A DNA stretch of 45,451 nt from Campylobacterota bacterium. Lineage in GTDB: Bacteria > Campylobacterota > Campylobacteria > Campylobacterales > Sulfurovaceae. The notes below the pieces were generated by a model. The model had not been told where the DNA came from, ran no database searches, and saw nothing but the letters and a program-made list of their open reading frames with translations. Location: positions 1 through 45,451 of the forward strand of contig JAADFE010000071.1 in assembly GCA_013153055.1 (NCBI GenBank), read 5' to 3'. Below are positions 1 to 45,451 of this stretch, one piece after another. Position 1 is the stretch's first letter; each line of letters begins with the position of its first letter. Both the position numbers and the translations under genes were made by a program.

Positions 1-3000
1 ACCATCAACTCCATCAAAAGTATAACTACCATTAGATGAAATAGTAGTAGTGGCTAATACTTTTCCTGTGCTATTTAATAGTGTTGCATATAGTTGTTTA
101 CCATCAAGTAGGGAGATTATATTTCCATCTACTTTATCATTATTATTTCCATCATCATAGATATTACCTGAGATTTCAAGTCCTCTAAAAGACATACTAA
201 TAGTTGCGATATCTGATTTAACTCCTACGCTATCTGTTGTAGTATAGGTAAATGAAACAACTTGGTCTCCATTATCAGGGTCTAATCTCAATAGAGTGTT
301 ATCAAACTCATTAAATGTATCTCCTGCTTTAACCACTTCTCCATCATAGTATAATACTCCATGACTTGGAACAGTCTCAATAGTAACTACTTTTGGTGTT
401 CCATCTTCATTATCACTTATATTTAAATCAGGAACAGTTACTTGAACATCTCCTCCTGGGTTAAGTTGTTCTGGAGCTGTGTTATCTCCTGCAACTGGTT
501 TTTTATTGATACCAAAATTGACTTCAAAAACATTAGAATTAGCAACAGAAACATCTATTTTTCCATCATTTACACCGTCATCTCCTGCATTGGTACCTAT
601 ATGTTCTCCATCAAGATTACTCCAATTCTCTGGTAAAGATGGAGTAGTTGAGTTTTGTGTAATACTCAATACTATAATATATTTGCTATCTGCTTCAATA
701 CCATCTAAATTAGTAAATTTATAAGTTCCATCACTTTTAACTTCTTTAGAAGCTAATATATCTCCATTATCACTAATCAAAGTCACATAAAGTTGTACTC
801 CATTAGGTGCTGATATACCTTTTCCGTTTATTATACCATCGTTGTTTCCATCATTAAATATATGTCCACTAATTTCTATAGTATTAAATGGCATCTCTAC
901 AGTTGCAATCTCTGATGTAACTCCTGCTTTATCTGTTGTTGTATATTTAAATATTGCGTTTAAATCTCCATCTTGTGGGTCAATTGTAAACTTATCTAGC
1001 TCTACATCAGTTATCTTGCTATCTTTTGTAACAGTCTCTCCTTTATAGTAAAGAGTAGCATTAGATGGTAGCTCTGTAATAGTTACTACTGTTGGAGTGA
1101 TATCCTCTTTATCTGAAATGATTAAAGATGGAACAGCCACTTTAGTATCTCCTCCAGGGTTAACCTGAGTTGACTCTTTTATATCTTTTGCTAATGGTTG
1201 TTTATTGATACCAAAGTTAATATCTTTAATATTCTCCTCTTTTAGAGAGATATCTATCTGACCATCGGCAGTAGCATCTAATCCAGTTGTACCAATCTCT
1301 TCACCATCTGCATTGTTCCATGTTTTAGGAAGAGTTGGAGTTGTACCATTTAGTGTATCAGTTAAAACTAATTTATAATCTGTATTAGCCTCTACACCAT
1401 CACTACTTGTAAACTCATACAATCCAGAGTTAAGCTCTTTAGAAGCAACTGCTTTACCATCTTTTACTAAAGTGATATATAGTGCAGTATCATCTGCTTG
1501 TGATGTTAAGTTACCATCAACACTACTGTTATTATTACCATCATCAAATAGTTTTCCTGATATAGCAATATCTGTAAATGGCATCTCTACAGTTGCAATC
1601 TCTGATGTAACTCCTGCTTTATCTGTTGTTGTATATTTAAATATTACACTCTGATTACCATTATCTGGGTCAACTGTTAATTTACTATTATCAAAATTTG
1701 TAATAGTGTCTCCACCATTTACAGCAACACTATCATAATAAAGTGTAGCATTAGATGGAATATCTGTAATAGTAATTGTTGAAGGAGTTGAGTCCTCATT
1801 ATCAGATATTTTCAAACTAGGAACAGCTACTTTAGTATCTCCTCCTGGGTTTATTTGAGCTGTTGCATTTTGGTCTAAAGCTACAGGTTTTTTGTTGATA
1901 CCAAAATCAACTTGTAACACACTATCTGTTACAACACTCACATCAATTTTACCATCTCCAGCACCATTTTCTTGACCATCATTTCCTGTTGAACTTTTTG
2001 AGTTTATATTTTCTCCATCTGCATTGTTCCAATCTTCTGGAAGTGTTGGTATAGTTCCACTCTCTTGTGTTGTTAATACTAAATGATATTTACTATTTGG
2101 TATAACTATATTATTTCCATTGAAATCATAAGTACCATTGTCTTCTACCTCTAAAGATGATATCAATGTATCATTCTCATCCAACAAAGAGACAAATATA
2201 CCATTATCTTCTATAGTAGAGATAACAGTACCATCAATATTACCATTACCGTTACCATCATCATAAATAGTTCCTGCAATATGAATAGGTGCCACTACAG
2301 GGATTTTGAAAGTAGCAGGAGATGAATCTATCTCTCCTGCATCATCTTTAGCAGAGTAAGTAAATGTTACATCTCCAACATAATCATTCTTAGGTACAAA
2401 TTTTAAATCTTTTGCTTCACTTGTAGTAAGCTCTTGGTTTACTGTTACTTCAGTAGTACCATCACTCATATATAGTGTCCCTTGGTCATCTGAAGGAAGT
2501 GATTTAATAATAAATCCAACTACACTACCATCTTCATCATCTCCTGTTAACTCCTCTAGTGTTACTTCTTGCGAATTCATAATTACCTTGTGAAGCTTAT
2601 CATCGGTAGTTGGTTCTATATTTGGTGGAAGAAAAGGAAAATCTTTGTTTGTAATATTTTTATCTACTACTGTTACATCTAATACATCATCTCCTACTAA
2701 CTCATAATTATCAGGAATATCACTATCATTTTTATCTACAACAACAATATAATCTCCATCAAAAACATTAGTAAATAGATACTCTCCATTTGCATCACTA
2801 TCTAGTTTAGCAATAAATTTATCATTGTCATCTAGTGCATTATCATTATTTTTATCCAAATAGAGGCTTACTGCTATATTACTAATAGTCTCATTGTTAT
2901 CTTTTTTATATACTTTTCCAGATACAGTTAAAGATGAAACTATACCTATATCAAAATGGTTATACTGCTCATTTGTATTTAATTTTTTGATATCTGTAAT

Positions 3001-6000
3001 ACCACTACTTGTATCAACATCGCTATCTTTTGTATCATCATCACCTTGTGTTTTTGTAGTAAATCTATAATAGTCTTTTGGAAGAGTTGCTTTTACTCTA
3101 TATTCAGTATCTGGAGATAGACTAGTAAATGAGTATCTACCACCATTATCTGTTGTAACACTTTTAACTACATCATCATTTTCATCTAGTAACTCAACAG
3201 TTACACCATCTATTCCACTCTCATTAGCATCTTGAATACCATTACCATTTGTATCAGCCCAAACAAAATCACCAAGTCCTGTACTAGGAACAATAACACT
3301 AACATCATTAGATAAAACTGGCAAAGTAACACCATCTGCTGATGCTCCTGTAGTATTGGTATAAATATCTCCTTGTTTGTTGCTATCTGTATCCATATAA
3401 AGTCTAAAAGCACATACTGCACTACTAGCAAAACTACTATCTCGTCTTAATCTAACTGCTGTTACTTTACTATTATCAAAACCACAGCTACTATCTGGTC
3501 CATCTACTGTTCCTTGACACCAATTTGTACTTCCTGAATTATCAAGCTTGTTACTATCATGCTTTGGAGATAAGTCCATATCTCTTGGGTCAGTATCAGA
3601 AAAGTACCATGTCACATCATCACTACAATCATAATCACTCTCTGCTTTTGTAAATACAGCTGTTCCATTATAGTTTGTAGGAGAAGTTGTAGTATCACGA
3701 GTTAAATGTAATACGGTATCATCAATAGTCATATTAAAGCCATCAACACCATCACCATTAAATGGCAAAATATCTATCATATCCAAATCAGTAATAGCAT
3801 CATCTGCACCATTTTGTACATAAGTAATAAAACTCATACTCTCATCTTGTTCTATAAATGGTGTATCCACACTTTTTGAAATCAATAATGCTCTTGGCAC
3901 TGCTACATTAATAGATTTATCCACTGTATGTCGCTGAGGTAGTGGGTCTGCATTTGGAGAGATAATAGTAGCATAAATAGGATAGTAAGTATTTTTAGCC
4001 TTTGCTTCAACTCTAACATTGAATTTTAGTGGTTCAACATCTTTATTTACTTGATGCTCTCCTAAATCCCACTTAAAATAGTAAGTATTGTATTGATGTA
4101 CAATTGTAGGCTCTCCATAATTACTACTACCTGGAATATAAGATAAAGTATCAGCAAAATAGAGACTAATATTAAGGTCGTCACTCTCATTAGATTCAGG
4201 ATTATTAGTAGTAAAAGTTGGTGAGATTGTTATCTCTCTAGTATCTCCTATCTCAGCATTTTGGTTATCAATATCCATACTAATTCTAGCTTTTGCTCTA
4301 ACTAAAAGTACTCTATCAGACTGTTCAGGATAACGACTTAGTGTCTCTAAACTCATATCTTTATATTCAGCATGCCAATGGTTATCATCTTTTGCAAATA
4401 GTGCATCATCATGAGCTGCCATATAGTTTATCAGTTTAGTTTTAGCAGGTAAATAATCTCCATTTAAATCATTACCTTTTGCTTCATGATATACTGTCAT
4501 AACAAATTGATTTTTACCACTCTCTGGTCTTAGCGTATCAATCACAGCTCTAACTTTAGTTACCTCTCCATTAGCTATAGCATCATCATAGTTATCATAC
4601 CATGTAATACTACTATCACTACATTCATTTATAACATCAGCAGAGTGGTCTTCACTAGGTGAAGGATTTGGCCAAGCATTAGTAACATAACCTACAGCAT
4701 ATTCCACACTCCAATTTGTATCTTCTGGTTGAACTATAACACTAATAGGAGTATCTTCTCCTGGTATCTTGGTTACATTATAAGTATTGGTATCAATAAC
4801 ATCACATAAAATAGTATTATTAAAATCTTTTGTACCACTATTAAGTACCTTTAGATATGACCTAAAACCATCTCCAGGAGTTACAGTTCCTTTTCCATCT
4901 CCAAGAACCATACTCTCTGCTAATTGAACTGTTGCATCAGGTCTATAAAAACGCTTCATAACAATACCACCAGCTTTTCCATCAGGATAATAATCTAATC
5001 TAGTCTCAATATCATTATCTAGTAAACTTTCACTACCATCATTAAAGTTAGAAGTACTAGAGATAGAGTCAGGGTCAAATCCTCTAAGTTTTAATTTGGG
5101 TCTTAACTCATAATATTTATCTCCATCTTCATCAGTTAGCTCATCTGTAGCAGTAACATCATCATAAGGGATAAAGACCTGTATGCTTCCAACAGCTGCT
5201 ACTTTTCTATCTTCTGGATATGGTGATTGTGTTCTAGATTGAGATGGAATATGATTTAAACTAGCATCTAAAGAGCTATAGTTTACTACAATATTTCCAT
5301 CATCACCTTGAGAACATTGAATGTTTAAATCATCTTTTAAAGTTGCAACAGTTGAAATCTTGTACTCATCGATATAATAAGGATAAGGTAAAGGTTCATA
5401 AGAGCTATCTTTATCCAAACAACCTACAAGCTTGGCATTAGTAGACATATCAGACATATCAGCAGTAAAATTAAGAGTAAAATCTGTACCTAAACTTTCA
5501 CTACCTAAATAGCCATCAACTCCTGATTCATTCTCATCAGGAACTTCATCCTCCTCCATAGAAAAAGCATAAGTCAAAAGATAACCTTCTTTATCATCAA
5601 CTGTAATATCTTTTTCTATTTGATGAAGAAAAAGTTGTAAATTCCATCTAGGCGATGCTGTGATAATAAGTTCATTACCATCAGTAGTATCTTCAGCAGT
5701 ATCAGCATCACTACTATCTACTTTAAAAGAAAACTCACCAGTATGAGTATCATTTTTATTTGATTCAGAGACTTTTACCAAAAATGCCATATCTTCAGAG
5801 TAAGAGGTAGCACTAGAGTACCCTGAACGAATACATGTCATAGTGCGTCCATCAATCCCTGAACCATCAGCACACAAAGATGAGAGTGGTTCCCAACTAA
5901 GATTAGCATTATCAGGTAGAGTAGAAGTAATTGTCACATCTTCACTACCATTGGTAATATTCCATCCAGCAACCAACTCAATAAAATCACCAGTTCTTAC

Positions 6001-6249
6001 AATCATATCTCCATCATAACTATCTGTATCTTCATCATATCCTGTATCTGTTGACATATCACAACCAGGATAGTTATTATCATTAGTATTTTTATCTTCA
6101 CATATTTTGTTACCATTAACAATATCGTCAACAGTATTAGGAGCTTCTATACCAGACTTATTGATTTTAGCAACAACCCCCAAAGTACTAGCGTAAAGAG
6201 TACCTTGAAACAGGACAGATAAAAGTATTGCTGAAAACTTTAAATTCAT
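1..6249 (-). CDS. Giant secreted multi-domain repeat protein (SdrD/Cna-B-like and cadherin-like repeats), C-terminus outside window
   Basis: The frame is open for 2083 codons from an ATG at 6249 to the window edge, so the C-terminus is missing. A signal peptide (MNLKFSAILLSVLFQGTLYA) indicates export. Residues about 30-960 are DUF11-like beta-sandwich sequence with scattered Cys pairs. Residues about 985-1080 are a classic SdrD B-type domain (DFVWADTNGNGIQDANESG), followed by a second Cna-B-like domain (about 1105-1190). From about 1210 on, cadherin/tandem-95-like modules (motifs NPGGDTKVAVPSL, SNATLYY) alternate with Cna-B-like modules (ISGKLFDDGNNN) in units of about 230 residues. Asp-rich loops suggest calcium binding. 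A Shine-Dalgarno AAGGAAA precedes the ATG. Inferred role: surface adhesin, stalk or matrix protein. The anchoring or secretion signal (for example type I/T9SS-like or autotransporter) would be in the unseen end. The family call is confident; the function is not. Confidence 0.85.
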   Translation of the reverse strand, partial: MNLKFSAILLSVLFQGTLYASTLGVVAKINKSGIEAPNTVDDIVNGNKICEDKNTNDNNYPGCDMSTDTGYDEDTDSYDGDMIVRTGDFIELVAGWNITNGSEDVTITSTLPDNANLSWEPLSSLCADGSGIDGRTMTCIRSGYSSATSYSEDMAFLVKVSESNKNDTHTGEFSFKVDSSDADTAEDTTDGNELIITASPRWNLQLFLHQIEKDITVDDKEGYLLTYAFSMEEDEVPDENESGVDGYLGSESLGTDFTLNFTADMSDMSTNAKLVGCLDKDSSYEPLPYPYYIDEYKISTVATLKDDLNIQCSQGDDGNIVVNYSSLDASLNHIPSQSRTQSPYPEDRKVAAVGSIQVFIPYDDVTATDELTDEDGDKYYELRPKLKLRGFDPDSISSTSNFNDGSESLLDNDIETRLDYYPDGKAGGIVMKRFYRPDATVQLAESMVLGDGKGTVTPGDGFRSYLKVLNSGTKDFNNTILCDVIDTNTYNVTKIPGEDTPISVIVQPEDTNWSVEYAVGYVTNAWPNPSPSEDHSADVINECSDSSITWYDNYDDAIANGEVTKVRAVIDTLRPESGKNQFVMTVYHEAKGNDLNGDYLPAKTKLINYMAAHDDALFAKDDNHWHAEYKDMSLETLSRYPEQSDRVLLVRAKARISMDIDNQNAEIGDTREITISPTFTTNNPESNESDDLNISLYFADTLSYIPGSSNYGEPTIVHQYNTYYFKWDLGEHQVNKDVEPLKFNVRVEAKAKNTYYPIYATIISPNADPLPQRHTVDKSINVAVPRALLISKSVDTPFIEQDESMSFITYVQNGADDAITDLDMIDILPFNGDGVDGFNMTIDDTVLHLTRDTTTSPTNYNGTAVFTKAESDYDCSDDVTWYFSDTDPRDMDLSPKHDSNKLDNSGSTNWCQGTVDGPDSSCGFDNSKVTAVRLRRDSSFASSAVCAFRLYMDTDSNKQGDIYTNTTGASADGVTLPVLSNDVSVIVPSTGLGDFVWADTNGNGIQDANESGIDGVTVELLDENDDVVKSVTTDNGGRYSFTSLSPDTEYRVKATLPKDYYRFTTKTQGDDDTKDSDVDTSSGITDIKKLNTNEQYNHFDIGIVSSLTVSGKVYKKDNNETISNIAVSLYLDKNNDNALDDNDKFIAKLDSDANGEYLFTNVFDGDYIVVVDKNDSDIPDNYELVGDDVLDVTVVDKNITNKDFPFLPPNIEPTTDDKLHKVIMNSQEVTLEELTGDDEDGSVVGFIIKSLPSDDQGTLYMSDGTTEVTVNQELTTSEAKDLKFVPKNDYVGDVTFTYSAKDDAGEIDSSPATFKIPVVAPIHIAGTIYDDGNGNGNIDGTVISTIEDNGIFVSLLDENDTLISSLEVEDNGTYDFNGNNIVIPNSKYHLVLTTQESGTIPTLPEDWNNADGENINSKSSTGNDGQENGAGDGKIDVSVVTDSVLQVDFGINKKPVALDQNATAQINPGGDTKVAVPSLKISDNEDSTPSTITITDIPSNATLYYDSVAVNGGDTITNFDNSKLTVDPDNGNQSVIFKYTTTDKAGVTSEIATVEMPFTDIAISGKLFDDGNNNSSVDGNLTSQADDTALYITLVKDGKAVASKELNSGLYEFTSSDGVEANTDYKLVLTDTLNGTTPTLPKTWNNADGEEIGTTGLDATADGQIDISLKEENIKDINFGINKQPLAKDIKESTQVNPGGDTKVAVPSLIISDKEDITPTVVTITELPSNATLYYKGETVTKDSKITDVELDKFTIDPQDGDLNAIFKYTTTDKAGVTSEIATVEMPFNTIEISGHIFNDGNNDGIINGKGISAPNGVQLYVTLISDNGDILASKEVKSDGTYKFTNLDGIEADSKYIIVLSITQNSTTPSLPENWSNLDGEHIGTNAGDDGVNDGKIDVSVANSNVFEVNFGINKKPVAGDNTAPEQLNPGGDVQVTVPDLNISDNEDGTPKVVTIETVPSHGVLYYDGEVVKAGDTFNEFDNTLLRLDPDNGDQVVSFTYTTTDSVGVKSDIATISMSFRGLEISGNIYDDGNNNDKVDGNIISLLDGKQLYATLLNSTGKVLATTTISSNGSYTFDGVDG
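480..1930 (-). repeat. About 690-700-bp intragenic tandem repeat units in the giant protein gene
   Basis: The junction encoding GINK(K/Q)P recurs at about 508, 1207 and 1897, giving unit lengths of 699 and 690 bp. A 71-bp stretch at 885-955 is identical to 1575-1645. Such identity within otherwise diverged units points to recent recombination or gene conversion between repeats. Confidence 0.85.
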
Positions 6250-6282
6250 ATTAATTTCCTTCTTTAATTCTATAATTTAAAA

Positions 6283-6288
6283 ATTATA
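6283..6288 (-). promoter_or_regulatory. Putative -10 box of the giant protein gene
   Basis: On the minus strand TATAAT (preceded by TTG) lies 33 nt before the ATG at 6249, leaving a short leader that holds the ribosome binding site. The 233-nt gap 6250-6482 has no other feature I can support, so the giant gene probably has its own promoter rather than only read-through from the phosphorelay operon. Confidence 0.5.
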
Positions 6289-6482
6289 CAATTATTAAAT
6301 TAATCTTAAATTAAAATCTTAGTAACTAATTTTAATAAATAAGTAAACTGTTTTTATTTGTTTTCTAACGCTGAATATGATATTAAAGAGGTGTAGTATC
6401 TGTTATATTTGGTTGAAATAAAAGATTTTATTAGATTATGTATTTATTAAAAGATAATAAAAATAGAGATGAAATTACAAAT

Positions 6483-6866
6483 TTATAATTTTTGTTCTTT
6501 AGAACTATCAACTATTGCTTCCATAAGTTGATGTTCCGTAATAGGTTTTGTTAAAAAAGCGTTAGCACCTTTGGTTAGTGACTCTTTTTTTCTTGTATCA
6601 TTGGAGGAGATAGCAATGATTGGAATATTTTTATTTTGGTCATACTTCATATGATATTCTAAGAAATCTATTCCATCTATTTTAGGCATTTCTATATCTA
6701 ATAGTATGAGTTGAATATCAGGATTTTCATGAACCTGTTGTAAAGCATCCTCTCCATCAACAGATTCAATAGCTTTGACTTGATATAGATTTTTTTTCAA
6801 AATTTCAATAAGTAGTTTTCTATTGATATAATCATCATCAATAATCAAAACTTTAAATCCTACCAT
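6483..6866 (-). CDS. Stand-alone CheY-like response regulator
   Basis: This 127-residue single receiver domain has no output domain. The acidic pocket is D10/D11/D12, the phospho-acceptor is D57 (LILLDIEMPKIDG), the switch residue is S87 and the conserved Lys is K107 (KPI). Its ATG overlaps the stop codon of the upstream hybrid kinase (TAATG), so the two are translationally coupled and it is very likely the final phosphate acceptor or a phosphate sink of that relay. With no DNA-binding part it must act by protein contact, or by competing for phosphoryl groups from the HPt protein two genes upstream. Confidence 0.9.
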   Translation of the reverse strand: MVGFKVLIIDDDYINRKLLIEILKKNLYQVKAIESVDGEDALQQVHENPDIQLILLDIEMPKIDGIDFLEYHMKYDQNKNIPIIAISSNDTRKKESLTKGANAFLTKPITEHQLMEAIVDSSKEQKL

Positions 6867-9800
6867 TAGTAACCCCTATACTTTTGTATAATATTTTGGA
6901 TTTCATCCTTTTGTATAATACCAATAATCTCTTCTTTTATGTTGCTATCTAGTGTGCTGTCTTGAGATTTTGTTAAACTTAATAAAATTATATTCATATC
7001 TTTATGTTGGTTGGAAATAATATTTTTATTCGATTTTTCTAGTTCTCTATCTATTAAAAGAATATCATATTTTTTATCTTTTATTTTGTATTTTAAAGTA
7101 TCCATATTATCTATAATCTCTATTTTATAGTTTAGATTAGATAGTACTTTAGATAATATCTGTGCCTCTAATGGATTTTTTTTGGCTATTAATATACTTT
7201 TTTGCTCTTTGTCCTCTTCATACTCTTCATCTTCTATTAGAGATATGACTCCATTATTGATTTGTGTTGTTTTCGCTTTTTCTATAATAGTATTTTTGGT
7301 TTCTTCATTTGTGTTTTTCTTTTGAATAGGTTCAATATATTCTTCTTCTTTTTGTTTTAAAAACTTTTTGAGTATGAATAGAAGCTCACTATTTTCAATC
7401 GGTTTTGCTATATATTCATCTAACCCATCTTCTATAAACCTTTCTCTATCACCTTTTAAGGCATTAGCTGTTAGTGCTACAATAGGTGTGTGTTCTAATG
7501 ACTCCTCATTTTCATAGTTAACAATCTCATGAGTAGCTTCTACCCCATCCATTACAGGCATTTGAATATCCATTAAGATTAAGTCATATTTTGTATTTTT
7601 AATCTTTTCAAATGCTTCTAGTCCATTATTTGCTAGTTCTACCTCTATGCCATATTTTATAAGTATCTGTTTTATGAGCTTTTGATTGATGATATTATCT
7701 TCTGCTACAAGTATTTTACCCTCAAATTGTATATTGTTAAAAGGTGTACTAGCATCTTTTGGACTAGTAGTTATATCATTGTCTTTGTTGTTTCTACTCT
7801 GTTCTATAATATTTATAGCATTTAAAATTTTTGTTGGGGTAATTGGTTTATATATTATTTTACTCTGCTTGATACCTAGAGATTCTATTTTGTTACGGTT
7901 ACTAAAGCTAGTAATTAGAGTAACTTTGTTAGCATCCAATCTATGAATACTATTTATTAATTCGTTATCCATATTATCTATATCTAACCAGATATTATGA
8001 ACCTCTGGGTCTGCATTAAATCTTTTTAAATCTCCTGCTGTCTCAAAAGTTTTCGCATCTACTCCATAATACTCTAAATATTTAGTGATATATTTATCTA
8101 GTTGTGTTGGAGTGTGGCTTTGATATCGTACTAAGGAGATATCATTATCTATATGCTCTTGAGCTAATTTGGTACTCTCTATCACCTCTTCAAGCTCTAG
8201 TGTAAAGTAAAATCTAGTACCTTTCTCTTTTTGGCTCTCTAGTTTTAGCTCACTTCCCATAAGCTCTAAAAATTTGGTAGATATAGTAAGTCCAAGTCCT
8301 GTACCACCATATTTTCTAGTGATAGATACATCAGCTTGGGTAAATGCTGCAAATACATTAAGCTGTTGCTCTTTGGTCATACCTATACCATTATCTTGGA
8401 TACTAAATAGGATTTTGGCATGGTTATCTTCTGTAGCTAACTTTGTAATCTCAACATTAATAAATCCACCAAAATCTGTAAATTTAACAGCATTGCTAAG
8501 TAGATTGATTAGTATCTCTTTGATTTTAACAGCATCACCTAGTAGCTTTTTGTTTATAGATGGGTCTAGGAAAAAGTTGAAATCTATATCTTTTTCAGAG
8601 GCTTTAACACCATATGTCTCAATAGCATTTTCAAACTCCACAATAGGGTCAAATACTATATTCTCTAGCTCTATTTTATTGCTTTCTATTTTAGAGAGGT
8701 CTAAGATATTATTGATAATACTTAGTAGATTTTCTGAACTCTTTTCTATAATACCTGTAAACTCTAGCTGTTCCTCATCTAGGTCTGTACTCTTTAGAAG
8801 CTCTGTAAAGCCTACAATACCATTTAGTGGAGTTCTAATCTCATGAGACATATTTGCCAAAAATAGGGATTTAGACTCATTTGCTTGAAGTGCTTGGATT
8901 TTATCTTGTCTAGCATTTTCAATTAGAAGTTCCAAAAATTTATAAGCCTCTTTGATACCTTGATTGGTATTTAGATTTATACTTTTTATCTCATTGATAC
9001 TAGGTGCATCAAATGTATGGTCTGACTCTATCTCTTTTGCTGTATTATTTAAAATCTCTTCAAGGCTTTTGATATTATTGGTTATCTCTTTTCTTGTTTT
9101 ATAGCCCAATACGGTTAATATAAGCGATAAAATCCAGAAAAAACTAGCAACTATCAAGATAATAATATTTTGCAAAATAAAAGCATCATTTTTTGTCCAA
9201 AGTGTTTTTTTGATTTCATTTTGTATTTTAGAGAAATATTTTATCTTGTCATCGTGCATTAAAAACCAGCTAACAGGCTCAATTGGATACTCACCATCAT
9301 CAACATGTCTCTGTATTTTTGAGTTGCTTGTCTCTATATCTATATCTATATTTTTATATTTTCTACTACTCATTATAGAGAATATCTTAGCTCTTAGAGT
9401 ATCATCACTTATCTCTTCGGGATTAAATGTATTTGCTTTTAGTCTATATTTATTCCAATCCGTAATATCCTGCTGAGTCATAGCTAGGTGTTTCATCAAA
9501 AAGTAGTTGATAAAATCTCTCTCTAGGGATATGTTCTCAGTTGCTACATATATCTGAGATAGTGATGTTATTAGTGAGCTTATCTCATCATCAAATTTAT
9601 AATGGTTTATGAGCAGTTCAAAATTTAAAATAGGTTGGGTCAAATTTTGTGTATATCTTTTTTTAAAAGCCTCTTTAAAAGATATAGCACCAGCATCAAT
9701 ATCAGCACGAATTGAATCTAACTGCTTGAAGTGATAGAATATAGTTTGATTATCATAGTCTATTTTGGAGTTATATAGAGCAGAAAAATATGAGTGATGA

Positions 9801-10102
9801 TTTATAGGTATCATCATTTTTTTTGCTTTTTGGATAGCTTTGTCTGTCAAAACTCTCTGTCTGAGTAGCTCTTCTTTTGCATGTAAATCACTGTTTGAAC
9901 CCAAATAGCTAGAGCTTAGACCTCTCTCTTTTCCTACTTGAGTTAAAACTTCGTTTAGATAAACATTATTCTTAATAATATCTTTTAGTTCACTAGCTTT
10001 ATAATACTGACTATATGAGAGGTATAAAAAGTAACTAGATATTATAAAAAGTAAAACAATAGGGAACATACTTATCAATTTAAGCCGATTATCCATTTGC
10101 AT
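6866..10102 (-). CDS. Hybrid sensor histidine kinase with NIT-type periplasmic sensor
   Basis: This 1078-residue membrane kinase has a TM helix at about 11-30, a periplasmic region of about 280 residues, and a second TM at about 311-334. The sensor contains the [14 protein letters not shown] motif (res 56-69) typical of NIT (nitrate/nitrite-sensing) domains, although the ligand is not proven. HisKA carries H420 ([14 protein letters not shown]). HATPase_c has N533/N537, DNGIGM (570-575) and GGTGLGL (599-605). A good receiver has D845 ([13 protein letters not shown]). Two weaker receiver-like segments flank it, at about 655-765 (KPITP at 752) and about 970-1078 (ILLIDRE), both lacking parts of the acidic pocket. 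A Shine-Dalgarno AAGGAGAA sits 8 nt before the ATG. It lies 12 nt after the HPt gene and overlaps the receiver gene downstream. Confidence 0.88.
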
Positions 10103-10114
10103 AAGATGTTCTCC

Positions 10115-11410
10115 TTATTTTTGTTTTGGTTGTTTCATATACTTCTCTAAAGAGATAAATAGACCCCAGAATTTCATAAATAGCCCTTTAAGTTTAGAGT
10201 GTTCTGTACAAAATTGTATCTCCTCTAAAACATCGGCTAATTCATTAATTCTAAGGTTACTAGCTGCTCCTTTTAGTTTATGTCCAAGTTCATGGATATT
10301 ATCCATATCTTTTTGATAGTATGATGCAAGAAGATGGTCTTTGTCATGATGAGCTTGTTCTATAAAATCTTCTACAAACTCCTCAATTAGTACAACAGGT
10401 AGATTTAACTCATCTGCTGCGATTTTTGGATTATAATTAATTGGTAGAGCAGGGGCATCCTCTAGTATAATCTTTTCAGGGTCATCACTATTTAATGGAG
10501 TATGAGTTTTTTGTTCTGTCGGTTTAGATATGATAGGCTCATCTAGTGGAGCTAAATCATCATCAAGACCTAAATCTAAATCTAGGTCTAAATCTAAATC
10601 TAAATCCATCAAATCTTTTTCTTCTTTTTTAGGAGTCTCTTTTGGAGTTATAGTCTCTTCTATCTCATCCTCTTTTATCTCAAGAGTTAACTCTTCCTCT
10701 TTTGGCATACTGCTGACAAGCTCTGTAAATCTGCTATCTAATACCTCTTCTTTCGTATCAGGGGTATCTTTGATAAAGATATCATTTGCATTAGCAGTAG
10801 GAAGAGCTTGTGATGCTTCTGTAGTTTTATTTCTGTTTTCTGTTGGTGCTTTTAGTGTGAGTAGAGCTAGTTTTGTATAGTACTCATCAATATAGTATGT
10901 TCTCTCTTCTTTAGGAAGTTTCTGAATTTTTAATAGTAATATATTTATATTAGGAATTTTGAGTGTCAAAGCTAAATTTGCAAGATTTTTGATAGCTTTG
11001 TCATCACCTGCAAAGAGTTTCTGTTCATCAATAATTGATTGGTCTATAAAACTATCAAGATATAGTTTATAATCCTCAACACTTAGACCTATCTCTTTAG
11101 AGATTTTTTCTACATCTAGGTAGATAGGATGGTAGTTTAGTTGTAGTTTACTAATCTTGTTTTTGGTCTCTATAATATTACTTAGTTTAACTACAGTGAT
11201 ATTACCCTCTTGTGTAAAAAATAGAGTTTGAGCATAGTTTGCTTTGATACTTTTATCTGGTTGTTCTATATATATTTTGTTGTTTTCAAACTTAATATTC
11301 TTATCTATACCATTTTTTATAATATCATTAAATGTTTTATATCCTAATAGCTCAATAAACTCACTATCTGCCATTATTATCTTTTTGTCTTTATTATATC
11401 CGTAATACAT
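10115..11410 (-). CDS. HPt phosphotransfer protein with PAS-like N-terminus and a second, degenerate HPt-like domain
   Basis: This 431-residue cytosolic protein ends in an HPt domain (about 330-425) with phospho-acceptor H377 in GHKLKGAASNL. Residues 1-80 look like a small PAS-type sensor half (ADSEFIELLGY). Residues about 105-165 resemble the C-terminal HPt in spacing and sequence (IGLSVEDYKLYLDSFI ... NLANLALTLKIPNI), but the His position is Asn (about N145), so this copy should not carry phosphate. An acidic linker (about 200-320) contains an LD repeat near 268-281. Its place between a PAS protein and a hybrid kinase supports a role carrying phosphate from the kinase receiver (D845) to the stand-alone regulator. 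The HPt call is firm; the degenerate copy is my own alignment by eye. Confidence 0.82.
   Translation of the reverse strand: MYYGYNKDKKIIMADSEFIELLGYKTFNDIIKNGIDKNIKFENNKIYIEQPDKSIKANYAQTLFFTQEGNITVVKLSNIIETKNKISKLQLNYHPIYLDVEKISKEIGLSVEDYKLYLDSFIDQSIIDEQKLFAGDDKAIKNLANLALTLKIPNINILLLKIQKLPKEERTYYIDEYYTKLALLTLKAPTENRNKTTEASQALPTANANDIFIKDTPDTKEEVLDSRFTELVSSMPKEEELTLEIKEDEIEETITPKETPKKEEKDLMDLDLDLDLDLDLGLDDDLAPLDEPIISKPTEQKTHTPLNSDDPEKIILEDAPALPINYNPKIAADELNLPVVLIEEFVEDFIEQAHHDKDHLLASYYQKDMDNIHELGHKLKGAASNLRINELADVLEEIQFCTEHSKLKGLFMKFWGLFISLEKYMKQPKQK
10569..10608 (-). repeat. Hexanucleotide repeat encoding a Leu-Asp run
   Basis: About six to seven copies of a 6-bp unit (CTAAAT or CTAGGT on the plus strand) encode alternating Leu and Asp in the linker of the HPt protein. 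Because the unit is six bases, slippage would change linker length without breaking the frame. Confidence 0.8.
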
Positions 11411-11430
11411 AAATTATTTACCTCTACTTT

Positions 11431-11832
11431 TTAATGATGATATTGTGCATATAGCTCAATCTCTTCTTCTATATCTATTTTAGATGCTGGTTTATGTACA
11501 ACAATGAAACCAATAACCTCATTGTTTTTATCATATTTTGGGGTGGTATGGACATTACTCCAAAAATACATACCATCTCTTCTAATATTTTTTAGTGTAC
11601 TAAACCATTTTTTTAGTCTTTTATCTGTTGACCATAATTTCTCATAGATTTCATTAGGAACATCAGGATGTTTAAATATCCTATGATTTTTGCCTATAAG
11701 CTCTTCTCTTCTAAAACCACTCACTTCTGCAAAGTTTGCATTGGCATAAGTGATGATACCATACAAATCTATCTCATATATTAAATTATTTTTATAAGTG
11801 TATTCAATATCTAGTGGTATGAGTTGATGCAC
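11431..11832 (-). CDS. Single-domain PAS protein (Aer-like)
   Basis: This 133-residue soluble protein is almost entirely one PAS domain: IDLYGIITYANANFAEVSGF, then the RREELIGKNHRIFKHPDVP segment typical of Aer-type PAS domains, and the C-terminal strands VIGFIVVHKPAS. It has no transmembrane or output domain. Aer-like PAS domains often bind FAD or other cofactors and sense redox or oxygen, but the cofactor here is not shown by sequence. It is the first gene of the phosphorelay operon, 20 nt before the HPt gene, with a strong Shine-Dalgarno (AAGGAG) before its ATG. It probably delivers a cytoplasmic signal to the relay. Confidence 0.85.
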   Translation of the reverse strand: MHQLIPLDIEYTYKNNLIYEIDLYGIITYANANFAEVSGFRREELIGKNHRIFKHPDVPNEIYEKLWSTDKRLKKWFSTLKNIRRDGMYFWSNVHTTPKYDKNNEVIGFIVVHKPASKIDIEEEIELYAQYHH

Positions 11833-11872
11833 GAGGCTCCTTTCTTTGTAATAAATCTAACAAGATAACTTT

Positions 11873-11878
11873 ATTATA
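11873..11878 (-). promoter_or_regulatory. Putative -10 box for the phosphorelay operon
   Basis: TATAAT on the minus strand, 41 nt before the PAS gene ATG, leaving a leader of about 34 nt with AAGGAG. It lies in the 170-bp gap 11833-12002, which otherwise holds only A+T-rich sequence. Confidence 0.5.
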
Positions 11879-12002
11879 AAAATGCTAAATAGTAATTTAA
11901 ATTAACCTATTTTTAAAATCTAAAGAATATATTTAAGAATATATTTACATTAATTAATAGTTAATGTTATCAAATGCAACTCAATAATTAATATTTAACA
12001 CT

Positions 12003-13814
12003 CTATGTTTTTAGTATTTTAGCAATTTTTTTGCTACTAGCAACTGAAATCTCCTCAAAAGAGGCACTATTTATAGCTTCAAATGTTCCAAAATAGTTCA
12101 ATAGTTTCTTAACAGTAGCAGGACCTATACCTTTTTTTTCTAATAGAGAGTTTTTGCTATCCTCTTTTCTCTTTTTCTTTTGATGGTATGCTATTGCAAA
12201 ACGGTGTGCTTCATCTCTTAGTCTTTGTACCCATTGGAGTCTTTTGTCTGTTGTCTTAAGCTCAAAAACACTCTCTTTTGTATATATAATATCTCTAGCA
12301 GACCCTTTAGCACGGTGAGCTTTTGCATCTAGTTTCTCTTTTGCTATTGCTATAACATCCAGATTTATACCAGCATCCTCTAGTAGCTTTAAAGCCAATT
12401 TCAAGAGAGTATCTCCTCCATCTATTACCCATAAATTAGGAGGAGATTTCTTCTCAAAATCTTCAATTCTCCGAGATAGCATCTCTCTCATTTGTGCATA
12501 TTCATCTTTTGCTTTTAGTTCATATCTTCTATAAGATGATTTATCCCACCTGTTCTCATCCCATACAACCATAGCCCCAACAGTAGCAACCCCCATCATA
12601 TGAGAGTTATCAAAGCTTTCAACTCTATAAGGGATATTAGTTAGTTCAAAAAGCTCAGCAATTTTAGGTTCTATCTTACTATCTTCTCTATTATTTAGTT
12701 TGAGTACCTCATTTGCATTAGTTATAGCTAGTTTAGTTAGTTTTGCTTTTGTCCCTTTTTGAGGATAGATTATCTCAACCTTTTTACCAAATCTCTCTTT
12801 TAGTAGTTTCTCTATCTCATCTTTGGCACTAAATTGGTGTGCAACTAGAATAGTTTTGACAACTTGTGGTGACTCTTGGGTATAAAACTCCAATAGAGAC
12901 TGTTTATAAGCCTCATCTTCATCATATATATCATGATTTCTAAATATAGAAAAATCTGATGATATAATCTTGCCATGACGCATAAATAGTTTGACTATAA
13001 CCCCTTTGGTTTTACCATTGACAATAGCAAAAATATCCAAATCCTCCTCTTTTGCTAAGTCAATATTGGAGTTGATAGTTAGAGCTTCTATCGTTTTTAT
13101 ATTGTCTCTTAGAACCATGGCTTCTTCAAATCTCTCCTGAGATGATAGTTTTAGCATCTTCTCTTGTAATATTTTAGTAAGTATATCTCGTTTTAATAGA
13201 GCCTCTTTTGCTCTATCTATAATCTTTTGATACTCATCTGTAGATATTTTCCCCTCACATGGGGCTAGACATTTACCTATTTGATAAAATAGACAAGCCT
13301 TTTTTTCTCTGAGACAAGATTTCTTTTGTACTAGTGGAAATACCTCATATAGAGTATATAATAGAACCTTGCCACCATTGGGAAAAGGACCATAATATGA
13401 TATGTTTTTACCTTTTATAATCTTTCTAGTGAGTTCAAATCTAGGAAAATCGAGAGACTCATCTATATAGATATATGGGTATGTCTTATCATCTCTCAGG
13501 AGTATATTATATCTAGGTTTGAGCTGTTTAATTAGAGAGTTTTCCAAAATGAGAGCATCATTTTCACTATCTACAACTATATAATCCAATCTATAAGCCT
13601 GTTGTAACATCTTGCTAATTCTAGCACCTAAATTTGGATTGGGATGTAGAGATGGAGTAAATCTCCAATAGCTTTTAACTCTATTTTTTAGATTTTTGGC
13701 TTTGCCTATATATAGCAGTCTATTATTTTTATCAAAATATTGATAGACCCCTGCTGTAGTTGGTAGATTTTGGATTGTTTTTACTATTTGATTATAGTTA
13801 TTTGTATTATTCAT
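12003..13814 (-). CDS. uvrC: Excinuclease ABC subunit C
   Basis: UvrC makes both incisions in nucleotide excision repair with UvrA and UvrB. The 603-residue product has an N-terminal GIY-YIG nuclease domain (TTAGVYQYFD, LLYIGKAKNLKNRVKSYW), a Cys-rich region (CLFYQIGKCLAPCEG), a UVR motif (QERFEEAMVLRDNI), the RNase H-like C-terminal nuclease (ESFDNSHMMG, VIDGGDTLL) and a C-terminal helix-hairpin-helix (LEKKGIGPATVKKLLNYFGTF). Length is normal. I chose the ATG at 13814, which has GGAG upstream and overlaps the preceding gene by 8 nt. An in-frame ATG at 13886 would add 24 residues with no family counterpart. It is the last gene of the operon starting at 18210. Confidence 0.97.
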   Translation of the reverse strand: MNNTNNYNQIVKTIQNLPTTAGVYQYFDKNNRLLYIGKAKNLKNRVKSYWRFTPSLHPNPNLGARISKMLQQAYRLDYIVVDSENDALILENSLIKQLKPRYNILLRDDKTYPYIYIDESLDFPRFELTRKIIKGKNISYYGPFPNGGKVLLYTLYEVFPLVQKKSCLREKKACLFYQIGKCLAPCEGKISTDEYQKIIDRAKEALLKRDILTKILQEKMLKLSSQERFEEAMVLRDNIKTIEALTINSNIDLAKEEDLDIFAIVNGKTKGVIVKLFMRHGKIISSDFSIFRNHDIYDEDEAYKQSLLEFYTQESPQVVKTILVAHQFSAKDEIEKLLKERFGKKVEIIYPQKGTKAKLTKLAITNANEVLKLNNREDSKIEPKIAELFELTNIPYRVESFDNSHMMGVATVGAMVVWDENRWDKSSYRRYELKAKDEYAQMREMLSRRIEDFEKKSPPNLWVIDGGDTLLKLALKLLEDAGINLDVIAIAKEKLDAKAHRAKGSARDIIYTKESVFELKTTDKRLQWVQRLRDEAHRFAIAYHQKKKRKEDSKNSLLEKKGIGPATVKKLLNYFGTFEAINSASFEEISVASSKKIAKILKT

Positions 13815-15324
13815 ACCAATGGCTCCATCCATCATTATAGTATTTGATAAGTTTATGGCTACTAAGTTTATTTGCTTCAACTTCAATCTTATCTATATCA
13901 GGAGGAAAGATTATCATTCTTTTCCAAATATTATTATTAGTTAAATATTTTAATCCTTTTAGAGGAGTTATATCTATATTTTTTAGAGGTATATTTGAAG
14001 AGAGGACAAATCCCCACTCTCCAAAGCTTGGGATATAAAGATGATATGGCAATATATGTAGTTTTGTAACTTCTATCGATTTGGCTATTGCCCAAAAAGC
14101 TTTTCTTGAGAACATTGGAGAGTTGGCTTGTGTTACCATTGCTCCATATCTTGAGAGATGAGATTTAAGCAAGTGATAAAAAGTAACACTATATAAACGA
14201 CTTAGAGAGATACTATTTGGGTCTGGCAAATCTATAATAATGACATCATAAAGCTCTTTTGAATTTTCCAAAAATTTCCACGCATCTTTATTTACTACTG
14301 TTACTTTTGGATTGTCAAAAGAGTGATGATTTAGCTCACTTAGTTTTGGATGGGTTCTAAATAGAGTAGTTACAGCAGGGTCTAAATCAACTAAGGTTAC
14401 TTTGCCTATATCTTGATATTTTAGTATCTCTCTAAGTGCCAATCCATCTCCACCACCGATAACTAATATATTTTGATGACTCTTTGCTGTTTGCATTACT
14501 GGGTGAACTAAGGATTCATGATAGCGATACTCATCTATAGTATCAAACTGTATAGCACCATTGATATAAAACTGTATTCTACCATTTATGGAGGTAACTA
14601 TGAGTTTTTGATATGGTGTCTGTTTTGAGTAGATAATACTATTTTTATAGAGCTTGTTCTCTATCATAGATGTTAGGGTATTTGATTTGATAAATCCTAG
14701 TATCAAAATAGCACCTATAACTATGATAGCTACTAGATATTTTTTCCCTAGTCTATCTCTAAATATACTCCAAGCCATAGCTCCTACAAATAGATTGAGT
14801 CCACCAAAGAGAAAAGCTGTTTGCATAAGTCCAAGTTGAGGTACTAAAACCAAAGGAAAAAGTAAAGAAGCAAACAAAGCCCCTATATAATCAAGAGTAA
14901 ATACATTTGATATATTGGTCTTTAGAGAGAAACTCTCTTTTAGTATGCGAATAATTAGAGGTATCTCAAATCCCAACATACTACCAATACCAATAGTAAC
15001 AAGATATAAAAAAGCCTCATAGTTTTTGATATAAGCAAAAGCAAAAAATAGAATAAAAGCAGAAAAACCACCCAGTAGAGCTATTGCAAACTGCAAAATC
15101 ACAAAGGCTCTCTCTAAATCTCTATCTATAAAACGAGATAACCAAGCCCCAATTCCCATAGATGACATAAAAAGCCCAATAACTAAAGAGAAGTGATAGA
15201 CCGAGTCTCCAAGTAGATATGAAGAGAGTGTACCATTGAGTAGTTCATATACTAAGCCACTAATGGCTATGAGAAAAGTTCCAAAAAGTAGAGATATCTC
15301 TTTTGTTTTTGTTGGTTGTTTCAT
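13807..15324 (-). CDS. Membrane-fused spermidine-synthase-like (polyamine aminopropyltransferase) protein
   Basis: This 505-residue protein has about seven TM helices (res 10-215) followed by a SAM-fold aminopropyltransferase-like domain (about 230-450). Hallmarks are DEYRYHESLVHP (264-275), the glycine-rich VIGGGDG (288-294), LVDLDP (311-316) and IIDLPDPNS. Soluble SpeE transfers aminopropyl from decarboxylated SAM to putrescine; membrane-fused homologues are widespread but their true substrate is uncertain. No SAM decarboxylase gene is in this window. The ATG overlaps the DUF350 stop (ATGA) and its 3' end overlaps uvrC, so it is in the same transcript as the DUF4178/DUF350 genes, which suggests a joint membrane function. 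Confidence 0.85.
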   Translation of the reverse strand: MKQPTKTKEISLLFGTFLIAISGLVYELLNGTLSSYLLGDSVYHFSLVIGLFMSSMGIGAWLSRFIDRDLERAFVILQFAIALLGGFSAFILFFAFAYIKNYEAFLYLVTIGIGSMLGFEIPLIIRILKESFSLKTNISNVFTLDYIGALFASLLFPLVLVPQLGLMQTAFLFGGLNLFVGAMAWSIFRDRLGKKYLVAIIVIGAILILGFIKSNTLTSMIENKLYKNSIIYSKQTPYQKLIVTSINGRIQFYINGAIQFDTIDEYRYHESLVHPVMQTAKSHQNILVIGGGDGLALREILKYQDIGKVTLVDLDPAVTTLFRTHPKLSELNHHSFDNPKVTVVNKDAWKFLENSKELYDVIIIDLPDPNSISLSRLYSVTFYHLLKSHLSRYGAMVTQANSPMFSRKAFWAIAKSIEVTKLHILPYHLYIPSFGEWGFVLSSNIPLKNIDITPLKGLKYLTNNNIWKRMIIFPPDIDKIEVEANKLSSHKLIKYYNDGWSHWYE

Positions 15325-15518
15325 CTAATAGCCGAAGATATTATCATACCAAGTGATGCTATAATAGATGCTAAAACAATAGCCAAAGCTATATTTCCCT
15401 CTTCTGTTATCTTTTTTGTGATTGAGTATTTTGTTACTACCTCTAATATTATAAGTGCTATTATAAATACACCTAGTCCTATTCCTGCGTATAAAAGTGT
15501 TTCCATAATTCCTGTCAT
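15321..15518 (-). CDS. DUF350 small membrane protein
   Basis: The 65-residue protein is two TM helices (about 7-27 and 43-63) with a short charged loop (TKYSITKKITEEGN), matching one DUF350 repeat; many DUF350 proteins have two such units, so this is a half-size form. A strong Shine-Dalgarno AGGAG precedes the ATG. It overlaps the membrane spermidine-synthase gene by 4 nt. DUF350 has no established biochemical function. Its co-occurrence with DUF4178 and spermidine-synthase-like genes is known from other genomes. Confidence 0.8.
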   Translation of the reverse strand: MTGIMETLLYAGIGLGVFIIALIILEVVTKYSITKKITEEGNIALAIVLASIIASLGMIISSAIR

Positions 15519-15536
15519 ATTTTTCTCCTAAAAAAA

Positions 15537-15722
15537 TTATTTTCCATAGCTATATCCCCCACTAGTTCCACTACTCCAACTACTTCCTGATGAGTGAGTA
15601 CGGATACTATGAGAAGTTGATGGTTCTATCGATTTTACCCCTTGGAGTCCTGTTCCATTATAGGTCATATATCCACTCCATAATGTTAGTGAACTAAATA
15701 TTATCAATACTATCTTAGTCAT
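15537..15722 (-). CDS. Small membrane/exported protein with Ser/Gly-rich tail
   Basis: This 61-residue protein has one hydrophobic N-terminal segment (MTKIVLIIFSSLTLWSGYMT) that could be a signal peptide or membrane anchor, then a tail rich in Ser, Gly and Tyr (SSGSSWSSGTSGGYSYGK). It is preceded by GGAGGAGAGGG and overlaps the end of the DUF4178 gene by 8 nt, so it is probably real and co-translated. I do not recognise a family. In this operon it may be a small partner of the DUF350/DUF4178 membrane proteins. Confidence 0.65.
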   Translation of the reverse strand: MTKIVLIIFSSLTLWSGYMTYNGTGLQGVKSIEPSTSHSIRTHSSGSSWSSGTSGGYSYGK

Positions 15723-17040
15723 CCCTCTCCTCCTTTTGGAAAAAGAAAGAGTAGCCCATAACTAAAATAATCACTACAGTAAAAAAGTCCATATAGATAA
15801 GCATTACTCCTAGAAGTATTGCCCCAAATATAGCTCCCATAACCTTACTGGTTGAGACATTAACATCTATCAAAGAGGAGTATATCAAAAATAGCAATAC
15901 AGCTATAAATAGTGGCAAGATATATATAAGTCTAATGCTATTTTGAGCAACTGTTATATATATAGAGTTACTAATTGATAGGTCTAATTTTTCTATTTTC
16001 ATCGTATAGATACCTCTATCTAGCTTTAGATAGATATCAACTCCTTTTGCTCTTCTGTTCCAACTATTACCTAGGTTTTGTTTGATAAAATAGACTTTAT
16101 CTTTATCTATCTCAAATATTTTTTTGTAATTTTTTAAAATAGTAATTTTATATCCATTTAATATCTCATGAGTTGGACTATCTATATGAATATGAGTTAA
16201 AAATGCATCACTATCTATATGAAAAGTGGTCTCTTTGTTAATATTGACTCTATCTTTTAGTACTATATTTTCATTAAAAGATAGTATTATCATTATCAAC
16301 AAAGTTATGAAAATTGCTACAATACCATAAAATGCCAAAGGTTTTTTCTCTTCAAATTCCTCTTTAAATTTTTCATCTATGGATAGCTTTTTAATATACT
16401 GTTCGCTCTCTTTGACATCAAAACTATCATATACACTTCTAGCATCTAGCTTTTTATTATAATAGACCTCTAGTTCATTGTTACTCTTTTCTATGGAGAT
16501 ACTCTGACCTCTAACTCCTTTGTAGTCCCAACATTTTATTTTGTCTCCATATTTGGCGATATAGTTTAACTCTCCTTGAACAAAATCTATAACACTATAG
16601 TAACTCTCCTCTTTTAATATATAGTGACCACCTCTAAAAAAGAGGGTTTGGCTCTCCTCTTTTTGCCATTTTCGTAAATCTAAATCTCTAACTCTTCTTG
16701 ATAGAAAAACCTCTCCATCTTCATAAACTAACCAAGCATATCCATATAGAGGAGAAAATAGTAAAAATTCACTCCATCTATATAGAATATCTTGATAATC
16801 TTTATATACAATCCAGCCGATAATAGTCCATTCCACACCATCGATTTTCCCTTTCATTCCAACTTTAAAAGGGGATGGTGGTATAGCTATATTTTTAAAT
16901 TTAGATAGGATTTTGTAGTTGTTATTTAAATCTATTACACTTTTACAGTAAGCACAAGTAACACTCTGGACTCTACCACCACCAAGCAGACTAAGAGGTG
17001 CGTTACAGTTTGGACACTTGATGCTATAGATTTTGCTCAC
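15715..17040 (-). CDS. Zinc-ribbon DUF4178 membrane protein
   Basis: The 441-residue product starts with a zinc ribbon (C9/C12 and C29/C32: CPNC ... CAYC), followed by a DUF4178 beta-rich domain (about 60-190; motifs VEWTIIGWIVYKD, EFLLFSPLYGYAWL), a TM helix near 237-256, an extracytoplasmic beta domain, and two or three TM helices at 365-435. The start is GTG at 17040, overlapping the TGA of the preceding DUF4178 gene (GTGA). DUF4178 has no known enzymatic role. With DUF350 and the membrane aminopropyltransferase homologue it forms a recurrent set. The ribbon may bind nucleic acid or protein. Confidence 0.8.
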   Translation of the reverse strand: MSKIYSIKCPNCNAPLSLLGGGRVQSVTCAYCKSVIDLNNNYKILSKFKNIAIPPSPFKVGMKGKIDGVEWTIIGWIVYKDYQDILYRWSEFLLFSPLYGYAWLVYEDGEVFLSRRVRDLDLRKWQKEESQTLFFRGGHYILKEESYYSVIDFVQGELNYIAKYGDKIKCWDYKGVRGQSISIEKSNNELEVYYNKKLDARSVYDSFDVKESEQYIKKLSIDEKFKEEFEEKKPLAFYGIVAIFITLLIMIILSFNENIVLKDRVNINKETTFHIDSDAFLTHIHIDSPTHEILNGYKITILKNYKKIFEIDKDKVYFIKQNLGNSWNRRAKGVDIYLKLDRGIYTMKIEKLDLSISNSIYITVAQNSIRLIYILPLFIAVLLFLIYSSLIDVNVSTSKVMGAIFGAILLGVMLIYMDFFTVVIILVMGYSFFFQKEERDD

Positions 17041-17780
17041 TCATATACTCCACTAATAGAAAATGGGTCAATCCACTCGCCTACATATGTACTTTTTTTA
17101 TTATCGACAAACTCGACTGTGACTAATGATGCTCCACCTTTTGATAGGTGTGCGTATTTGTGAGTATCTCCTATTTTTACAATTTTTGGTAACTCTCCCT
17201 CAAAACCTACACACTCTCCTGTGCCAAGTTCGGTTACTATATATTTACCATACTCTTTTCCCACTACCAACTCATCAAAAGAGCTAAAAGGCAAAGGGAT
17301 ATTCATAGGCTTTTCAAGTGCAAAATCCCCCTCATCAATACTGAGCCAATACTCTCTACTATCTTCACCTTTTAAAAACCACTCTTCCCAAAATCCTCTA
17401 CCATAGCTATATCTAATCTTACCTAGAGGCATATATGATTTTTTCTCTATGATAATAGGCTCTGAGATTTTGATAAGTGAAGGCTCAGGAGATAGAGTTG
17501 AGGCTTTCCCTATGAGTTTGACACCATCATCTTCTAAAAATATAGAAGATTTACAAGATGGACACTCTACTAGTTTTGTCCATCTGAAATAGATAGGTAG
17601 CTCATCTCCACACTGTGGGCAGTTGATGGTTTTTATAGCTTTTGTATCATAGAGTGGTTTTATAGTTTTGCCTTTTGTTAAAGTTTTGGAAACGGAGACT
17701 TCAGTCCCGAAAAGAGCGAAGCTGAAGCTATTAATTCCTAAGTCTATTTTTTTGAGACAATTATACTCAGTTTTTTTTAA
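17037..17780 (-). CDS. Zinc-ribbon DUF4178 protein with damaged or non-canonical 5' end
   Basis: The C-terminal 131 codons from an ATG at 17432 encode a DUF4178 domain (RGFWEEWFLKGEDSREYWLS). The frame stays open upstream to 17780 and there encodes a clear zinc ribbon (NCPQCGDELPIYFRW ... CPSCKSS) like that of the next gene, so the ATG at 17432 would cut off a real domain. No ATG, GTG or TTG exists in frame between 17780 and the ribbon. That stretch includes a GC-rich inverted repeat (17692-17730). Either translation starts at a rare codon (ATT/ATA), or the 5' end was replaced and the gene is a remnant. It ends in a 4-nt overlap with the second DUF4178 gene. Confidence 0.6.
   Translation of the reverse strand, partial: LKKTEYNCLKKIDLGINSFSFALFGTEVSVSKTLTKGKTIKPLYDTKAIKTINCPQCGDELPIYFRWTKLVECPSCKSSIFLEDDGVKLIGKASTLSPEPSLIKISEPIIIEKKSYMPLGKIRYSYGRGFWEEWFLKGEDSREYWLSIDEGDFALEKPMNIPLPFSSFDELVVGKEYGKYIVTELGTGECVGFEGELPKIVKIGDTHKYAHLSKGGASLVTVEFVDNKKSTYVGEWIDPFSISGVYE
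17692..17730. repeat. GC-rich REP-like inverted repeat at the 5' end of the DUF4178 gene
   Basis: Roughly 40 bp with about half G+C in an A+T-rich area. It contains GGAGACT/AGTCCC arms and a second pair CTTCAG ... CTGAAG, so it can fold as overlapping hairpins. It sits where the start of the zinc-ribbon/DUF4178 gene would be expected. It differs in sequence from the REPs at 42964-44202. Confidence 0.5.
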
Positions 17781-18210
17781 TCATGCTTTTAATTTTTTTA
17801 AAAGCTTCTTGTAAATCTTCATCTTTGCACTCTATCTCAAAATCTCCTGATGCCATCTCACTATAATATGGGATAGTTTGCTCTTTTTTTTCATCTTGGA
17901 TTATAGTTTTAAATTTTGAGTTAAAGAAAACTACCTTGTTGGCTACCAAAAAGTTACATCTCTCATCTTGCTTTCTCAAAAGGCTTAATATACTCTTTAA
18001 TAAATCTTTATTATAATTGAGTTCCATTTTGTATCCAGGGTGTCGTAGAGCTACAAATAGCGTATTTTGTCTTATATATACAAATGCTATTGCTTTTTGA
18101 AACTTGGGGCTTAATAGAGATATAAACTTCTGATAGCAATAGTGGCTCTGAAGTGATTTAAACTCAGGTAGGTGTAGTATATGCGAAAGTATCGTATTAG
18201 CTTTTTTCAT
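17767..18210 (-). CDS. DUF721 protein (DciA-like)
   Basis: The 147-residue protein resembles the DUF721 family as found in Campylobacterota (ANTILSHILHLPEFKSL, FQKAIAFVYIRQNTLFVAL, HPGYKMELNYNKDLL). DUF721 includes DciA, the ancestral loader of the replicative helicase, and an equivalent role is inferred, not shown. It is the first gene of the minus-strand operon running to uvrC. A TATAAT lies only 6 nt before the ATG, which predicts a leaderless transcript. Its first 30 nt overlap, antisense, the start of the small lipoprotein gene on the plus strand. Confidence 0.75.
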   Translation of the reverse strand: MKKANTILSHILHLPEFKSLQSHYCYQKFISLLSPKFQKAIAFVYIRQNTLFVALRHPGYKMELNYNKDLLKSILSLLRKQDERCNFLVANKVVFFNSKFKTIIQDEKKEQTIPYYSEMASGDFEIECKDEDLQEAFKKIKSMIKKN

Positions 18211-18315
18211 GTCTTAATTATAGCATCTTTTTGCTGTTTGGTATTAAATGGGTGTGGTTACAAAGCTGACCCATATTGGGTTGAGAAACCAAAAACAATA
18301 AAAAAGGGGGAGTGA
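18181..18315 (+). CDS. Small lipoprotein (44 aa), LptM/YifL-like
   Basis: An ATG at 18181 opens a 44-codon frame: a basic start MRKYRISFF, a hydrophobic stretch HVLIIASFCCLVLNGC with lipobox LNGC (Cys25), then GYKADPYWVEKPKTIKKGE. The CGxKxPxY pattern after the lipid Cys is the signature of tiny outer-membrane lipoproteins such as LptM (YifL), which assist LPS-transporter assembly in E. coli; assignment to that family is by pattern only. AGGTG lies 8 nt upstream. Its TGA overlaps the nadB ATG (TGATG), giving translational coupling and fixing the nadB start. Its first 30 nt are antisense to the DUF721 start. Confidence 0.8.
   Translation: MRKYRISFFHVLIIASFCCLVLNGCGYKADPYWVEKPKTIKKGE
18217..18222 (-). 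promoter_or_regulatory. Putative -10 box for the DUF721 operon (leaderless)
   Basis: TATAAT on the minus strand with six nucleotides (TAAGAC) before the ATG at 18210. Transcription starting the usual 6-7 nt after the -10 would begin at or beside the A of the start codon. No Shine-Dalgarno is present. The box lies inside the divergent lipoprotein gene. Confidence 0.55.
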
Positions 18316-19763
18316 TGGATAAGTATGATGTACTTATTATAGGTGCAGGGATTGCAGGACTTTATGCTGCTATGAATTTGCCAGAGAATAAAAAGGTTCT
18401 GGTAGTATGCAAAGATATTCCATGGGAGTGTAATACCTTTTACGCACAAGGTGGAATGGTAACAGCATTGGATGAGAGTGATATTCCTCTACATGTAGAA
18501 GATACCATGATAGCAGGTGCTTATCACAATAAAAAAGAGGCTGTAGAGATACTTAGTCAAACCTCATTAGATACTACAGCAGATATAATCGCTAGAGGTA
18601 TGGAGTTTGACAAAGATGAAGATGGAAATATCCTATATACCAAAGAGGCAGCCCACTCAACAGGACGAATAGTTCACGCTGGAGGCGATGCAACTGGGAG
18701 ATATATGCACTACTTTATGATGGTGCAAAACAAACATAAACTCCAGAGAAATACTCTGGTGTATGATTTGCTTATAGAAAATGGTAGATGTTATGGTGTA
18801 AAAGCGTTAGTAAATTATCAACACCAGACTATATATGCTGATGATATTATTATAGCTAGTGGAGGGGTTGGCTCACTATATGAGTATAATACAAACTCAA
18901 GAACAGTATCAGCTGATATTCATGGTATCTGTGTTGAAAAAGGCATAGAACTAGAGGATATGGAGATGATGCAGTTTCATCCTACTGTGTTTGTTAAAAC
19001 TCCTTTTGCTAGGAAGTTTTTGCTCACAGAGGCACTCAGAGGTGAGGGGGCTTGGGTTGTTGATAAAAATGGTAGGAGATTTCTTTTTGATTATGATGAT
19101 AGAGGAGAGTTGGCTAGTCGTGATATAGTTAGCCGTGCTATATTTAATCATAAAAAAGAGACAGGAGAGGATGCTTATCTCGATTTTTCTATGTTTGAAG
19201 AGAAGTGGTTTCAAAACAGATTTCCAAATATCACTAGAACTTTTGAGGCTTTGGGGTATCATTTTCCTCATGATAGAGTTCCGATATCTCCAGCTTTTCA
19301 TTATGCAGTTGGTGGAATTAAGAGTGACTTGGATGGTTGTGTAGAGGGTATAGATGGACTATATGTTATAGGTGAAGCAGCTAGTACAGGAGTTCATGGA
19401 GCTAATAGATTAGCTTCAAACTCTCTACTGGAGGGTGTAGTTTTTGCAAAAAGAGCCACACAACATATTTTAGGTAAAGAGCATACTAAACTTAAAATAC
19501 CAGTTTTTGATAAAGAGTATAAAAATATAGTTCATCAAGAGAAAGATAGAGTCTATAAACACCGTCTGCGTAAAATTATGTGGGATGATATAGGTGTTAT
19601 TCGTACGAGAAAAGGTCTGCTTGAAGCTAAAAATATTATCTATGATATGAAAAATAGAGAGATAGGACGACTGCTAGAGCTTAGATTAAATACAGCCTCA
19701 GCTATAGTAGAAGCTGCCCTTAAACGAAAAGAGTCATTGGGTACTCACTATATCGAAAAGTAA
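18315..19763 (+). CDS. nadB: L-aspartate oxidase
   Basis: NadB oxidises L-aspartate to iminoaspartate, the first step of de novo NAD synthesis (fumarate can serve as acceptor under anoxia). The 482-residue flavoprotein has the FAD-binding GAGIAG near the N-terminus, ARGMEFDKDEDGNI, SGGVGSLYEYNTN, EMMQFHPTVF, TEALRGEGAWVVDKNGRRF, GELASRDIVSRAI, and GEAASTGVHGANRLASNSLLEG, in the order of NadB/SdhA flavoproteins. Length and the short C-terminus favour NadB over succinate dehydrogenase, and no SdhB/C neighbours exist. I prefer ATG 18315 to the GTG at 18312 because of the TGATG coupling and the preceding AGGGGGAG. nadA and nadC are not nearby. Confidence 0.9.
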   Translation: MDKYDVLIIGAGIAGLYAAMNLPENKKVLVVCKDIPWECNTFYAQGGMVTALDESDIPLHVEDTMIAGAYHNKKEAVEILSQTSLDTTADIIARGMEFDKDEDGNILYTKEAAHSTGRIVHAGGDATGRYMHYFMMVQNKHKLQRNTLVYDLLIENGRCYGVKALVNYQHQTIYADDIIIASGGVGSLYEYNTNSRTVSADIHGICVEKGIELEDMEMMQFHPTVFVKTPFARKFLLTEALRGEGAWVVDKNGRRFLFDYDDRGELASRDIVSRAIFNHKKETGEDAYLDFSMFEEKWFQNRFPNITRTFEALGYHFPHDRVPISPAFHYAVGGIKSDLDGCVEGIDGLYVIGEAASTGVHGANRLASNSLLEGVVFAKRATQHILGKEHTKLKIPVFDKEYKNIVHQEKDRVYKHRLRKIMWDDIGVIRTRKGLLEAKNIIYDMKNREIGRLLELRLNTASAIVEAALKRKESLGTHYIEK

Positions 19764-19875
19764 CAAATAATCATCTGCTTTCATAAGAATAGAGATGTTT
19801 TTGTTACCAAAAGATACGATTGTGCTCTTTTGAATAGTCAAAATTTAATTGTTAGGAAAAATTTTGAATTTCTAC

Positions 19876-19881
19876 TATAAT
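19876..19881 (+). promoter_or_regulatory. Putative -10 box of nhaD
   Basis: TATAAT, 33 nt before the preferred ATG at 19915 and inside the stretch that a longer TTG-initiated reading would translate. This argues for the downstream start. Confidence 0.55.
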
Positions 19882-19914
19882 ACACATGTATTAAAATTAT
19901 TATACGGAGTAAAT

Positions 19915-21249
19915 ATGCACGACTTACACTTAGCAACCACATGGGTTGGATGGGTATCATTAGCTATATTTGTTATAGGTTATTATTTTATTGCGACAGA
20001 GGATAAATACCATATTAACAAAGCAAAACCAGCACTTCTAGCAGGTACTGGTATATTTATGTTAATAGGTTTTTATTTTTCCATTAATGGATTAGATGGA
20101 GAAATTCTTGAAAAAGAGGTAGAACATCTAATTGTTGAGATTTCAGGTATCTTCTTTTTCTTATTTGTTGCTATGACCTATATTGAAGCGATGATAGATA
20201 GAGGTGTTTTTTCTACATTGAGATATAATCTAGTATCAAAAGGTTATAGTTATCGTAAACTATTTTGGGTTACAGGACTTTTAGCATTTTTTATCTCTCC
20301 TGTAGCTGATAACCTTACTACAGCACTTATTCTCTCAACTGTATTAATTACAATAGACAAAGATAACAAACAGTTTTTGGTTCCAAGTGCAATCAATATT
20401 GTTGTAGCAGCTAATGCTGGTGGGGCATGGAGTCCATTTGGTGATATCACTACTCTAATGGTATGGGTTGATGGTAAAGCTGATTTTACAGAGTTTTTGT
20501 TTCTATTCCCAGCAGCATTTTTAGGATGGGGAGTTACAGCCTTTTTACTTAGTAAATTTATTCCAGATGGTATGCCACCATTTAATAGTTCAGAAGAAAA
20601 AGCTACTATTTTAAAAGGTGGAAAAGTGATTATTGGGCTTTTTGCTTTGACTATAACTTTAGCAATTATCTCTCATCAAGCACTTCACTTACCTGCTATG
20701 TGGGGGATGATGTTTGGTTTGTCTATCCTAAAACTTTATGTATATATCATGAATCAGAGAAATAGACATAATCCACTAGAAGAGACCAATAGTATTAATG
20801 CTTTTAGTTGGATAGCAAAAATCGAGAATGATACGCTACTATTTTTCTTTGGTATCTTAGCAGCTGTTGGTGGACTTCACTTTTTAGGATTTTTGGATTA
20901 TTTTACAAAACTATATGATGTATTTGGAGCTACAGTTGTAAATATAGCAGTTGGTTTTATCTCTGCTATTATAGACAATGTACCAGTTATGAGTGCTGTA
21001 CTAAAAGCTAACCCAAATATGGGTACAGGAATTGAAATTCAAGAGCAGTGGATGTTAGTTACTCTAACAGCTGGTGTTGGTGGAAGTCTTATCTCCTTTG
21101 GTAGTGCTGCTGGTGTTGGTGTTATGGGTAAACTTCATGGTATCTATACATTTAGTTCACATATGAAGTATGCTTGGACAGTACTTTTAGGTTATATCGT
21201 ATCAGTTGCTATCTGGTATGTACAGTTTAGTTTGTTGCATATAGGTTAA
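19915..21249 (+). CDS. nhaD: Na+/H+ antiporter NhaD
   Basis: NhaD exchanges cytoplasmic Na+ (or Li+) for protons in the inner membrane. The 444-residue product has about 12 TM helices and ion-transporter family signatures: FLFVAMTYIEAMIDRGVF, FFISPVADNLTTALIL, NIVVAANAGGAWSPFGDITT, SAIIDNVPVMSAVL and GGSLISFGSAAGVGVMGKL, with Asp/Asn pairs in membrane segments. The ATG at 19915 has GGAGT 6-8 nt upstream; a longer frame from TTG 19849 would run through the likely promoter. It is monocistronic, closed by a hairpin at 21265. A salt- or sulfide-rich marine habitat would fit but is not proven. Confidence 0.92.
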   Translation: MHDLHLATTWVGWVSLAIFVIGYYFIATEDKYHINKAKPALLAGTGIFMLIGFYFSINGLDGEILEKEVEHLIVEISGIFFFLFVAMTYIEAMIDRGVFSTLRYNLVSKGYSYRKLFWVTGLLAFFISPVADNLTTALILSTVLITIDKDNKQFLVPSAINIVVAANAGGAWSPFGDITTLMVWVDGKADFTEFLFLFPAAFLGWGVTAFLLSKFIPDGMPPFNSSEEKATILKGGKVIIGLFALTITLAIISHQALHLPAMWGMMFGLSILKLYVYIMNQRNRHNPLEETNSINAFSWIAKIENDTLLFFFGILAAVGGLHFLGFLDYFTKLYDVFGATVVNIAVGFISAIIDNVPVMSAVLKANPNMGTGIEIQEQWMLVTLTAGVGGSLISFGSAAGVGVMGKLHGIYTFSSHMKYAWTVLLGYIVSVAIWYVQFSLLHIG

Positions 21250-21264
21250 TTTTTACTTTTTTTT

Positions 21265-21281
21265 GTGGGCTTTTTGCCCAC
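21265..21281 (+). terminator. Hairpin terminator after nhaD
   Basis: GTGGGC, loop TTTTT, GCCCAC, followed by TTCTT, 15 nt after the nhaD stop. The stem is 6 bp and all but one pair are G-C; the T-tract is imperfect. Confidence 0.6.
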
Positions 21282-21350
21282 TTCTTACTATTTTCCCTCC
21301 TTTTTGTTATTATTGCAACTTATGTAGCATAATAAACTAATATATAGTTA

Positions 21351-21356
21351 TATAAT
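21351..21356 (+). promoter_or_regulatory. Putative -10 box for the DUF1931 gene
   Basis: TATAAT 40 nt before the ATG at 21397. The leader carries AAAAAAAGGA as ribosome binding site. No -35 can be defended. Confidence 0.5.
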
Positions 21357-21396
21357 ACCTCTGTCAAAAAATAAATTTTAAAAAAAAGGAAAAATT

Positions 21397-21846
21397 ATGG
21401 CAGTAGTAGGATTTACAAAATTAGAGGCACTTTTTAGAAAGGCAGCTTCGTTAGATATTCACAAAGAACATGCAAAAGAGATAGTTGATTTTGTTGGCAA
21501 AAAAGTATATGACTTGCTTTTAGCAGCTGAACTTAGTGCTAGTATGAATAATCGAGATATTATATTAGAGAGTGATTTACCAATCACAAAGGGTCTTCAA
21601 GAGACAATTATTGAGTTTAGAAAGCTTGAAGAGGAGCTACCAATAGAGGATATTTTGGAGCAGTTAACTCACTATCCTGTATTAAAATATGCCTTATCTC
21701 CAGAAGTAGAAGCAAATTTACCAGAAATTACAGGAACTATGCTAGTAGTTATGGCAAAAGTTATGAAACATATCAATGAAGATAGTCGTCATGTAACTGC
21801 AGAGTTGATAGAAAAATCTAAAGATATTTTAGACCTAACTCTATAA
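21397..21846 (+). CDS. DUF1931 protein, bacterial doublet (two-fold) histone
   Basis: The 149-residue protein matches DUF1931, whose Aquifex member Aq_328 has two histone folds in one chain. Residues about 5-70 show the short-long-short helix pattern (FTKLEALFRKAASL; EHAKEIVDFVGKKVYDLLLAAELSASM; DIILESDLPITKGLQETI) with the NNRDIILESDL loop. Residues about 75-149 form a second fold (LPEITGTMLVVMAKVMKHINEDSRHVTAELIEKSKDIL). Its surface is acidic for a DNA wrapper. Whether it binds DNA, or another partner, is not known from sequence. It stands 22 nt ahead of the HdeD-like gene, probably co-transcribed. Confidence 0.8.
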   Translation: MAVVGFTKLEALFRKAASLDIHKEHAKEIVDFVGKKVYDLLLAAELSASMNNRDIILESDLPITKGLQETIIEFRKLEEELPIEDILEQLTHYPVLKYALSPEVEANLPEITGTMLVVMAKVMKHINEDSRHVTAELIEKSKDILDLTL

Positions 21847-21868
21847 AAAAATTTAAAAAGGATATGTT

Positions 21869-22429
21869 ATGATGAATTATAAATTGTTTATTAATAATAA
21901 AGATATAACAGAAAAGTTTGCTAAAACTAGTAAACTTTATGGTATATTATTTATTATCTTAGGTTTAGTGGGAATGTTTTTTCCTGGTATAATGTCTTTA
22001 ACCTCGGCTGTATTTCTTGGTTGGCTTTTATTGTTTAGTGGTATATTTACTGCTGTTCAAACTTGGCAAGTCAATAAAAAAGATTGGATTAGTTGGTTAA
22101 AAAGTTTATTATATATAGTTGTCTCTATATTAATAGTGCTAAATCCATTATCAGGTATTGTTGCTTTAGCTGTTGTATTTACAGCATACTTTTTTATAGA
22201 TAGTGGATTAAATTTAGCTTTGGCTTTTAGTCTTAGACCAAATGATGGTTGGTGGATAGTACTACTTAACTCTATCTTGTCATTAGCTATTGGTATCTTC
22301 TTCTTTTTGGCTATAGGTAATCCATTGAAAACCATATGGCTTGTAGGAATGTTTGTAGGTATTAGTCTATTTTTTGATGGAGTAATGCTACTAACTCTCT
22401 CCAGTGCAGCAAAAGAGGATAATAAATAA
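21869..22429 (+). CDS. HdeD/DUF308 family membrane protein
   Basis: The 186-residue protein has six predicted TM helices arranged as in HdeD (DUF308): LYGILFIILGLVGMFFPGIMSL, FLGWLLLFSGIFTAVQTWQ, SLLYIVVSILIVLNPLSG, and later ILSLAIGIFFFLAIGNP and WLVGMFVGISLFFDGVMLL. HdeD in E. coli belongs to acid resistance; its mechanism is unclear. The first of two adjacent ATGs (21869, 21872) is best spaced from AAGGA. It is coupled with the DUF1931 histone-like gene, suggesting a shared stress response. Confidence 0.85.
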   Translation: MMNYKLFINNKDITEKFAKTSKLYGILFIILGLVGMFFPGIMSLTSAVFLGWLLLFSGIFTAVQTWQVNKKDWISWLKSLLYIVVSILIVLNPLSGIVALAVVFTAYFFIDSGLNLALAFSLRPNDGWWIVLLNSILSLAIGIFFFLAIGNPLKTIWLVGMFVGISLFFDGVMLLTLSSAAKEDNK

Positions 22430-22444
22430 TCCAATTTTCTACTT

Positions 22445-22460
22445 TCCCACTTTTGTGGGA
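22445..22460 (+). terminator. Weak hairpin terminator after the HdeD-like gene
   Basis: TCCCAC, loop TTTT, GTGGGA in the 131-nt gap before guaA. No T-tract follows, so function is uncertain. Confidence 0.4.
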
Positions 22461-22509
22461 ATATCTTCATATTTTAATATCATCCATATCCCTCTCATTA
22501 AATATATTG

Positions 22510-22515
22510 TATAAT
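22510..22515 (+). promoter_or_regulatory. Putative -10 box of guaA
   Basis: TATAAT preceded by TTG, 45 nt before the guaA ATG; the leader holds AAAAAGGA as ribosome binding site. Confidence 0.5.
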
Positions 22516-22560
22516 TTCAAATCAATTTAAACTTCTACAACCAAAAAGGAAACCATCATA

Positions 22561-24096
22561 ATGAAACAAGTACCAATATTAGTATTAGACTTTGGCTCAC
22601 AATACACGCAATTAATAGCTAGAAAACTTAGAGAGAGTGGAGTATATTGTGAAGTTGTACCATATCGAGAAGATATAGAGAGTATCAAAGCTAGAAAACC
22701 TCAGGGTATTATTCTCTCAGGAGGACCAGCTTCTGTTTATGCACCTGATGCCTATAAACCAGATGATGAAATTTGGGATTTGGGATTACCTATTATGGGG
22801 ATTTGTTATGGTATGCAACTTATTACTCAACATTTTGGTGGAGAGGTAGTACCAGCTACTCACCATGAGTATGGAAAAGCAAAACTATCTATATCAGAAT
22901 CTCCAATCTTTAAAGGGATGAGTGATAATAAAACTGTTTGGATGAGTCATGGAGACAAAGCAGAAAAATTACCAGAGGGTTTTGAGGTTATAGGAACTAG
23001 TGAAAATTCGCCATATGCAGCTATAGCAAATGAAGAGAAGAAAATTTATGCTTTTCAATTTCATCCAGAGGTTCACCACACAGAAGAGGGTACAAAACTA
23101 CTTAAAAATTTTGCAAAATATATATGTGGTTGTAGTAGTACTTGGAATATGGGAAGCTTTGCCAAAGAGAAAATCAAAGCTATCCAAGAGCAAGTAGGTG
23201 ACAAAAAGGTACTATGTGGAGTAAGTGGTGGAGTTGATAGCTCAGTTGTAGCTGCTCTACTGCATGAAGCTTTGCCAAAAGAGCAACTTATATGTGTATT
23301 TGTTGACCAAGGATTGCTTAGAAAAGATGAAGCAAAACAGGTTCAAGATATGTTCAAGCTACTAGATATCCCACTAATTACTATCGATGCAAAAGATGAG
23401 TTCATGAAAGCTCTAAAAGGGGTAACAGACCCAGAGCAAAAGAGAAAAGCTATCGGAGAGAAGTTTATAGAGGTATTTGATAAAGAGGCTAGTAAACATA
23501 CAGATGTAGAGTTTTTAGCTCAGGGAACTTTATATACAGATGTTATTGAGTCAGTATCAGTTAAAGGTCCATCAAAAACTATCAAATCTCATCATAATGT
23601 AGGTGGATTGCCTGATTGGATGACATTTGAATTAGTAGAACCACTTAGAGAGATATTTAAAGATGAGGTTAGAAAATTAGGGTTAGAGCTTGGTTTGCCA
23701 AAACATATGTTAGAGAGACACCCATTTCCAGGACCAGGTCTTGCTATTCGTGTAATGGGGGAGGTAAATGAGGAGGCACTTAGACTTTTAAGAGAGAGTG
23801 ATGCTATAATGCAAGATGAATTAAGAGCAAGTGGGTATTATAATAAAGTGTGGCAGGCATTTACAGTACTACTCAATGTCCAATCAGTTGGAGTAATGGG
23901 AGATAACCGTACCTATGATAACACTGTATGTATCCGTATGGTAGAGTCAGTTGATGGGATGACTGCTACATTTGCTCATGTTCCTCATGATGTATTGGAG
24001 AGAATGAGTAGGAGAATTATCAATGAGATTGATGGGATAAATAGAGTAGTCTATGATATCTCATCTAAACCACCTGCTACAATTGAGTGGGAATAG
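22561..24096 (+). CDS. guaA: GMP synthase (glutamine-hydrolysing)
   Basis: GuaA converts XMP to GMP using ATP and glutamine. The 511-residue protein has the class I glutamine amidotransferase domain with catalytic C82 (MGICYGMQ), H168 and E170 ([10 protein letters not shown]); the ATP pyrophosphatase P-loop SGGVDSS (222-228); and the C-terminal dimerisation domain ([12 protein letters not shown] ... [11 protein letters not shown], ending PPATIEWE). Length and motifs are fully normal. AAAAGGA precedes the ATG. It is followed after 21 nt by a small periplasmic protein gene, with which it may share a transcript. Confidence 0.98.
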
Positions 24097-24117
24097 ATAG
24101 ATTTATAGGAGGAGAAG

Positions 24118-24606
24118 ATGATAAAAAATATTGTGGTGGTATCTGTTTTAGTTAGTAGTTATCTTTTTGCTATGGGGAGTAGTATAAACTATGATGAACA
24201 GTTTAATCAAGTAGAACAACAAGAGGTAAACTCTAACTCTATAGAGAATGAACTATTTGGATTGAGATTAGATAGTTTTGTTTTTTTGGAAAAAAATGGA
24301 AAAAATGTACCTGTCAAAAAAGTAAAGAGAGGTACTAAAGTAGTCTATATTAATAGGGTTCAAAATAATAACAACACTCCAAAACGAAATATTATTATCA
24401 AAAATCCTATACCAGAGGGAACAGAGTATGTAATAGGTTCTGCTATCTGTCAAGATGGTTGCACTATTAGTTACTCTACTGATGGTGGTCGAACTTTAAT
24501 GCAACAACAGAGTAATAATATGATATATAATTATATAGAGTTTTATTTTCCTGTTATAGCACCTCACAAAGAGATTCGTATGGGGTTTAGAGCTATAGTC
24601 GAGTAG
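24118..24606 (+). CDS. Exported protein with a single DUF11-like beta-sandwich domain
   Basis: This 162-residue protein has a signal peptide (about 1-20, cleavage near LFAMGSS) and one DUF11-like module: KRGTKVVYINRVQNNNNTPK, NIIIKNPIPEGTEYVIGSA, SYSTDGG. DUF11 modules usually occur in tandem in large surface proteins; a lone copy is less usual and may be periplasmic. A strong Shine-Dalgarno (AGGAGGAG) sits before the ATG. The KefB-type antiporter gene follows after 7 nt, so they are co-transcribed, but a functional link is not evident. Confidence 0.7.
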   Translation: MIKNIVVVSVLVSSYLFAMGSSINYDEQFNQVEQQEVNSNSIENELFGLRLDSFVFLEKNGKNVPVKKVKRGTKVVYINRVQNNNNTPKRNIIIKNPIPEGTEYVIGSAICQDGCTISYSTDGGRTLMQQQSNNMIYNYIEFYFPVIAPHKEIRMGFRAIVE

Positions 24607-24613
24607 AATAGCT

Positions 24614-26230
24614 ATGGAACATATACTACTTATACTTATAGCTACTATTACTATATCGACTATTATCAATGTATTTTTAAAAAAATTTGATATACCAACT
24701 GTTATTGGTTATATATTTACAGGTCTCATTACTATGCAGATTTTTGATTTTGGTCTGCATTCTCAGGAGACTCTCTCTCATCTAGCTGAATTTGGTATCG
24801 TCTTTTTGATGTTTACTATAGGGTTAGAGTTCTCTATAGGACATATGAAATCGATGAAAAGAGAGGTATTTGTCTATGGTGCTTTGCAGGTACTGCTTAG
24901 TGGATTTGTATTTACTTTTATATCTCATCATTTTTTTAATTTGGAGGTTAAAAGTGCTATTGTTATAGGTTTTGCCCTAGCACTATCATCTACAGCGATT
25001 GTACTTAAAGTTCTAAATGAAAAAAATCAAATCCATTCAGGATATGGTAGAGTAGCTGTTGGGATATTGATATTTCAAGATTTAGCAGTTATCCCTATGT
25101 TGTTGATGATTTCTATATTTACCTCTGATAATAGTTCAGTATCAGAACTTCTAATTAGTACACTTGTGAGTGCTATAGTTGTATTTTTAATTCTATTTTT
25201 TATAGGTAAGTTTTTTATAGAGAGTTTTTTTGACTGGGTTATATCATCAAACTCTGAGGAGATATTTTTAGGTGCTGTAATGTTGACTGTTATAGCCTCA
25301 TCTGTAGTTGCTGAACTATTTGGTTTCTCTTTTTCTTTAGGGGCATTTATAGCTGGTATGACTATAGCAGAGACCAAATTTAGATATAAAATAGAGGCTG
25401 ATTTGGTTCCATTTAGAGATATACTTTTAGGAGTATTCTTTGTAACTATTGGAATGCAAATAGACCCAACTATTGTTATTAAATATGGATTTGTAATTTT
25501 AGGATTGCTTTTTGCTATTATGCTTATTAAAGCTGTAATTATGTTTTCATATTTAAGATATTTTGTTCAAAATAGAACAGCTATTAAAAGCTCTTTGGCT
25601 TTGATGCAAGTTGGTGAGTTTGCTTTGGCTATATTTGCTTTGGCATTTAGTAATGGTTTAATATCTTCAGATGTAAATCAGATTATGATTATGACTGTAG
25701 TTTTATCTATGGTATTGACCCCTTTTATACTAAATAATATCAAATCTATAGCCAATATAATGTTCAAAGAGCCAACAAAACTTAGAGATAGAGCTATCAA
25801 ATCAACAGGGTATCAAAACCATATAATTATATGTGGATATGGTCCAATAGGAAAGAGATTGGCAAAAAAATTCAAAGAGAAAAATCTACTATATGTAATA
25901 TTAGAGCATGATATAAAACTAGTAGATAGTGCTATAGAAAATGGAGAGAAGTCTATATTTTTAGCCAATGCAGCTCAAAAGAGTGTACTAGAACATTTTA
26001 ATGTCAAAAATTCTTTGGCTGTTATTGTTGCAATTAGTAATGAGCATCAAATTAGATTAATTTGTGAGAATATTAACTCATTTGATGCAAATATAAATAC
26101 TATAGTAAAAGTAAAAAATGACTCTGAAGCAGAGTCTATTAAAGATTTAAATATTAAACATATTGTAAATAGTAGAGATATAATAACAAATATATTAGTT
26201 CAAAAAGCTTTAGAGTGTAAATTGGATTAA
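24614..26230 (+). CDS. CPA2 family cation/proton antiporter with TrkA-N domain (KefB-like)
   Basis: The 538-residue inner-membrane protein has about 12 TM helices (1-385) of the Na+/H+ exchanger CPA2 fold (IPTVIGYIFTGLI, LAEFGIVFLMFTIGLEFSIG, ALALSSTAIVLKVLNE, VGILIFQDLAVIPMLL, LGAFIAGMTIAETKFR) and a cytosolic TrkA-N/RCK domain from about residue 400 (HIIICGYGPIGKRLAKKF), which binds NAD(H). This layout matches KefB/KefC or YbaL, which exchange K+ or Na+ for protons under redox or thiol control. The exact ion and ligand cannot be read from sequence. Confidence 0.88.
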   Translation: MEHILLILIATITISTIINVFLKKFDIPTVIGYIFTGLITMQIFDFGLHSQETLSHLAEFGIVFLMFTIGLEFSIGHMKSMKREVFVYGALQVLLSGFVFTFISHHFFNLEVKSAIVIGFALALSSTAIVLKVLNEKNQIHSGYGRVAVGILIFQDLAVIPMLLMISIFTSDNSSVSELLISTLVSAIVVFLILFFIGKFFIESFFDWVISSNSEEIFLGAVMLTVIASSVVAELFGFSFSLGAFIAGMTIAETKFRYKIEADLVPFRDILLGVFFVTIGMQIDPTIVIKYGFVILGLLFAIMLIKAVIMFSYLRYFVQNRTAIKSSLALMQVGEFALAIFALAFSNGLISSDVNQIMIMTVVLSMVLTPFILNNIKSIANIMFKEPTKLRDRAIKSTGYQNHIIICGYGPIGKRLAKKFKEKNLLYVILEHDIKLVDSAIENGEKSIFLANAAQKSVLEHFNVKNSLAVIVAISNEHQIRLICENINSFDANINTIVKVKNDSEAESIKDLNIKHIVNSRDIITNILVQKALECKLD

Positions 26231-26248
26231 TTCAAAGGATATATGACT

Positions 26249-26818
26249 ATGACCAATAAAATTATAAATAGAGTATTGATAGCCTCTTTGGTTATAGTTT
26301 GGATATGGTCTGCTATTCATCCTTTGCATTTTGATGATTGGTTGCTTGAGAATATCTTGGTTGTTCTCTCTATTCCTCTGTTTTTGTATATAAACAGACG
26401 GGTAAAATTCTCTACACTATCTTATGTTTTGATGACTATTTTTATGGTTTTTCATATCATAGGGGCTCACTATACATACTCAGAGGTTCCATTTGGTTTT
26501 ACTCTAGGTGAGTGGCTAGGTAGTGATAGAAATATGTATGATAGATTGGTTCATTTTCTTTTTGGTGTTCTGTTTGTCTATCCTATTAGAGAGTTATTTG
26601 TATATCAAACAAAGATAAAAGGTTTTTGGAGCTATTTTGTACCGATTATGATTATTTTTGCTTTTGCAGGTGTTTATGAGGTTATGGAGTGGGCAGTAGC
26701 TACTATAGTTAATCCTGATGCAGGGATGGCATTTTTAGGTACACAAGGAGATGTCTGGGATGCACAAAAGGATATGTTTGTAGCTATGGTTGGAGCCTTG
26801 TGGATACTATTTCTCTAG
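26249..26818 (+). CDS. DUF2238 (YjdF-like) membrane protein
   Basis: The product of about 190 residues has five or six TM helices and DUF2238 signatures: FMVFHIIGAHYTYSEVPFG, RNMYDRLVHFLFGVLFVYPI, GVYEVMEWAVATIVNP, and FLGTQGDVWDAQKDMFVAMVGAL. Conserved His, Asp and Glu residues in or near the membrane suggest metal or lipid chemistry, but the function is unknown. An ATG at 26243 is only 3 nt from AGGA, so the ATG at 26249 is the better start. Its 3' end overlaps the convergent ribF gene by 35 nt. Confidence 0.8.
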   Translation: MTNKIINRVLIASLVIVWIWSAIHPLHFDDWLLENILVVLSIPLFLYINRRVKFSTLSYVLMTIFMVFHIIGAHYTYSEVPFGFTLGEWLGSDRNMYDRLVHFLFGVLFVYPIRELFVYQTKIKGFWSYFVPIMIIFAFAGVYEVMEWAVATIVNPDAGMAFLGTQGDVWDAQKDMFVAMVGALWILFL

Positions 26819-27605
26819 CCTTTTGTATATCTATCTCTATCTGTTTTTTTAAAGCCTCTAGCCCATTGAACTTTTGATTGTCTCTAATAAATGATATAAA
26901 CTCTAACTCTATATCTCCACTTACTTCTCCTATATCTCTATCTAATATATGAGTCTCTATAGCAAAAGAGCCATCAGTAGTTACTCTATGCCCTAAAAAA
27001 GAGATACTAGGTAGAAGCTGATTTGCTATTTTTGTTTTAGTGACATATACTCCACTTTTGGGTAGTAGATAGTTATATACTTTTAGATTTAGTGTAGGTA
27101 CTAGCTCTTTTTTGCCCAACCCTTGACCTGATATAACCTCTCCATCTATAGAGTAGTTGTGATTTAGTAGCCTGTTTGCTAGTTCTATATTGCCGTCTCT
27201 TATAAACTCTTTGATAATACGAGAGTGAACGGATATATTTTTATATTTAACCTCTGGTATAACTATTACTTTGCCATGAAAAAGCTTTTGAAGTAGAGTG
27301 GTATCTCCCTCTTTTTTATATCCAAATCCAAAATCATACCCAACTACAACAGTCTCTAGTTTTGGAAAATCTAGGCATAATCTATCGATAAACTCTCTAG
27401 CAGTTAGTGATTTGATTTTGTCAAAATGATAAAAAAAGCAAGGTTTGTCTATATATTTAGTGCGTTTATATCCAACTGTAAGAGATGAGCAGTTTTTTTC
27501 TATAATTACTACAGCCCCAGCTTTTGATATAAGTTTTTGGTGTGCTATATGAACCCCATCAAATGAGCCTATAGCTATGGATTTTATACTGTTTTTTAGT
27601 TTCAT
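26784..27605 (-). CDS. ribF: Bifunctional riboflavin kinase / FAD synthetase
   Basis: RibF phosphorylates riboflavin to FMN and adenylates FMN to FAD. The 273-residue protein has an N-terminal nucleotidyl-transferase part (SIAIGSFDGVHIAHQKLI; VVVGYDFGFGYKKEGD; VHSRIIKEFIRDGNIELANRLL) and a C-terminal kinase part (YSIDGEVISGQGLGKKELVPTLNL, with the PTxNL nucleotide-binding motif). It is slightly short (about 300 is usual), as in other Campylobacterota. It overlaps tlyA by 4 nt and the convergent DUF2238 gene by 35 nt. Confidence 0.93.
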   Translation of the reverse strand: MKLKNSIKSIAIGSFDGVHIAHQKLISKAGAVVIIEKNCSSLTVGYKRTKYIDKPCFFYHFDKIKSLTAREFIDRLCLDFPKLETVVVGYDFGFGYKKEGDTTLLQKLFHGKVIVIPEVKYKNISVHSRIIKEFIRDGNIELANRLLNHNYSIDGEVISGQGLGKKELVPTLNLKVYNYLLPKSGVYVTKTKIANQLLPSISFLGHRVTTDGSFAIETHILDRDIGEVSGDIELEFISFIRDNQKFNGLEALKKQIEIDIQKAREIVSTRLQP

Positions 27606-28312
27606 TGTTTCCTAAAATGATACACATATTCTATATTGCCAGATTTACCTGCCAATTTTGAGGGCGTACTATAACATAATTTCCATCCTAATTCACTTGC
27701 TTTTTGTTCAAATCTCTCTTTTGCTCTATCTATAGCATCTCTATCTACTACTACACCTCTGCTATCTCTTTTGATATTTCTGCCTACTTCAAACTGTGGT
27801 TTAAATAGCAAAATCATATCACCACAACTTAGACGCTCTATATCATCTATAATTTGTAGTATAGATATAAATGAGACATCAGAAGTCACTACCTCAAAAG
27901 GGATTTGAGACTCAAACTCTCTTATATCTTGGTTCTCATGGACTATTACTTTTGGATTTTCTCTTAGGCTATGGTGAAGTTGATTTGAGCCTACATCTAC
28001 AGCAGTTACACTTTGAACTTCATTTTCTAGTAGTATCTGCACAAACCCACCTGTAGATGAACCTATATCCAAGGCTCTTTTCTCTTTTAAATCTAGTGGA
28101 TACTCTTGTAAAAATAGCTCTAACTTTTTAGCAGAACGACTTATATAGAACTTTTCGTTATCTATATCTATAGAGGAGTTTTGATTGCATTTGGTTGATG
28201 GTTTTGCTATCTTGCCATCTACAAAAACTTTTCCTCTTTTGATAGCATCTATAGCTCTGTTTCTACTCTCAAAGTAGCCCTCTTGGACTAAATATTTATC
28301 TAATCTTTGCAA
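27602..28312 (-). CDS. tlyA: TlyA family rRNA 2'-O-methyltransferase
   Basis: TlyA methylates ribose 2'-OH of rRNA cytidines (23S C1920 and, in longer forms, 16S C1409). The 236-residue protein has an N-terminal S4 RNA-binding domain (RLDKYLVQEGYFESRNRAIDAIKRGKVFVDG) and an FtsJ/RrmJ methyltransferase domain (ALDIGSSTGGFVQILL; VTAVDVGSNQLH; VVTSDVSFISI; LLFKPQFEVGR). The short length fits the Campylobacter type. The start is TTG, read as Met, with GGAG 7-8 nt upstream; both lie in a perfect inverted repeat (28306-28339). ribF follows with a 4-nt overlap. Confidence 0.93.
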   Translation of the reverse strand: MQRLDKYLVQEGYFESRNRAIDAIKRGKVFVDGKIAKPSTKCNQNSSIDIDNEKFYISRSAKKLELFLQEYPLDLKEKRALDIGSSTGGFVQILLENEVQSVTAVDVGSNQLHHSLRENPKVIVHENQDIREFESQIPFEVVTSDVSFISILQIIDDIERLSCGDMILLFKPQFEVGRNIKRDSRGVVVDRDAIDRAKERFEQKASELGWKLCYSTPSKLAGKSGNIEYVYHFRKQ

Positions 28313-28339
28313 TTTTATACTCCAAGTTAAAATTGCAAA
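28306..28339 (-). promoter_or_regulatory. Inverted repeat enclosing the tlyA ribosome binding site and start codon
   Basis: On the minus-strand transcript TTTGCAATTTT and AAAATTGCAAA form an 11-bp perfect stem with a 12-nt loop. The loop holds GGAG and the 3' arm holds the TTG start codon, so folding would hide the start. The A+T-rich stem could melt easily. Confidence 0.5.
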
Positions 28340-28353
28340 ATTATATCAAAAAA

Positions 28354-30648
28354 TTATCTCTGTATCATTGTATCTAGTTTATCTTTGATATGTGAAAAGT
28401 CTGAAGATTTATCTACGATATGGGTATATGTATCTGTATCACTTGATACTACATTCTCATTTTTATCGATAAATAGCAGACTTGGAATTCCTTTCTCTTT
28501 GATTTTTTGAGATACCTCTTTTTGTGTTGATTGGTTGTGGCTCTTATCTAGGAGTAGGGATTTATACTCATTGTTATTTATCATATTGGTAAACTCATTT
28601 ATATTTTTGGCTATATCGACACTATATCCTAGCTTTTGAAGTATAGTACCTATGATTTTGGACTCTGTTGGTGTCTGTTTGTATAGTAGTATATCTTTTT
28701 GGCTATCTGTATCTGATGAGCTTGATTGGTTGGTTGTATAGAACTGTTTTAGTGCTGTTATAAACTTATTGATATCTATTGGTTTTGGAATATACTCATC
28801 CATTCCTGCATCGAGATATCTCTCTCTATCACCCTTTAGTGCATTGGTAGTTACTGCAATAATTGGGGTGTGTTCTAATTGATTTTCTAGTTCATATTTG
28901 ATAATCGCTTTGGTAGCATCCACACCATTCATAACAGGCATTTGTATATCCATAAATACTACATCATAGTGACCCTCTTTGTACATCTCAACACCCTCTT
29001 TGCCATTTTTGGCTACTTGGGACTCTATTCCTAGATTTTGAAGCATATGAACAATCATTTTGGCATTGACTGGATTGTCTTCTACTACTAAAGCTTTTAA
29101 TCCATCAAAAGAGTATTGGTTTATCGATATATCTTTTTTGTTTTGAGACAAAATCTCTATAGAGTGTTCTACCTTGGAAAATGTGATAGGCTTATATATA
29201 ATCTGAGAGAATATCGGTGCTATATCTAGTATCTTGTCTCTGTTGTTTAGTTTAGTAACTAATACTATTTGACTATCAGCACTATGTCTTGCTGTTATTC
29301 TTTTTAGCTCTTTTTTGTCTATATCATCATAGTGAATATATAGCACATCAAATGAACCACCTACTGCATCTTGGCACTCTACAAATGTATTAAATCTCTT
29401 GATAGATATATCTCTAAAAGAGGATAGATAATCAAATAGATGTTTATCAGAGTTTTTTGTCTGCATATCAGCAGGAGAGTATAGAGCTATATTCATAGCT
29501 TTGTAGTTAACCTCTTTGGTTATAACTCTATATGGCATACTGAGGTTAAATGATAGAGTAGTTCCTCTGTTTAATTCACTATCTAATGAGAGAGAACCAC
29601 CCAACATTCTAACCAAACTAGTAGCAATAGTAAGTCCAAGTCCTGTGCCACCATACTGTCTGATACTACTATCATCTACCTGTGTAAAGGCATCAAACAC
29701 TTTGTCTTTGTACTCTTGGGAGATACCAATACCAGTATCCTCTACACTAAATTTGATAGTGGCTATATCCCCATCTACACCGATATTTTCTATAGATACA
29801 TTGATATCTCCACCCTCTGGAGTGAATTTGATTGCATTTGAGATTAGATTGATAAGTATCTGCTTGATTTTTCCAGCATCACTTTTAAATAGTTTTGCAG
29901 AGAATTTAGGCTCAATCCATACTGATAAATCTATATTTTTATTTGAAGCCTCATTTGCATAACTCTCTATCATATTTTCAAACTCATCTATAATATTAAA
30001 GTAGCTCTCTTCTAGCTCTACCTTGCCACTTTCGAGTTTGGATATATCTAATATATTATCAACTATAGCGATTAAATCCTCTGAACTTTTGCGAATAGTC
30101 GAGACAAAATCGACTTGTTCTAAATCTAACTTGGTTGATTTGAGTAGCTTGGTAAATCCTACTATACTATTAAGTGGAGTACGAATTTCGTGGCTCATAT
30201 TGGATAAAAATAGTGTTTTGGTCTGATTTGCTTCATCGGCTAGTTTTTTGCTCTCTTGGAGTTCATTTATCATATTGGAGATGAGTGGATATATCTCATT
30301 GTGGTTCTTTTTTTTGAGCATATTTTTAAATTGATTGATTTTTTTGGGGTCAGAAGAGAGTTTAATATCCTCCAATAACTGCTCCAAAGCCTCCGTATTA
30401 TCAATATTTTTAAGAAAAAAGTAATCCCTATTCTGATATAGAATAAATAGCGATAAAAGTAGCACTATAGATGAGACAAACATAATAATCTTATATTCAT
30501 ATATATTACCCACTTGTGTAGCAGATTGTAGCATCTCATTATAGTCATTATATGATTTATATAGAATTAGAATTGAAGTTGTTACCAAGATTCCAAACAC
30601 AACCCATATAACCAACTCCAATCTTCTATATTCCCATATTTTTTTCAT
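28354..30648 (-). CDS. Hybrid sensor histidine kinase with degenerate flanking receivers
   Basis: This 764-residue kinase has TM helices at about 12-30 and 53-71 with only about 20 residues between them, so there is no sizeable external sensor. HisKA contains H153 ([14 protein letters not shown]). HATPase_c has N267/N271, DTGIGI (304-309) and GGTGLGL (333-339). The true receiver carries D567 ([13 protein letters not shown]). Degenerate receiver-like segments lie before (about 385-500) and after it (about 660-764, LLLDKS). The kinase core and this three-part tail match the kinase at 6866-10102, so the two are paralogues with different inputs. AGGGGA precedes the ATG. It contains no HPt and may share the HPt protein at 10115-11410. 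Confidence 0.88.
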   Translation of the reverse strand: MKKIWEYRRLELVIWVVFGILVTTSILILYKSYNDYNEMLQSATQVGNIYEYKIIMFVSSIVLLLSLFILYQNRDYFFLKNIDNTEALEQLLEDIKLSSDPKKINQFKNMLKKKNHNEIYPLISNMINELQESKKLADEANQTKTLFLSNMSHEIRTPLNSIVGFTKLLKSTKLDLEQVDFVSTIRKSSEDLIAIVDNILDISKLESGKVELEESYFNIIDEFENMIESYANEASNKNIDLSVWIEPKFSAKLFKSDAGKIKQILINLISNAIKFTPEGGDINVSIENIGVDGDIATIKFSVEDTGIGISQEYKDKVFDAFTQVDDSSIRQYGGTGLGLTIATSLVRMLGGSLSLDSELNRGTTLSFNLSMPYRVITKEVNYKAMNIALYSPADMQTKNSDKHLFDYLSSFRDISIKRFNTFVECQDAVGGSFDVLYIHYDDIDKKELKRITARHSADSQIVLVTKLNNRDKILDIAPIFSQIIYKPITFSKVEHSIEILSQNKKDISINQYSFDGLKALVVEDNPVNAKMIVHMLQNLGIESQVAKNGKEGVEMYKEGHYDVVFMDIQMPVMNGVDATKAIIKYELENQLEHTPIIAVTTNALKGDRERYLDAGMDEYIPKPIDINKFITALKQFYTTNQSSSSDTDSQKDILLYKQTPTESKIIGTILQKLGYSVDIAKNINEFTNMINNNEYKSLLLDKSHNQSTQKEVSQKIKEKGIPSLLFIDKNENVVSSDTDTYTHIVDKSSDFSHIKDKLDTMIQR

Positions 30649-30780
30649 TTTGTCCCCTTGAATTTTGAATATCTTAAATTATAGCTTACTTGACATTATA
30701 GAACCTTTATTTAAGCTTAAATTTATTTATACTTATTTGTATTGTTTCTTGTTTATGTTAATAATTCATATTAAATCTGT

Positions 30781-30786
30781 TATAAT
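30781..30786 (+). promoter_or_regulatory. Putative -10 box of holA (leaderless)
   Basis: TATAAT with five nucleotides (TTTGG... context) between it and the ATG at 30792. The predicted transcript begins at the start codon; no Shine-Dalgarno is seen. The 143-bp gap 30649-30791 separates divergent holA and kinase genes. Confidence 0.55.
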
Positions 30787-30791
30787 TTTGG

Positions 30792-31769
30792 ATGTACAAA
30801 CAAGAATTTGAAAACCTACTCAGAACCAATCCCCCTAGAGCAATACTATTATATGGAGAGAACAGCTATCTAATCAACTCATATATTCAGCATTATATCA
30901 ATATAACAGATGCGACAGATTCATTGATGAGGCAATATTTTGATGAGTACAACTTCGATAGTGCTAAAAGCTATCTATCTCAAAGTTCACTCTTTGGTGG
31001 AACAAATCTTTTAATCATCAAACGAGACAAAAAAATTCCCAAAAAAGAGCTAGATACTCTAATAGAACTAGTCAATAAAAGTAGTGATAACTATCTACTA
31101 TTTTACTATCAAGGCTCACCAAAAGATGCAAAATCCTTACAAAACTCATTCTCTCCTAAAAAAGGTGCAAACTGGGTAAGGTTATTTGAGCCAAATATAA
31201 ATGAGAGTCTGGATATATTGCAAAAAAAGGCTAAACATATAGGTTTAGAGATAGACCACTTTGCACTGCAACACCTGATGCTACTACTAAATAATAACTT
31301 AACACTATGTGCCAATGAGTTAAATAAACTAGCTATACTAGGAACAAAAGTAACCTCTAGGGATATAGATAGATTAGTCTATTCGACTGCACCTTTGGCT
31401 GTTGAGCAGTTGTTGATTGAGTTATTTGAAAAAAAGCCCATAGTCAATACTCTGAGTAAACTTTTAGAACTTGGAGAGGATGAGTTTTCTATATTGCGTT
31501 CTACTCAATTTTTTATCAATCAGATATTTTTGTTTCATGCTTTTATGAAGCTACATGGACATATAGACTCCAAAGCTATCTTGGGATACAAGTTACCAAA
31601 ACAGATAGAGACCCAAAAAGCAAACCTAGCACTCAGAGTCAAGAGTAGCTCTATGTTAAAGATATTTGAGCATCTATTAGAGGTGGAGTTAGAGTTAAAA
31701 AATAGCCCGTCAACCAACAGAGAGTTGCTTTTGTATGGAGCTTTTATTAAGTTGCAGAGTTATTTGTGA
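30792..31769 (+). CDS. holA: DNA polymerase III subunit delta
   Basis: HolA opens and loads the beta sliding clamp as part of the clamp-loader complex. The 325-residue protein has the typical divergent Campylobacterota form: RAILLYGENSYLINSYIQHYI at the N-terminus, LFGGTNLLIIKRDKKIPKKELDTLIELV, a central helical lid (LQHLMLLLNNNLTLCANELNKLAIL) and the C-terminal collar helices (VEQLLIELFEKKPIVNTLSKLLELGEDEFSILRSTQFF). The start agrees with the family and with the promoter position. A decayed copy of its codons for LELGEDEFSILRSTQFF lies about 640 bp downstream. Confidence 0.92.
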   Translation: MYKQEFENLLRTNPPRAILLYGENSYLINSYIQHYINITDATDSLMRQYFDEYNFDSAKSYLSQSSLFGGTNLLIIKRDKKIPKKELDTLIELVNKSSDNYLLFYYQGSPKDAKSLQNSFSPKKGANWVRLFEPNINESLDILQKKAKHIGLEIDHFALQHLMLLLNNNLTLCANELNKLAILGTKVTSRDIDRLVYSTAPLAVEQLLIELFEKKPIVNTLSKLLELGEDEFSILRSTQFFINQIFLFHAFMKLHGHIDSKAILGYKLPKQIETQKANLALRVKSSSMLKIFEHLLEVELELKNSPSTNRELLLYGAFIKLQSYL

Positions 31770-32225
31770 TGAGTGTTTATATATGTACTTGTTGCTTTTT
31801 GTAAAATTATTTAACTCATTTGAGCTCATTTTCAAAATCACGAATAATTCTATTTATAGATAAGTAACTAACTAAAATTAATTAAAAAAAATAGGAATAG
31901 ATAGTTTTAGCTTCTTCTTATTCAGGGTTAAAGCTTTTGAATTTAAGTAAATTTTTAATAAAAGACCGATATAATGGATTTTATAAAGGCTATTTAATAG
32001 TCTATTGTTAACTTTATATTTTATTGTGAAAAAAGGGTAAAACTTATAAAAATAGTAATTTTTCATAATCTTTAATTTAATTTGCATAATATTAAAATCT
32101 TCAGAACTTAGAGAGTCTAAGTTTTCTATTTTTTGTTCTACTCAATTTTTATCAATCATATATTTCTATTTTATCAAAAACTTGATGGAAAAGAGGAGTA
32201 TATATTATAATTTTAGGAGCTAATT
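31770..32225 (+). other. A+T-rich intergenic region without a supported gene
   Basis: 456 bp between holA and the DUF1566 gene. Apart from the holA-like remnant at 32101-32189 it shows only A+T-rich sequence. A 69-codon minus-strand frame at 31878-32087 has no recognisable features or coupling and is left out. TTTTAGGAGC before 32226 is the ribosome binding site of the next gene. Confidence 0.6.
32101..32189 (+). pseudogene. Decayed partial duplicate of holA
   Basis: About 89 bp align with holA 31464-31559: shared blocks include AGAACTT, GAGAG, GTTTTCTAT, TTCTACTCAATTTT, TATCAATCA and the closing TGATGGA/CATGGA. Several substitutions and small gaps break the frame. It marks an old duplication or recombination between holA and the accessory genes that follow. 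Confidence 0.65.
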
Positions 32226-33647
32226 ATGGGAATGTGTAAAAAGTGTAAAAAGGTATTTAGTGCCTCAGAGATGAAAGATGGACTCTGTAAAGGGTGTATG
32301 AGTGAAGAGGAGCGTGAGGCTTTTGAAAAAGAGTTAGAGAATAAACAAAAAAAACAAGAAGCTGAACTGAAAGAATATGGAGATAGACAAGATATGAAAT
32401 CTAATAAAAAGAATTCTTCTTTTTGGGGTGGAAGATATACTAGAGTTGATTTTCTCTTAAAAGGTCTATTACCTATAGTAGTAGTATTGGTTTTGTTATA
32501 TTTTTTACTAGAATCAACTATGGAGTCTGATTTATTGATTAACACTCTTTATATTTTTGTTGGTTTAGCTTTTATTGGTTTGGTTTGGGCTTTAATTAAA
32601 AGAGGAAGAGATATAGGTTTATATCCTATATATACTATATTTTTATTAGTATTGGTGATTTTTTTGACAGAGGCATTGTTAGATGGGATTTTATCAGAGT
32701 ATGGTGATTTCTTTTTTGTACCGTTTGTATTGTTTTTATTATTTTTTATTCTTATGCCAAGTAGTAAAAAAGATAAAATTGTATTGAAAAAGTTTGAAAA
32801 AATAGTTCTTGCTATTTTGAGTCTTATAGGAGTTGCTACTTTAATATATTTTAATATCCCAAATAAAACAACAATAATTGGTGATTTAATGTGGCAAGAT
32901 GAAGATGTAGAAGATATAGTTGCTCCAAAATTATGGGATGAAGCAGTCTCTTATTGTAATCAATTAATTCTTGATGGCTATAATGATTGGCGTTTGCCTT
33001 CAAAAGATGAGTTAGAAAAAGTAAAAGTTGATAAGTTTGTAGGAAAAAATTTCAGAGGAAAGACCTATTGGTCAAGTTCTACATCTATGTATGATGATGA
33101 GAAAATGGGTTTTACTGTTAGTATTTATCAAGGAGGTTCGATATCTATTGATAAGAGTGGAATTAATGATTATAGTAAAAATGATGTCCTGTGTGTAAGA
33201 GATTTATCAAAAGAAAACAAAAAAAATATTGAAAGTTTAGATATTACAACTATAAACTATTTGGATGATAATAATCAAACAAATAAGATTATGTGGCAAG
33301 ATGAACTTTATACAAAACAGGAGAGAAAAGCCTACTTATTGCATAAAGAGGGCAAGGTGTTGAATTTTAATGATGCAATTGATTATTGTAAAAATTTAGA
33401 ATTAGGTGGATATACAGATTGGTATTTGCCAACATCTAAAGAGTTAGAGTTTTTGTATAAAAAAAGAGAAGATTTAACCAATTATATTAGTAAGGATTTT
33501 TGGGTTCAATCTTCTTATGTTAATAAAAAAACTGGAAAAAAAATATCAAATTTAGTTATTAATTTTAATGATGGTGAGCAATATTTAGTTAATGGGATTA
33601 ATTATAATTATGTTCGTTGTATTAGAACAGGAGAAGGAGATAAGTAA
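32226..33647 (+). CDS. Zinc-ribbon, DUF805-like membrane protein with two DUF1566 domains
   Basis: This 473-residue protein begins with a zinc ribbon (CKKC ... CKGC at residues 4-24), a charged coil, and a DUF805-like membrane region (about 70-215; GGRYTRVDFLLKGLLPI, KRGRDIGLYPIYTI). It then has two DUF1566 (Lcl C-terminal) domains: first GDLMWQDE ... DEAVSYCNQLILDGYNDWRLPSKDEL ... YWSSS, second NKIMWQDE ... DAIDYCKNLELGGYTDWYLPTSKELEFLY. DUF1566 has a C-type-lectin/formylglycine-enzyme-like fold and is often found in surface or periplasmic proteins. The second copy lacks the usual WSSS (WVQSS instead). Its stop overlaps the start of the next lipoprotein gene. Confidence 0.78.
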   Translation: MGMCKKCKKVFSASEMKDGLCKGCMSEEEREAFEKELENKQKKQEAELKEYGDRQDMKSNKKNSSFWGGRYTRVDFLLKGLLPIVVVLVLLYFLLESTMESDLLINTLYIFVGLAFIGLVWALIKRGRDIGLYPIYTIFLLVLVIFLTEALLDGILSEYGDFFFVPFVLFLLFFILMPSSKKDKIVLKKFEKIVLAILSLIGVATLIYFNIPNKTTIIGDLMWQDEDVEDIVAPKLWDEAVSYCNQLILDGYNDWRLPSKDELEKVKVDKFVGKNFRGKTYWSSSTSMYDDEKMGFTVSIYQGGSISIDKSGINDYSKNDVLCVRDLSKENKKNIESLDITTINYLDDNNQTNKIMWQDELYTKQERKAYLLHKEGKVLNFNDAIDYCKNLELGGYTDWYLPTSKELEFLYKKREDLTNYISKDFWVQSSYVNKKTGKKISNLVINFNDGEQYLVNGINYNYVRCIRTGEGDK

Positions 33648-34132
33648 TGAGAGTATTAAAATATTTTACTGTTGGACTATTTGTATTATTGATGTTTTTT
33701 GGATGTGATGATTTAATATTAACTCATCCTTTAACAAAAAATGGTGATAAAGAAAATTTTTTGGATAAAAGATTGCTAGGTGATTGGTATTATATTAAAC
33801 ATGAAGATGGTAAGGAAGATGAAAAAATAATATATAGAGTTAGATATAGAGATAAAAATCATTTAGAATTGAGTAAGGCATCTTATCTAAATAATAATAA
33901 TTTATTGGTAACATCTAAAATCAATAATCAAACTTATCTTAGTAAAGAAGAAGATGGTAATTATAAAATTTATAAATATAAAATCGAGAACGACTCATTA
34001 CATATCTATTATTATAGTAATGATAATGCTAAAATTATTGATAATTCAAATAGAAATGTAAAAAATAATTTTTCAAAAATATTAAAAAAATATGAGGAAA
34101 AGTATTGGGGAAGCTTAAAAAAAATAGAGTAA
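33647..34132 (+). CDS. Lipoprotein of unknown function
   Basis: The 161-residue protein has a lipoprotein signal (MRVLKYFTVGLFVLLMFFGC, lipobox FFGC with Cys20) followed by a mature part rich in Lys, Asn and Tyr with predicted beta strands (LLGDWYYIKHEDGKEDEKII, LHIYYYSNDN), resembling the lipocalin-like pattern of small periplasmic lipoproteins. I do not recognise a family. It is coupled by TAATG to the DUF1566 gene and both are strongly A+T-rich, suggesting that they moved together. Confidence 0.65.
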   Translation: MRVLKYFTVGLFVLLMFFGCDDLILTHPLTKNGDKENFLDKRLLGDWYYIKHEDGKEDEKIIYRVRYRDKNHLELSKASYLNNNNLLVTSKINNQTYLSKEEDGNYKIYKYKIENDSLHIYYYSNDNAKIIDNSNRNVKNNFSKILKKYEEKYWGSLKKIE

Positions 34133-34139
34133 TATATAG

Positions 34140-34168
34140 TTCCCAAAAAAGTTTTGCTTTTTGGGGAA
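34140..34168 (+). terminator. Hairpin terminator, probably bidirectional
   Basis: TTCCC plus A-run, loop GTTTTGC, T-run plus GGGGAA, with one bulged G. It follows the lipoprotein stop and faces the convergent gene at 34193. Confidence 0.55.
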
Positions 34169-34192
34169 TTAAAATCTCTTTAGAGTAGTTAT

Positions 34193-34747
34193 TTACCCCT
34201 TTAATCTAGGAATCTTCTTGCTAGAGTCTATAACTTTATATTCAGATTTATCAGAAATCTCTTTGAGACTGTTTTTGTTTTCTTCTCTTTTCCCTCTCCA
34301 ATAGTAGCCACCTAACGCTCCACCTGTGGCACTAAGAGCCAATAGACTAGCAGTTATCATCTGAGTAAATACAAATAAAGCTCCAACACCCAATACCCCT
34401 GCAAATGCCAATCCTACTTTGAAATTGGCTTTTGCATGGGTGGAGGTGGCTTCTTTTTTGATGTTTTTTTGTGCCTCTTTTTCTATTCGCCTTTTTGCTC
34501 TTTCGGCATTGACTTTTAGTTTTTCTCTCTCTGTGGCAAAGTCGTCTTTGATTTTATTTATTTCACAGTTACTGTACTCTTTTGTTATTGAACTAAACCA
34601 AAATGATATAATCAAAGCTATAAATAGTAATGGAATAGCCAAACGAAGAACTCCTATAGTTGTAAAGTCATCTCCTGAGAGTAGGATTAAACTCACAGTG
34701 ACTATCTGAACCAAAATAATACCAAATAGAAATTTTAAAAGTTGCAT
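34193..34747 (-). CDS. Membrane protein with central coiled coil
   Basis: The 184-residue protein has two N-terminal TM helices (about 4-24 and 33-52), a charged helical segment likely to form a coiled coil (about 58-105: NKIKDDFATEREKLKVNAERAKRRIEKEAQKNIKK), a Gly/Ala-rich hydrophobic pair (about 110-148), and a basic tail. No family is recognised. It lies 68 nt after the M48 protease gene on the same strand and may belong to that unit. Confidence 0.55.
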   Translation of the reverse strand: MQLLKFLFGIILVQIVTVSLILLSGDDFTTIGVLRLAIPLLFIALIISFWFSSITKEYSNCEINKIKDDFATEREKLKVNAERAKRRIEKEAQKNIKKEATSTHAKANFKVGLAFAGVLGVGALFVFTQMITASLLALSATGGALGGYYWRGKREENKNSLKEISDKSEYKVIDSSKKIPRLKG

Positions 34748-34815
34748 ATTTTTACCTAAAAATTATTTGAGTTATTATAGTCTCCATTGGCTTTAAAACT
34801 ACATTTTTAATTTAG

Positions 34816-35829
34816 TTAATATTTTTTTTCATCTTTAGATTTAAAATATTTTATTCTATCTTTTGTCATAGGGTGAGATGATATTAAAGAGATAACGGTA
34901 CTATTTTCATCTAATTTGTTCTCTTTTGCTAACTCTTCAAATAGTTGGGCTATATATTTTGTGGATATATTTAGCCTTTTTAGTTCAGATACTGCATACT
35001 CATCAGCTTCTCTTTCAAAGTCACGACTATAGCTACTGTTGATAATGACTGTAGGAATAGCAGTAACAAGTATAGATATATCGCCTGTTAGATATCCTAA
35101 AATAGCTCCTGAGATACCTGTTTTGATTGCTATTCTGAGGGTGTGTTTTTTGACTATATGCCCTTTTTCATGAGCCAATACTCCTAATATATCTCTAAAC
35201 TCTTTATCTTTGCTAAGTTTGACTAACTCATCTGTTAATACTATATCCCCTGATGGCAAAGCAAAAGCATTTGGTCCTATCTTTTGAGATGAGCGAAAAT
35301 GTAGTTGGTAGTGGATATCTTCATTTTCTGTCAATCTATCAAAATGTGCTTGGATAATAGAACGGTTCTCCTCTGATAATTTAGTAGGAAATAGATACTC
35401 TTCATCTAGTTTTTCTAAGGTACTTTTTCCTATATCTTTGAGCGTATCATCTGGTAGCATAGATGCGATGATATTAGCTGTATAGTTAGCTCCTGTAGTG
35501 AGTGAGAACCATACAAAAAGAGCTGTCAAAAAAACAGCACCTACAGTTAGTCTCCATGAGCTTTCTATTTTGTGTGTTTTGGAACTCTCTATACCCAAAC
35601 TCTGTAATATCTGGTCTATTTTATCATTCTCTTCACTTTTACAACGCACTCCATTAGGAAACTCAAATACTCTAGGAATATTGCCAAGTCTGGATTCTAT
35701 CTCTACCTCTTCTAATGCTACATTGATACCGTGAGAGTCTATTTTGATGTGTCTATTTTGCGTAAACTCTATTATAACTTGATGCTCTTTTGAACTTTTG
35801 CCATCATATAGTAGTGCATTGATAAACAT
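34816..35829 (-). CDS. M48 family metalloprotease
   Basis: The 337-residue protein has an N-terminal beta-rich domain (1-85), one TM helix (about 93-112), and an M48 peptidase domain outside it. The zinc site is HEKGH (220-224) with the third ligand E272 in ExxAD (272-276). SRDFEREADEYAV and the C-terminal SSHPMTKDRI motif are also typical. M48 proteins of this type (BepA/LoiP-like) act in the envelope on misfolded proteins. Its start lies 2 nt after the YjgN-family gene ends, a pairing seen in many bacteria, so the two probably act together. Confidence 0.88.
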   Translation of the reverse strand: MFINALLYDGKSSKEHQVIIEFTQNRHIKIDSHGINVALEEVEIESRLGNIPRVFEFPNGVRCKSEENDKIDQILQSLGIESSKTHKIESSWRLTVGAVFLTALFVWFSLTTGANYTANIIASMLPDDTLKDIGKSTLEKLDEEYLFPTKLSEENRSIIQAHFDRLTENEDIHYQLHFRSSQKIGPNAFALPSGDIVLTDELVKLSKDKEFRDILGVLAHEKGHIVKKHTLRIAIKTGISGAILGYLTGDISILVTAIPTVIINSSYSRDFEREADEYAVSELKRLNISTKYIAQLFEELAKENKLDENSTVISLISSHPMTKDRIKYFKSKDEKKY

Positions 35830-35831
35830 AA

Positions 35832-37028
35832 TTATAGTCCTATATCTATATCAAAAAAATCTAAAGTCTCTTCGCCTATGGTGGAGCCCTCTTCATATCC
35901 CAAAGATTTAAATTGGTCATAATCTGAACATTTGAAATATGTATGTTCTAACTTATATTTTATATATCTAACCTTTGTCCATGGATATAGTAATCCAAGA
36001 GAAAAAATAAGAGCCATGACATTTGTAGCACTTATCCATGCCAATTTTAGAGGATTGATATCTCCTTTTAGTTTAGCATTTTGCAATAGTGTATTGTTAC
36101 GAACAAAATTAGAGAAGTATCCATCACTTAGACCTTTTTGTAAAAAGATAATTGGTAAATAGACAAGCAGTGTCAAAATAGGTGTGATAGTAGCCCAAAA
36201 TGTATCAGGTACATTTTCTATATTTGCATCTGGTTGAGATGCAAATTGAGTTAAGACTTCACTACTCTCTCCACCAATAATAGAGACTAATAGAGCCAAT
36301 AATCCAATAAAAGTGGATATTCCAGCCATAAATAAAATCATCCAACCCATAATTTTAAAATAGATACCATAAACCTCCTCTTTGACACCTAAAAATCTAA
36401 ACCTAGCATTACCATAATATGAGTTTGTGATAGTTAACTCTTTGAATTTTATATATACATAACCAAAAAATATAAAAAATAGTATCAGACTCAAAAATGG
36501 TATAGGGATAAAAGCAGAGATAGCCATTATAATTATTAAAGGTAAAAGTCCATTAACCAAAAATAGATAGTAAAAAGAGCTAGTTTTACCTGCATATCTA
36601 AAAGGAATATTACGATATGAGGTATTTCTAAGTTTGAAACTAATAGCTTGGCGAACCAACCAAGGCATAGCTAATAGTGCAATGACAAAAATACCAATTG
36701 CAACATCATACATCCCAAGATATTGAAAAAAGAGTAAAAAAAGACCATATAAACCCACAACAATAACTCTACCTACTAATATTCGTTGAGGTTTTGCATT
36801 GTATTCAAAATTGGATTCATTTAGATAGGTATTTGCATAAAAATAACGATTTGTCCTCACCTTTGCCCAAGCTGAATATATCCCCAAAGTTAAAATAGTC
36901 AAAGCGATATTGACTATCCAAATACGAAAAAACTCTTTGCCATCTCCTTTAAAGACAAAAGGTTTATACTCTGCTATCTCCTCTTTAGGAGTTTTTGGTT
37001 TCTCTTGTTCTATGATTTTCTCTTCCAT
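35832..37028 (-). CDS. YjgN family (DUF898) membrane protein
   Basis: The 398-residue polytopic membrane protein shows DUF898 signatures: FVFKGDGKEFFRIWIVNIALTILTLGIYSAWAKVRTNRYF near the N-terminus and a repeat near the end (LAWISATNVMALIFSLGLLYPWTKVRYIKYKLEH). About eight TM helices are predicted, apparently as two halves. The function of YjgN is not established. It is first in a unit with the M48 protease (2-nt gap), which may process or regulate it. Confidence 0.85.
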   Translation of the reverse strand: MEEKIIEQEKPKTPKEEIAEYKPFVFKGDGKEFFRIWIVNIALTILTLGIYSAWAKVRTNRYFYANTYLNESNFEYNAKPQRILVGRVIVVGLYGLFLLFFQYLGMYDVAIGIFVIALLAMPWLVRQAISFKLRNTSYRNIPFRYAGKTSSFYYLFLVNGLLPLIIIMAISAFIPIPFLSLILFFIFFGYVYIKFKELTITNSYYGNARFRFLGVKEEVYGIYFKIMGWMILFMAGISTFIGLLALLVSIIGGESSEVLTQFASQPDANIENVPDTFWATITPILTLLVYLPIIFLQKGLSDGYFSNFVRNNTLLQNAKLKGDINPLKLAWISATNVMALIFSLGLLYPWTKVRYIKYKLEHTYFKCSDYDQFKSLGYEEGSTIGEETLDFFDIDIGL

Positions 37029-37135
37029 TATTAATTCCTATTAGAGTATTAATGAATTGTAGCATATTTCTATAAAAAATATTTTTTTCTAACAAAATTT
37101 CAAAATCAATTAAACAATATTGCATTATAATCTAT

Positions 37136-37141
37136 TTAAAT
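37136..37141 (+). promoter_or_regulatory. Putative -10 box of nfnAB
   Basis: TATAAT 39 nt before the nfnA ATG in the 152-bp divergent gap; the leader includes TTAGGAGAA as ribosome binding site. Confidence 0.5.
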
Positions 37142-37180
37142 TATGATATTTATCATCTATTCTAATAATTAGGAGAACTT

Positions 37181-38011
37181 ATGTATAAAATTGTCAGACG
37201 AGAAGAGATGGCTCATGGTACTATTATCCTCAATGAGATAGAAGCACCACAGATTGCAAAAAAAGCAAAAGCAGGTCAGTTTGTTATACTTATAGCAAAT
37301 GAGAGAGGTGAGAGAATTCCTCTTACTATGGCAGATGTTGATAAAGAAAAAGGGACTATAACTATTATCTATATGATAGTGGGAAAAAGTACTAGACTCT
37401 TCTCGACTTTAAAGGTAGGTGATGGATATTCAGATGTGGTAGGACCTCTTGGTCAACCTACTCATATAGAGAAAAAAGGAACGGTTGTTTGTGTAGGTGG
37501 TGGAACAGGAACGGCAGTTTTACATCCTATTACTAGAGCTATGTATCAAGCAGGAAATAGAGTTATAGCTATAGTTGGAGCTAGAAACAAAGACTATATA
37601 ATTATGAAAGAGCAGATGCAAAATGTATCTCATGAGCTTAGAATTTGTACAGATGATGGTTCAGAAGGGAGACATGGTTTTGTAACAGAAGAGTTAAAAG
37701 AGATATTAGAGAGTGAAGATGTAGCAGAGGTGGTTGCTATTGGACCAGTACCTATGATGAAGTTTGTCTCAAAACTTACAAAAGAGTATGGAGTTCCTAC
37801 AACAGTGAGTCTAAATCCAATTATGATTGATGGTACAGGTATGTGTGGAGGTTGTCGTGTGACTATTGGTGGTATGACTAAATTTGCTTGTGTTGATGGA
37901 CCTGAGTTTGATGGACATCAAGTTGATTTTGATGGACTTATGAGAAGACTTTTAGCATATAAAACAGAAGAAGAACATTCAGAAAATTGTTTTTTTGAGC
38001 AGGAGGCATAG
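37181..38011 (+). CDS. nfnA: NfnA-like FAD/NAD-binding subunit (ferredoxin-dependent NADPH oxidoreductase, small subunit)
   Basis: The 276-residue protein is of the ferredoxin-NADP reductase/dihydroorotate-dehydrogenase-electron-transfer type: AGQFVILIANERGERIPLTMAD (flavin-binding), CVGGGTGTAVLHPITRAMYQAGN (NAD-binding), and a C-terminal iron-sulfur Cys set (TGMCGGCRVTIGG ... FACVDGPEF). With the next gene, 2 nt downstream, it matches NfnAB (also called SudBA), which couples NADH and reduced ferredoxin to NADP+ reduction by electron bifurcation. Sulfide dehydrogenase activity is an alternative for this family. In an organism with a reductive TCA cycle it would balance ferredoxin and NADPH. 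Confidence 0.85.
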   Translation: MYKIVRREEMAHGTIILNEIEAPQIAKKAKAGQFVILIANERGERIPLTMADVDKEKGTITIIYMIVGKSTRLFSTLKVGDGYSDVVGPLGQPTHIEKKGTVVCVGGGTGTAVLHPITRAMYQAGNRVIAIVGARNKDYIIMKEQMQNVSHELRICTDDGSEGRHGFVTEELKEILESEDVAEVVAIGPVPMMKFVSKLTKEYGVPTTVSLNPIMIDGTGMCGGCRVTIGGMTKFACVDGPEFDGHQVDFDGLMRRLLAYKTEEEHSENCFFEQEA

Positions 38012-38013
38012 AG

Positions 38014-39459
38014 ATGGATTATGAAGTAGAGGCAAAATATTTAAGCAAAAAAGAGAGAAGAGCAATACCACGACAGAGTATGCCCGAACAGGCACCAGAT
38101 GTTAGAAACAAAGACTTCTCAGAGGTAACTTTAGGTTTTGGACTATTGGAGGCTCAATATGAGGCTGCTAGATGTATCCAATGTAAAGACCCAGCTTGTG
38201 TAAAAGGGTGTCCTGTTGGGATAAATATTCCTGCATTTTTGGAGCAGATTGTAGAGGGTGATTTAAATGGAGCTATCAATACAGTGTGGGATAGAACAGC
38301 ACTTCCTGCTGTATGTGGTAGAGTATGTCCACAAGAGATACAGTGTGAAGAGGTTTGTGTAGTAGGAAAGAAAAAAGGTAGAGAACCAGTGGGAATTGGT
38401 AATCTTGAAATGTTTATAGCTGATTGGGCTAGAGATACAGGAGTAACAAACGAAGTAGAGATACCACCATCAACTGGTAAAAAAGTAGCTGTAGTTGGTA
38501 GTGGACCAGCAGGAATTACTGTAGCTGGAGATTTAGCTAAAAAAGGGCATGATGTGACTATATATGAGGCTTTTCATAGAGCTGGAGGAGTTTTGCTTTA
38601 TGGAATTCCTGAGTTTAGATTGGCTAAGAGTATAGTTGATTATGAGATAGAACAGCTCAAAAAATTAGGAGTCAAGATAGTCTGCAATACTGTAGTGGGA
38701 AGAACTGTTGATGTTGATGAGTTGATTGAAGAGATGGGATATGATGCTGTATTTATTGGTGTGGGAGCTGGACTTCCTAATTTTTTAAATATCCCTGGAG
38801 AGGATTTAAATGGTGTATTTTCAGCTAATGAGTATCTAACTCGTGCTAATTTGATGAAAGCTTTTGATTTTCCAAAATATGATACACCTATCATTCCTGG
38901 TAGAAATGTTGCTATTCTTGGAGCAGGTAATGTAGCTATGGATGCCGCTAGAACTGCTATTAGACTTGGGGCTAAAAAGGTGACAATAGTATATAGAAGA
39001 ACTAGAGAGCAATCTCCATCAAGAAAGATAGAAATTCACCACGCAGAACAAGAGGGAGTGCAGTTTAAATTTTTGACCTCTCCATTGGAGTTTATAGGTG
39101 ATGCAAATGGAAAGTTGGTAGGAATTAACTGTGAAAAGATGGAACTAGGTGAACCTGATGAGGGTGGACGAGCTAGACCAATTCCAACGGGAGAGCATGA
39201 GTATATAGATTGTGATTTAGCGATTATATCTATAGGAACTAGTGCAAATCCACTTCTAACAAAAACTACAGAGAACCTCAAACTAAACAAATGGGGTAAT
39301 ATAGAAGCAGATAGAAGAACTGGAAAAACTACCAAAAAAGGAGTTTGGGCAGGTGGAGATATAACACTAGGTCAAGCTACAGTTATATTGGCAATGGGAA
39401 TGGGTAGAGATGCAGCTAACTCAATAGATGCGTATCTAAAAGGTGAAGAGGAGTGGTAA
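38014..39459 (+). CDS. nfnB: NfnB / NADPH-dependent glutamate-synthase-type oxidoreductase (large subunit)
   Basis: The 481-residue protein has the N-terminal Cys-rich 4Fe-4S domain (RCIQCKDPACVKGCPVGINIPAF; VCGRVCPQEIQCEEVCVVG), an FAD site (KKVAVVGSGPAGITVAGDLAKKG) and an NADPH site (NVAILGAGNVAMDAARTAIRLGA), ending in the GGDI motif (GVWAGGDITLGQATVILAMG). Databases often name this sequence 'gltA, homotetrameric NADPH-dependent glutamate synthase', but there is no glutamine amidotransferase domain, and the NfnA partner immediately upstream makes a bifurcating transhydrogenase the better call. Confidence 0.87.
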   Translation: MDYEVEAKYLSKKERRAIPRQSMPEQAPDVRNKDFSEVTLGFGLLEAQYEAARCIQCKDPACVKGCPVGINIPAFLEQIVEGDLNGAINTVWDRTALPAVCGRVCPQEIQCEEVCVVGKKKGREPVGIGNLEMFIADWARDTGVTNEVEIPPSTGKKVAVVGSGPAGITVAGDLAKKGHDVTIYEAFHRAGGVLLYGIPEFRLAKSIVDYEIEQLKKLGVKIVCNTVVGRTVDVDELIEEMGYDAVFIGVGAGLPNFLNIPGEDLNGVFSANEYLTRANLMKAFDFPKYDTPIIPGRNVAILGAGNVAMDAARTAIRLGAKKVTIVYRRTREQSPSRKIEIHHAEQEGVQFKFLTSPLEFIGDANGKLVGINCEKMELGEPDEGGRARPIPTGEHEYIDCDLAIISIGTSANPLLTKTTENLKLNKWGNIEADRRTGKTTKKGVWAGGDITLGQATVILAMGMGRDAANSIDAYLKGEEEW

Positions 39460-39471
39460 AACCTCTCTTCT

Positions 39472-39756
39472 TTAATCATTTTCACACTTTTCTATGTCTA
39501 GGTCATGGATAAGTGTCTCTATAAACTCTCCACAAGTTCGACTACATATATAGTCATCTCCTGAAAACTCTACACTACAAAACCATTTTGTTGGATTATC
39601 TCTTCTATGAAGTACTTCTGGATATATATCTAGTTTTTGTTCCAAAAGAGCAATATCTTTACATATCTCAGCTTTATACATTGGGTCATCATACTCAATA
39701 GTAAGTCTCATATACCCTTCTTCCATTCTAACTATAGCTTTTCTATCGCATGACAT
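39472..39756 (-). CDS. Small conserved-type cytosolic protein of unknown function
   Basis: The 94-residue acidic protein has no TM segment and contains four Cys after the initial MSCDRK (AEICKDIALL, KWFCSVEF, YICSRTCGEF). An internal Met (MRLTIEYDD, residue 16) could be the true start. I do not recognise the family. It is convergent to nfnB, 13 nt from its stop, and AGGAG before the ATG supports translation. Confidence 0.6.
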   Translation of the reverse strand: MSCDRKAIVRMEEGYMRLTIEYDDPMYKAEICKDIALLEQKLDIYPEVLHRRDNPTKWFCSVEFSGDDYICSRTCGEFIETLIHDLDIEKCEND

Positions 39757-40013
39757 AAAATCTCCTTATATTTAAAATAAGCTAACCATATGATAACACT
39801 ATTTGATTTATTATATACTTTATAAGATAGAAAAAAATAATTTCTTTAGAAAAATATAAAATGATACTTTTTTACACATATAATATAATTATGGATAATT
39901 ATTGAAAATCAACAACTTGTGTGAGTATAAATACAATGTGTAGTTTTTTAACAATTACGATAAATTGACTCCTAATTATGTAACTATTAATTCCATATTA
40001 TCGAGCTTAAGCG

Positions 40014-40019
40014 TATAAT
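40014..40019 (+). promoter_or_regulatory. Putative -10 box of sucCD
   Basis: TATAAT 33 nt before the sucC ATG, with AAGGAG in the leader. The 295-nt gap 39757-40051 otherwise holds only A+T-rich sequence. Confidence 0.55.
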
Positions 40020-40051
40020 ACTAGCAACTTTAATAAATAAAAGGAGTCCGA

Positions 40052-41227
40052 ATGAATATTCATGAATATCAGGCAAAAGAGATATTTGCTAAATATGGTG
40101 TACCAACACCTAGAGGTATTATTGCACACAGCGTAGAAGAGGCTGTAGAAAACGCAAAAAAACTTGGTGGAAATATTTGGGTAGTAAAGGCTCAAATCCA
40201 TGCAGGTGGTAGAGGACTTGGTGGTGGAGTAAAACTTGCTAAGTCAATAGAAGAGGTAGAGAAACTTGCAGGTGAGATTTTAGGTATGACACTTGTAACT
40301 CACCAGACAGGACCAGAGGGAAAATTGGTTCAAAAAGTTTATATCGAAGAGGGAGCTGATATTCAAGATGAGCTTTATCTATCTGTTGTTCTTGATAGAG
40401 CAAAAGAGATGCCAATTATTATGGCTTCAACAGAGGGTGGTATGGATATTGAGACTGTGGCAGAAGAGACTCCTGAAAAAATCATCAAAGTAGCTGTTGA
40501 CCCTGCTATTGGTTTCCAAGGTTTTCATGGTAGAGAGCTTGTATTTGGACTAGGTATCACTGATAAGAATGAGCAAAAAAATATGATTCAGTTTGCATCA
40601 AAACTATATAAACTATATATGGATAATGATGCAGAGATGATTGAGATAAACCCACTTATCAAAACAGGAGCAGGAGAGTTCCTAGCACTTGATGGAAAGA
40701 TGGGATTTGATGATAGTGCGTTGTTTAGACACCCTGATATTGAGGCGATGAGAGATATAAGTGAAGAGGACCCAGATGAGAGAGAGGCTTCTCAATATGG
40801 ATTAAGCTATATCGCTCTTGATGGTGAGATTGGTTGTATGGTAAATGGTGCTGGTCTTGCTATGGGTACAATGGATACTATCAACTATATGGGTGGAACA
40901 CCTGCAAACTTCCTAGATGTTGGTGGAACAGCAAATGCTCAAACTGTTGCAAAAGGTTTTGAGATAATCCTCAAAAATCCAAATGTAAAAGCTATATTTG
41001 TAAATATATTTGGTGGAATTGTAAGATGTGATAGAATTGCAAACGGTATCTTAGAGGCTACAAAAATGGTAGATGTAAATGTACCAGTAGTTGTAAGACT
41101 TGATGGAACAAATGCACCAGAGGCTGCAGAAATTCTTAGAAATGCAAATATCGAAAATATCATTACAGCAACAGATTTAGGTGACGGAGCTAAAAAAGCA
41201 GTTGAAGCAGCAAAGGGAGGTAAATAA
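40052..41227 (+). CDS. sucC: Succinyl-CoA ligase (ADP-forming) beta subunit
   Basis: SucC with SucD interconverts succinate, CoA and ATP with succinyl-CoA; in Campylobacterota the reaction serves the oxidative or the reductive TCA cycle. The 391-residue protein has the ATP-grasp N-terminus ([42 protein letters not shown]), [29 protein letters not shown], and the CoA-ligase domain ([29 protein letters not shown]). Length is standard. Its stop overlaps the sucD start (TAATG). Confidence 0.97.
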
Positions 41228-42099
41228 TGAGTATTTTAGTAAATAAAGATACAAAAGTAATTGTTCAAGGTTTCACAGGTAGTGAGGGAACATTTCACTC
41301 TACTCAATGTTTGGATTATGGGACACAAATTGTTGGAGGTGTAACTCCAGGTAAAGGTGGTCAAGAGCATCTTGGAAAACCAGTATTTAATACAGTAAAA
41401 GAGGCAGTAAAAGCAACAGGTGCTACAGTATCTATGGTATTTGTTCCACCTAGATTTGTAGCTGATGCTGTTATGGAAGCTGCTGATGCAGGAATAGAAC
41501 TAGCTGTAATCATTACAGAGGGTGCTCCTGTAAAAGATATGCAGATGGCAAAAGCGTATGCTGTTAAAAATGGTATGAAGACTATTGGACCAAACTGTCC
41601 AGGTATTATCACAGCTGGTGAGTGTAAGATTGGAATTATGCCAGGTATGATTTTCAAAAAAGGAAATGTAGGGCTTATTTCAAAATCAGGAACTCTAACT
41701 TATGAAGGTGCAAACCAAGTAGTAAATGAGGGTTATGGTATCTCAACTGCAGTAGGAATTGGTGGAGACCCAATTATTGGACTAAGCTATAAGCAACTTC
41801 TTCCAATGTTTGAAGCAGACCCAGAGACTGAAGCTATTGTTATGATTGGTGAGATTGGTGGAGACTTGGAAATTCAAGCAGCAAAACTAATCAAAGAGCA
41901 AATCACAAAACCAGTAGTAGCATTTATCGCTGGACAAACTGCTCCAAAAGGAAAAAGAATGGGTCACGCTGGTGCTATTATTAGTGGTAGTGCTGGAACT
42001 GCAAAAGAGAAAATGGATGCACTAGAGGCTGTGGGAGTAAAAGTAGTTGTATCTCCAGCTGAAATCGGTAAAGCTGTCAAAGAGGTTTTATCTAAATAA
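41227..42099 (+). CDS. sucD: Succinyl-CoA ligase alpha subunit
   Basis: The 290-residue SucD has the CoA-binding N-terminus ([40 protein letters not shown]), [20 protein letters not shown], and the phospho-histidine H247 in [12 protein letters not shown]. Length is normal. It is translationally coupled with sucC, and a strong hairpin follows 8 nt after its stop. Confidence 0.97.
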
Positions 42100-42106
42100 C
42101 TTTTTT

Positions 42107-42130
42107 AGGATAAGAGGCTTCTCTTATCCT
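42107..42130 (+). terminator. Strong hairpin after sucD
   Basis: AGGATAAGAG, loop GCTT, CTCTTATCCT: a perfect 10-bp stem. A run of six T precedes it on the plus strand and ACTTTC follows, so it can end sucCD transcription and, read from the other strand, is followed by an A-run complement (T-run). Confidence 0.75.
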
Positions 42131-42221
42131 ACTTTCAAAAATATTTCCAACCCTTTATAATCAATCTGTTTTATTGTTATATTTAAATCATAAATTATTT
42201 TTTTATGTTAAAATAATCTTT

Positions 42222-42967
42222 ATGGAATATAGAAGATTTTTTTTAAATAACTACAGTTATTTTTTGACTATAGTAACATATAAGTACCTGTCCATATCTA
42301 ATTTCATGTTTTAACAATAAGAAAAAGGTACAGATACAAGGCAGATTTTTGCAGGACTAGCCATAGCTAATTCAAAAAAATCTAACGCTGTAGATGTGCT
42401 TTTTTCTTATTGCCCGTAGGGTGAAATGATTTTGCCTCATCTTTGCATCTAAATATACTCGAATTAGCTATGGCTAGTCCTTCGTATATTTATGTACAAA
42501 TCTAAGGCAAACTCATTTCATTAAAACATGAAATTAGATATGGACAGGTACTTAGACGCAAACCTATTCTCATAGAGAATATAGAGTCATTGCGTATAGC
42601 TTTTAAATTGAGCAGAGCAAAATATGGCTATACAATAGATGCTATAGTTATATTGCCAGACCATCTTCATATGATTATTACGCCCAAAGTTGCTACAGAT
42701 TATCCAAAGATTGTTGCCCATATCAAACGAACTTTTATTTATGGACTACCACAAGAGTTAAAATATAATGGAAAATTAGAAATAAGTAATGCAAAATACA
42801 ATCGAAGACATGGAGGTATATGGCAAGAGCGTTTCTATGAACACACCATCAGAGATGAAAAAGATTGGCAAAAGAGTATGGAATACATAAAATATAACCC
42901 CATAAAGCATAATCTTGTAGAAGATTTAAATGATTGGCAATATTCATCATTTTATAAAAAATCGTAG
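42222..42967 (+). pseudogene. REP-associated tyrosine transposase (RAYT, TnpA-REP), split by a palindromic element
   Basis: The N-terminal part starts at ATG 42222 (MEYRRFFLNNYSYFLTIVTY) and stops inside an inserted element. The rest resumes at 42555 as RRKPILIENIESLRIAF, with the HUH motif (ILPDHLHMII), GGIWQERFYEHTIRDEKDW, and the YIKYNPIKHNLV block that holds the catalytic Tyr region. Removing 42283-42552 and one TA joins the two parts as VTYRRKPIL and gives an intact 157-residue RAYT of normal length. The stop codon TAG is contributed by the first REP. A TTG at 42590 could still start a truncated product, but it would lack the N-terminal strand. The gene is probably inactive. Confidence 0.88.
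42283..42552. mobile_element. 270-bp non-autonomous palindromic element (MITE) flanked by TA
   Basis: Terminal inverted repeats of 32 bp, perfect, begin AGTACCTGTCC; the inverted identity extends through the flanking TA on both sides (42281-42314 against 42521-42554). The direct TA at 42281-42282 and 42553-42554 is the expected target duplication of IS630/Tc1-mariner transposases. No ORF for a transposase is inside. Internal inverted pairs: B 42315-42326 with 42401-42412, C 42353-42373 with 42461-42481 (21 bp, perfect), D 42422-42437 with 42505-42520 (one mismatch). They are interleaved (order A B C B' D C' D' A'). Confidence 0.88.
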
Positions 42968-43362
42968 GTCGGACTGCTCCCTGTCCGACAAAAAATCGCA
43001 TAAAATAAAAATCAAATATCATTAAAAATATTAGCATAAAAGACACCCATTGAACGATAAAATATCATTTCATGATGGGTTTGTATTTTGTAGGTCGGAC
43101 TGCCCTCTGTCCGACAAAAAATCGCACAAAATAAAAATTAAATATCATTAAAAATATTAGCATAAAAAACACCTATTGAACGATAAAATATCATTTTATG
43201 ATGGGTTTGTATTTTGTAGGTCGGACTGCCCTCTGTCCGACAAAAATTCGCATAAAATAAAAATCAAATATCATTAAAAATATTAGCATAAAAGACACCC
43301 ATTGAACGATGGAATATTATTTCATCATAGGCTTGTGTCGGACAGAGGGCAGTCCGACCTAC
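42964..43362. repeat. REP array: three units with 126-bp period closed by an inverted REP
   Basis: The REP is GTAG followed by stem GTCGGAC, an 8-nt loop and GTCCGAC. It starts at 42964, 43090 and 43216, exactly 126 bp apart, and an inverted copy ends at 43362. The last unit (43216-43362) is a full 147-bp palindrome-like BIME with inverted REPs at both ends. The GTAG tetranucleotide plus hairpin is the classic RAYT target form. The TAG of the first REP is the RAYT stop codon. The rest of 43363-43444 holds only the promoter of the next gene. Confidence 0.92.
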
Positions 43363-43413
43363 ATCTTTTTCTTTTTTAAAATTGTTTTTAAAGCCCTATT
43401 AATCTCACAACGC

Positions 43414-43419
43414 TATAAT
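43414..43419 (+). promoter_or_regulatory. Putative -10 box for the 160-aa nuclease-like gene
   Basis: TATAAT 26 nt before the ATG at 43445. Only a weak GAGA serves as ribosome binding site. Confidence 0.5.
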
Positions 43420-43444
43420 CTCATCAAAAAAGATACGAGAAAAA

Positions 43445-43927
43445 ATGAGCGATTTTAAAAATTTTGTAGATGATTGTTTAGCCCAAAAAAGTCAACTACA
43501 CGCTTATCAAGTTGGAGTCATTGAACCTCAAATTATCAAAGTTTTAGAAGAACAGAATATAGAAATTTCCACCATAGAGATTTATCTCACACAAAAAGGT
43601 CTAACGCATCTCTATAGACCAACTAAGAGAAGTCGTAATAAAGCCCTGTTGTTAGAAGATATATACACCATTCCCACTGTTTTAAAATACCCATCAGCTC
43701 TCTTTTTAGATACTCAACAAAATAGACTTAATCTGCTCTACTGTTTTCAAAATTCAAAAAAGTGTTTAAAACTCATTGTCGATACAAAAAGCTATGTTCA
43801 TAGAGGCAAGAAGTTAACCATTGTCAAAACAGCAGGATATATCTATCCGTATGATATGAAAAATAGTAAATATATATTAATTCAAGGAGTTTGGGAAATG
43901 CAAGGAGAGACCGTCACCCTCTCATAG
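43445..43927 (+). CDS. Possible phage-type barnase/EndoU/colicin-like (PBECR) nuclease domain protein
   Basis: The 160-residue soluble protein resembles, in my recollection, the nuclease-like domain at the end of Mu-type phage head-morphogenesis proteins: a helical start, then GLTHLYRPTKRSRNKALLLEDIYTIPTVLKYPSALFLDT, LLYCF, KCLKLIVDTKSYVHRGKKLTIVKTAGYIYPYD. Conserved His, Arg/Lys and a late Thr/Ala-Gly strand fit an RNase fold, but assignment is by pattern only. It stands alone with its own promoter, and REP palindromes lie on both sides. No immunity or phage structural gene is nearby. It may be a prophage remnant or an accessory toxin. Confidence 0.5.
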   Translation: MSDFKNFVDDCLAQKSQLHAYQVGVIEPQIIKVLEEQNIEISTIEIYLTQKGLTHLYRPTKRSRNKALLLEDIYTIPTVLKYPSALFLDTQQNRLNLLYCFQNSKKCLKLIVDTKSYVHRGKKLTIVKTAGYIYPYDMKNSKYILIQGVWEMQGETVTLS

Positions 43928-44055
43928 GGTCTGCAAAAGCACACTCTGGTGGCACAACGGATTATTTCCACCCCTCTTGCTAACTTCTATTTTAGTATAA
44001 AATTTATTAATTTTAGCTAATGACAATTTTTTTCTATACCTCTTTGTTTTTTAAA

Positions 44056-44202
44056 GTAGGTCGGACTGCCCTCTGTCCGACAAAAAATCGCATAAAATAA
44101 AAACTAAATATCGTTAAAAAGATTAGCATAAAAAACATCCATTGAACAATGGAATTTTATTTCATGATGGGTTTGTGTCGGACAGAGGGCAGTCCGACCT
44201 AC
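44056..44202. repeat. 147-bp BIME (inverted REP pair)
   Basis: A complete copy of the unit seen at 43216-43362: the same GTAG plus GTCGGAC/GTCCGAC REP at the left end and its inverse at the right end, with a related 93-bp core. It lies between the nuclease-like gene and the WD40 gene, 10 bp from the latter's stop. The 128 bp before it (43928-44055) shows no gene I can support. Confidence 0.9.
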
Positions 44203-44211
44203 ATTAAAAGA

Positions 44212-45451
44212 TTATGAATTTTTCTTCATCCAATTTTCTAAAAATAGCACTTGCTCCTCTGCCTCTTTGTACCCTTTTTGAGCTGATTTTTTGTACCACT
44301 CTAAGGCTTTTTGGTTTTCGTTGTTTCGGTCGTAGATGAGTCCTAGTTCTAGCATGATTTTGGCTCTCTCTGTATCTGTTTTTGCCTCTTTGAGTTCCAA
44401 AAGCCAATAGCTTGGATTATATCTACTCCAGATAGGTTTTGTGTATGGTATTTTTGTTTTTTTTAGCTGAACTCCTTCAAGTTTGGCTTGGAGTTGCTGT
44501 TCTAGTGAAGCGATTTCATCACTTATAACCTCTTTACTAAAATCTTTTAAAGTCCATACTTTTATAGTACCATTCCAAGAGCTTGATATAATTTTAGAGC
44601 CATCTGGTGAAAAGGCTAATGAAGTAATAGGGTTTTTAGTTTTTATATTCATCGCAATTTTTGTATAAGGATAATTACTTATAATACTCCTCGCTTCTGC
44701 AAAAGCATTAGTCTCATCAAACTTCTCACTAAATTTTGTTAGAGCAGAGTAAGCAAAAAAGTTTGCTTTTAAAAAATCTTTTTGGATTATAAAACTTTTT
44801 GCCTTTTCCAAAAGTGCCAAACCGATATTATGATTTGCCTTTTCCACCTCATTTTGTAAAACTATATTTGCTCTGTCTGTTTCTATCTTTCTCCACCATA
44901 CAAATCCCAAAATAGAACCAATCCCAGCAATCATAAAGTTTCTTCTGGATTTTAGTCTCTTCTCTTTTTCCTCTTGTATGAGTTTTTTTTGTCTCTCTTT
45001 TTCTGCTTTTTCTTTTTTGGCTTTATCTTCGCTCTCATTGATAAACTCCAAAAGCTCTTTATCTTTTATTTTGTCTCTATACTCTAATGCGTTATCGAGA
45101 TTTAGACCACTTAACAAGGCTCTTTTATTTTTGTCGTTTTCTGTCCAAGTCTTATAAAATATCTCAAGTTGGGATTTAAATATCAAAAATCCCTCCTCTT
45201 CACTTATCCATTCATGTAGTTTATCCCAACTACTTATCAAAGCCTCATGAGCAATCTCTATACTGTTATCATCTTTGATAAATAATCTCTTGCTAACAAA
45301 CTGCTCTACTATAGGGTATAGCTTATTAGGAATATCCTCAACCCTAGCACTCCTCTTGGCGATACTCTCATCACTAGAGAGTTGAATGAGATGGTTTAAA
45401 AATAGCTCTTTGAGTAGTTTTGGCTCTTTGATGTTTTTGTAGATTTTTTCT
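44212..45451 (-). CDS. STAND-type NTPase C-terminal part with one WD40 repeat and Sel1-like tail, N-terminus outside window
   Basis: The frame is open to the right edge, so the gene is 5'-partial (about 412 codons seen). The visible start has the winged-helix signature that follows nSTAND NTPase domains: LYPIVEQFVSKRLFIKD and IEIAHEALISSWDKLHEWI. Next come a charged coil (KKEKAEKERQKKLIQEEKEKR), one TM helix (about 45 residues on: NFMIAGIGSILGFVWW), a helical region, a single WD40 repeat (ITSLAFSPDGSKIISSSWNGTIKVW) and a Sel1/TPR unit (DRNNENQKALEWYKKSAQKGYKEAEEQ). Related proteins carry many WD40 repeats; only one remains here. A TTG at 45240 is not the true start. STAND proteins are signalling or defence switches; the role here is inferred. 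Confidence 0.75.
   Translation of the reverse strand, partial: EKIYKNIKEPKLLKELFLNHLIQLSSDESIAKRSARVEDIPNKLYPIVEQFVSKRLFIKDDNSIEIAHEALISSWDKLHEWISEEEGFLIFKSQLEIFYKTWTENDKNKRALLSGLNLDNALEYRDKIKDKELLEFINESEDKAKKEKAEKERQKKLIQEEKEKRLKSRRNFMIAGIGSILGFVWWRKIETDRANIVLQNEVEKANHNIGLALLEKAKSFIIQKDFLKANFFAYSALTKFSEKFDETNAFAEARSIISNYPYTKIAMNIKTKNPITSLAFSPDGSKIISSSWNGTIKVWTLKDFSKEVISDEIASLEQQLQAKLEGVQLKKTKIPYTKPIWSRYNPSYWLLELKEAKTDTERAKIMLELGLIYDRNNENQKALEWYKKSAQKGYKEAEEQVLFLENWMKKNS

Follow-up and report, generated by a model that had tools for sequence, protein, structure and literature searches.

The locus considered here raises the question of what a protein with two histone folds does in a bacterium when its gene is followed directly by one for a membrane protein. 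The two genes lie in a stretch of 45,451 nucleotides from a member of the Campylobacterota (family Sulfurovaceae; contig JAADFE010000071.1), called the window below, and a first-pass annotation of its sequence had proposed a doublet histone of the DUF1931 family, an HdeD-like partner 22 nt away and a stress-linked chromatin or other function. The best explanation of the evidence assembled here is that DUF1931 is probably a non-chromatin histone-fold component of stress-tolerance modules that works through contacts with other proteins. The local features of the window are:

19849-21249: CitMHS-type transporter gene, upstream of the DUF1931-DUF308 pair
21265-21281, + strand: terminator-like hairpin from a pattern scan, 3' of the transporter gene and upstream of the pair
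21351-21356, + strand: candidate -10 box (TATAAT) 5' of the pair, picked out by eye and lacking a good -35 element
21397-21846, + strand: DUF1931 double histone-fold (pseudodimer) protein P0001, 149 residues, pI 4.94, assigned from PF09123, a structural model and charge
21547-21603, + strand: conserved loop of the first fold of P0001, residues 51-69 (N51, R53, D54, D60, P62, T64, K65, G66, E69)
21869-22429, + strand: DUF308 (HdeD-like) integral membrane protein P0002, 186 residues, about six hydrophobic segments by hydropathy
22561-24096: guaA, downstream of the DUF308 gene

Both members of the pair are read from the + strand across a gap of 22 nt (21847-21868), as the annotation had stated, and they are presumably co-transcribed. 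The scan that picked out the hairpin found 2 terminator-like sites in the stretch against 0.6 expected, the second of them within the DUF308 gene; a sigma-70 scan gave 9 matches against 8.2 expected, the TATAAT at 21351-21356 is absent from them, and no promoter reading is drawn. An Rfam search of the window returned no match. The genome holds one DUF1931 gene, and its sole DUF308 matches are the two repeats of P0002.

The proposed identity of P0001 as a DUF1931 doublet is confirmed by its match to the Pfam family (PF09123; E 1.1e-48, 165.3 bits against a cut-off of 21.8), which covers model positions 1-138 of 138, and the closest solved structures by sequence, Thermus TTHA1479 (1wwi, E 8e-29) and Aquifex Aq_328 (1r4v, E 1.8e-13), belong to the same family and match over the whole length. 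An AlphaFold2 model made from an alignment of 62 sequences (P0001 plus 61 relatives) reached a pLDDT of 90.4 and a pTM of 0.84, and it contains two histone-like three-helix units (residues 3-17, 23-50 and 65-76, then 83-90, 102-126 and 135-148). The top Foldseek ranks for this model were 1wwi (TM 0.93) and 1r4v (TM 0.84), followed by viral and Methanopyrus histone doublets, and VIA-align gave Z scores of 23.7 and 17.6 for the same two structures, with values of about 10 for SPT3 of the SAGA complex and many further histone pairs. The histone pseudodimer fold predicted by this model is beyond doubt: comparison with Aq_328, suggested earlier as a check, finds both histone folds present, and the remark that no basic tail follows the second fold also holds, since the last helix ends at residue 148 of 149 with no tail beyond. 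TTHA1479 and Aq_328 are solved structures with no known function; in the window, DUF1931 has DUF308 as its partner.

Among the histone-fold families of bacteria, DUF1931 is one of the two main ones, and the view that such doublets are uncommon in bacteria requires qualification. The family is present in 26 of 397 genomes of the window's phylum and in 25 of 100 of its taxonomic family; in another phylum only 2 of 398 genomes exceed the cut-off, one of them the search centre itself, and a single scan across 84,980 species genomes yielded 312 relatives. No viral relative was found in an IMG/VR scan with the single protein P0001, a mode that reaches close relatives only.

P0001 carries a net charge of -10 at a pI of 4.94, in keeping with the acidity first noted, and all of 122 DUF1931 sequences are likewise acidic (median pI 5.2, maximum 6.32), with medians of 5.23 in the window's phylum (n=43) and 5.21 elsewhere (n=79). 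Among 122 aligned relatives, N51, D60, P62 and G113 are invariant and T64 (121/122), R53 (120/122) and E69 (120/122) nearly so, while the column of D54 holds Asp in 116, Glu in 3 and other residues in 3. Loop 51-69 appears to stand where histones have their RKT loop, an equivalence based partly on the known histone motif and partly on a weak profile match (E 0.38) in which R-D-I-I of DUF1931 lies over R-K-T-V of archaeal histone A, and which would place an acid at the RKT lysine. P0001 thus has neither the RKT lysine and threonine nor the basic character of DNA-wrapping (nucleosomal or alpha3) histones. Because Asp replaces this lysine in 116 of 122 sequences and the protein is acidic, classical DNA wrapping is unlikely, which upholds the doubt that had been expressed about it, and DNA binding of any kind may well be absent. 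Passages on DUF1931 in three papers describe it as without DNA-binding residues (PMC11390915, PMC12701072, PMC13088155), and a passage in another notes that the pI of these doublets is not high, unlike that of one archaeal doublet (PMC10919886). The alpha3 histones HBb, Bd0055 and their kin also place a histone fold in a bacterium, but passages on them describe singlets that have the RKT motif and bind DNA (PMC11390915, PMC10627809), whereas P0001 is an acidic doublet without the RKT lysine.

These observations bear on the alternative that DUF1931 is a stress-specific nucleoid protein, whose histone fold would bind or bridge DNA during heat or acid stress, perhaps within a larger complex. We consider this alternative unlikely in view of the net charge of P0001, the acidity of every relative compared, the exchange of the RKT lysine for Asp or Glu in nearly all of them and the published statements on DNA-binding residues, even though the fold is secure and a figure legend places Aquifex and Thermus DUF1931 among highly expressed histone-fold genes (PMC10627809; correction PMC11521991). 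The suggested chromatin role is not supported: nothing beyond the fold points to one, and charge and loop make it improbable.

The HdeD-like nature of the partner is better supported, as P0002 matches Pfam DUF308 (PF03729) in two stretches (E 2.7e-21, 76.1 bits against a cut-off of 25) and so shares a superfamily with HdeD of the E. coli acid fitness island. Against the NCBIfam HdeD model (NF007577), however, it reaches E 4.3e-18 but only 65.7 bits, below the equivalog cut-off of 189, and its neighbour is DUF1931, in contrast to HdeA/HdeB for E. coli HdeD.

A neighbourhood survey, a check that the first-pass annotation had proposed, showed that the pairing recurs. DUF308 adjoins DUF1931 in 33 of the 46 distinct DUF1931-bearing genomes of the window's phylum (47 loci, one gene being split across two contigs), namely in 20 of 25 genomes of the window's own family, in all those of three other families (10/10, 2/2 and 1/1) and in none of eight in a fourth. 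Within the own family, 24 of 25 DUF1931-bearing genomes contain DUF308, compared with 25 of the 75 others (Fisher p 1.5e-8). In 30 of the 46 genomes (29 loci by clustering, plus G020), the pair or DUF1931 itself has YfdX as a neighbour, whose product opens with a signal-peptide-like stretch; the order YfdX > DUF1931 > DUF308 is contiguous in 26 of 47 loci and YfdX > DUF308 > DUF1931 occurs in two. The genes are tightly spaced, with a median gap of 18.5 nt for DUF1931 > DUF308 (30 loci) and 11 nt for all YfdX > DUF1931 pairs, and in three loci with the reversed order DUF308 > DUF1931 the reading frames overlap (median -4). By clustering, with one member of each group tested against Pfam, a Crp-type gene lies ahead of the operon in 11 loci and DUF505 directly after it in 9.

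The window's pair is the YfdX-less form of this recurrent operon: no YfdX gene stands beside it, and the two YfdX genes of its genome are both on other contigs. In several genomes of the window's family (G014, G024, G042, G031 and others), no more than about 1 kb separates YfdX from DUF308, and DUF1931 is not alongside; DUF1931 is therefore an optional member, added to a YfdX-DUF308 module that exists in its own right.

The pairing also extends beyond the phylum. An alphaproteobacterial metagenome-assembled genome (MAG) of the Hyphomicrobiales (L083) has the order DUF308 > DUF1931 > DUF505, and its DUF1931 belongs to a clade of five sequences (support 1.0), the remaining four also from alphaproteobacterial MAGs, whereas the 43 own-phylum sequences form a separate clade that excludes this group in a midpoint-rooted tree. 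In a member of the Rhodothermales (L079), DUF308, which was missed at the survey threshold and is detected by Pfam, lies one gene from DUF1931, with a DUF5335 gene between. The occurrence of the pair in a separate DUF1931 clade and the Rhodothermales spacing indicate that the pairing arose or moved more than once. DUF505, a family of unknown function, follows a DUF308-DUF1931 unit in two phyla (L083, 4859-5446, and loci like L027-L031).

A combination of YfdX and HdeD is known from the tLST islands of Beta- and Gammaproteobacteria, and passages describing them (PMC8290217) assign YfdX1, YfdX2 and HdeD to an envelope-stress module in which each is required for heat resistance of E. coli, next to a homeostasis module (Hsp20-ClpG) and an oxidative module (Trx-KefB); the genes named for tLST/LHR are YfdX1, YfdX2, HdeD, Hsp20, ClpG/ClpK, Trx, KefB, PsiE, FtsH and DegP. 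Deletion of yfdX or hdeD in Klebsiella is likewise described as lowering acid survival in exponential phase (PMC6394985). YfdX adjoins HdeD in tLST/LHR and, when a place beside the DUF1931-DUF308 unit is counted, in most DUF1931-bearing relatives of the window's phylum, the tLST-type genes Hsp20, Clp, Trx, PsiE and Kef-like also neighbour DUF1931 in other lineages, and DUF1931 thus has neighbours in common with all three tLST modules, across different lineages; the word 'histone' does not occur in the main text of the tLST paper (PMC8290217). A complete tLST island in the window was put low as a candidate, as no Hsp20 or Clp gene occurs among the 17 window proteins scanned, which include every ORF of at least 120 residues in 17767-26818 that overlaps no other scanned ORF, and YfdX does not adjoin the HdeD-like gene.

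Elsewhere, DUF1931 frequently keeps company with chaperones. A tblastn search found 21 plasmids that carry it, and chaperone genes were present in 10 of 10 plasmid regions examined (10 of the 21 matches). In Rhodococcus pyridinivorans, Rhodococcus plasmid pDK4 and Nocardia farcinica, it ends a run of GSP-DnaK-GrpE-J-CbpM-ClpB-Trx-UBP-oxidoreductase genes; two cyanobacterial plasmids have GroEL with Hsp20, Trx and DnaK nearby, a Streptomyces plasmid has GrpE-DnaK, and an Aquicella plasmid has several Hsp20 genes and GroEL/ES. On Aquicella plasmid 4 (L133), an annotated short DUF1931 piece and a second match (9869-10039 and 15001-15324) flank a Tn3-type transposase gene, an arrangement that would fit an interruption or duplication of the gene.

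Chromosomal loci were drawn from the 312 relatives, of which the best 80 by similarity to the Thermus protein had been kept, and 40 were chosen by hand to reduce the redundancy of near-identical loci from Thermus, Streptomyces and Microbispora. At least one of 16 stress or proteostasis families lay within 5 kb of DUF1931 in 22 of these 40 loci, compared with 1 of 60 control stretches taken from the same genomes (controls totalling 512 kb and loci 391 kb, several controls being shortened by contig ends and six coming from contigs with a known HSP20 gene, including the one with the match, L202), the list having been compiled after some loci had been seen, with families seeded from two Rhodococcus plasmids, one Trichormus plasmid and loci that include one of the 40 (L059). 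The proportion was 55 of 80 with near-identical loci included, and a strict chaperone (Hsp20, DnaK, GrpE, J-domain or ClpB) lay within the same distance in 13 of the 40. For HSP20 alone, 0.33 of the 40 genomes would be expected to have it that close and 8 do, although six of the eight are Actinomycetota by record title and the lineages are not independent. Relatives in Thermus adjoin Hsp20 and often a PsiE-type gene, a Na/H exchanger, an SDH-type protease and a baeRF protein, where the window's DUF1931 adjoins DUF308 instead, and the Thermus gene is classed as 'Less Permissive' in a passage reporting that transposon insertions in it are under-represented (PMC13140390). In sum, the suspected link to stress is well supported and stronger than first claimed, with YfdX joining the pair in most relatives and chaperone genes near DUF1931 in many lineages, which suggests that DUF1931 helps stress survival rather than DNA packing.

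Not every locus conforms, and 18 of the 40 have none of the 16 families within 5 kb; at these loci DUF1931 lies near genes for ExbB/ExbD, GreA and acyl-CoA dehydrogenase, among others, some of them metabolic. Together with the absence of adjacent DUF308 from all eight genomes of one family and five of the window's own, and of YfdX from beside the window's pair, this counts against a stress module. The 18 loci would also suit the alternative that DUF1931 is a passenger of mobile stress islands whose surroundings tell little of its own job, as would its patchy presence (25 of 100 family genomes) and carriage on 21 plasmid records. Mere passage is nevertheless quite improbable, because the genes show short gaps, overlapping frames and two orders, and the pair is found anew in a separate DUF1931 clade.

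Another alternative is that DUF1931 is a regulatory or scaffold subunit without a specific tie to proteostasis. It might, for instance, partner a transcription or redox complex, in the manner of SPT3 or the histone domains of SOS, and would lie in stress clusters because these are its targets. Double histone folds that do not serve DNA occur in both SAGA SPT3 and SOS, which are among the structural matches, the Crp-type gene ahead of the operon in 11 loci would supply a regulator, and a gene for a cNMP-binding thioredoxin-reductase-like protein lies near DUF1931 in 12 of the 40 loci. No one regulator or redox partner recurs in every lineage, however, and the neighbours are mainly chaperones and envelope proteins, so we judge such a subunit improbable.

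In the stress-module reading, the DUF1931 and DUF308 genes would form a small co-transcribed stress-tolerance unit, possibly induced by stress, in which DUF1931, as an intramolecular histone-fold pseudodimer, resides in the cytosol without wrapping DNA and the HdeD-like partner sits at the inner membrane. DUF1931 would serve protein quality control and envelope protection, probably by protein-protein contacts, with the near-invariant N-x-R-D...D-L-P-I-T-K-G...E loop as its likely docking site. In most own-phylum relatives YfdX would be the third member and, given its signal-peptide-like start, the module would reach from the periplasm through the membrane into the cytosol. Outside the phylum, DUF1931 would have been added to Hsp20, DnaK-GrpE-DnaJ-ClpB, GroEL or thioredoxin clusters. 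A wider proposal, which we advance only tentatively, is that this branch is an ancient double histone fold whose main job is the stress survival of proteins and membranes, having become a mobile component, shared across phyla, both of chaperone islands and of an envelope operon (YfdX-DUF1931-HdeD). Its conserved loop would then bind proteins at the place that histones use for DNA.

The family and its fold were already known, but neither the setting of its gene in this operon nor its association with chaperones across phyla is described in the non-subscription literature searched; within that scope, passages that name DUF1931 state no link to chaperone clusters or YfdX/HdeD, and they call its role open. 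The association thus turns a 'histone of unknown function' into the subject of a testable hypothesis. If it is correct, a histone fold has been recruited for proteostasis, and DUF1931 is a new component of transmissible stress-tolerance islands.

Other parts of the window were noted in passing. Past guaA and a weakly DUF11-like ORF lies a Kef-type antiporter with a TrkA_N domain (24614-26230, + strand); KefB also occurs in tLST islands, and the intervening genes make a link to the window's antiporter doubtful. On the - strand, a very long protein of secreted type, seen by eye, begins within positions 1-6250; it has repeats of about 690 bases and is cut by the window edge. Also on this strand, 6866-11410 encodes a hybrid NIT-sensor histidine kinase with a receiver domain, adjoining an Hpt-domain protein.

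Follow-up and report, generated by a model that had tools for sequence, protein, structure and literature searches.

Interruption of a RAYT gene in a Sulfurovum-type bacterium by a probable IS630-type MITE with a shared structural interior

Introduction

In a marine, Sulfurovum-type bacterium, the gene for a RAYT transposase is split by 270 bp of non-coding sequence that lies between two TA dinucleotides. The locus thus raises the question of what this sequence is, what brought it there, and whether its loss could give the gene back. The window, that is, the whole stretch of 45,451 nucleotides that was analyzed, has its site on contig C128 of an assembly of 1.91 Mb that is 84% complete.

The interrupted gene

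The RAYT gene starts with the ATG at 42222 and is split after residue 20. Reading on past VTY enters the element as KYLSISNFMF*, with a stop 10 codons further on. The locus is made up of the following parts:

41227-42099: sucD, upstream of the RAYT gene
42222-42282, + strand: 5′ part of the RAYT gene, MEYRRFFLNNYSYFLTIVTY plus 1 nt, with the host TA included
42281-42282, no strand: left TA of the target duplication, from the frame test (22 of 22 copies are TA-flanked)
42283-42552, no strand: putative MITE, 270 bp, non-coding, with IS630-type ends AGTACCTGTCC...GGACAGGTACT
42283-42314, + strand: left terminal inverted repeat, outer stem P1, 100% complementary to 42521-42552
42315-42412, + strand: hairpin P2, with the tip GGACTAGCCATAGCTAATTC at 42354-42373
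42413-42421, no strand: central mini-hairpin CCCGTAGGG of a four-way junction
42422-42520, - strand: hairpin P3, with the same tip as P2, inverted, at 42461-42480
42521-42552, - strand: right terminal inverted repeat
42553-42554, no strand: right TA of the target duplication, from the frame test
42555-42967, + strand: 3′ part of the RAYT gene, with the HUH motif DHLHMI and the catalytic-Tyr region YIKYNPIKH; its stop codon TAG overlaps the first REP

As TA is self-complementary, the flanks alone cannot show which TA belongs to the host, and it is the reading frame that decides the duplication. Deletions of 266-278 bp were placed after 42282, and the RAYT frame was reopened only by those congruent to 272 mod 3. 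Removal of 272 bp, which comprise the element and one TA, gives VTYRRKPIL and a protein of 157 aa, and the frame stays closed when 270 or 274 bp are removed. The joined frame scores 149 bits against the NCBIfam model NF047646 REP_Tyr_transpos (cut-off 80), over model positions 1-146 of 146, and the 3′ part alone scores 25.7 bits against PF01797 (cut-off 23). In an alignment with nine uninterrupted RAYTs of the genus, H57, H59, and Y131 are invariant, the HUH motif and the catalytic Tyr thus being present, and there is no gap where VTY meets RRKP; therefore, exactly one TA is host sequence. These results bear out the original prediction as to the identity of the gene, the loss of its frame through the insertion, and the intact VTYRRKP protein of 157 residues that is obtained when the element and one TA are deleted. 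The description of the element itself (270 bp, perfect 32-bp inverted ends, TA flanks, and a break after VTY) was correct to the base.

An insert that forms an ancient part of the locus, which the original prediction had set against its own reading, was seen at none of the RAYT loci of relatives that were compared. The same RAYT allele with an empty site was not found among them either, and the empty site is thus derived from homologous proteins rather than from the same locus. The only other syntenic sucD locus compared (L179:868-1070) belongs to a relative whose sucD is 90% identical; there, RAYT is missing after sucD, and the stretch contains another kind of element, which has one hairpin, the tip known from the window element, and TAGACTTCTT ends. 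In the window, the interrupted RAYT is presumably inactive and should yield no working enzyme, because the remaining frame lacks the conserved N-terminal stretch and is separated from the native start. The insertion would be recent relative to the decay of the gene, since the remainder of the frame is intact.

Structure of the element

The 32 nt of each terminal repeat, which match at 32 of 32 positions, form together with the flanking TA a perfect inverted repeat of 34 nt (42281-42314 and 42521-42554). Folded as single-stranded DNA, this 274-nt stretch reaches -74.6 kcal/mol, against -20.9 +/- 3.3 for shuffles (z -16.3). The ends of this type of element are designated AGTACCTG and AGTACC, and its core hairpins carry GGACTAGC. 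No ORF of at least 50 aa lies within the element. In an Rfam search of the locus, there was no match above the gathering score and no intron match; plant and animal miRNA-type matches below the threshold were judged to be palindrome noise.

Copies of the element and relationship to IS630

Full-length copies with the same ends, of 273-274 bp and 81-88% identity, are found in four genomes of the same genus (G002, G010, G013, and G024). All 22 copies compared, full or shortened, have a TA on each side; they are those of these four genomes, one copy on a genome contig (L079), and the shortened ones. The ends of the other copies fall at the same bases as in the window, and none of them interrupts a recognizable gene.

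The likely source of mobility is indicated by another genome, G018, in which an IS of 1,060 bp, with TAAGTACCT...AGGTACTTA as its boundaries, extends from TAAGTACCTAACC to TTAGTTAGGTACTTA. Its transposase belongs to IS630 (NF033545, 144 bits; cut-off 100), with a frame that is broken in the available sequence, where the N-terminal part lies in another frame. Nine IS630 genes of the genus were examined, and in eight of them AGGTACTTA, the reverse complement of the window element's own end, follows a few bases past the stop codon. Compared with the ends of this IS in G018, the window element agrees at only 16-17 of 24 positions, nine of which are the identical first nine (TAAGTACCT), and the G002 copies agree at 19-21 of 24. 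The search for other copies and for an IS630 transposase that the original prediction had called for thus gave a divided answer: the bacterium's own assembly (G000, 84% complete) holds neither a second full-length copy nor an IS630 transposase of matching type, but both kinds of sequence occur in related genomes. A missing partner does not disqualify a MITE, because a MITE can outlive its partner. In effect, the element has every tested feature of an IS630-type MITE but one, namely a partner within its own assembly, and this feature is a non-defining one. The assignment to the TA-specific IS630 class, already made in the original prediction, is therefore strong, as it draws on the ends, the target, and the type of partner in sister genomes.

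Altogether, the insert is very probably a non-autonomous IS630-type MITE that entered the RAYT gene at a TA within its N-terminal part and duplicated this TA. An IS630 transposase that recognizes TAAGTACCT ends would have acted in trans from an element such as the 1,060-bp IS of G018, its own source being missing from this assembly. This enzyme would bind the ends of the outer stem and move the element into a TA by cut-and-paste.

In the family to which the window element belongs, the usual course of decay is internal deletion, which leaves stubs of 34-67 bp with both ends retained. Several loci of G024 have an identical CATATG deletion junction in their stubs, which suggests that the stubs themselves move. 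Core-less palindromic stubs of 34-54 bp with TAs were also recorded at L240-L247 and L255-L258; several share a deletion junction across loci, and these stubs are probably mobile in their own right. Judging by such sequences, the ends alone may carry mobility. The possibility of reading the short palindromes as empty core sites was rejected where remnants of the interior persist, for instance in L212, where P3 stem sequence is left at the deletion junction.

A shared interior behind different ends

Elements were gathered by the hairpin tip GGACTAGCNNNNGCTAATTC, and 74 complete ones were delimited through their inverted ends (L002-L006 and L067-L184). When folded singly, 73 of these 74 give one four-way-junction plan: an outer stem of about 32 bp, a hairpin of about 98 nt, nine nt with the sequence CCCNNNGGG or a close variant, another hairpin, again of about 98 nt, whose tip is inverted, and the other side of the outer stem. 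Most are 264-279 bp long. The tip occurs together with about 10 kinds of ends, in Campylobacterota, in Gammaproteobacteria including Thiodiazotropha, and in one Saprospiraceae MAG (Bacteroidota); as the tip was the search key, its conservation across families partly reflects sample selection, whereas the fold, the length, and the central joint were not keyed. Single exact tip matches in Paenibacillus, Clostridium, Wolfebacteria, and one gammaproteobacterial contig look like chance and were excluded. In addition to the mismatched tip, both types of hairpin often have an AGAT/AGAT internal loop, that is, tandem G-A mismatches.

Pairing is maintained despite sequence change. In the outer stem, both sides have changed in 13 of 34 pairs, and 99.1% of cells pair. 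In the window's own family, both-side changes are found in 30 of 113 pairs, and the share of cells that pair is 94.9%; shuffles give 89.0 +/- 0.5%, and slid partners give 33-43%. For the whole structure, none of 500 shuffles reaches the observed measures. The mismatches in the outer stem comprise 18 G-T and 21 A-C and thus show no G-T bias, in a count that used automatic orientation and omitted the 19 of the 74 elements whose orientation is ambiguous. Since these mismatches are even and the two hairpins are mirror images, a function of the fold as an RNA transcribed from one strand, which was also considered, is disfavored.

The ends differ not only in sequence but also in the target duplication that goes with them. 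The ACCTGAGTTCG-ended elements, here called the ACCTGAG sister family, are flanked by 5-bp TNNNA direct repeats in 15 of 20 cases, against a mean of 1.8 and a maximum of 9 of 20 when right flanks were permuted (20,000 permutations), although AT-rich flanks limit the precision of this call. Most of these repeats are not self-complementary and are thus real duplications, and their length differs from that of TA. One interior behind different ends and duplications implies at least two different transposition reactions.

The sister family has 173 ends in G023, a genome of 1.7 Mb. Among the matches listed, most of these sit at contig ends, so the repeats probably broke this assembly, and none form end pairs at IS-like spacing. 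Many JACXUN010000xxx contigs also end within an element. No autonomous element carrying the core was found when long-distance inverted repeats were sought at all loci. One candidate from Muiribacterium (L093:291-1338), in which 96-bp inverted repeats 1,048 bp apart enclose one core tip, was discarded, as it contains a cytidine-deaminase-like ORF and no transposase.

The chances are about even that the interior is a structural module carried by MITEs that differ in their transposase ends and in their target duplications, TA in one case and 5-bp TNNNA in the other. It could be a modular or hyper-parasitic unit with exchangeable ends, or selection could act on some DNA-level function that the module itself has; in this view, the RAYT locus would be one of its insertions. 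The interior may be kept for a two-fold symmetric role at the DNA level or by simple hitch-hiking with end exchange.

REP sequences beside the gene

The REP sequence of this genome is GTAGGTCGGACTGCCCTCTGTCCGAC, and six GTAG-tagged copies (GTAGGTCGGACTG...) flank the RAYT gene within 1.3 kb. Those listed here include two REPIN-like pairs:

42964-42989, + strand: REP copy 1, with 2 mismatches; its GTAG, at 42964-42967, overlaps the TAG with which RAYT ends
43090-43115, + strand: REP copy 2, inside a 126-bp tandem unit
43216-43362, no strand: REPIN-like pair 1, 147 bp, with a + strand REP at 43216-43241 and a - strand REP at 43337-43362
44056-44202, no strand: REPIN-like pair 2, 135 of 147 positions identical to pair 1

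The assembly holds seven REP copies in all (allowing up to 3 mismatches), and with six of them beside RAYT, the spread of REPs in this genome is small. The idea that this RAYT spreads the neighboring REPs is therefore weak: REPs do adjoin the gene, but only one of the seven copies lies elsewhere in the assembly.

Alternative explanations

The original prediction went further and proposed a natural reversible switch of REP mobility. It is true that removal of 272 bp gives back an intact protein and that the perfect 32-bp ends could favor slippage. Nevertheless, it is extremely unlikely that precise excision brings back RAYT and REP mobility at a frequency that counts. Reversion would need the loss of exactly 272 bp, which is not to be expected from the transposase: in known cases of IS630-family cleavage, two nucleotides of the transposon stay behind at each end, as in the studied case of ISY100, where the cut is made two nucleotides inside the 5′ ends and excision is not precise (PMC2170065). 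Such an exact loss might, in principle only, come about by replication slippage between the TAs. In addition, few REPs lie outside the RAYT locus. Given the imprecise chemistry, an assembly with neither the enzyme nor a second full copy, and a family that decays by internal deletion with both ends retained, the switch is not supported.

Mobilization by a RAYT or another HUH enzyme, in which the element would travel like a REPIN, as two mismatched hairpins, and the TA flanks would be mere ends, is very unlikely. The hairpin tips are indeed inverted, mismatched, and conserved among family members. Nevertheless, these tips (GCAGGACTAGC...GCTAATTC) lack the GTAG foot that tags REPINs, the frame test needs one TA to be host sequence, core-less stubs lie between TAs at many loci, and the ends match those of IS630. 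Moreover, the sister family makes 5-bp duplications, and HUH Y1 enzymes are known to produce no target duplications. The strong conserved fold might also suggest that the element is removed or bypassed at the RNA level, as an intron-like sequence or by translational bypass, such that RAYT is still made. This has next to negligible probability, as an intron match is missing in Rfam and the outer stem lacks the bias of G-T over A-C expected of RNA pairing (18 versus 21). The other copies examined sit outside recognizable genes, and thus nothing selects for splicing.

Significance and comparison with known systems

As an event, the insertion is ordinary, since MITEs that interrupt genes are known, including in sulfur bacteria (PMC4853749). 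It is one more case of a mobile element disabling another. Of greater interest is the element itself, and what is more novel is its shared-core family, a description of which was not found in the limited set of literature searched. MITEs are expected to retain their ends and lose their interior; here, by contrast, the shape of the interior is retained while ends and target duplications vary. If this is borne out, the interior owes its conservation to something besides the transposase, and Sulfurovum-type genomes with many copies, such as G023, allow tests.

Some known elements resemble this family in part. In the Bacillus cereus group, bcr1 is a short repeat whose secondary structure is strong and conserved and whose AT-rich target duplication measures 5 bp. 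Likened by description and not by sequence, it is similar in its conserved structure, and its duplication can be compared with that of the ACCTGAG sister family, but the host and the ends are different; bcr1 has been counted as a MITE (PMC3733652). REPINs, or REP doublets mobilized by RAYTs, likewise have two conserved imperfect hairpins in inverted orientation (PMC3116915, PMC3733652). In contrast to them, the window element lacks the GTAG/CGTC foot tag (PMC3733652), measures 270 bp, and has IS630-type ends with a TA duplication.

In the sulfur bacterium Candidatus Thiomargarita nelsonii, MITEs interrupt genes at hupL and in the dsrA intron (PMC4853749); both are compared here by description and not by sequence. 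The dsrA-intron MITE is similar to the window element in that it is TATA-ended and discussed as IS630-like, whereas the hupL MITE differs in its 10-bp direct repeat and 19-bp inverted repeat (PMC4853749). Finally, the IS630-derived or similar MITEs Correia/NEMIS, RUP, ERIC, and Nezha are, like the element described here, short, non-coding, and TA-flanked, with IS630-like inverted ends, and are found in or near genes. Unlike them, this element has as its interior a four-way junction of fixed length with two inverted, mismatched hairpins, which it has in common with elements that bear other ends.
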